A stretch of 23,688 nt of DNA from a virus, in IMG/VR virus record IMGVR_UViG_3300025168_000682, positions 1 to 23,688 of that record. One strand, given 5' to 3'. Positions 1 to 23,688 of the stretch are shown in pieces; the first letter of the stretch is position 1, and each line of letters starts with the position of its first letter. A program made the translations under genes and the position numbers. The notes under the pieces were generated by a model. The model had not been told where the DNA came from, did no database searches, and was given only the letters and a program-made list of their open reading frames with translations.

Positions 1-1
1 A

Positions 2-58
2 GCAGCGTACAAAGATACTACTGGTTTTGTACATGAATTAGAGAAGGAGTCGGTATAA
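2..58 (+). CDS. C-terminal end of an upstream phage gene (partial)
   Basis: Frame 2 is open from the window edge and ends with TAA at 56-58. The last 18 residues read AAYKDTTGFVHELEKESV. The stop shares its final A with the ATG of the next gene (TAATG), a coupling junction used repeatedly in this genome. No function can be assigned from so little sequence. It could be chance, but the overlap and the absence of another candidate make a real gene end likely. Confidence 0.45.
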   Translation, partial: AAYKDTTGFVHELEKESV

Positions 59-219
59 TGGAATATTACGTTACTGTTAAAAATAATATCACGGGCGATG
101 TTAAAACGTGGACTCTAGAGGTGCCAGACTTAGTAACAAGTGTTACACAGTATATAGAACAAGAATTCTCTGAGGGTTTACTGGATTTTGATATTATTAT
201 GATTGAAGGTAGATTCTGA
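58..219 (+). CDS. Small hypothetical phage protein, 53 aa
   Basis: ATG at 58 is preceded by a strong ribosome binding site (AAGGAGT at about 44-50) and runs 53 residues to TGA at 217-219. The protein is acidic, starting MEYYVTVKNN and ending in a hydrophobic patch near FDIIMIEGRF. It has no Cys motif and no convincing membrane helix. It overlaps the upstream stop by one base and is followed by one base and then the ATG of the Cys-rich protein, so the two are probably translated together. I do not recognise the family. Small proteins of this kind are typical of early or middle phage operons. Confidence 0.65.
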   Translation: MEYYVTVKNNITGDVKTWTLEVPDLVTSVTQYIEQEFSEGLLDFDIIMIEGRF

Positions 220-220
220 A

Positions 221-376
221 ATGGGCAACAATCTAAAATGCGATATTTGCGAGATTAACGATCAAACAAACGAGACAGAATGCGGAACATTGATTTGCGA
301 ACAATGCGAGACAGACCATTGCAAGGTTTACTATTGCTCTGACTCTGGCGAGTCATGGATTATTTGGGAAGATTAA
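221..376 (+). CDS. Small Cys-rich zinc-ribbon-like protein, 51 aa
   Basis: ATG at 221 follows the previous stop by one base, and the frame ends with TAA at 374-376. Cysteines lie at residues 7, 10, 21, 26, 29, 34 and 39 with His33. There are two CxxC knuckles (C7-x2-C10 and C26-x2-C29), which suggests a small treble-clef or zinc-ribbon fold binding one Zn2+. The rest is acidic and ends SWIIWED. The start has no strong ribosome binding site of its own, so translational coupling to the gene before it is likely. It is the last gene before the terminator at 401-429. Its role is unknown; small zinc-ribbon phage proteins often act on host transcription or nucleases, but nothing here shows which. 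Confidence 0.6.
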   Translation: MGNNLKCDICEINDQTNETECGTLICEQCETDHCKVYYCSDSGESWIIWED

Positions 377-381
377 TTTTA

Positions 382-468
382 TTGATCACTTGTTCAATTA
401 AGACTCTGGTTTATTCTGGAGTCTTTTTTATTTGTTTACAGATATTTAATATTTGATCATTTAGTCAA
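382..468. promoter_or_regulatory. Two copies of a TTGA-N8-TCAA palindromic element flanking the terminator
   Basis: TTGATCACTTGTTCAA (382-397) and TTGATCATTTAGTCAA (453-468) match at 13 of 16 positions and each has inverted TTGA/TCAA ends. Their centres are 71 bp apart. A half-site, TTAGTCAA, recurs at 553-560. The size and symmetry fit an operator for a dimeric helix-turn-helix regulator. This is inference from the pattern only. Confidence 0.4.
401..429 (+). terminator. Rho-independent terminator closing the upstream operon
   Basis: AGACTC (401-406) pairs perfectly with GAGTCT (419-424). The stem can be extended inward by weak TGG/CTG pairs around a TTTATT loop. It is followed by a run of six T (424-429). 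It lies 24 bases after the stop of the zinc-ribbon-like gene and separates it from the terminase operon. Confidence 0.8.
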
Positions 469-471
469 AAT

Positions 472-487
472 TTTACCGTTTGGTAAA
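472..487. repeat. Perfect inverted repeat TTTACC-GTTT-GGTAAA
   Basis: Six-base arms TTTACC (472-477) and GGTAAA (482-487) surround a 4-base spacer. It lies 3 bp after the second palindromic element, inside the non-coding region. No T-run follows, so it is not a terminator on this strand. It could be an operator or replication-related site. Confidence 0.45.
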
Positions 488-539
488 TACTTAAGTTTTA
501 AAGCTTGTCTGGAGTGTGGGCGATTCGCTTGCCGAGCGC

Positions 540-668
540 ATGATTTTATTCATTAGTCAAGTAAATTTAAGTAGATTATCACGAATTGTTTCAATTGTTA
601 CAATACTCATCACTTTTTTATTTTTGGGGTTGATTTTTGCTGGGTCCCCTGATATTATACGCAGGTGA
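540..668 (+). CDS. Possible tiny single-span membrane protein, 42 aa
   Basis: ATG at 540 opens a 42-residue frame ending with TGA at 666-668. Residues about 17-36 (IVSIVTILITFLFLGLIFAG) form one strongly hydrophobic stretch flanked by Arg residues on both sides, as in a single-span membrane peptide. No ribosome binding site precedes the ATG, and the alternative GTG at 516 has GGAG too close to it. The surrounding DNA otherwise looks non-coding and A+T rich, which can produce hydrophobic chance frames. I keep it only as a candidate. Confidence 0.2.
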   Translation: MILFISQVNLSRLSRIVSIVTILITFLFLGLIFAGSPDIIRR

Positions 669-816
669 TTCGGTGGCAGGTGGTTTACCCCCACATCTAT
701 AACATAAAAAAATTACTTTCCTCTATTGGCTACAACCAGAGCGTGTATTTACTAAAGTCACAACAAAAAAAGATTCGTTAGAAAACAACAACATAAAAAA
801 TAATTAAATTATCTAC

Positions 817-848
817 TGGACAAACTAAAAAAAATATCCCTATATAAT
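817..848 (+). promoter_or_regulatory. Weak candidate sigma70-type promoter
   Basis: A consensus -10 box TATAAT lies at 843-848. TGGACA at 817-822 resembles a -35 box, but the 20-bp spacer is longer than usual; reading TATATA (841-846) as the -10 gives 18 bp. In such A+T-rich DNA, TATAAT matches are expected by chance. Confidence 0.2.
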
Positions 849-941
849 AGTAAGAGCTATACTTAAGTATATAACATAAGTACATATTGATAATAATATA
901 AACTATCTAGTTATAATAAACTTAATAGTATTATTATTTCT

Positions 942-957
942 TTATGTTGTAACATAA
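942..957. repeat. Perfect inverted repeat TTATGTT-GT-AACATAA
   Basis: Seven-base arms at 942-948 and 951-957 are separated by GT. The right arm is the fourth copy of the AACATAA motif in this region (701, 790, 873, 951). It lies about 160 bases before the probable small terminase start and may be a protein-binding site. Confidence 0.4.
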
Positions 958-1114
958 GTTATTACTTAAGTTAGTAAAGGATACTGAGGTATCTGTAAAA
1001 CTTCAGAATCAAGTTTCCCCCTATTTAACCATGACAATCTACCACAAACATATAAGAGATGGTGTTGTGCCGATAAGTAGGGGGAGGCACTTTCAATCTT
1101 CCATAGGGACTAAA

Positions 1115-1555
1115 ATGAGTATCACAGACAAACTCCCATATAGTAATATGATAGCTAAGAGAGTTAGAGAGGGCATTCGTAAGGGTGTTGCCGTTAAGGA
1201 TATACTTGGTAGTATTCAGAAATACCAACATGCTCCCTCAAGTACAGCTACATTCTATAAACTATATGGAGAGGACATCTCAGAAGAGAAAGCAGCTATA
1301 GTGGGTGCAGTAGGAGATGTTGTAATCAGTCAAGCTTTAAGTGGTGACTTTAAGGCTGCTGAGTTGTTTCTACGTAGTAAGGGTGGTTGGTCACCTACAA
1401 CTACAATAAACGAGGTTGAGCAGCTAGAAGACCCAGATACTGATGAATCTGCTATAGACTCTCTTATGACTTTACTAGGTAAAAAAGATAGGACTATTTG
1501 TGAATGTGGCTCTGAAGAAGTCTGTAACTGCACAAGCACTAAGAGAGCTTCCTGA
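1115..1555 (+). CDS. terS: Probable terminase small subunit
   Basis: The 146-residue protein would recognise phage DNA and recruit the large terminase. It sits directly upstream of terL. Residues about 13-55 (AKRVREGIRKGVAVKDILG and following) look like a helix-turn-helix DNA-binding segment. Residues 60-92 form further helices ending in FLRSKGGW, and the tail is acidic. I chose ATG 1115 because GGGA lies at a plausible distance upstream and the compact domain begins there. An in-frame ATG at 1031 would add 28 residues but has no ribosome binding site. The C-terminus is odd: Cys129, Cys131, Cys137 and Cys139 form a CxC-x5-CxC cluster, and this part overlaps terL by 56 bases in another frame. 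The assignment rests on position, size and helix pattern, not on a clear family signature. Confidence 0.7.
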   Translation: MSITDKLPYSNMIAKRVREGIRKGVAVKDILGSIQKYQHAPSSTATFYKLYGEDISEEKAAIVGAVGDVVISQALSGDFKAAELFLRSKGGWSPTTTINEVEQLEDPDTDESAIDSLMTLLGKKDRTICECGSEEVCNCTSTKRAS

Positions 1556-2867
1556 TTCTGAAGTAGCTTCATTACTAAGTGAATTAGGACCAGTTAAAGC
1601 TGAAGAACTACAACACTCATGGGAGTTCTGGGCTAGACCTGAGCAACTTGAACCTGTCTCTAAAGATTGGAATACTTGGGTAGCATTAGCTGGTAGAGGT
1701 TGGGGTAAGACTAGAGCAGGTGCTGAGTGGGTAAGACACAGAGTTAAGAAGGGTGATAGGATCATCCATTGTGTTGCACCCACTAAAGGTGATGTAAGAA
1801 GGGTTATGGTTGAGGGAGACTCAGGTCTGCTCAATGTATGTTGGAAGGGTGATAAGACATATAGAGGAAAACACATTGGTTATCCTATATGGTCCCCCAC
1901 TAACAACAGTTTAACATGGGAGAATGGTGCTAAGGCAGTGTTCTTCTCAGCAGAAGACCCTGAGAGGTTAAGGGGTCCACAGGCTTATAGTGCATGGTGT
2001 GATGAAATCTGTGCATGGAGGAATGCCCAAAGTACTTGGGACATGCTTCAGTTTGGTTTACGTCTAGGTAAGCGTCCTCAAGTATTTGTAACGACGACAC
2101 CTAAAACAACCAAACTGATAAGAACTATACTAGATGATGATAAAACTACGATCAGCAAGGGTAGTACTTATGACAACTCTGCTAATCTTGCTGATACTTT
2201 TATCGACGCAGTCAGGAAGACCTACGAAGGTACACGCCTTGGGCGGCAAGAGTTATATGCTGAAATCCTTGATGAAGCGTCAGGCGCACTCTGGAACAGA
2301 AGTCTCCTAGCTAGTTGTGAGATTGACGAATCAGAAATACCTACTCTTAATCGTATTGTTGTAGCTATTGACCCAGCTATCACATCTAATGCTGAAAGTG
2401 ACATGACAGGGATTGTTGTTGCTGGTATAGATGTAAATGGACTAGCATACGTCTTAGAAGACCACACAGGAAGATATACACCTCAACAATGGGCATCTAA
2501 AGCAATAGAACTCTACAGAGATCACATGGCTGATAGGATTGTAGCTGAAAGAAATCAGGGTGGTGATATGGTTCGCCACACATTACACACAGAAGATGAA
2601 ACTGTCCCAGTAAAGCTCGTACACGCATCAAGAGGGAAGATGGCTAGGGCTGAACCAGTATCTGCACTATATGAACAGGATAAGGTTAGACACGTAAGGG
2701 GATTAAATGATTTAGAAGATCAGATGGTACAGTGGGAACCTCTAGGGTCCATAGGCTCACCAGACCGTCTTGATGCTTTAGTTTGGGCTATAACGGACCT
2801 CTCATTAAATGGCTACGCAAAACCTACACTAAAACTAGTGTACAGTAGCGCACAAGGACTTTCGTAA
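1500..2867 (+). CDS. terL: Terminase large subunit (ATPase and nuclease)
   Basis: The 455-residue protein is the packaging motor that cuts concatemeric DNA and pumps it through the portal. The ATPase motifs are clear: Walker A GRGWGKT at residues 65-71, Walker B ending in DE at 168-169 (AYSAWCDEI), and the TTTP coupling motif at 198-201. The RNase H-like nuclease follows with Asp291 (VVAIDPA), Glu350 (VAERNQGGD) and Asp422/Asp425 (SPDRLDALVWA). AERNQGGDMV and PDRLDALVWA are typical of the GTA-like Terminase_6 (COG5323) group. The start is GTG at 1500 inside the terS end, a 56-base overlap. The stop overlaps the portal start by one base. Length and motif set are complete. Confidence 0.96.
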   Translation: MNVALKKSVTAQALRELPDSEVASLLSELGPVKAEELQHSWEFWARPEQLEPVSKDWNTWVALAGRGWGKTRAGAEWVRHRVKKGDRIIHCVAPTKGDVRRVMVEGDSGLLNVCWKGDKTYRGKHIGYPIWSPTNNSLTWENGAKAVFFSAEDPERLRGPQAYSAWCDEICAWRNAQSTWDMLQFGLRLGKRPQVFVTTTPKTTKLIRTILDDDKTTISKGSTYDNSANLADTFIDAVRKTYEGTRLGRQELYAEILDEASGALWNRSLLASCEIDESEIPTLNRIVVAIDPAITSNAESDMTGIVVAGIDVNGLAYVLEDHTGRYTPQQWASKAIELYRDHMADRIVAERNQGGDMVRHTLHTEDETVPVKLVHASRGKMARAEPVSALYEQDKVRHVRGLNDLEDQMVQWEPLGSIGSPDRLDALVWAITDLSLNGYAKPTLKLVYSSAQGLS

Positions 2868-4207
2868 TGGTTAAGAAGCTCTCAGAAACAGAGGCCAAAC
2901 AAGTATTAGGTGTAGCTGGTGACAATACCTATAATGGGCAAATACGTGCTGATGAGTTCCTACCTGAGTTAAGGGGCCGAAAGGCCATACGTAAGTACCG
3001 TGAGATGAGAGATAACGACAGTACTATTGGTGCTGTTATGTACGCAACAGAACAAGTCCTTCGAGATGTTGATTTAAAGGTAGTACCAACTAATGATTCT
3101 TCAGAGGCTAAAAGAGAAGCTGAGTTCGTTGAGAGTGTTCTGCAAGATATGGATCACTCACTTGATGACCATGTTGCTGAAGCCCTTTCAAGTCTGTCTT
3201 ACGGCTTTGCGTGGTTTGAGGTCGTTTATAAGAGGCGTGAGGGTCCAAATACTAGGAATGATAAGAAAAGGTCTAAGTATTCTGATGGGCGTCTTGGGGT
3301 ACGTAAGATTGCTTGTCGTGCGCCTTGGACAATCTCTAGGTTTGAAGTAGATAGAAAAACAGGCGATGTATTAGGTATTTATCAAGATGTCTCAAGAATT
3401 AACAGTACAAGCTTCATCCCTACCAGAAAGAGTCTGTACTACAGAACTACCACTATTAACGGCGACCCTGCTGGTAGGTCTATTCTTAGGAATGCTTATA
3501 CCTCTTATGAGTACGTTAATAATTTACAATCTATCGAAGCGATAGCAGTTGAAAGAGAGCTTGCAGGTATTCCTGTTGCTCGTATCCCTGCTGAGTACCT
3601 ATCTAGTGATGCTACAGCTAATCAGAGTGGGTTCGTTAATAACTTACAACAAATCTTGCGAGATGTTAAATTTAATGAGCAAGGTTACATTATACTGCCT
3701 TCCGACACTTACCCTGATAAAGATGGAAGTCCTACCAACCAAAGACTAGTTGATGTAGAACTTATGTCTTCTAATGGCAGTCGTAATATAGATATTGATC
3801 CTGTGGTACGTAGGTATCAGCATGACATAGCTCGTTCAGTACTATCTGAATTTCTTATGCTTGGAGGTGGTTCCACTGGTTCCTATGCCCTCTCTAAGTC
3901 TAAGACAGACCTGTTCCTTCGTGCATTAGAGAGTTACATCCAAGCTATTGTTGATACCCTAAACAAACAGCTTGTTGAGAGGCTCTGGGAGTTGAACGGT
4001 CTGAATTATAACTTAATGCCACAAATTGTTGCTGGTGACGTTGCTCCACACGATCTACGTGAAATAGCAGCTTTCCTACGTAACTTGAATGGCGCAGACA
4101 TAAACGTAAGTAATCACCCAGAAGTGATACAAGACCTCATGGACATAGCTGAACTAAAGTATGATCCAGATATAAATGATAACGAAACACAACAGGAAAC
4201 TGAATAA
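2867..4207 (+). CDS. Portal protein
   Basis: The 446-residue protein would form the dodecameric ring at the capsid vertex that admits DNA and joins the neck. The N-terminal part (residues about 30-75, LRGRKAIRKYREMRDNDSTI followed by GAVMYATEQVLRDVDLKV) resembles DUF935 / Mu gp29-like portals. The central region includes the segment SLYYRTTTINGDPAGRSILR, in which a turn is followed by a G-x-S-x-L-R portal-like helix start. The C-terminal half is helical and ends in an acidic tail. It lies between terL (one-base overlap) and a small gene also joined by one base (TAATG). Size, place and sequence all fit a portal; the exact family is less certain. Confidence 0.88.
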   Translation: MVKKLSETEAKQVLGVAGDNTYNGQIRADEFLPELRGRKAIRKYREMRDNDSTIGAVMYATEQVLRDVDLKVVPTNDSSEAKREAEFVESVLQDMDHSLDDHVAEALSSLSYGFAWFEVVYKRREGPNTRNDKKRSKYSDGRLGVRKIACRAPWTISRFEVDRKTGDVLGIYQDVSRINSTSFIPTRKSLYYRTTTINGDPAGRSILRNAYTSYEYVNNLQSIEAIAVERELAGIPVARIPAEYLSSDATANQSGFVNNLQQILRDVKFNEQGYIILPSDTYPDKDGSPTNQRLVDVELMSSNGSRNIDIDPVVRRYQHDIARSVLSEFLMLGGGSTGSYALSKSKTDLFLRALESYIQAIVDTLNKQLVERLWELNGLNYNLMPQIVAGDVAPHDLREIAAFLRNLNGADINVSNHPEVIQDLMDIAELKYDPDINDNETQQETE

Positions 4208-4569
4208 TGGCAAGTTTAAATGATGATGTGTTTGATGATGGTTTGTCAGTACTAAGTTCTGCTACCACTCTCATTCATATAACCTCTCAAGAGGCTACTA
4301 CAAGAGCGCAAGCAGTTACTAACTACACACTAGGTAATGCATCAATTTCCATTGCTGCCCCCACAGATCGTTCTGGTGGTGGGCGTAAGGTTGTTGCACC
4401 AGCTATAAACGGTGCTTCAGTTACTGGCACAGGGACAGCTACACACTATGCTGTTGTTGATGGCACAAGACTATTAGCTGCTGGGGTTCTTACAGCCTCA
4501 CAAGCAGTAACAAGTGGAAATACTTTCTCCTTGACCACATTTGATATTGGTATCCCAGACCCAGCTTAA
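4207..4569 (+). CDS. Small beta-rich structural protein, 120 aa
   Basis: The ATG overlaps the portal stop (TAATG). The protein starts MASLNDDVFDDGLSVLSSAT, and then alternates Thr/Ser/Ala-rich beta strands (TGTGTATHYAVVDGTRLLAA, TSGNTFSLTTFDIGIPDPA). No membrane helix, catalytic motif or Cys is present. Proteins with this start and with the TSGNTFSLT.FDI ending occur in marine phage structural regions, to my recollection without a proven role. Position next to the portal and before fibre-like genes suggests a virion decoration or adaptor protein. The function is unassigned. Confidence 0.65.
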   Translation: MASLNDDVFDDGLSVLSSATTLIHITSQEATTRAQAVTNYTLGNASISIAAPTDRSGGGRKVVAPAINGASVTGTGTATHYAVVDGTRLLAAGVLTASQAVTSGNTFSLTTFDIGIPDPA

Positions 4570-4581
4570 GGTTAGACTATC

Positions 4582-7233
4582 ATGAGTAAGCTTTTCAACC
4601 GCGCAAAAATGACTACAACGACAACTGGCACAGGTAACTTGACGCTTGGTAGCGCGGAGGAAGGCTTTGTTACATTTGCAACGGCTGGCGTCGTAAACGG
4701 TGATGTTGTAAGATATTGCATCGAAGCTGAGAATGGCACTGATTTTGAGCTTGGTGAGGGTGTTTATACGGCTTCTGGCACAGTGCTTTCACGCCTAGAC
4801 GCAGACGTTCAACTAAGCTCGAACAGCAACAATCGCATAACTCTGGCGGCTGGTACACACAACGTATTTATCACGGCTGTTGACTCTGACTTCACGCAAG
4901 AAATGACCGTCACCGTTGCAGGTGGAAAGTTTGTCATCGACGGCACAAGCCAGCAAATTATCACGCTTGTTCCAAGTATTACCTATAGGCTAGATCAATC
5001 TGACAGTAGCAACAATGGGCATCCCTTATTATTGGCGAGTGGGGGCGCTGACGGTAGTACCTATCCCACAGGTGTTCGCACTGTCGGTACGGCTGGAACC
5101 GCTGGCAGTTATGTTCAGATTAAACTGGAGCAAGATGTGCCTGCAATCTGGTACAAGTGTTCAAATCATTCTGGCATGGGACAAAGCATTAATATTGCTG
5201 CGCCAGCCTCTGGTGCTGCGTCAGCGGTAGGCACACTCACTAAAACATTTTCTAATAATGAAGAAGCTACTATTACACTTACTGGCTCAATCAGCCCTGT
5301 TCCAAATGTTTCTGTCTTTAAGGAAATCGCTCAAGTTGGACTAAGTTCAAAAGGAAATTGGGATGTAAATAGCACGGCATCAAATTACACCAGACTAAAT
5401 GAAGCGACAGCCGTTACGCTTACCCCCTCAGCGGTTGGGTCAGGAACCTTTTCGCTTGGATCAGGGTCGTTTGCAGCCGCAGACATAGGAAAAACTATCA
5501 CTGGGAATGGCGGGGTTGCAGTGTTAACCAGCGCGGCTGGAGCCTATACGACTTCGACTAATTTTACCAATACAAACGCCATAGCTTCTGGAAGCTGGGA
5601 TATGTATGGGAGCGTTCCAAAGAGTGATGGTTCTGGCCTGACTATTAGTTCTTTTGATCAATCTGGCACTCAGATGAACGCTGGGACAGTAGCCTCTCCA
5701 AGTAACAACATATCGCAGCCAACCTACTTTGCTTCATATAATAATTCTGGCTATCAGTGGGAGGTCACTCATTTTATAGATGATGGTCTTACAGCATATC
5801 AACTTAGTGGCACGACCATAAAAAAATGGACTTTGTCTAGTGCGTGGGATATTTCAACCCTGTCGGTTGCCGCAAACTACACTGGCTTTCAAGCAGTGAG
5901 GGGTAACACTGCGATAGCATTTTCGGCCACAGGCGACAAAGTTTTTTATAGAGCAAACGACAAAAACACTTTGTTGGCTTATCCTCTTTCAACGAACTAC
6001 GATTTATCAACGGCAGGCACCGTCGTAACAAAAACTTTAAGCTATCAAGGGTCTAATTCTACAGATTCAATCGGTCAATACATCGACAACCCAACAATTA
6101 GTTCGACAGGATTAGATAATAATTGGTTTCAATTTTCTCCCGATGGCTTATACTTTGTGATGCACTGTTGGACTTCCAGCGGTGGCTTGATTCGTGGGAG
6201 CCTAAGCACGGCTTGGGATATTACCACACTTACTTTAAATCAAAGTCTTGCATCAGGTGCTTCTAGTTCCCCTGCTCAACCGAGAGTAAACAGATCAGGT
6301 GGTGGAGTCTCTAACAATAATGCCGCTGGAGTTTGGTTTTCTAACGATGGGAAACTTGTTGTCTGGAGTGATGGATCGGGTGTTTTATCGGGCTATCAGT
6401 ATAAATTTTCTACTGGATGGGATTTTTCGACGGCAAGCGTAACGACAAACGGTGGTTGGGCGCTTCCTGTTCCATCAGGCAATAGCGGCAGAGACAAGGG
6501 CTATCAGTCTTTATATATTGGTAAAAAAGCTAACAACGACATTGTTATGGTTGGTAGTGTGTTTCTGAACACTGCCGCCGCGTCTGGAATTGCGACAGGC
6601 GGTGAACAAGAAGTTGTGCGAAGTCATGTCATAGGTAACGATCCTAGGTCTACCTCAGGATTTCCCAACGGACAATATTTCCCAAGCGTAACAGCACCGT
6701 CAGGCCAAATTGACAGTAGTGCATGGACAGATATAAACTCTATGGTCGCTGACGAAGCTGCTGGTAGCGGAACACTAAATTATGCTCTCTCTACAGATAA
6801 TCATGTAACATGGAAAGTACTTCACAATACAAGCGGAACACGCTCAATCGTTAAAAATAACTCTGGCACATGGCAGATCAATACCAATGCCACCTACGGA
6901 TCAGAAACTTGGGCAAATGCTACTACTAACACTGAACTGGCTGCTCTCCAACAGGCTTTAGCCACGGCAAATAATCGCATGGACAAGACTCAATTAGACG
7001 CAGTGGCAGACGCCAATCAGATAGCTCTTGGTGATACACTTGACCTGATGATTGCCCCTTATATCACCAGTGGGACACCCCCTCTGAGTGATGGCGTAAC
7101 AATAAATTACGATGGGAGCGCATTAAATCGACAAGCAATTAACGGCACTGATTATCAAGCAGAATTTCCATCTGCAACAAGCGTAAAAATAAAGTCACTT
7201 GCTGCACAAAATCTCAAAGTGAGAGTGCTGTAA
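4582..7233 (+). CDS. Large fibre-like protein with cupredoxin-like module and propeller repeats, 883 aa
   Basis: Three regions can be seen. Residues 1-103 are a beta-rich module (LFNRAKMTTTTTGTGNLTLG; GVVNGDVVRYCIE) found at the start of many marine phage fibre proteins. Residues about 106-206 resemble a cupredoxin: GHP with His147, then WYKCSNHSGMG with Cys193, His196 and Met199, the order of type-1 copper ligands. Residues about 220-720 hold FSxDG-type propeller blade starts at Phe398, 447, 518 and 586, each followed by LSTAWDIST-like strands. The C-terminus (about 720-883) has a Ser/Thr-rich domain, a short helix (residues near 790) and a final strand NLKVRVL. No intramolecular chaperone or collagen repeats appear. 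Its DNA uses GCG, CGC and GGC more freely than its neighbours, hinting at separate acquisition. It is placed between portal and protease, so a head fibre or capsid decoration role is possible. Confidence 0.8.
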   Translation: MSKLFNRAKMTTTTTGTGNLTLGSAEEGFVTFATAGVVNGDVVRYCIEAENGTDFELGEGVYTASGTVLSRLDADVQLSSNSNNRITLAAGTHNVFITAVDSDFTQEMTVTVAGGKFVIDGTSQQIITLVPSITYRLDQSDSSNNGHPLLLASGGADGSTYPTGVRTVGTAGTAGSYVQIKLEQDVPAIWYKCSNHSGMGQSINIAAPASGAASAVGTLTKTFSNNEEATITLTGSISPVPNVSVFKEIAQVGLSSKGNWDVNSTASNYTRLNEATAVTLTPSAVGSGTFSLGSGSFAAADIGKTITGNGGVAVLTSAAGAYTTSTNFTNTNAIASGSWDMYGSVPKSDGSGLTISSFDQSGTQMNAGTVASPSNNISQPTYFASYNNSGYQWEVTHFIDDGLTAYQLSGTTIKKWTLSSAWDISTLSVAANYTGFQAVRGNTAIAFSATGDKVFYRANDKNTLLAYPLSTNYDLSTAGTVVTKTLSYQGSNSTDSIGQYIDNPTISSTGLDNNWFQFSPDGLYFVMHCWTSSGGLIRGSLSTAWDITTLTLNQSLASGASSSPAQPRVNRSGGGVSNNNAAGVWFSNDGKLVVWSDGSGVLSGYQYKFSTGWDFSTASVTTNGGWALPVPSGNSGRDKGYQSLYIGKKANNDIVMVGSVFLNTAAASGIATGGEQEVVRSHVIGNDPRSTSGFPNGQYFPSVTAPSGQIDSSAWTDINSMVADEAAGSGTLNYALSTDNHVTWKVLHNTSGTRSIVKNNSGTWQINTNATYGSETWANATTNTELAALQQALATANNRMDKTQLDAVADANQIALGDTLDLMIAPYITSGTPPLSDGVTINYDGSALNRQAINGTDYQAEFPSATSVKIKSLAAQNLKVRVL

Positions 7234-7824
7234 GTGTTAGGATTTAACCCACTAGCATCTAGTCCAATAGGGGCAGCAGGGGTTGCACAAGCAGACCAGA
7301 ACATAACTACTGGTGTGCCTGAGCTTGGCAGTCCAGTTATAACTGTAAACAACGTCATACTGGCTACAGGTATCACTACTGCTCCAGCTACCGTAGGTTC
7401 CCCTAGCTCTCTTGAACAAGATCAAATTCTAAGCCCAAGCACTCTAAATACCCCTAGTGTTGTTGTTGATAACGTAACTATTACTCAGGCTCAGGTGTTG
7501 GGCGCGACAGGGTTTTCTACTGGTAGTCCAATTGTAGCTACTCCTAGCATATCTATAAACTATTTGTTAAGTAGTACTGACATAGAAACCAGCAGTCCAA
7601 CTCTAGGCACTTCTGTCTTAGTTCAGAATGTGGCCTTAACTGCTTCTAGTATAGAGACACCTACTTCACAGGTTTCTTCCTCTACTATATCTCAGTTACA
7701 TAACTTAAGGTCAACAGGTATTACTACTGCCCCAGCTATCGTAGGTAATGTAGGCCAAGCAATAGATATAAGTCTTAGTACCGAAAACTCTGCTGTCTTA
7801 GTAGACACTTCAAACATTCTCTAA
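7234..7824 (+). CDS. Ser/Thr-rich tandem-repeat protein, 196 aa
   Basis: GTG at 7234 follows the stop of the large fibre-like gene without a gap. After about 22 residues the protein consists of about seven degenerate repeats of 22-24 residues. Examples are ITTGVPELGSPVITVNNVIL, ITTAPATVGSPSSLEQDQIL, FSTGSPIVATPSISINYLL, IETSSPTLGTSVLVQNVAL and ITTAPAIVGNVG. The pattern is I-x-T-x2-P-x-V/L-G-x-P followed by a beta strand ending in L. This suggests an elongated beta-solenoid or fibrous structure. No signal peptide, membrane helix or catalytic residue is visible. Repeats of this style are common in marine phage structural proteins. Its location suggests a partner or extension of the preceding protein. 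Confidence 0.75.
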   Translation: MLGFNPLASSPIGAAGVAQADQNITTGVPELGSPVITVNNVILATGITTAPATVGSPSSLEQDQILSPSTLNTPSVVVDNVTITQAQVLGATGFSTGSPIVATPSISINYLLSSTDIETSSPTLGTSVLVQNVALTASSIETPTSQVSSSTISQLHNLRSTGITTAPAIVGNVGQAIDISLSTENSAVLVDTSNIL

Positions 7825-7838
7825 CTTAGGTTTATCTA

Positions 7839-8159
7839 ATGGCATTTGTAATTAAACAGAATGATACTTCACCAGCAGTACAAGCGTCTTTAAAGGTTGC
7901 TAATGGTAATGCTGTAAATTTAAGTGGGGCAACTGTTAAGTTTCTTATGAAGTCTTTAGATGGGGTGCTTAAAGTAAATACTAACATGACTGTTTCTAAT
8001 GCTGGTGCTGGTACAGTTAATTACAACTGGCAGACAGGTGACACAGACACTGCTGGTTCTTACTTTGTTGAGTTTCAAGTTACCTTTGCTGATGGTACTA
8101 TAGAAACTTTTCCTAACTCTAAGAACCTAAACATATCAATTACGCCAGACTTAGGATAA
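7839..8159 (+). CDS. BppU-like beta-sandwich domain protein, 106 aa
   Basis: The sequence FVIKQNDTSPAVQASLKVAN, the NLSGATVKFLMK segment, YNWQTGDTDTAGSYFVEFQV and the late FPNSKN match the N-terminal domain family of phage baseplate upper proteins (BppU-like). In that family the signature is D-T-x-P-x-L near the start and W-x2-G-D-T-x2-A-G-x-Y-x2-E-F. The domain is one beta-sandwich and fills the whole protein. It normally acts as a structural adaptor linking receptor-binding proteins to a virion. Here it stands alone, 14 bases after the repeat protein and just before the protease, so its partner is not obvious. Confidence 0.8.
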   Translation: MAFVIKQNDTSPAVQASLKVANGNAVNLSGATVKFLMKSLDGVLKVNTNMTVSNAGAGTVNYNWQTGDTDTAGSYFVEFQVTFADGTIETFPNSKNLNISITPDLG

Positions 8160-8164
8160 TAGAC

Positions 8165-8959
8165 ATGGAAGATGGTTACTACGTAGACAAAGCAGACAAA
8201 CCACTTAACAAACCTTTTAGGCTACCTTCTGGTTCTTCTAAGAAGTTTGGTGTTTATGTAAAAGATGGAGATAAAACCAAGAAAGTTACTTTTGGTGATC
8301 CTAATATGGAAATCCGTAGGGATAATCCTAAAGCTAGAGCTAACTTTCGCTCTCGTCATTCCTGTGATACAGCAACAGATAAGACTTCCGCTAGATATTG
8401 GTCTTGTCGTATGTGGTCATCAGGATCAGTGTCTAGCATCACAAAAGAGGAAGAAGACTTTAAGCCTCACATGATGTATGACCCCAAGACAGGTAAAGGA
8501 ATAATGGCAAATACATACCAAGAGCACCTAGACATGAAAGACAAAGAGTTTACCCACGATAAACCAACAATACAGAAAAGTTTAGAGGGACTTATTTTAA
8601 AGTCTGACGAAGAACAACGTCTAGTATATGGCTGGGCTTCAGTAGTTACTGAAAAGGGTGAACCAGTAGTTGATCGTCAAGGTGACGTAATAGAACCTGA
8701 CACGTTAGTAAAAGCCGTGAATAACTTCATGGAGCATGTACGTGTGGGTAAGCAGATGCATACAGGGGAACAAATTGGAGCAGTTATTCACTCCATGCCT
8801 GTCACTAAAGAGATTGGTGATTCCCTTGGCATACAGAGTGACCGTGAAGGGTGGATCGTAGCTTTTAAAGTGTACGACGATGAAGTCTGGAACAAAGTCA
8901 AATCTGGAGAACTTGCGGCCTTCTCTATAGGTGGTCGTGCAATCAAGGAGGACATTTAG
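8165..8959 (+). CDS. Prohead maturation protease, XkdF-like (Peptidase_S78_2), with N-terminal extra domain
   Basis: The 264-residue protein would cleave scaffold and capsid proteins during head maturation. Residues 138-264 match the XkdF-like serine protease family: LILKSDEEQRLVYGWASVV, the VDRQGDVIEPDTL segment, His199 in KQMHTGEQIG, and Ser254 in ELAAFSIGGRA. His and Ser are the likely catalytic pair. Residues about 18-85 form a separate Cys-containing module (KKFGVYVKDGDKTKK; RSRHSCDTATDKTSARYWSC) often seen fused to this protease in marine phages; its role is unknown. The stop overlaps the GTG of the scaffold gene by one base. The C-terminal segment normally expected after the protease core (LDELSLVDRPAN) is encoded at the start of the next gene instead. 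Confidence 0.88.
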   Translation: MEDGYYVDKADKPLNKPFRLPSGSSKKFGVYVKDGDKTKKVTFGDPNMEIRRDNPKARANFRSRHSCDTATDKTSARYWSCRMWSSGSVSSITKEEEDFKPHMMYDPKTGKGIMANTYQEHLDMKDKEFTHDKPTIQKSLEGLILKSDEEQRLVYGWASVVTEKGEPVVDRQGDVIEPDTLVKAVNNFMEHVRVGKQMHTGEQIGAVIHSMPVTKEIGDSLGIQSDREGWIVAFKVYDDEVWNKVKSGELAAFSIGGRAIKEDI

Positions 8960-9741
8960 TGCCTAACCTTTTAAAACAGCTTGAATTGGATGAGTTGTCT
9001 TTGGTGGATCGCCCAGCGAACGCACAGGCAATGGTTTCCTTGTACAAGCGTGACCCTTCCAATGGAGAACCTATGGAAAATGATATAGAAAAGATGTCAG
9101 ATGACATGAAAGCTAAACTTAAACCATACATGGATAAAGGTATGTCTGAAGAAGATGCCATGAAAATGTATGAGCAAGACATGAGGAAAGCTGATGAAGC
9201 AACTGAAGACGAGCTTACATTAGAGAAACTAGAGGCTGAAAATCAACTTCTACGTAAAGCCCTAATTGAGAATGACTTCGTTATTCGTGCTGACTCAATA
9301 GAGAAAAAAGTTGAGCCTGAGTATGTTGAGTATGATGGTGAGCAGATCAATAAAGCTGACATTCCAGCACCTATCCTAAAAGCTTTGGAAGCAGCGGATA
9401 TTGCTAAGGCAGAAGCTGAACTGACCAAAAAGGCAGAAGAAGCTCTACCTAACTTTAATATCGAAGTAGCTAAAACCTTAGTGTCTAAGTTTGATGGAGA
9501 AGAAACAATTATGGAAGCTCTGAAGGCTGCTGATGCAGTGTTCGCAGAATCTATGCAAGAATTTGGTAAATCAGATGCTAACGGCGATTTCGCTACAGCC
9601 TCAGATAAACTAGATGTTATGGTAAAGTCCTACATGGACGAAAACAAAATGAAGAAGAGCCAGTATGCCGTTGCTTATGCAGCCGTTGCTAAGACCGACG
9701 AAGGAAAAGCTCTTATAACTAAATCCTATAAAGGGGAATAA
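8959..9741 (+). CDS. Capsid scaffold protein
   Basis: GTG at 8959 shares a base with the protease stop and has a strong ribosome binding site (AAGGAGG at 8946-8952). The 260-residue protein is rich in Glu, Lys and Ala, with long predicted helices (for example residues 84-108, LEKLEAENQLLRKALIEND). This is typical for a scaffold that shapes the prohead and is later degraded by the protease. The first 25 residues (LELDELSLVDRPANAQAMV) are the motif usually at the C-terminus of S78-like proteases. The downstream order of decoration protein and major capsid protein supports the call. The protein has no enzymatic motif. Confidence 0.82.
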   Translation: MPNLLKQLELDELSLVDRPANAQAMVSLYKRDPSNGEPMENDIEKMSDDMKAKLKPYMDKGMSEEDAMKMYEQDMRKADEATEDELTLEKLEAENQLLRKALIENDFVIRADSIEKKVEPEYVEYDGEQINKADIPAPILKALEAADIAKAEAELTKKAEEALPNFNIEVAKTLVSKFDGEETIMEALKAADAVFAESMQEFGKSDANGDFATASDKLDVMVKSYMDENKMKKSQYAVAYAAVAKTDEGKALITKSYKGE

Positions 9742-9743
9742 AA

Positions 9744-10112
9744 ATGGCTGTTATGGAATCTCGTGACAATCGGACGTTTACTGCTGGGGCTGATCTTTCG
9801 ACACACCAGTTAAAATTTGTAAAAGGTGGCCCTGCTGCTGCCGTACTCTGTGGAGCTTCTGAAGTTGCTTCTGGAGTACTACTAAACGACCCTGCTAACG
9901 CTGGTGCTGCCACTGTTTGTGTTGGTGGTAAAGTACTTGTTAAAGCTGGGGGAGCTATCGCTGCTGGCGCACTCGTAGCCTCAGATGCTAATGGTTTAGC
10001 AGTAACTCATGTTGCTGGAGCAGGTAAATATGAAATGGGCTATGCTTATGAAGCTGGCGTAAACGGGCAGACTATTGCAATCGAATTTATCGGCGGCGGT
10101 AACCTCCACTAA
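9744..10112 (+). CDS. Head decoration protein, DUF2190-like
   Basis: The 122-residue protein starts MAVMESRDNRTFTAGADLST and consists of short Gly/Ala-rich beta strands (GKVLVKAGGAIAAGALVASD, then KYEMGYAYEAG). This layout fits the DUF2190 family of small capsid-stabilising proteins, which bind the outer surface of the head. A GGGG-containing ribosome binding site lies 8-12 bases upstream. It sits between scaffold and major capsid protein, the usual place for such a gene. The assignment is by pattern and context. Confidence 0.75.
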   Translation: MAVMESRDNRTFTAGADLSTHQLKFVKGGPAAAVLCGASEVASGVLLNDPANAGAATVCVGGKVLVKAGGAIAAGALVASDANGLAVTHVAGAGKYEMGYAYEAGVNGQTIAIEFIGGGNLH

Positions 10113-10135
10113 TTTGGGATAGAAAGGAATAAACT

Positions 10136-11143
10136 ATGCCACTATTAACACCATCACAGGTTCACATTGATGCCCCGTTGAGTAACCTCACGCTTGCTTA
10201 TGTGCAATCTTCAGAAAACTTTATTGCTGACAAGGTCTTCCCCGTAGTGGGCGTACAACGTCAGTCAGATAAGTACTACCTATATGATCGTGCAAACATG
10301 AACCGTACAGGGGATGTCAAGGCACTTGCCCCTCGTACAGAAGTAAATCGTATAGGCATGTCAATCTCTAACTCATCTTACTTTGCTGATGTGTTTGGTC
10401 TAGGAATGGACTTTGACGAACAGACTATGGCTAACGAAGATGCCATGCTAGAAATGCGTCAAGCTGGTGCTGAAACACTTGCTATGCGCCTTATGATCCA
10501 CCGTGAAGAGCAGTTCGCAACTGAGTTCTTTGCCGCTGGTAAATGGGGTATTGACCGTTCTGGAGTAGCTGGTGTGCCAACTGCTGTTCAGTTCCGTCAG
10601 TGGAATGACTACACTAACTCCACACCTATTGTAAACATAACTAACTTTAGCCGTGAAATGCAGCTTAAGTCAGGTGGTTTTAAGCCAAATACTATGATTG
10701 TCGGAAAAGAGGTTCGTGATCAGCTTATAAACAACCCAGACATTTTAGCTCGTTTAAATGGTGGTTCTACTGTAAATAACCCAGCTTTGGTTATCAACTC
10801 TAAACTAGCTGAAATCTTTGAGGTAGAAAACTTCTTTGTCATGGAAGCAGTCAAGAACAGTTCTGCTGAAGGTGTTGCAGAATCTAATGCCTTTATCGGT
10901 GGTAAGTCTGCTCTGCTGACATACACACCATCTAATGCTGGACTTATGACCCCAGCAGCAGGTCTGACTTTTGCTTGGAATAACATTCCATCAGCAAACA
11001 ACTTAGGTATCACCGTTGAGTCTTTCTCAGATGATGCCCTCAAGCGTCAGCAAGTTGCTGAACACATCCAAGTTAAAATGGCTTACGACATGAAAGTTGT
11101 CGGAGCAGACTTAGGATTGTTTATGCCTACAGCAGTAGCTTAA
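10136..11143 (+). CDS. Major capsid protein
   Basis: The 335-residue protein would build the icosahedral shell, probably with the HK97 fold. The N-terminus (HIDAPLSNLTLAYVQSSENF followed by IADKVFPVVGVQRQSDKYYL) matches a common phage capsid group. A long helix follows around residues 95-125 (MDFDEQTMANEDAMLEMRQA), corresponding to the spine helix region, and the C-terminal half contains the axial-domain-like strands. AAAGGAAT lies 8 bases before the ATG. The protein is not visibly preceded by a long scaffold arm, consistent with the separate scaffold gene. Hairpins follow directly after the stop. Confidence 0.9.
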   Translation: MPLLTPSQVHIDAPLSNLTLAYVQSSENFIADKVFPVVGVQRQSDKYYLYDRANMNRTGDVKALAPRTEVNRIGMSISNSSYFADVFGLGMDFDEQTMANEDAMLEMRQAGAETLAMRLMIHREEQFATEFFAAGKWGIDRSGVAGVPTAVQFRQWNDYTNSTPIVNITNFSREMQLKSGGFKPNTMIVGKEVRDQLINNPDILARLNGGSTVNNPALVINSKLAEIFEVENFFVMEAVKNSSAEGVAESNAFIGGKSALLTYTPSNAGLMTPAAGLTFAWNNIPSANNLGITVESFSDDALKRQQVAEHIQVKMAYDMKVVGADLGLFMPTAVA

Positions 11144-11146
11144 TTT

Positions 11147-11178
11147 CCACTGGTGGGGGCTGTAGTGGCCCTCACTAC
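11147..11178 (+). promoter_or_regulatory. Competing RNA hairpins after the major capsid gene
   Basis: GTAGTG (11162-11167) pairs perfectly with CACTAC (11173-11178) around GCCCT. Overlapping alternatives are CCACT (11147-11151) with AGTGG (11164-11168), and GGGGGC with GCCCTC. These structures exclude each other. No strong T-run follows, so this may be an attenuator, an RNA processing site or an mRNA 3' stabiliser rather than a full terminator. Confidence 0.5.
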
Positions 11179-11200
11179 TCTTATCCCGATGGAGACTGTT

Positions 11201-11596
11201 ATGACCCAACACAGACAAATACCCTTTCAGTACGACAGACCCTTGTTTGTTAAGGTTCCGTTTACTTCCGCTGGAAGACAACTAGAAATTCAGCAAGAGT
11301 TTAAGTGGAGAGAACAAAGCTCCCCTATAGAAAAGGTGGAGTTTCTGTACATTCAAGGTTACTTATACCACAACGCAGAACTAGAAAAGACTGCTAAGGT
11401 TGGAGATGGTTTAGAAGTACTTGACCTCAGTGGTTTACATTCTCTAGTGCAGACTATAAATCAAAAAGTCAAAAGTGCGACTAACAGCATTACAGATTTC
11501 GACAAACAGAAGTGTAAGAAATCTCAAGTAATAGATAAACAACGTGGGCTTATTCGTAGCTGGCGTAGGAATTACGGTCAAATGGAGACTATTTAA
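11201..11596 (+). CDS. Hypothetical head/neck protein, 131 aa
   Basis: I place the start at ATG 11201 because GGAG (11191-11194) lies 6 bases upstream. The frame is open further back to 11153, but this would run through the hairpin. The protein starts MTQHRQIPFQYDRPLFVKVP, has a central strand-rich part (VEFLYIQGYLYHNAELEKTA) and ends in a basic helical tail (KQKCKKSQVIDKQRGLIRSW). I do not recognise the family. The place between major capsid and connector genes suggests a role in head completion, for example a capsid-associated or neck protein. Confidence 0.7.
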   Translation: MTQHRQIPFQYDRPLFVKVPFTSAGRQLEIQQEFKWREQSSPIEKVEFLYIQGYLYHNAELEKTAKVGDGLEVLDLSGLHSLVQTINQKVKSATNSITDFDKQKCKKSQVIDKQRGLIRSWRRNYGQMETI

Positions 11597-11598
11597 AT

Positions 11599-12057
11599 AT
11601 GGCTTGGAGTTATGACGAAAGTGATCTAGGTACAACGACAGTTTCTAACCGTCTTAACTCTGTACGTCTGCTTCTTGGTGATACTGACACTACAGACCAA
11701 CAAGTACAGAATGAAGAAATAGTATTTGCTCTAGGACAAACTAGTAACAATATATATCTTTCTGCTGCATGGGCAGCAAGAGTTGTAGCCGCCAAGTATT
11801 CCAGACAAGTTACTACTAACCTTAGTGGGGCTTTGAGTGCTGATTACTCTGATTTAGCTTCACAATACTCTTCTCTAGCTGATAGTCTTGAGTATCAAGG
11901 TAAGAAGGCTGGTGCTGTTTTAGGAATAAAAGCTGGCGGTATAACTAAATCAGGTGTTGATGCTGTTAGACTAGATACTAATAGAATTAAACCTTCTTTT
12001 AGAAGAGATAAGTTTCATAACCCACCTAGTTATAGTGGTAATGAGTACGAAAACTAA
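11599..12057 (+). CDS. Head-tail connector (adaptor) protein
   Basis: The 152-residue, largely helical protein contains NRLNSVRLLLGDTDTTDQQV, the EEIVFAL helix, and AAWAARVVAAKYSRQV. This fits phage head-tail adaptors in which a short N-terminal helix bundle docks on the portal: R-x2-LGDTD-T-x2-Q, then an I/L-x2-AL helix, then an Ala-rich helix. The C-terminus (RRDKFHNPPSYSGNEYEN) is flexible. It starts two bases after the previous stop. Position directly before the putative stopper and tail completion genes supports the role. Confidence 0.75.
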   Translation: MAWSYDESDLGTTTVSNRLNSVRLLLGDTDTTDQQVQNEEIVFALGQTSNNIYLSAAWAARVVAAKYSRQVTTNLSGALSADYSDLASQYSSLADSLEYQGKKAGAVLGIKAGGITKSGVDAVRLDTNRIKPSFRRDKFHNPPSYSGNEYEN

Positions 12058-12068
12058 GGAGATTCTTA

Positions 12069-12428
12069 ATGGCTACTTTCAGAGCTTATGATCTCCTTAA
12101 GTTGGTTAAAGATCATGGCGTTTCACTAAAGCTACGTAAGAAGACTTCTGCTGGTACATATGACCCAAACACAGGTTCTGTCACAGGTTCCTCAACCACT
12201 GACTATACTGTAACTGGATACTTCTTTAACTTCTCAACTGGATTACCTACTGGTGATGAAATTAGAAGAGGAACTAGACGTTGTGTACTTCCAGCGTTAG
12301 GGCTAACAGTTGAACCAGATGATGAAGACTTAATTGTTGGTTTAGGTGACACTGTTTCTATCGTAGGGGTAAACACTATATACTCTGGAAGTTCTGTAAT
12401 GTGTTATATCTGTGAGGTTGTAGAATGA
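12069..12428 (+). CDS. Probable head closure (stopper) protein, 119 aa
   Basis: The protein begins with a short helix (YDLLKLVKDHGVSLKLRKKT), followed by beta strands with YDPNTGSVTGSSTTDYTVTG and DLIVGLGDTVSIVGVNTIY. This is the usual pattern of the phage stopper or Ad2-like neck ring, a small beta-barrel of about 110-120 residues with an inserted loop. GGAGA lies 7-11 bases upstream of ATG 12069. The stop overlaps the next start (ATGA). Assignment is from gene order, length and strand pattern. Confidence 0.68.
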   Translation: MATFRAYDLLKLVKDHGVSLKLRKKTSAGTYDPNTGSVTGSSTTDYTVTGYFFNFSTGLPTGDEIRRGTRRCVLPALGLTVEPDDEDLIVGLGDTVSIVGVNTIYSGSSVMCYICEVVE

Positions 12429-12841
12429 GTATCCAAAGTACTTTTGCAGGTATCAAGAACGACTTATACAATGCAGTTGAGGGTGAGATAGAAGATAGAC
12501 TAGAAGATATGGCTGACTATGCAGTTCGTATATCCCCTGTAGATACTGGAGCATATGTAAACTCCTTTTCCATCAAGAGGGCAGGTCAAGGTGGTGGGCG
12601 TATGAAAACTTCTGAAGGAAAGCCACAGAACCAAAGCCCAGAAGCTGTACGCGAGGATAGTTATAATAATCTTCTTGGGGATATTCAAACACTAAACATT
12701 TCAGATATGGTTGAGAAAGGTGACACAAGGTTTACTCTTAGGAACCGCGCCCCTCATGCTATAGACGTAGAGAATGGTGGACCTAATTGGAGAACAAGTG
12801 GTTATCATGTCTTCTCTAGGATAAGGAATAAGTTTGGATGA
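12425..12841 (+). CDS. Tail completion / neck protein, HK97 gp10-like
   Basis: The 138-residue protein carries an N-terminal helix (LEDMADYAVRIS) leading to PVDTGAYVNSFSIKRAG, the hallmark of HK97 gp10-like proteins (S-P-V-D-T-G-x-Y/L-x2-S). Its C-terminal part has RNRAPHAIDVENGGPNWRTS, where the A-P-H-A-x3-E-x-G pattern of that family is also found. Such proteins close the head-tail junction or complete the tail. It overlaps both neighbours by ATGA junctions, indicating coupled translation. Confidence 0.85.
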   Translation: MSIQSTFAGIKNDLYNAVEGEIEDRLEDMADYAVRISPVDTGAYVNSFSIKRAGQGGGRMKTSEGKPQNQSPEAVREDSYNNLLGDIQTLNISDMVEKGDTRFTLRNRAPHAIDVENGGPNWRTSGYHVFSRIRNKFG

Positions 12842-13260
12842 GCATCTATAGCCACATACGTGCTGCCTTAGAAAAGAAACTTTCTACTACCGCTAACCTT
12901 CCTTCTATTGCTTATGAGAACGTCCTATTTGATCCTACAACTGGTATAAGCTTCCTTAAGGTAGCCTTTGTGCCAGTTTCCCGTAAACCTGCTGTAAGAG
13001 GCTTAAATCCACAACAGAGGTACGATGGAATATTTAGAGTATTCTGTTATACCCCAGAGGGTAGTGGACCAGCAGCAGCAGACACCCTAGCTAAGACAGT
13101 AATAGACGCTTTCGATGCCACGACAGATATATCTTTTACACCTGCTGGTGGTACACAAATAATCGTTTCTGTAGACTATGCAGAACGAGATAATGGTTTT
13201 GTAGATTCACCTTGGTACTACGTTTCAGTAGACATAGGTTGGTATATCTACTCTCAATAA
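12838..13260 (+). CDS. Tail terminator protein
   Basis: The 140-residue protein starts with a helix (SIYSHIRAALEKKLSTTANL) followed by strands and ends with a WYYVSVDIGWYIYS segment. This fits the tail terminator family (DUF4128-like), which caps the tube at its head-proximal end. Its order after the HK97 gp10-like gene and before the tail tube protein matches other siphoviruses. Its start ATG overlaps the previous stop by four bases. Confidence 0.8.
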   Translation: MSIYSHIRAALEKKLSTTANLPSIAYENVLFDPTTGISFLKVAFVPVSRKPAVRGLNPQQRYDGIFRVFCYTPEGSGPAAADTLAKTVIDAFDATTDISFTPAGGTQIIVSVDYAERDNGFVDSPWYYVSVDIGWYIYSQ

Positions 13261-13272
13261 AAGGAAACAATA

Positions 13273-13434
13273 ATGCACATTGCAAAATCTAACTTTGCTT
13301 ACGTAGGTAGAACTTATCATGTAGGTGATACCATCCCCGATGAAATCGCTAAAGAGCTACCAGAACATCTTTTAAAAGCTCCTGATGCTAAAACTGCAAC
13401 TAAAAAAACTGACACTCTTGAAGGAGACAAATAA
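13273..13434 (+). CDS. Small Lys-rich protein between tail terminator and tail tube genes, 53 aa
   Basis: ATG at 13273 follows AAGGAAA at a normal distance and ends with TAA at 13432-13434, sharing one base with the ATG of the tail tube gene. The protein starts MHIAKSNFAYVGRTYHVGDT and resembles the short gp-FI/FII-like small proteins some phages carry here: a mini beta motif (YVGRTYHVGDTIPDEIAKEL) followed by a basic tail rich in Lys and Thr. The function is unknown. Ribosome binding site, coupling and codon pattern make it a convincing gene. Confidence 0.75.
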   Translation: MHIAKSNFAYVGRTYHVGDTIPDEIAKELPEHLLKAPDAKTATKKTDTLEGDK

Positions 13435-14345
13435 TGGCATTCGCACAAGGTAGCCGTTCAAGTCTTGCGTTTATTGCTGAATCTACATTCGGTACTACTC
13501 CAAGCTCACCAACATTCGCCAAACTCCCTATCAACTCACACTCTTTGGACCTAACTAAAGATCGTGTTGAAGGAAACGAAATTCAAGCTGACCGTATGCC
13601 AAGAGTTGACCGTCATGGCAACAAACAAGCTGGCGGCTCTATTGAGGCTGATCTGCGTAAGGGTGACTTCGATGCGCTCTTTGAGAGTGCCTTTCAATCA
13701 GCTTATGCTACTAACACCCTTAAGGTAGGCACTACACCTAAATTCTTTACGATGGAAGATGCAGCTAATGACATTGCTCAGTTCCGTCTGTTTAAAGGTA
13801 TGGGCGTATCAACTATGTCTGTTTCGATTGCACCTAACCAAATGGTTACTGGCTCGTTTGAGATGGTAGGTAAGAGCATGACACAGGCAGCAACCACAGG
13901 TTCTACTGGTGGTGCGCCAACAGCATCCTCTGCTAATCAACCTTTTGATAGTTACTCAGGTAGTATATTAGATGGTGGTTCAAGTATTGCTATAGTTACA
14001 TCTATTGACTTTAGTATAACTAACTCACTTGCCCCTACGTTTGTAGTTGGTTCAGATTCTGCTCAACAGTTAGAAATTGGTCGTGCAGTAGTTGAAGGTA
14101 CTATGACAGTATACTATCAAGACGCTACACTTATTAACAGGTTCTTGAATGAGACTGCATCAGCTATTACAGTATCTATAAATGATCCTACAGGTTCTAA
14201 TGCCTACACATTCACATTCCCAAATGTCAAGTACAATGGTGCTTCTGTCCCACTTCAGAACCCACAGTCACGTTTGATCACAATGCCATTCGTATCATTA
14301 TATGATGCAACTCTGAACACAAACTTACAACTTGTACGCTCTTAG
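13434..14345 (+). CDS. Major tail tube protein (Phage_tube_2-like)
   Basis: The 303-residue protein begins MAFAQGSRSSLAFIAESTFG, then TTPSSPTFAKLPINSHSLDL, followed by GNKQAGGSIEADLRKGDFD. These are typical of the Phage_tube_2 group, in which A-x2-E-x-T-F/Y-G-x2-P precedes a beta-barrel that hexamerises into the tube. The rest is beta-rich and includes a PNQMVTGSFEMVGKSM strand pair. AAGGAG lies 8 bases before ATG 13434. A strong RNA hairpin follows the stop. Position before the frameshifted chaperones and tape measure is canonical. Confidence 0.9.
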   Translation: MAFAQGSRSSLAFIAESTFGTTPSSPTFAKLPINSHSLDLTKDRVEGNEIQADRMPRVDRHGNKQAGGSIEADLRKGDFDALFESAFQSAYATNTLKVGTTPKFFTMEDAANDIAQFRLFKGMGVSTMSVSIAPNQMVTGSFEMVGKSMTQAATTGSTGGAPTASSANQPFDSYSGSILDGGSSIAIVTSIDFSITNSLAPTFVVGSDSAQQLEIGRAVVEGTMTVYYQDATLINRFLNETASAITVSINDPTGSNAYTFTFPNVKYNGASVPLQNPQSRLITMPFVSLYDATLNTNLQLVRS

Positions 14346-14350
14346 TAATT

Positions 14351-14450
14351 CCTAGCTAGGATGGGGAGGCATTAGTGTCGGGTCTAGTGCTTCCCCACTT
14401 TAAATCAACCCGACAAACCCCGACACTCATCATAGAAAAGGAAACCCGAT
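14351..14450 (+). promoter_or_regulatory. Structured leader with a 14-bp hairpin and pseudoknot potential
   Basis: TGGGGAGGCATTAG (14362-14375) pairs with CTAGTGCTTCCCCA (14384-14397) with only two G-U pairs, leaving the loop TGTCGGGT (14376-14383). ACCCGACA (14408-14415) is perfectly complementary to that loop, and CCCGACAC (14419-14426) is complementary to 14375-14382. A palindrome, CCTAGCTAGG, lies at 14351-14360. No T-run follows the hairpin. The element lies between the abundant tail tube message and the tail chaperone gene and could stop, process or regulate the transcript. Confidence 0.65.
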
Positions 14451-14864
14451 ATGGACCTGATGAACATTGGTACTACTAAAGAAACTACTGACGTAATTCT
14501 GTACAACCCAGTTAATTCTGAAATCCTCACAAACGAAGATGGGTCAGAGATGACTATAACCGTACATGGGCCTTACTCAAAGAAGTACAAGGTTATTTCC
14601 CATGCTCAACAAAATAGAAGGTTGATGAAGGCTCAACGTACTGGTGGTAAGTTAAACCTTACTGCTGAAGAGATTGAAGCATCAGCATTAGACCTCTTAG
14701 TTAAGTGTGTAGACGGTTGGAATATTACTCTTGGTGGTAAGAAGCCTGACTGTAAAGAAGCTAAAGTCAGAGAAGTCTTCGATACCCTACCTTGGGTACG
14801 TGAGCAGGTAGACGCTGCTCTTGGAGATGCTCAGGCTTTTTTGGACAAGTCAGAGGCGAGTTAG
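14451..14864 (+). CDS. Tail assembly chaperone (gpG-like)
   Basis: The 137-residue product would bind the tape measure protein and recruit tail tube subunits, then leave the mature tail. The N-terminal part is beta-rich (TTDVILYNPVNSEILTNEDG), followed by a helical domain around residues 45-122 with GGKKPDCKEAKVREVF, then LPWVREQVDAAL, as in HK97 gp14-like chaperones. GGAAA lies upstream of ATG 14451. The last codons contain a slippery heptamer (T TTT TTG, 14837-14843), and a -1 shift there joins this frame to the next one. Position between tail tube and tape measure fits. Confidence 0.85.
   Translation: MDLMNIGTTKETTDVILYNPVNSEILTNEDGSEMTITVHGPYSKKYKVISHAQQNRRLMKAQRTGGKLNLTAEEIEASALDLLVKCVDGWNITLGGKKPDCKEAKVREVFDTLPWVREQVDAALGDAQAFLDKSEAS
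14837..14843 (+). promoter_or_regulatory. Programmed -1 ribosomal frameshift site T TTT TTG
   Basis: In the chaperone frame the codons read GCT TTT TTG, so the heptamer fits X XXY YYZ. A -1 slip here continues through GGA CAA GTC without a stop into the frame that ends at 15211. A perfect hairpin (GAGTAC 14867-14872, GTACTC 14878-14883) lies 23 bases downstream and might help pausing, although it is farther away than usual. Confidence 0.85.
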
Positions 14865-15211
14865 AAGAGTACGCTGAGTACTCCTTTAAGATGGGTCGTA
14901 AAGTTCAAGGTAAGACAACTGAACAAGATCATCTCGCCCAAGTAGCAAAACAGTTAGGAAAGACCTTAAGTGATATTGAAGAATCTAATTCACAGGCACT
15001 CTTTCCTGACGTTGCAGCACATTTATGGGCCACCTTCCTTGAGTTACACGATGGTAGAACTTATGGGATGAGTGGCCCTAATCCTATCTCATACGATATA
15101 ATATCTGGTTGGTCTACTATAACTGGTGTTGATTTATCACCGTGGGAACTAAGCACTATAAAGTCTCTGGATAATCTCTGGATTAAGAACGTAAGTGAGG
15201 AAAGTAGCTAA
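14843..15211 (+). CDS. Frameshift extension of the tail assembly chaperone (gpGT-like)
   Basis: After a -1 shift at 14837-14843 translation continues for 122 residues (GQVRGELEEYAEYSFKMGRK and onward), giving a fusion of about 253 residues with the gpG-like part. In lambda the T part of gpGT binds the tail tube protein while the G part binds the tape measure. The extension has helices and ends in NLWIKNVSEESS. An internal ATG at 14891 has no good ribosome binding site, although TTTAAGATG lies there, so independent translation is less likely. The stop overlaps the tape measure start by one base. Confidence 0.82.
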   Translation, partial: GQVRGELEEYAEYSFKMGRKVQGKTTEQDHLAQVAKQLGKTLSDIEESNSQALFPDVAAHLWATFLELHDGRTYGMSGPNPISYDIISGWSTITGVDLSPWELSTIKSLDNLWIKNVSEESS

Positions 15212-18200
15212 TGGCTGATCTTAATCAAGTTGAACTGAAGTTAGTGGTCAAAGAAAAGGGGCTTAAAGAGTCTATCACTGCTGTTAGTAAACTTGAAAGA
15301 GATATTATAAAGGCTACTAAAGCTTTTAATAGTGCTAAAATATCACAAGATAGGTACAATAAAATCCTCTTAGCAGCTAAGAGAGAGTATCAAGCTCTTG
15401 GTGTATCTAGTCAAAAAGCTACTGCTGAAATAAGAAGGTTTGCTGCTGCCCAACTACAAGCAATGGGAAATGTTAATAATACTACAAGTGCTATAAACAA
15501 ACAAACCGCTGCTCAGATGACAGCTACCAAAGCTAATAATAGGATGGGTGTAGTAACTCAGCAAGCTGGTTATCAAGTTGGTGACTTCCTAGTTCAAGTG
15601 CAGTCTGGAACTAATGTGATGGTTGCATTTGGTCAGCAAGCCACTCAACTAGTAGGTGTACTACCTCTTGTAGCTACGCAACTTGGCCTGACTGCAAACA
15701 GAGCTATAGCTATAGCCGCAGGTCTAGGTATAATAATTCCCCTTTTAACTGCTTTTGGGGCTTATTGGTTAAGATCAAGAGAAGCTAATGAGGCTGCTAA
15801 TGATACTTTAAAGGATACTGACGAAATTATTAGAGACTTAAATATTGCTATTAAATCCGCTGACAAAGAATTAAGGCTCTTACATTCTACTTTTACAAAA
15901 ATTACAGAGTTAGTGGTAGTAGATAAAATTTCTGAGCTTCAAGAAGAACTCAAGATTTTAGAAACCGAGCTTCCCAAAATAATAAATAAGTTTAGTGAAA
16001 TTTTTAATGTTAATGGTGAGATAGCCGAACTTAATGCTAAGACAGTTTCTGACACTATCCAAGCTAGAAAAGAAGAGATTGAGATATTAAAAACGACTTT
16101 AGCTAAGTTAATTGCTAAAGAAAATCTACTGGAAATAGAAAAAAGTTATAAAGAACTTTTAGAAGAAATTAATAATATAGAATCAGATACCACAGAAAAA
16201 AATATAGAGTTAAACTCTTCGTTAAGGGAAAGGCAACAGCTTGCCAAAGCTTTCCTTGCTGGCGGCGAAGAAGCAGTAAAAAAAGAAGAACAGTTAATAG
16301 AAAATACTAAGTTAGTAACCGAGCTTCTTAGTGAAAAGTATGACTTTTCTCAAGCTCAAATAGGGGCAATTCTTAAGCAGGTTAAAGTTACTCAAGACTT
16401 AGAGGAAGAAGTAACCAAAGTTGTAAACCAATTACAATTAGCAAAGGAAGCGCAAGAACTATTTTTTGAGAATGTTGAAAAGTCTACAGAAGCAGAGAAA
16501 GAAAGGTCTGAAATCGTTGACGGTATTCTTCAGTCTATTGAAGATGAAAATAATTTAATGCAAGCTCAAATAAAACTGAACAAGTTTACAATTGCGTTTG
16601 GTAAAGATTCTGTAGCATTTAAAACACTGGAAAAAAAACAAGCAAGAGAAGCCTACAAAAACGAACTTCAGCGGAATGGTATACTAGGTAACAACTTAGT
16701 TTTACTTATGAAAGCCCATGATCTTATTTCTGATCAATTAGATGATATAAAGGATATTAACGAAGAAGAGAAAGAATTAGAAGAAACTACAAAAAAAATA
16801 GCAAGAGAGACTAGGAAAGTATCTATAGCTGTAGAAGCTATTGGAAAAGCATATGAATCAGCATTAGGAAGACTTAATTCTTTTGGGGATAGTGTCTCAG
16901 AGAGACTTGCAAAAATAACTGCTTCAAACAAGGCTATTAAATCTGGATTAGATGGGCAGATAGCTGGAGAAATAGCTCTTTTAAAGGTTAGAAGAGACTC
17001 CTTAGCTGTTGAAATTGAAGCTAATGACCCAGAACAAAGAGAGGCAAAAATAAAAGAAATAGACAATATAACCAAATTAATAACAGCTACAGAAGAGCAG
17101 TTAATACTAGGAAAAAAATTAACTGACTCTACAAAAGCCTATGCAAAAGCGTCGGATGATGCTAAAAGGGAAGCAGAAAGATTAGCGCAAGAGCTACAAG
17201 GTCCAGTAGTAGGTGCTATAGGTAGTGTCTCTAATGCCTTTGGGGACTTTATAGCTAGGGGTCTGACAGACTTTAAAGGTTTTGTAGATCAAATTCTATT
17301 CTCCTTTACTAGTATGATAGCACAAATGATTGCTACAGCAGCCAGAAACAAAATCTTACTTAGCATGGGGTTTGGTGGTGCAGGTGCAGCAGGTGTTACA
17401 TCAGCCTTTGCTGGTCCTATGGGCAGTTCTATAGGGGCGTTTGGTGCTGGTGCGGCTGCTGGTACAGGATTTTTAGGTGGTGCTGGTGCCGCACTTTCTG
17501 GTGGTATGGGGAATATCTTTAATATAGGTGGTAATGCTGCTGCTGCTGGTGGTACTATGGCAGCAACAATAGGTGCTGCTATAGTGCCTATACTAGCTGT
17601 AGCTGCTGTAATAGGTTTACTTACTAAGAGGACTAAGACGTTAGACTCAGGGTTAAGAGTAACAGCAGATGGTATGGATACTTTAGTAGAGTCTTTTGCA
17701 AGAACACAAGACTCTAGGTTGTTTGGTCTACTTAAGAGTAAGCCTAAGACTAGGTACTCTGCTGCTGGTTCTGATGTATCTGACCCCCTTACTGGTTCTG
17801 TAGCCGCAATGCAACAGTCAGCTATAGCTGCTGCTGAAGTATTAGGATATACCTCTGCTGCATTTGAGGACTTCTCCTACCAGTTTAAAGTATCACTTAA
17901 GGGGCTGACTGAAGAAGAAGCTGCTCAAAAAGTAACTGAAGAATTAGTTAAGATGGGTGATGCTTTTGCTGCTCTTATACCATCTTTTACTAGCCTAAAC
18001 GAATTACTTGCTACTGCCCAACAGAGGTTTGACCTACAGACTAGGTTATACGCATTGTTAGGTGATCAAGAAGAGCTTCTACTTAGACAGAGGAATGCTG
18101 AAAGAGCAGCTACACATGAGTTAAATCAAGACTTGCTAGAAGCAATTTACACTCTTGAAGACGCTCAAATTGCCTTTAATAAAGCAGATGATGCACTAAA

Positions 18201-19983
18201 AAAAGCTAACGCTTCTGTCGAGGAATATACAAGAACTTTAGAACAGTCTGAAACCACATTAAATAGCCTCTTTGATAGTATCAAGAGATTGATGAAACAG
18301 CAGATGGATGAAGCTAACAGAGCTATTGAAACTGCTTTATCTAACCTAAGATCGGCTATGAAAGCACAGTTGGATGAAGCTCAAGGTGACGTTGCAACTG
18401 CACTAAGTAATCTAAAATCAGCTTTAGGAAGACAACTAAGTGAGGCTGAAGCTGGTGTAGCTGCCGCTGAAGGAGCTTTAGGAAGAGCAGTGTCAGCTAG
18501 GGTAAGTACAATCACAGAGTTGTTTGATGGGATACTTGTAGGTCTTGAGGATAAATTACAAGTGGCTAATACTACCCTAGATGCTTCTAGGGGCGTCTTT
18601 AATTTACTAGATGCAGCAGTAAGGGGCCGTAGCCTTATCTCTGAAACCTCTCAGTTTGCTAGTAGGCAACAAGCTAAAGGTTATATATCGGGTGGTGGTA
18701 CTGACTTAGACATGTTATCAGGTGCATTAGGTACTCTTGGTGAACCTAGTGAAAAATTCTTTAGTTCTTTTACTGACTACGCAAGAGACTTTGCTGACAC
18801 AACAAACATAATAAAACAGGGTAGAGATGCTGCTGAGTTACAACTAACAGCAGACGAGCAAGCTGTACAACTACTTGAGAAACAGGTAGAAGACAACATG
18901 GCCCAAAGAGATTTACAAATAGAACAAACTAATGCCATATTAAAAACAGAAGAAATCATACTTTCTATTGGTGATGCTCAAACAGAGTTACTGGCTGCAC
19001 AAACAACTTATGATCAGGCTCTTAAAGCTAATGAAGATTTACAGGAAACTATTATAACCGTTTCTGACGCAACAGATGAGTTAATAAAAGCACAGGCTAC
19101 TTTAAAAGAAGTCCAAGCTAATCACGATGCTGCTTATGCAAAATACGAAGATTTAGAGGTAATAGAACAAGGTATATTAGAGGCAACGACCTCTCTTGAT
19201 GAAGCATTGCAACACAAAACAGAAGTTGAATCCTTCCAACAAGCTCTTATAGATAAATATCCAGTTCTTAATACAACTATAGAAACTGTGGGTAGTCAAA
19301 TTACTGCTGCGGTTAATGGTATTGCTGCTGCACAACAAGCTGTAGCTTCCGCAACTGCTTCACTTGCATCTGCCCAAGCAGCTCAAGCTTCTGCTCAAGC
19401 AGCCCAAGCTGCTGCCACGCAAGACTTAGCTAATGCCCAAGCTGCTGCTAATGCTGCTGTTAAAGCTGATCCAGTTATTCCTGTAGTAGATGAAGTTGTA
19501 GACGAAGGCTTAAAAATAGTTGAAACCGTAGCTAATACAACCAAAGCTGGTGGGTTCTTAGGGTTAGGTAGAACTGACATAGCTTCTTACGTTGTTTTAT
19601 CAGATGGTCAAAAAGTTTATTCAGACACTGGTTCTGCTTTAAACACCTCAGAAGAAGTTGCTCAGGCTACAGCAAGGGCAGAAGAAATTATAGCTAATAG
19701 TAAGAAGTATGCTAAGGGTGGTTATCACTCTGGTGGTCTTCGTATGGTTGGTGAGAGTGGACCTGAGCTAGAGGCAACTGGCCCATCAAGGATTTATAGT
19801 AACAAAGACACAATAAGTATGTTGAGTGGTGGTAATGGTGATCTAGTTTCTGAGATACGCGGTCTAAGATCAGAAGTTTCAGACTTAAAACGACTGCAAA
19901 CAGTTAATGGTAAATACGTTAAACGTGATTATGATATTCAACGTAAGTGGGATAACGATGGTCTGCCAGCTACAAGGACATAA
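15211..19983 (+). CDS. Tail tape measure protein, 1590 aa
   Basis: This largest gene sets the tail length and helps DNA cross the host envelope. The N-terminus is helical (LERDIIKATKAFNSAKISQD). Residues about 164-186 (AIAIAAGLGIIIPLLTAFGA) form a membrane-type segment. Residues 190-700 are long charged coiled-coil helices. Residues 719-807 are Gly/Ala-rich and end in AATIGAAIVPILAVAAVIGL. Residues 1029-1094 hold three consecutive 22-residue units (KQQMDEANRAIETALSNLRS type). Residues 1371-1418 are rich in Ala and Gln. The C-terminus contains YHSGGLRMVGESGPELEATG (residues 1502-1521), the signature of many tape measures. No peptidase or lysozyme motif is apparent. At about 0.15 nm per residue the tail would be roughly 240 nm. 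Confidence 0.95.
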   Translation: MADLNQVELKLVVKEKGLKESITAVSKLERDIIKATKAFNSAKISQDRYNKILLAAKREYQALGVSSQKATAEIRRFAAAQLQAMGNVNNTTSAINKQTAAQMTATKANNRMGVVTQQAGYQVGDFLVQVQSGTNVMVAFGQQATQLVGVLPLVATQLGLTANRAIAIAAGLGIIIPLLTAFGAYWLRSREANEAANDTLKDTDEIIRDLNIAIKSADKELRLLHSTFTKITELVVVDKISELQEELKILETELPKIINKFSEIFNVNGEIAELNAKTVSDTIQARKEEIEILKTTLAKLIAKENLLEIEKSYKELLEEINNIESDTTEKNIELNSSLRERQQLAKAFLAGGEEAVKKEEQLIENTKLVTELLSEKYDFSQAQIGAILKQVKVTQDLEEEVTKVVNQLQLAKEAQELFFENVEKSTEAEKERSEIVDGILQSIEDENNLMQAQIKLNKFTIAFGKDSVAFKTLEKKQAREAYKNELQRNGILGNNLVLLMKAHDLISDQLDDIKDINEEEKELEETTKKIARETRKVSIAVEAIGKAYESALGRLNSFGDSVSERLAKITASNKAIKSGLDGQIAGEIALLKVRRDSLAVEIEANDPEQREAKIKEIDNITKLITATEEQLILGKKLTDSTKAYAKASDDAKREAERLAQELQGPVVGAIGSVSNAFGDFIARGLTDFKGFVDQILFSFTSMIAQMIATAARNKILLSMGFGGAGAAGVTSAFAGPMGSSIGAFGAGAAAGTGFLGGAGAALSGGMGNIFNIGGNAAAAGGTMAATIGAAIVPILAVAAVIGLLTKRTKTLDSGLRVTADGMDTLVESFARTQDSRLFGLLKSKPKTRYSAAGSDVSDPLTGSVAAMQQSAIAAAEVLGYTSAAFEDFSYQFKVSLKGLTEEEAAQKVTEELVKMGDAFAALIPSFTSLNELLATAQQRFDLQTRLYALLGDQEELLLRQRNAERAATHELNQDLLEAIYTLEDAQIAFNKADDALKKANASVEEYTRTLEQSETTLNSLFDSIKRLMKQQMDEANRAIETALSNLRSAMKAQLDEAQGDVATALSNLKSALGRQLSEAEAGVAAAEGALGRAVSARVSTITELFDGILVGLEDKLQVANTTLDASRGVFNLLDAAVRGRSLISETSQFASRQQAKGYISGGGTDLDMLSGALGTLGEPSEKFFSSFTDYARDFADTTNIIKQGRDAAELQLTADEQAVQLLEKQVEDNMAQRDLQIEQTNAILKTEEIILSIGDAQTELLAAQTTYDQALKANEDLQETIITVSDATDELIKAQATLKEVQANHDAAYAKYEDLEVIEQGILEATTSLDEALQHKTEVESFQQALIDKYPVLNTTIETVGSQITAAVNGIAAAQQAVASATASLASAQAAQASAQAAQAAATQDLANAQAAANAAVKADPVIPVVDEVVDEGLKIVETVANTTKAGGFLGLGRTDIASYVVLSDGQKVYSDTGSALNTSEEVAQATARAEEIIANSKKYAKGGYHSGGLRMVGESGPELEATGPSRIYSNKDTISMLSGGNGDLVSEIRGLRSEVSDLKRLQTVNGKYVKRDYDIQRKWDNDGLPATRT
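18295..18492 (+). repeat. Three tandem 22-residue units inside the tape measure gene
   Basis: Units of 66 bases at 18295-18360, 18361-18426 and 18427-18492 encode KQQMDEANRAIETALSNLRS (plus AM), KAQLDEAQGDVATALSNLKS (plus AL) and GRQLSEAEAGVAAAEGALGR (plus AV). The first two are closely related and the third is more diverged. The phase fits an alpha-helical coil (two 11-residue turns). Confidence 0.75.
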
Positions 19984-19985
19984 GT

Positions 19986-20894
19986 ATGCAGCTAATTAAG
20001 CCAGTAACTGTAACAAACAGTATACTCACTGCTAGTAATGTAGCTGAAGCTGATTACGCTGCGTGGTCTTCTTCTAGTACTTACGCTGATGGTGATAAAG
20101 TCATTGTCGTTGGTACTACTCATAAAGTTTATGAAAGCTTGGTTAATGGAAACAATAACAATAACCCAGTAACTGATGACGGTAATAAGTGGCTTACCCT
20201 TGGGGCCACTAATAGGTGGAAAGCCTTCGATCAGAAGATCAGTGATCCAGTAACAAATGCAAATAGCATACAGTACACTCTAACTGATCCTAATTCTAAT
20301 GTTACTTCTATAGCTCTGTTTAACCTAAAGGGCATCTCAGCTAATGTAACTGTAACTGATAGTGTCGATGGTCAAGTGTATAACACTACAGTCTCTCTTA
20401 CTGACAACAGAAACATTATTGATTGGTTTACCTATTTCTTTGAAGAACAAGTTCAGAAAGAAGAAGCTCAGTTCCTAGATTTACCCCCATACCTTGGGTC
20501 AAGTGTTGTAGTTACTGTGACACAAACTACTGGTTTAACTGCTCAGTTAGGTCAGCTTGTATTGGGCTTCCTAAGCGGATTAGGAACAACGACATATGGT
20601 ACAGCTATTAGTATCGAAGACTTCTCACGCAAAGAGACTGACGCATTTGGTAACTTTATTATTGTGCAAAGAAATTTTGCTCAACTAGCTGACTATGATG
20701 TACAGTTTGAAACACAGAACGCAAGAAAAATACAGAAAACATTGGCAGGTTTTAGGGCTACCCCAATTGTTTATATAGGTTCAGCAGATACGTCCTATGG
20801 TACTACCGTATATGGCTTCTACAGAAGGTTTGACCTAACACTAGAAGGACCATCTTTATCATTTGGCGCAATCGAAGTAGAAGGTTTAACATAA
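19986..20894 (+). CDS. Minor tail protein with N-terminal carbohydrate-binding-like module, 302 aa
   Basis: The start lies two bases after the tape measure stop. Residues about 24-82 contain AAWSSSSTYADGDKVIVVGT, HKVYESLVNGN and WLTLGATNRWKAFD, with aromatic residues Trp27, Tyr33, Tyr49, Trp69 and Trp78. This is the layout of a CBM5/12-like chitin- or glycan-binding module (A-W-x3-T/S-x-Y-x2-G-D-x-V). The remainder is beta-rich and contains DFSRKETDAFGNFIIVQRNF and a late FYRRFDLTLEG segment, as in distal tail or tail-tip proteins. It directly follows the tape measure, where the distal tail gene usually lies. Its role in the tail tip is inferred. Confidence 0.72.
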   Translation: MQLIKPVTVTNSILTASNVAEADYAAWSSSSTYADGDKVIVVGTTHKVYESLVNGNNNNNPVTDDGNKWLTLGATNRWKAFDQKISDPVTNANSIQYTLTDPNSNVTSIALFNLKGISANVTVTDSVDGQVYNTTVSLTDNRNIIDWFTYFFEEQVQKEEAQFLDLPPYLGSSVVVTVTQTTGLTAQLGQLVLGFLSGLGTTTYGTAISIEDFSRKETDAFGNFIIVQRNFAQLADYDVQFETQNARKIQKTLAGFRATPIVYIGSADTSYGTTVYGFYRRFDLTLEGPSLSFGAIEVEGLT

Positions 20895-20895
20895 C

Positions 20896-21357
20896 ATGTC
20901 ATACCCACCAATATCTAGCTTACCCACCCCACCCAGCAGACAAGAACCCTCAACATTTTCTGACAGGGGGGATGCTTTCTTAGGGGCTTTACCTACATTT
21001 CAAACTCAAGTAAATGCCTCTGGTGTTTATATAGACAGCAAGGCTGCTGAAGTAGATACTGACGCTACTACATCTACTACACAAGCTGGTATAGCTACCA
21101 CACAAGCAACTAATGCAGCTAACAGTGCTACTGCTGCTGCTAACTCTGCTGGCTCTGCTGGAGGCGTGCAATGGGTTTCTGGTACTGCCTACGCTGTGGG
21201 AACCGTAGTTTTCTCACCTATAGACTTTCAGAACTACAGAGCTATACAAACCACATCAGGAACAACTGATCCTTCCGTAGACACTACAAACTGGGTAATA
21301 CTGGGATCATCATTTACAACAGGCAAAGCCATTGCTATTGCCATGATTTTTGGATAG
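20896..21357 (+). CDS. Small tail fibre-like protein with carbohydrate-binding-like module, 153 aa
   Basis: The N-terminus YPPISSLPTPPSRQEPSTFS is a recurrent virion-attachment segment in marine phage tail proteins. It is followed by a Thr/Ala-rich helix (residues 55-88, TQAGIATTQATNAANSATAA). A second module has W93, Y99, Y114 and W133 (VQWVSGTAYAVGTVVFSPID) in a CBM5/12-like arrangement. The C-terminus (GKAIAIAMIFG) is hydrophobic. The domain order suggests a trimeric coiled-coil stalk with a small glycan-binding head. It begins one base after the preceding stop. Confidence 0.7.
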   Translation: MSYPPISSLPTPPSRQEPSTFSDRGDAFLGALPTFQTQVNASGVYIDSKAAEVDTDATTSTTQAGIATTQATNAANSATAAANSAGSAGGVQWVSGTAYAVGTVVFSPIDFQNYRAIQTTSGTTDPSVDTTNWVILGSSFTTGKAIAIAMIFG

Positions 21358-21370
21358 TAAGGAGTAAAAC

Positions 21371-21766
21371 ATGGCTAACCCAAATATTGTCAGTGTAACA
21401 AGTATTGTTGGGGGTAACTTAGGTTTTAATTTAACCGCAACTGCAACAGCAACACTTATTACAGTAGATTCAAATAAACTCTTAAAAATAAATAAAATAA
21501 CAGTTGCAAATGTTGATGCTACAAGTGCAGCAACTGTAGATTTGTTTGTGGATGGTTTAACAACTGCTGGGGCGGCTGGTATCACGCCAACTGGCGCAGA
21601 TGCAACAGTTTATCTAGCAAAAACAATTAGTGTTCCATCAGATACCACCTTAGTTCTTGTAGACTCTCCTATATATTTAATGGAGGGAGATATTTTAAAG
21701 GGTGGTGCTAGTGCTGCTGGTGATCTAGACTTATTTGTATCTTATGAAATAATAGATGACGCATAG
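21371..21766 (+). CDS. Beta-rich tail structural protein, 131 aa
   Basis: AAGGAG lies 7-8 bases upstream of ATG 21371. The protein starts MANPNIVSVTSIVGGNLGFN and shows alternating strands (TATATATLITVDSNKLLKIN; TVDLFVDGLTTAGAAG; VYLAKTISVPSDTTLVLVDS). Proteins with the MANPNIVxVTSI start are frequent in marine phage tail regions without a known function. The fold looks like a beta-sandwich; no membrane or enzyme motif is visible. Its place between glycan-binding-like and propeller proteins suggests a fibre connector. Confidence 0.7.
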   Translation: MANPNIVSVTSIVGGNLGFNLTATATATLITVDSNKLLKINKITVANVDATSAATVDLFVDGLTTAGAAGITPTGADATVYLAKTISVPSDTTLVLVDSPIYLMEGDILKGGASAAGDLDLFVSYEIIDDA

Positions 21767-21774
21767 GATTGGCA

Positions 21775-23280
21775 ATGAAGTATGTTGGAAACGTCCAATC
21801 ACAAGCTAATGCAGAAGTATTTGCTGTAGCATCAGGTGCTATTGGCACGGACAAAACCTGTATTGTTAATAGCGATGGGACTGTTAGTGTTGTTGGAAAT
21901 ACTTCAATAAATGCTGCTGTAGGCACGGCGGTTGTTTTTGAGTCAGGCGTTACCACTTGGATGGGCGTAACGTATGACAGCAATTCAGATAGAATCGTAG
22001 TTGTTTATACCGATGAGGGTAATAGTTATTATGGAAAAGCCGTTGTAGGCCAAGTCACGGCAGGAAATAACTCTATAAGTTTTGGAACCCCTGTAGTTTA
22101 TCTAAGCGCACAGACAAGCAACTCATGTGCTACCTTTGATAGCAGCAATAATAAAGTTGTTGTTTCATACGTTCGGACTAGCGACAACGCTGCTTATTCA
22201 AGTGTAGCAACAGTTGACCCCTCCGATAATTCTATAAGTTTTGGCACTGCTGTACAATTTGAATCAGAGTCTAGCGCATATGTATCAACCACCTTTGATA
22301 GTAATTCTAATAAGGTTGTTGTGATATACGGAAACGCCGTTGATGAGCATAGTGGTCAGTCCAGAGTTGGAACTGTCTCAGGAACAGGCATCAGCTTTGG
22401 AACGAGAGCTACTTTTCAAGTTTGTTCTGGCGGTAATGGTATCTACGGCACAAGTTGCGCCTTCGACTCCACAGCTAATAAAGTTCTTATTTTATACTCT
22501 AACAGAGATGACAGTAATAAACTAAAAGTTGTAGTTTCAACAGTATCTGGAACAGATATTTCCTTCGGCTCTCCTGTTGAAATTAGTGGAGATGCTTCGG
22601 AAACTACTCGTAACACAATAACATTTGATAGCACTAATAACAGGGCTGTGGTTGCCTACACGGATACTGGAAATACAAATAAGGGTACAGCAGCGGTGGG
22701 TACAGTGTCAGGTACGACCATTTCGTTCGGAACTCCTGTTGTTTTTGCAGATATGCAAACTGCAACAGATTTTAAGGGGCCACAAATAACATTTGACGCC
22801 AGTGTTGGCAAAGTGGCTGTACAAGTTCAAGTGTATGACGGAAATACCTCACACGGAAGAATGTATTCTGCAACAGTTGATCCCTCCGATAACTCCATTT
22901 CTTTTGACACACATGTAGTCTTTGATACTTCTGAAGTTAATGGGCTTGGGATAACCTACGATAGTACGTCAGAAAAAGTAGTTATGATTTGGGCTGACGT
23001 AGGTTCCAGCAACCAAGGAACAGCCAGCGTAGCACAGCTATCTGGGTCTGTTCCAAACCTCACCTCAGAGAACTACATTGGCATTTCCAATGCAGCCTAC
23101 GCCGACACGCAGACCGCCACGATTCAAGCTGGTGGTGCAGTCAACACTGGGCAGTCGAGCCTGACAATAGGCCAACAGTATTTCGTACAAACAGATGGAA
23201 CGATTGGCACAACAGCAGCCACCCCCTCAGTAATTGCAGGGACAGCAGTCTCTGCCACAGATTTAATCGTGAAAGGATAG
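21775..23280 (+). CDS. Seven-bladed beta-propeller tail protein, candidate receptor-binding protein, 501 aa
   Basis: I chose ATG 21775, 6 bases inside an alternative TTG start, because AGGA lies upstream. Residues 1-45 (VFAVASGAIGTDKTCIVNSD) form a head module. Residues 48-428 contain exactly seven repeats of about 55 residues, each with a strand such as TTFDSNSNKVVVIY and then VGTVSGTxISFGTPVVF. The Asp of the xFDS motif lies at residues 68, 122, 175, 231, 285, 341 and 396. This predicts a seven-bladed propeller. The last 73 residues (LTSENYIGISNAAYADTQTA and on) are a separate module found at the end of marine phage fibre proteins, finishing LIVKG. No enzyme motif is seen, so a host-binding role is the best guess. 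Its first 40 residues are related to the next but one gene. Confidence 0.82.
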   Translation: MKYVGNVQSQANAEVFAVASGAIGTDKTCIVNSDGTVSVVGNTSINAAVGTAVVFESGVTTWMGVTYDSNSDRIVVVYTDEGNSYYGKAVVGQVTAGNNSISFGTPVVYLSAQTSNSCATFDSSNNKVVVSYVRTSDNAAYSSVATVDPSDNSISFGTAVQFESESSAYVSTTFDSNSNKVVVIYGNAVDEHSGQSRVGTVSGTGISFGTRATFQVCSGGNGIYGTSCAFDSTANKVLILYSNRDDSNKLKVVVSTVSGTDISFGSPVEISGDASETTRNTITFDSTNNRAVVAYTDTGNTNKGTAAVGTVSGTTISFGTPVVFADMQTATDFKGPQITFDASVGKVAVQVQVYDGNTSHGRMYSATVDPSDNSISFDTHVVFDTSEVNGLGITYDSTSEKVVMIWADVGSSNQGTASVAQLSGSVPNLTSENYIGISNAAYADTQTATIQAGGAVNTGQSSLTIGQQYFVQTDGTIGTTAATPSVIAGTAVSATDLIVKG

Positions 23281-23283
23281 ACG

Positions 23284-23538
23284 ATGAAAACGATAGTCGA
23301 AACTTCTACAAAGTTAAGCAAGTATCTCTTGGCTGACAATGTAGCTCTAACAGAAACAACAGAGAACATTACGGTTGGTGATCCAGCCCAGTTCATCATT
23401 GGTGATCTTAACAGCACCAACACAACAGTCACCTTAAACGTAACCAATGCCCCTAGTGATTGGACAGGTAACAAGTACAAGTTCGACAGCGGCACATGGT
23501 CAGCGAACCCTGATTGGGTAGAGCCAGAAGAGGACTAA
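23284..23538 (+). CDS. Small tail-associated protein, 84 aa
   Basis: ATG 23284 follows the propeller stop by three bases. The start MKTIVETSTKLSKYLLADNV is a conserved opening in marine phage genes that follow fibre genes. Then comes a strand-rich centre (ITVGDPAQFIIGDLNSTN) and an ending with aromatic residues (WTGNKYKFDSGTWSANPDWV) and acidic tail EPEED. The family is widespread but to my knowledge uncharacterised. A fibre accessory or attachment protein is plausible from its position. Confidence 0.75.
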   Translation: MKTIVETSTKLSKYLLADNVALTETTENITVGDPAQFIIGDLNSTNTTVTLNVTNAPSDWTGNKYKFDSGTWSANPDWVEPEED

Positions 23539-23541
23539 ACA

Positions 23542-23688
23542 ATGAAGACCATTGGCAGAGATTTTGGAGACACGGCTAGGAAGGTTTATGCTGTTGCATC
23601 AGGGGCTTTGGGTAATGGTAAGGCTGTAGTTGTTAACTCTGATGGGACTGTGAGTGTTATTGGGGCTTCCGACACACCAACTACGGGT
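23542..23688 (+). CDS. Second propeller-type tail protein (N-terminus only, cut by window end)
   Basis: ATG 23542 lies three bases after the preceding stop, and the frame is open for 49 codons to the window end. Residues 15-41 (VYAVASGALGNGKAVVVNSD and following GTVSVIG) match residues 15-41 of the 21775 protein at 19 of 27 positions. This suggests a paralogous fibre head module followed by a different or related body. The remainder is outside the window, so the propeller itself is not seen. Confidence 0.75.
   Translation, partial: MKTIGRDFGDTARKVYAVASGALGNGKAVVVNSDGTVSVIGASDTPTTG

Follow-up and report, generated by a model that had tools for sequence, protein, structure and literature searches.

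Phages are known to carry neck whiskers, collar fibres and modular tail fibres. In Shigella phage Sf14, cryo-EM places the whiskers gp30 and gp31 in the neck and mass spectrometry detects both (PMC11821841); the genome runs terminase, portal, whisker gp30, whisker gp31, protease, decoration, capsid. Solved structures are available for Sf14 gp31 (FDI99_gp126; PDB 9c39), for the connector protein of phage Bas63 (9mt4) and for the portal-tail complex of GP4, a short-tailed Ralstonia podophage (8jou, 8jov). The neck fibres of Anabaena phage A-1(L) and the collar fibres of Pseudomonas phage DEV hang on the neck collar, and the tip of the A-1(L) neck fibre did not bind its host (PMC10966104, PMC10925440). 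Host-binding fibres on the head are also known, as in the capsid fibres of phage 7-7-1 (PMC12796354).

Here we describe a cassette of four genes from a marine phage genome, which carries a whisker-type adaptor together with a large fibre and is a variant of these known phage fibres, not a new capsid decoration. A nested cassette of this kind, with large exchangeable fibres and two alternating slots, was not found described in a limited literature search.

Results

The window and its cassette

The window is the whole stretch of DNA analysed, 23,688 nucleotides of IMG/VR record IMGVR_UViG_3300025168_000682, and it is a piece of a CRP-6-like roseobacter phage genome, the closest isolate being Roseobacter phage CRP-6 (portal identity 83%). 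Its genes follow a siphovirus-like order of terminase, portal, cassette, protease, cement, capsid, connectors, tail tube, tape measure and tail-end genes (Table 1). The first 1,030 nucleotides (1-1030), which precede the small terminase gene, are AT-rich (31.7% GC), with plus-strand ORFs all of 57 aa or less, and no tRNA or Rfam family was found in the window. The protease has 264 aa, as against about 390-406 aa in many relatives, where there is an extra N-terminal region. Judged from their tape measure sequences, the window and CRP-6 have had tail modules swapped beneath a conserved head, with 1590 aa in the window (15211-19983) versus 568 aa in CRP-6, of which only 64 aa align.

Table 1. Positions of the cassette genes, their domains and neighbouring features in the window.
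Feature	Position	Strand	Evidence
Portal (Portal_Mu family), upstream flank	2867..4207	+	Pfam PF06074 E 6.7e-30; phrog_113 2.7e-66
g120, 120-aa fibre adaptor of PHROG 240 / neck-whisker / GP4 fibre-I type	4207..4569	+	phrog_240 5.6e-6; fold matches
g883, 883-aa fibre	4582..7233	+	N-domain homologs in >60 cassette fibres; aa 217-883 common to roseobacter podophage tail-region proteins
g883 N-terminal anchor domain, aa 1-105	4582..4896	+	AF2 pLDDT about 93; GP4 tail-fibre N-terminus fold
g883 cupredoxin-like domain, aa 105-212	4894..5217	+	His, Cys-x2-His, Met in blue-copper spacing
g883 propeller-like repeat region, aa 390-660, weakly supported	5749..6561	+	faint 68-aa periodicity; AF2 not confident there
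g196, 196-aa protein of 23-aa repeats	7234..7824	+	autocorrelation at 23, 46, 69
BppU_N-like protein, 106 aa, single domain	7839..8159	+	PF10651 5.9e-6, 26.5 bits vs Pfam cut-off 23.1
Head maturation protease (Peptidase_S78_2), downstream flank	8165..8959	+	PF14550 6.1e-19
Capsid cement/decoration candidate (Phage_cement_2), apart from cassette	9744..10112	+	PF09956 2.5e-6; adjoins capsid gene 10136-11143
131-aa protein after tape measure	21371..21766	+	homologs inside cassettes elsewhere: L005, L006, L035, L051, L052, L065, L066
503-aa protein after tape measure, 54-aa repeats, likely fibre	21769..23280	+	homolog adjoins cassette in L017

A sequence-only reading of the window had placed four genes between portal and protease, encoding fibre-like or adaptor-like proteins, one of them a repeat protein and one BppU-like. 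All of this was borne out, by the four ORFs themselves, by the family and fold of g120 and the anchor domain of g883, by the repeat period of g196 and by the Pfam score of the last gene. The cassette genes are separated by 0-14 bp, the stop codon of the portal gene overlaps the ATG of the 120-aa gene, and promoter- or terminator-like sites within the cassette were in no excess over shuffled sequence, which suggests that the genes are co-transcribed. CRP-6 and many IMG/VR contigs have homologous genes in this order, and the arrangement is therefore not due to chance.

The same reading had noted separate tail fibre genes after the tape measure. Genes are indeed present there (302, 153, 131, 503 and 84 aa), but the 131-aa and 503-aa proteins have homologs in the cassettes of other phages.

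g120 is a predicted adaptor of the neck-whisker type

Matches to phrog_240 were obtained for g120, for its counterpart in contig L120 (2e-7) and for Sf14 gp31 (1.9e-27), and the same family was matched by DB2 gp8, DB2 gp9 and Venkman gp59. When a g120 profile was compared with all PDB sequences, Sf14 gp31 came first at a modest E of 0.015; pairwise hhalign of the two gave 4.9e-5, a link that covers about 50 residues and is weak alone. An AF2 model of g120 (pLDDT 88.5) was then compared with known folds by VIA-align, where the best matches were Sf14 gp31 (9c39_K, Z 9.6), the Bas63 connector (9mt4_L, 9.2) and GP4 fibre I (8jou_a, 8.0), followed by a 7-7-1 tail-fibre entry (7.5) and by unrelated rows such as methyltransferases at about 5-6. 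Comparison of the predicted fold turns the modest sequence link to gp31 into a firm one. The adaptor fold was also seen at lower Z in baseplate-arm proteins of phi812 and A511, and in tail-collar fibre proteins (BFVD).

The public label of PHROG 240 is 'head protein'. Its members with solved structures belong to a neck or to a fibre-tail complex, being neck-whisker or fibre-adaptor proteins, and GP4 fibre I is close to the PHROG 240 protein of phage Venkman (9.6e-12); the label thus appears misleading.

Both g120 and Sf14 gp31 are encoded between portal and head protease, and the gene order of Sf14 repeats that of the window, with a GpE-type capsid gene downstream in both phages (a weak match in the window). 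Sf14 differs in that its slot holds a pair of short whisker genes without a long fibre, where the window and its relatives have the adaptor, then a repeat protein and often large exchangeable fibres. The g120 profile gave no significant match to Sf14 gp30, and no cassette protein was seen to match the gp30 family, phrog_3977.

g883 joins a conserved anchor to a variable tip

Over 60 ORFs in related cassettes have a counterpart of the first 105 residues of g883, and some of these ORFs hold little beyond this domain. Outside cassettes, the domain also forms the start of other genes: a 162-aa gene 3' of those for the tail tube in Venkman, one of fibre size close to the coat gene in podophage CRP-207, and in Seuss a small one that lies downstream of the large tail fibre. 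PDB sequence searches with g883, and with its N-domain alone, gave no match. By predicted fold its best solved counterpart, without a sequence link, was the N-terminus of the putative GP4 tail fibre (8jov_1) with a Z of 7.8, which is below 8 (next match 5.8), a suggestive resemblance to a part of the portal-tail complex. The AF2 model of whole g883 had a mean pLDDT of 45.9 and was useful for the N-domain only.

The sequence-only reading had called this a cupredoxin/propeller protein. The cupredoxin half is supported, as the H, C-x2-H, M pattern is kept in every homolog row that reaches the site, without a Pfam match for the region; the propeller half is weakly supported (Table 1). It is possible that the domain carries an intact blue-copper site, a candidate read from these conserved residues, within a phage fibre. 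Cupredoxin-like domains also occur in pelagiphage and cyanophage tail-fibre or structural proteins, and in J-type proteins close to the C-terminus.

Residues 217-883 are shared with proteins of the tail gene region in roseobacter podophages CRP-2, CRP-9, CRP-13 and CRP-738 (35-55% identity over the covered parts), and close relatives of g883, like those of the BppU-like protein, are few in IMG/VR. Fibre tips are exchanged between cassettes, and with these podophage proteins, and the anchor parts are kept. Such a combination of constant base and exchanged tip marks receptor-binding fibres, and this suggests that the cassette fibres may bind the host.

The repeat protein and the BppU-like protein

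Nearly every cassette has a relative of g196 that is longer than g196 itself. The 106-aa protein scores above the Pfam threshold for the N-terminal domain of BppU from lactococcal phage TP901-1; that protein, however, has several domains and is encoded with Dit, Tal and BppL, whereas here a single domain adjoins the head protease and not a baseplate block. Close relatives of the small BppU-like protein adjoin terminase and portal genes in haloviruses HGTV-1 and HRTV-25 (L084 3250-3603 and L085 7307-7645), a link across host domains.

The portal-protease junction is filled in all complete relatives

Relatives were gathered through portal or g120, which gave 48 loci with both portal and protease; the collections were queried with proteins of the window, and the counts hold for this phage group. 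An insert was found at the junction in 48 of 48 loci, in nested sizes from 1.6 to 8.5 kb. Adaptor and repeat protein are kept throughout, with fibres and then BppU layered on top: 32 loci are minimal (1.6-2.0 kb; adaptor and repeat protein), eight have in addition a fibre that bears the g883 N-domain (2.3-3.4 kb), and a further eight, including the window and CRP-6, have BppU and more fibres or domains besides (4.0-8.5 kb). Among the 48, BppU was seen only together with an N-domain fibre. Fibre chaperones (Phage_tail_APC) are also encoded in sister cassettes, as is a fibre that ends in S74. Four of the eight extended loci lack the adaptor and have a 145-aa protein (phrog_644) of unrelated appearance in its stead; considered as a g120 homolog, this protein, which takes the place of g120 in 11-12 loci, gave no hhalign signal.

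The description of the cassette as interrupting the usual gene order was accordingly misleading, since the junction is occupied in every complete relative and in Sf14 as well. The synteny comparison that had been proposed for a unit present or absent as a whole showed a modular set that travels as a unit, with anchors kept and tips exchanged. With none of the 48 complete junctions empty, a present-or-absent insertion is ruled out for this group.

The CRP-6 region has the homologous order of g120 (here gp62), N-domain fibre (gp61), repeat protein and BppU, and differs from the window in adding a collagen-like fibre, a chaperone and a lysyl-hydroxylase/glycosyltransferase-like enzyme. This fibre (99 Gly-X-Y triplets in CRP-6, 26 with Lys in Y) is paired with the enzyme, of 589 aa, in seven related loci (L002, which is CRP-6, at 8287-11899; L095, L098, L101, L103, L144 and L150). 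The enzyme has PLOD-type glycosyltransferase and 2OG-Fe(II) oxygenase domains, resembles animal or mimivirus procollagen lysyl hydroxylase, and was never seen without the collagen gene in related loci; no description of a phage PLOD-type collagen enzyme was found in the literature searched.

The same cassette follows the central tail fibre gene J in other phages

In L140, L137, L153, L099, L093, L111, L139, L145 and L155 the cassette lies, in the same gene order, directly after J or a fibre chaperone, and so it does in L119, with another tail type. The whole unit of g120, N-domain fibre, repeat protein and BppU stands right after J in L140, L137, L153, L099 and others. The longer of these contigs carry three unrelated head modules, and their portal-protease junction is empty where both genes are visible.

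Adaptors at the two slots are up to 96% identical, as in L136 (portal side) and L139 (J side), where 118 of 123 g120 residues agree. In the g120 tree J-side and portal-side sequences are interleaved, supported branches forcing at least 4-5 slot changes, and slot-specific adaptor lineages are thereby ruled out. Near-identical adaptors and the same cassette after J beside unrelated heads show that the cassette moves as a unit.

Exactly one g120, on the portal side or after J, was found per record in 22 whole records, although most contigs are fragments, in which a second copy may lie beyond the ends. CRP-6-type portals are present in nine of the 22, several of which also have J elsewhere. The earlier suggestion of a second binding system on the virion stays uncertain on these data, one cassette per contig speaking against it and the J of portal-side phages for it.

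Discussion

On balance we lean towards the cassette being an adaptor-plus-fibre apparatus docked at the portal vertex, on the neck or collar, with exchangeable tips that probably bind the host. We prefer the neck since it is the site of the nearest solved relatives, one of which is encoded in the same gene slot. The 120-aa adaptor would sit on the neck, and the 883-aa fibre, probably a trimer, would dock through its first 105 residues, leaving the cupredoxin-like, propeller-like and C-terminal domains free for contact with the host or another surface; accessory stalk or docking parts may be supplied by the 23-aa-repeat protein and the single BppU-like domain. With g120 resembling fibre I of GP4 and the g883 N-domain its tail fibre, a single solved portal-tail apparatus holds partners for two parts of the cassette, but GP4 is short-tailed, and in its relative BcepMigl the adaptor gene is in the tail block after the capsid genes and not between portal and protease. 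The likeness to A-1(L) and DEV lies in the collar-hung fibres, and their gene places are unlike that of the window. CRP-6 has been reported as short-tailed (PMC6918029), which makes the neck geometry uncertain. Genes for a tape measure protein and for the central tail fibre J in its genome (L002 20176-25979) are at odds with that description.

The main rival, because the unit also adjoins J, is that the fibres are side tail fibres docked on the tail tip or tube, the portal-side place being merely a hot spot of gene exchange. The occurrence of the unit after J with three unrelated head modules, together with the repeated interchange of slots in the g120 tree, suggests that the docking partner may be on the tail, and the near-identity of the L136 and L139 adaptors, the N-domain genes of Venkman and Seuss and the role of BppU in TP901-1, where it is a baseplate protein, point the same way. 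Against this, the window and the J-side phages have almost no recognisable tail protein in common, and the solved adaptor relatives nearest by fold belong to a neck or to the GP4 fibre-tail complex. As the cassette occurs at both slots, gene position alone cannot settle between neck and tail, and we regard side tail fibres as possible yet rather unlikely.

The sequence-only reading had favoured head fibres or an outer capsid decoration, proteins bound to the capsid shell that would give the virion a second host-binding surface. Placement within the head gene block, the PHROG 240 label and the precedent of 7-7-1 speak for this, but the capsid shell is the least likely docking site because neck proteins explain that label (solved g120 relatives lie at the neck in Sf14 and Bas63, or in the GP4 fibre-tail complex), the window has its own cement gene next to the capsid gene, and the unit occurs with unrelated heads, which is hard to reconcile with binding one capsid lattice. 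No cassette protein had a Pfam match to a head-fibre or decoration family. We consider head fibres or capsid decoration improbable. That the proteins are absent from the virion and have a role in the cell, such as that of a superinfection factor or a secreted adhesin, would fit with our having found no virion proteomics for this phage group, but is very improbable given the tight coupling to portal and protease, the adaptor and fibre anchor folds and the fibre chaperones of sister cassettes.

Beyond the question of neck or tail, we tentatively propose, as a conjecture that may well prove wrong, that the cassette works as a plug-in fibre set, complete in itself. Its adaptor could dock on phages with unrelated heads and tails, and whole host-binding systems would in this way jump between two fixed slots and between phage lineages.

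For annotation, the 'head protein' label of PHROG 240, which has been copied into many genomes, should read neck or fibre adaptor. If docking at the neck is true, an abundant marine phage group would carry exchangeable neck fibres, and its host range could shift by gene swaps in the head block with the tail tip untouched. A cassette found beside unrelated heads and tails would offer a testable case of portable host binding.

Follow-up and report, generated by a model that had tools for sequence, protein, structure and literature searches.

A conserved RNA leader with an invariant hairpin loop complementary to repeats at the start of a phage tail assembly chaperone gene

The tail assembly chaperone gene of this phage is preceded by an RNA element, real and conserved as judged by sequence comparison, in which the invariant loop of a long hairpin is complementary to a short word repeated several times downstream, the final copy lying against the start codon. 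We infer that pairing between the loop and these sites takes place and represses translation, and give about even chances to a reading in which the element is a cis-acting leader controlling chaperone initiation, with the proximal pseudoknot as the open state and pairing at the ribosome binding site (RBS) as the closed one. The leader suggests that protein production is controlled here by an undescribed means.

The element is located in the window, the whole stretch of 23,688 nucleotides analysed here (Table 1), against which all coordinates in the initial annotation check out. The gene order is tail tube, chaperone and tape measure, and a TTTTTTG slippery site (window positions 14838–14900, by sequence reading) joins the 137-residue chaperone in the −1 frame to the ORF at 14891–15211 as the GT product; chaperone, slippery site, next frame and tape measure gene together thus constitute a G/GT arrangement. 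The downstream gene had been taken for a tail assembly chaperone, and both the PHROG 313 match and the TTTTTTG ahead of the following frame bear this out; there are 126 close relatives of the protein in viral contigs. We also note an unlisted small ORF of about 53 codons (MHIAKSNFAYVGRTYHVGD..., window 13273–13433) between the genes for the tail terminator and the tail tube; the region upstream of the tail tube gene contains this ORF and no structure comparable to the leader was found there.

Table 1. Features of the chaperone leader and flanking genes (window positions).
Feature	Position	Strand	Remarks
Tail tube gene	13434..14345	+	Upstream neighbour; Pfam Phage_tube_2, E 2e-51
P1, TCCT-AGCT-AGGA	14350..14361	+	Small hairpin just 3' of the tail-tube stop codon
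P2, 14-bp hairpin with 8-nt loop	14362..14397	+	Sequence pairing, folding and covariation
P2 loop, TGTCGGGT	14376..14383	+	Core GTCGGGT; no substitutions in 75 leaders
Linker, probably single-stranded	14398..14437	+	Nearly G-free outside the repeats; base composition of 158 linkers
Site 1, ACCCGACA	14408..14415	+	Exact complement of the P2 loop; putative pseudoknot stem
Site 2, CCCCGACA	14418..14425	+	Middle site; adjoins the SD in many relatives (ACCCGAAAGGA)
Shine-Dalgarno (SD), AAGGA	14438..14442	+	Sequence
Site 3, ACCCGAT	14444..14450	+	Occupies the spacer between the SD and the ATG at 14451
Tail assembly chaperone G ORF, 137 aa	14451..14864	+	PHROG 313, E 8e-7
T extension via −1 frameshift at TTTTTTG	14838..15211	+	ORF 14891–15211; PHROG 8233 tail assembly chaperone, 2e-6

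The 14-bp hairpin that was initially described, here P2, is real: its arms (14362–14375 and 14384–14397) form 12 Watson-Crick and two G-U pairs, and across relatives the stem varies between 12 and 14 bp and bears the loop (N)GUCGGGU. It does not read as a terminator, as no U-run follows it and no plus-strand terminator match lies there; a longer alternative helix in the window (14371–14382 with 14419–14430) was set aside because it does not recur in those leaders of relatives that were inspected. In some leaders (L073–L076, L235, L238 and L153) extra sequence, often with hairpin potential, is present between P2 and site 1, and site 1 is retained. P2 is adjoined on its 5' side by the smaller hairpin P1, absent from the initial annotation, which is conserved in nearly all relatives with compensatory forms of its arms (CCCT/AGGG, CCTCT/AGAGG, CCTGT/ACAGG and TCCC/GGGA), and which has a TTCG loop in L349–L351. 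Pair by pair, P1 does not reach significance in the G-test on the 75-leader alignment described below, and RNAfold favors another local pairing over P1 on the window's own sequence. A double-stranded DNA operator palindrome is a less likely interpretation of P1, since relatives swap the AGCT loop for TTCG and the arms vary with compensation.

The loop was said to match three downstream repeats, and each of these is found as described: ACCCGACA at site 1 is its exact complement, the shifted 8-mer CCCGACAC at 14419–14426 pairs with 14375–14382, and ACCCGA(T) sits between AAGGA and the chaperone ATG. In 20,000 dinucleotide-shuffled versions of the 100 bases, a hairpin stem of 12 bp or longer never came with two or more downstream 7-nt complements of its loop, and no second hairpin of at least 12 bp with loop-complement repeats is present elsewhere in the window on either strand. 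Relatives have two to four ACCCGAC-like copies downstream of P2, with a mean of 2.9 loop-complementary sites per leader in 159 unique leaders, vs 0.15 in shuffles.

Loci were collected by chaperone homology (80 viral loci), and many more by scanning with the motif, with profiles and for distant proteins; Roseobacter phage CRP-6, an isolate, is among those with the element. GTCGGGT lies no more than 260 nt upstream of the chaperone start in 316 of the 323 relatives with a usable start, a set fetched in part by the motif itself, the homology-fetched part behaving alike; of the seven exceptions, two are Rhizobium phages outside the group and the other five are contig ends or have rearranged or chimeric-looking upstream sequence. 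The 160 unique leaders contain 79 different P2 stems as parsed (two of these being 5-bp parse failures), a full-length P2 is parsed in 158 distinct leaders, and in all of the unique leaders the loop is an optional base followed by GTCGGGT. Every match of the motif scan with the full element is located upstream of a chaperone, and for the 27 motif matches lacking a chaperone no hairpin-repeat structure was seen among the matches listed. The element is kept across chaperones that are about 40% identical. Genome contigs yielded neither an encoded relative nor an element with the common P1 form, and there is thus no sign of a prophage version. Rfam 15 gave no matches in the window at gathering thresholds, and none at E values up to 5 in 14300–14500.

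Covariation was examined in 75 leaders differing in their P2 stems; aligned by MAFFT on sequence alone, these fold into P1 and a 13-bp P2. The test was a G-test with APC correction, with a null of columns re-simulated on a FastTree tree. P2 pairs take all of the top nine ranks among the column pairs of the whole alignment; six of them exceed every null value and two more are at E values of 0.03 and 0.05, so the stem covaries significantly. The loop and its sites are a different matter: there is not one substitution in the seven columns of the core loop, and one to three per column in the CCCGA of site 1. An invariant core loop offers no compensatory changes, so the pseudoknot is beyond proof by loop-site covariation. 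Most substitutions in the sites turn C into T and so preserve the pairing as G-U; C to T accounts for 67% of all changes at C, and this wobble bias, which does not rise above the general substitution spectrum, was rejected as proof of pairing. The shuffles, the conservation across such divergent chaperones and the stem covariation together leave chance or neutral hitch-hiking with a practically negligible probability, the conservation refuting it.

The arrangement found, a loop complementary to a downstream single strand and conserved across homologs, fits a putative H-type pseudoknot leader. Site 1 is ACCCGAC in 110 of 158 leaders and one base off in the remainder; predicted loop-site duplexes range from about −6 to −14 kcal/mol, and the strongest of them involves the P2-proximal site in 133 of 157 leaders. 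Of 157 leaders, 140 have their last site 0–2 nt from the start codon, and in nine more the site overlaps this codon. Outside the sites, G makes up 3.4% of the 158 P2-to-SD linkers vs 22.2% of the window, and 111 of these linkers lack G altogether; from this composition, the region looks as though it is kept single-stranded.

Under the cis reading, P1 and P2 would fold directly behind the tail-tube stop codon, and the GUCGGGU loop would pair with one downstream ACCCGAC copy. With the nearest copy it would form an H-type pseudoknot that leaves the ribosome site open; with site 3, the copy between SD and AUG, or with the SD-adjoining site 2 of many relatives, it would block the 30S subunit, so that loop-site pairing competes with ribosomes at the chaperone start. 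The remaining copies and the G-free linker may hold the region unstructured and tune this competition. Because the copy nearest P2 pairs best, the likely ground state is the pseudoknot, in which the ribosome site is open, and since the nearest site is thermodynamically favored, an off state or an equilibrium switch onto the RBS would require an active trigger; the balance might be shifted by ribosomes finishing the tail-tube gene, by a protein or by a second RNA. Site 3 has decayed in a few lineages that retain P2 (L338–L342 and L202/L213), and blocking at site 3 is therefore not universal.

The position of the element, always directly between the tail tube and chaperone genes, together with a stable stem that lacks a U-run, would also suit a role in mRNA processing or 3'-end protection, in which P1, P2 and a coaxial site 1 form a barrier to RNase III or to an exonuclease, uncoupling the chaperone message from the abundant message of the tail tube. 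This explains neither why repeats adjoin the SD and AUG nor why the same word recurs at the start of an SSB gene, as described below, and we consider it very unlikely.

When ten related genomes were scanned for an SD, CYYGA and ATG, the chaperone start came up, accompanied in several of them by a single early gene, gp18 of CRP-6 (L352:8094–8645), which lies between the DNA polymerase and exonuclease genes. CRP-6 gp18 and the corresponding proteins of L385–L464 are annotated only as hypothetical, and neither PHROGs nor Pfam detects them. An AlphaFold2 model of gp18 (pLDDT 75) matches the OB fold of the gp2.5/Enc34/DUF2815 proteins, with VIA-align Z scores of 9.7 against T7 gp2.5 (1je5; 133 residues, 3.0 Å), 9.4 against Enc34 SSB and 10.1 against 4klk, the next matches scoring 5.6; nearly all members of alignment A2 have the acidic C-terminal tail EDDELF, with an aromatic residue near its end. 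Because of this predicted fold and the EDDELF end, we conclude from the model that gp18 is a T7 gp2.5-like phage SSB.

The RBS word is present in 42 of 46 distinct SSB leaders, mostly as GCCGAAAGGAACTCGACATGG, and at the SSB SD or start codon in 15 of 19 protein clusters (below 85% identity) vs 2.0 expected; the SSB relatives found in Cobavirus podophages, CRP-9 and CRP-13, five phages that do not belong to the group, lack it. The word precedes the SD in some leaders and follows it in others, as if its exact position counted for less than occlusion of the RBS. In L353–L464, a −10 like element of the TATATAT type some 30 nt upstream of the SSB start suggests that the SSB gene has a promoter of its own and a very short leader. 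The chaperone element is also present on four of the longest SSB contigs checked, and the shorter ones may simply fail to reach it. A similar case can be made for the small gene gp22, at whose start the chaperone RBS word is probably present too: 12 homologs have AAAAGGATACCCGAMGA(A/G)TG with unvarying AGG ATA CCC codons, overlapping the end of gp21, and gp22 of CRP-6 (L352:9924–10157) probably starts 21 nt upstream of the annotated position, inside the gp21 end, with the RBS AAAAGGATACCCGAAGAATGG. The AAGGATACCCGAYGAATG matches are not coding only, as the homologs show the start of gp22 there as well, with fixed synonymous codons. Among 737 SD-preceded ORFs in seven genomes, only the chaperone, SSB and gp22 families recur with the RBS word. 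The proposal of a pseudoknot leader adjusting chaperone translation therefore stands in part: the conserved RNA, a geometry capable of pairing and a last repeat fused to the RBS agree with it, but with the word at SSB and probably gp22 a story confined to the chaperone is too narrow.

One way to account for the shared word is antisense action in trans, in which the GUCGGGU hairpin of the late, abundant tail-tube/chaperone RNA pairs with the early SSB and gp22 RBS and shuts these genes off late; the hairpin would be a 3'UTR-like module, and cleavage in the AU-rich linker could release its loop from the cis copies. It works without any unknown factor and is consistent with the enrichment of the loop-complementary word across SSB clusters, its placement on either side of the SD, the fixed gp22 codons, the lack of the word in the five outside phages and the co-occurrence of word and element on long contigs. 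However, the cis copies are predicted to bind the loop more tightly (ACCCGACA at −12.8 kcal/mol vs −8.2 for the SSB site ACTCGAC), the element is present but the SSB site missing in several genomes (L360, L361 and L364), and the gp22 word overlaps coding sequence. The cis repeats argue against pure trans action, and we regard this explanation as possible, if unlikely.

In T4, the gene 32 operator consists of an upstream pseudoknot, unstructured repeats and then the RBS, and serves autoregulation of the SSB (gp32). The T4 and RB69 operators share this order with our leader, and here as well the motif has a connection to an SSB gene; the differences are that here the structured leader is on the tail chaperone mRNA, that the mRNA of the SSB gene itself starts with a short leader containing the RBS word and no pseudoknot operator, and that the loop is complementary to several copies, a feature we know of in no gene 32 operator. 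The resemblance raises the alternative that a phage repressor, either the SSB itself or a RegA-like protein, binds ACYCGA at the SSB, gp22 and chaperone starts, the chaperone-leader pseudoknot nucleating binding that spreads along the unstructured repeats. An RBS word common to several operons and the predicted T7 gp2.5 fold of gp18 would fit, and T4 gp32, gp43 and RegA are precedents as phage translational repressors (PMC3014915). Yet the SSB leader itself lacks a hairpin with a GUCGGGU loop, the exact complementarity of the P2 loop to the word is left unexplained, and no candidate repressor was identified; a protein operator is, in our estimation, quite unlikely.

Other known systems resemble the cis leader in part. 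In the SAM-II and preQ1-II riboswitches a pseudoknot sequesters the RBS, and the likeness lies in a hairpin loop that pairs with downstream sequence near the SD; here the gene is a phage gene, the loop has a choice of two to four partners, Rfam gives no match, and no ligand pocket is known, nor do invariant residues outside the loop and sites suggest one. The −1 frameshift pseudoknots of tail chaperone genes belong to the same gene family, and a slippery site is present here too; our element, located in the 5' leader, precedes that site by about 390 nt and is therefore not a frameshift stimulator. Repression of the T4 RegA type is similar in that several phage mRNAs have a short RNA word at their AUG codons, whereas RegA sites are AU-rich and without clear sequence or structure conservation (PMC3014915), and here there is a conserved ACYCGAC word with an encoded RNA complement.

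Pseudoknots near ribosome sites are of a known kind, and literature searches turned up no description of this element. What is undescribed in the literature searched is the combination of an invariant loop with repeated copies of its complement, of which the last lies on the start codon and is shared with early genes. Dosage and frameshifting of tail assembly chaperones are classic problems; to our knowledge there is no known case of 5' RNA control of such a gene, and none was found in the literature searched.

The element spans many distinct marine phage contigs, including the isolate CRP-6, which belongs to a group reportedly ubiquitous in ocean waters (PMC6918029). Its design is one of a single loop with several targets, and it provides a candidate link between DNA replication, through the SSB, and tail assembly. 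It is conceivable, if doubtful, that the invariant loop of a late structural transcript pairs both in trans with the early SSB and gp22 ribosome sites and in cis with that of the chaperone; if true, one hairpin embedded in an mRNA would tie late gene expression to the shut-off of replication genes.
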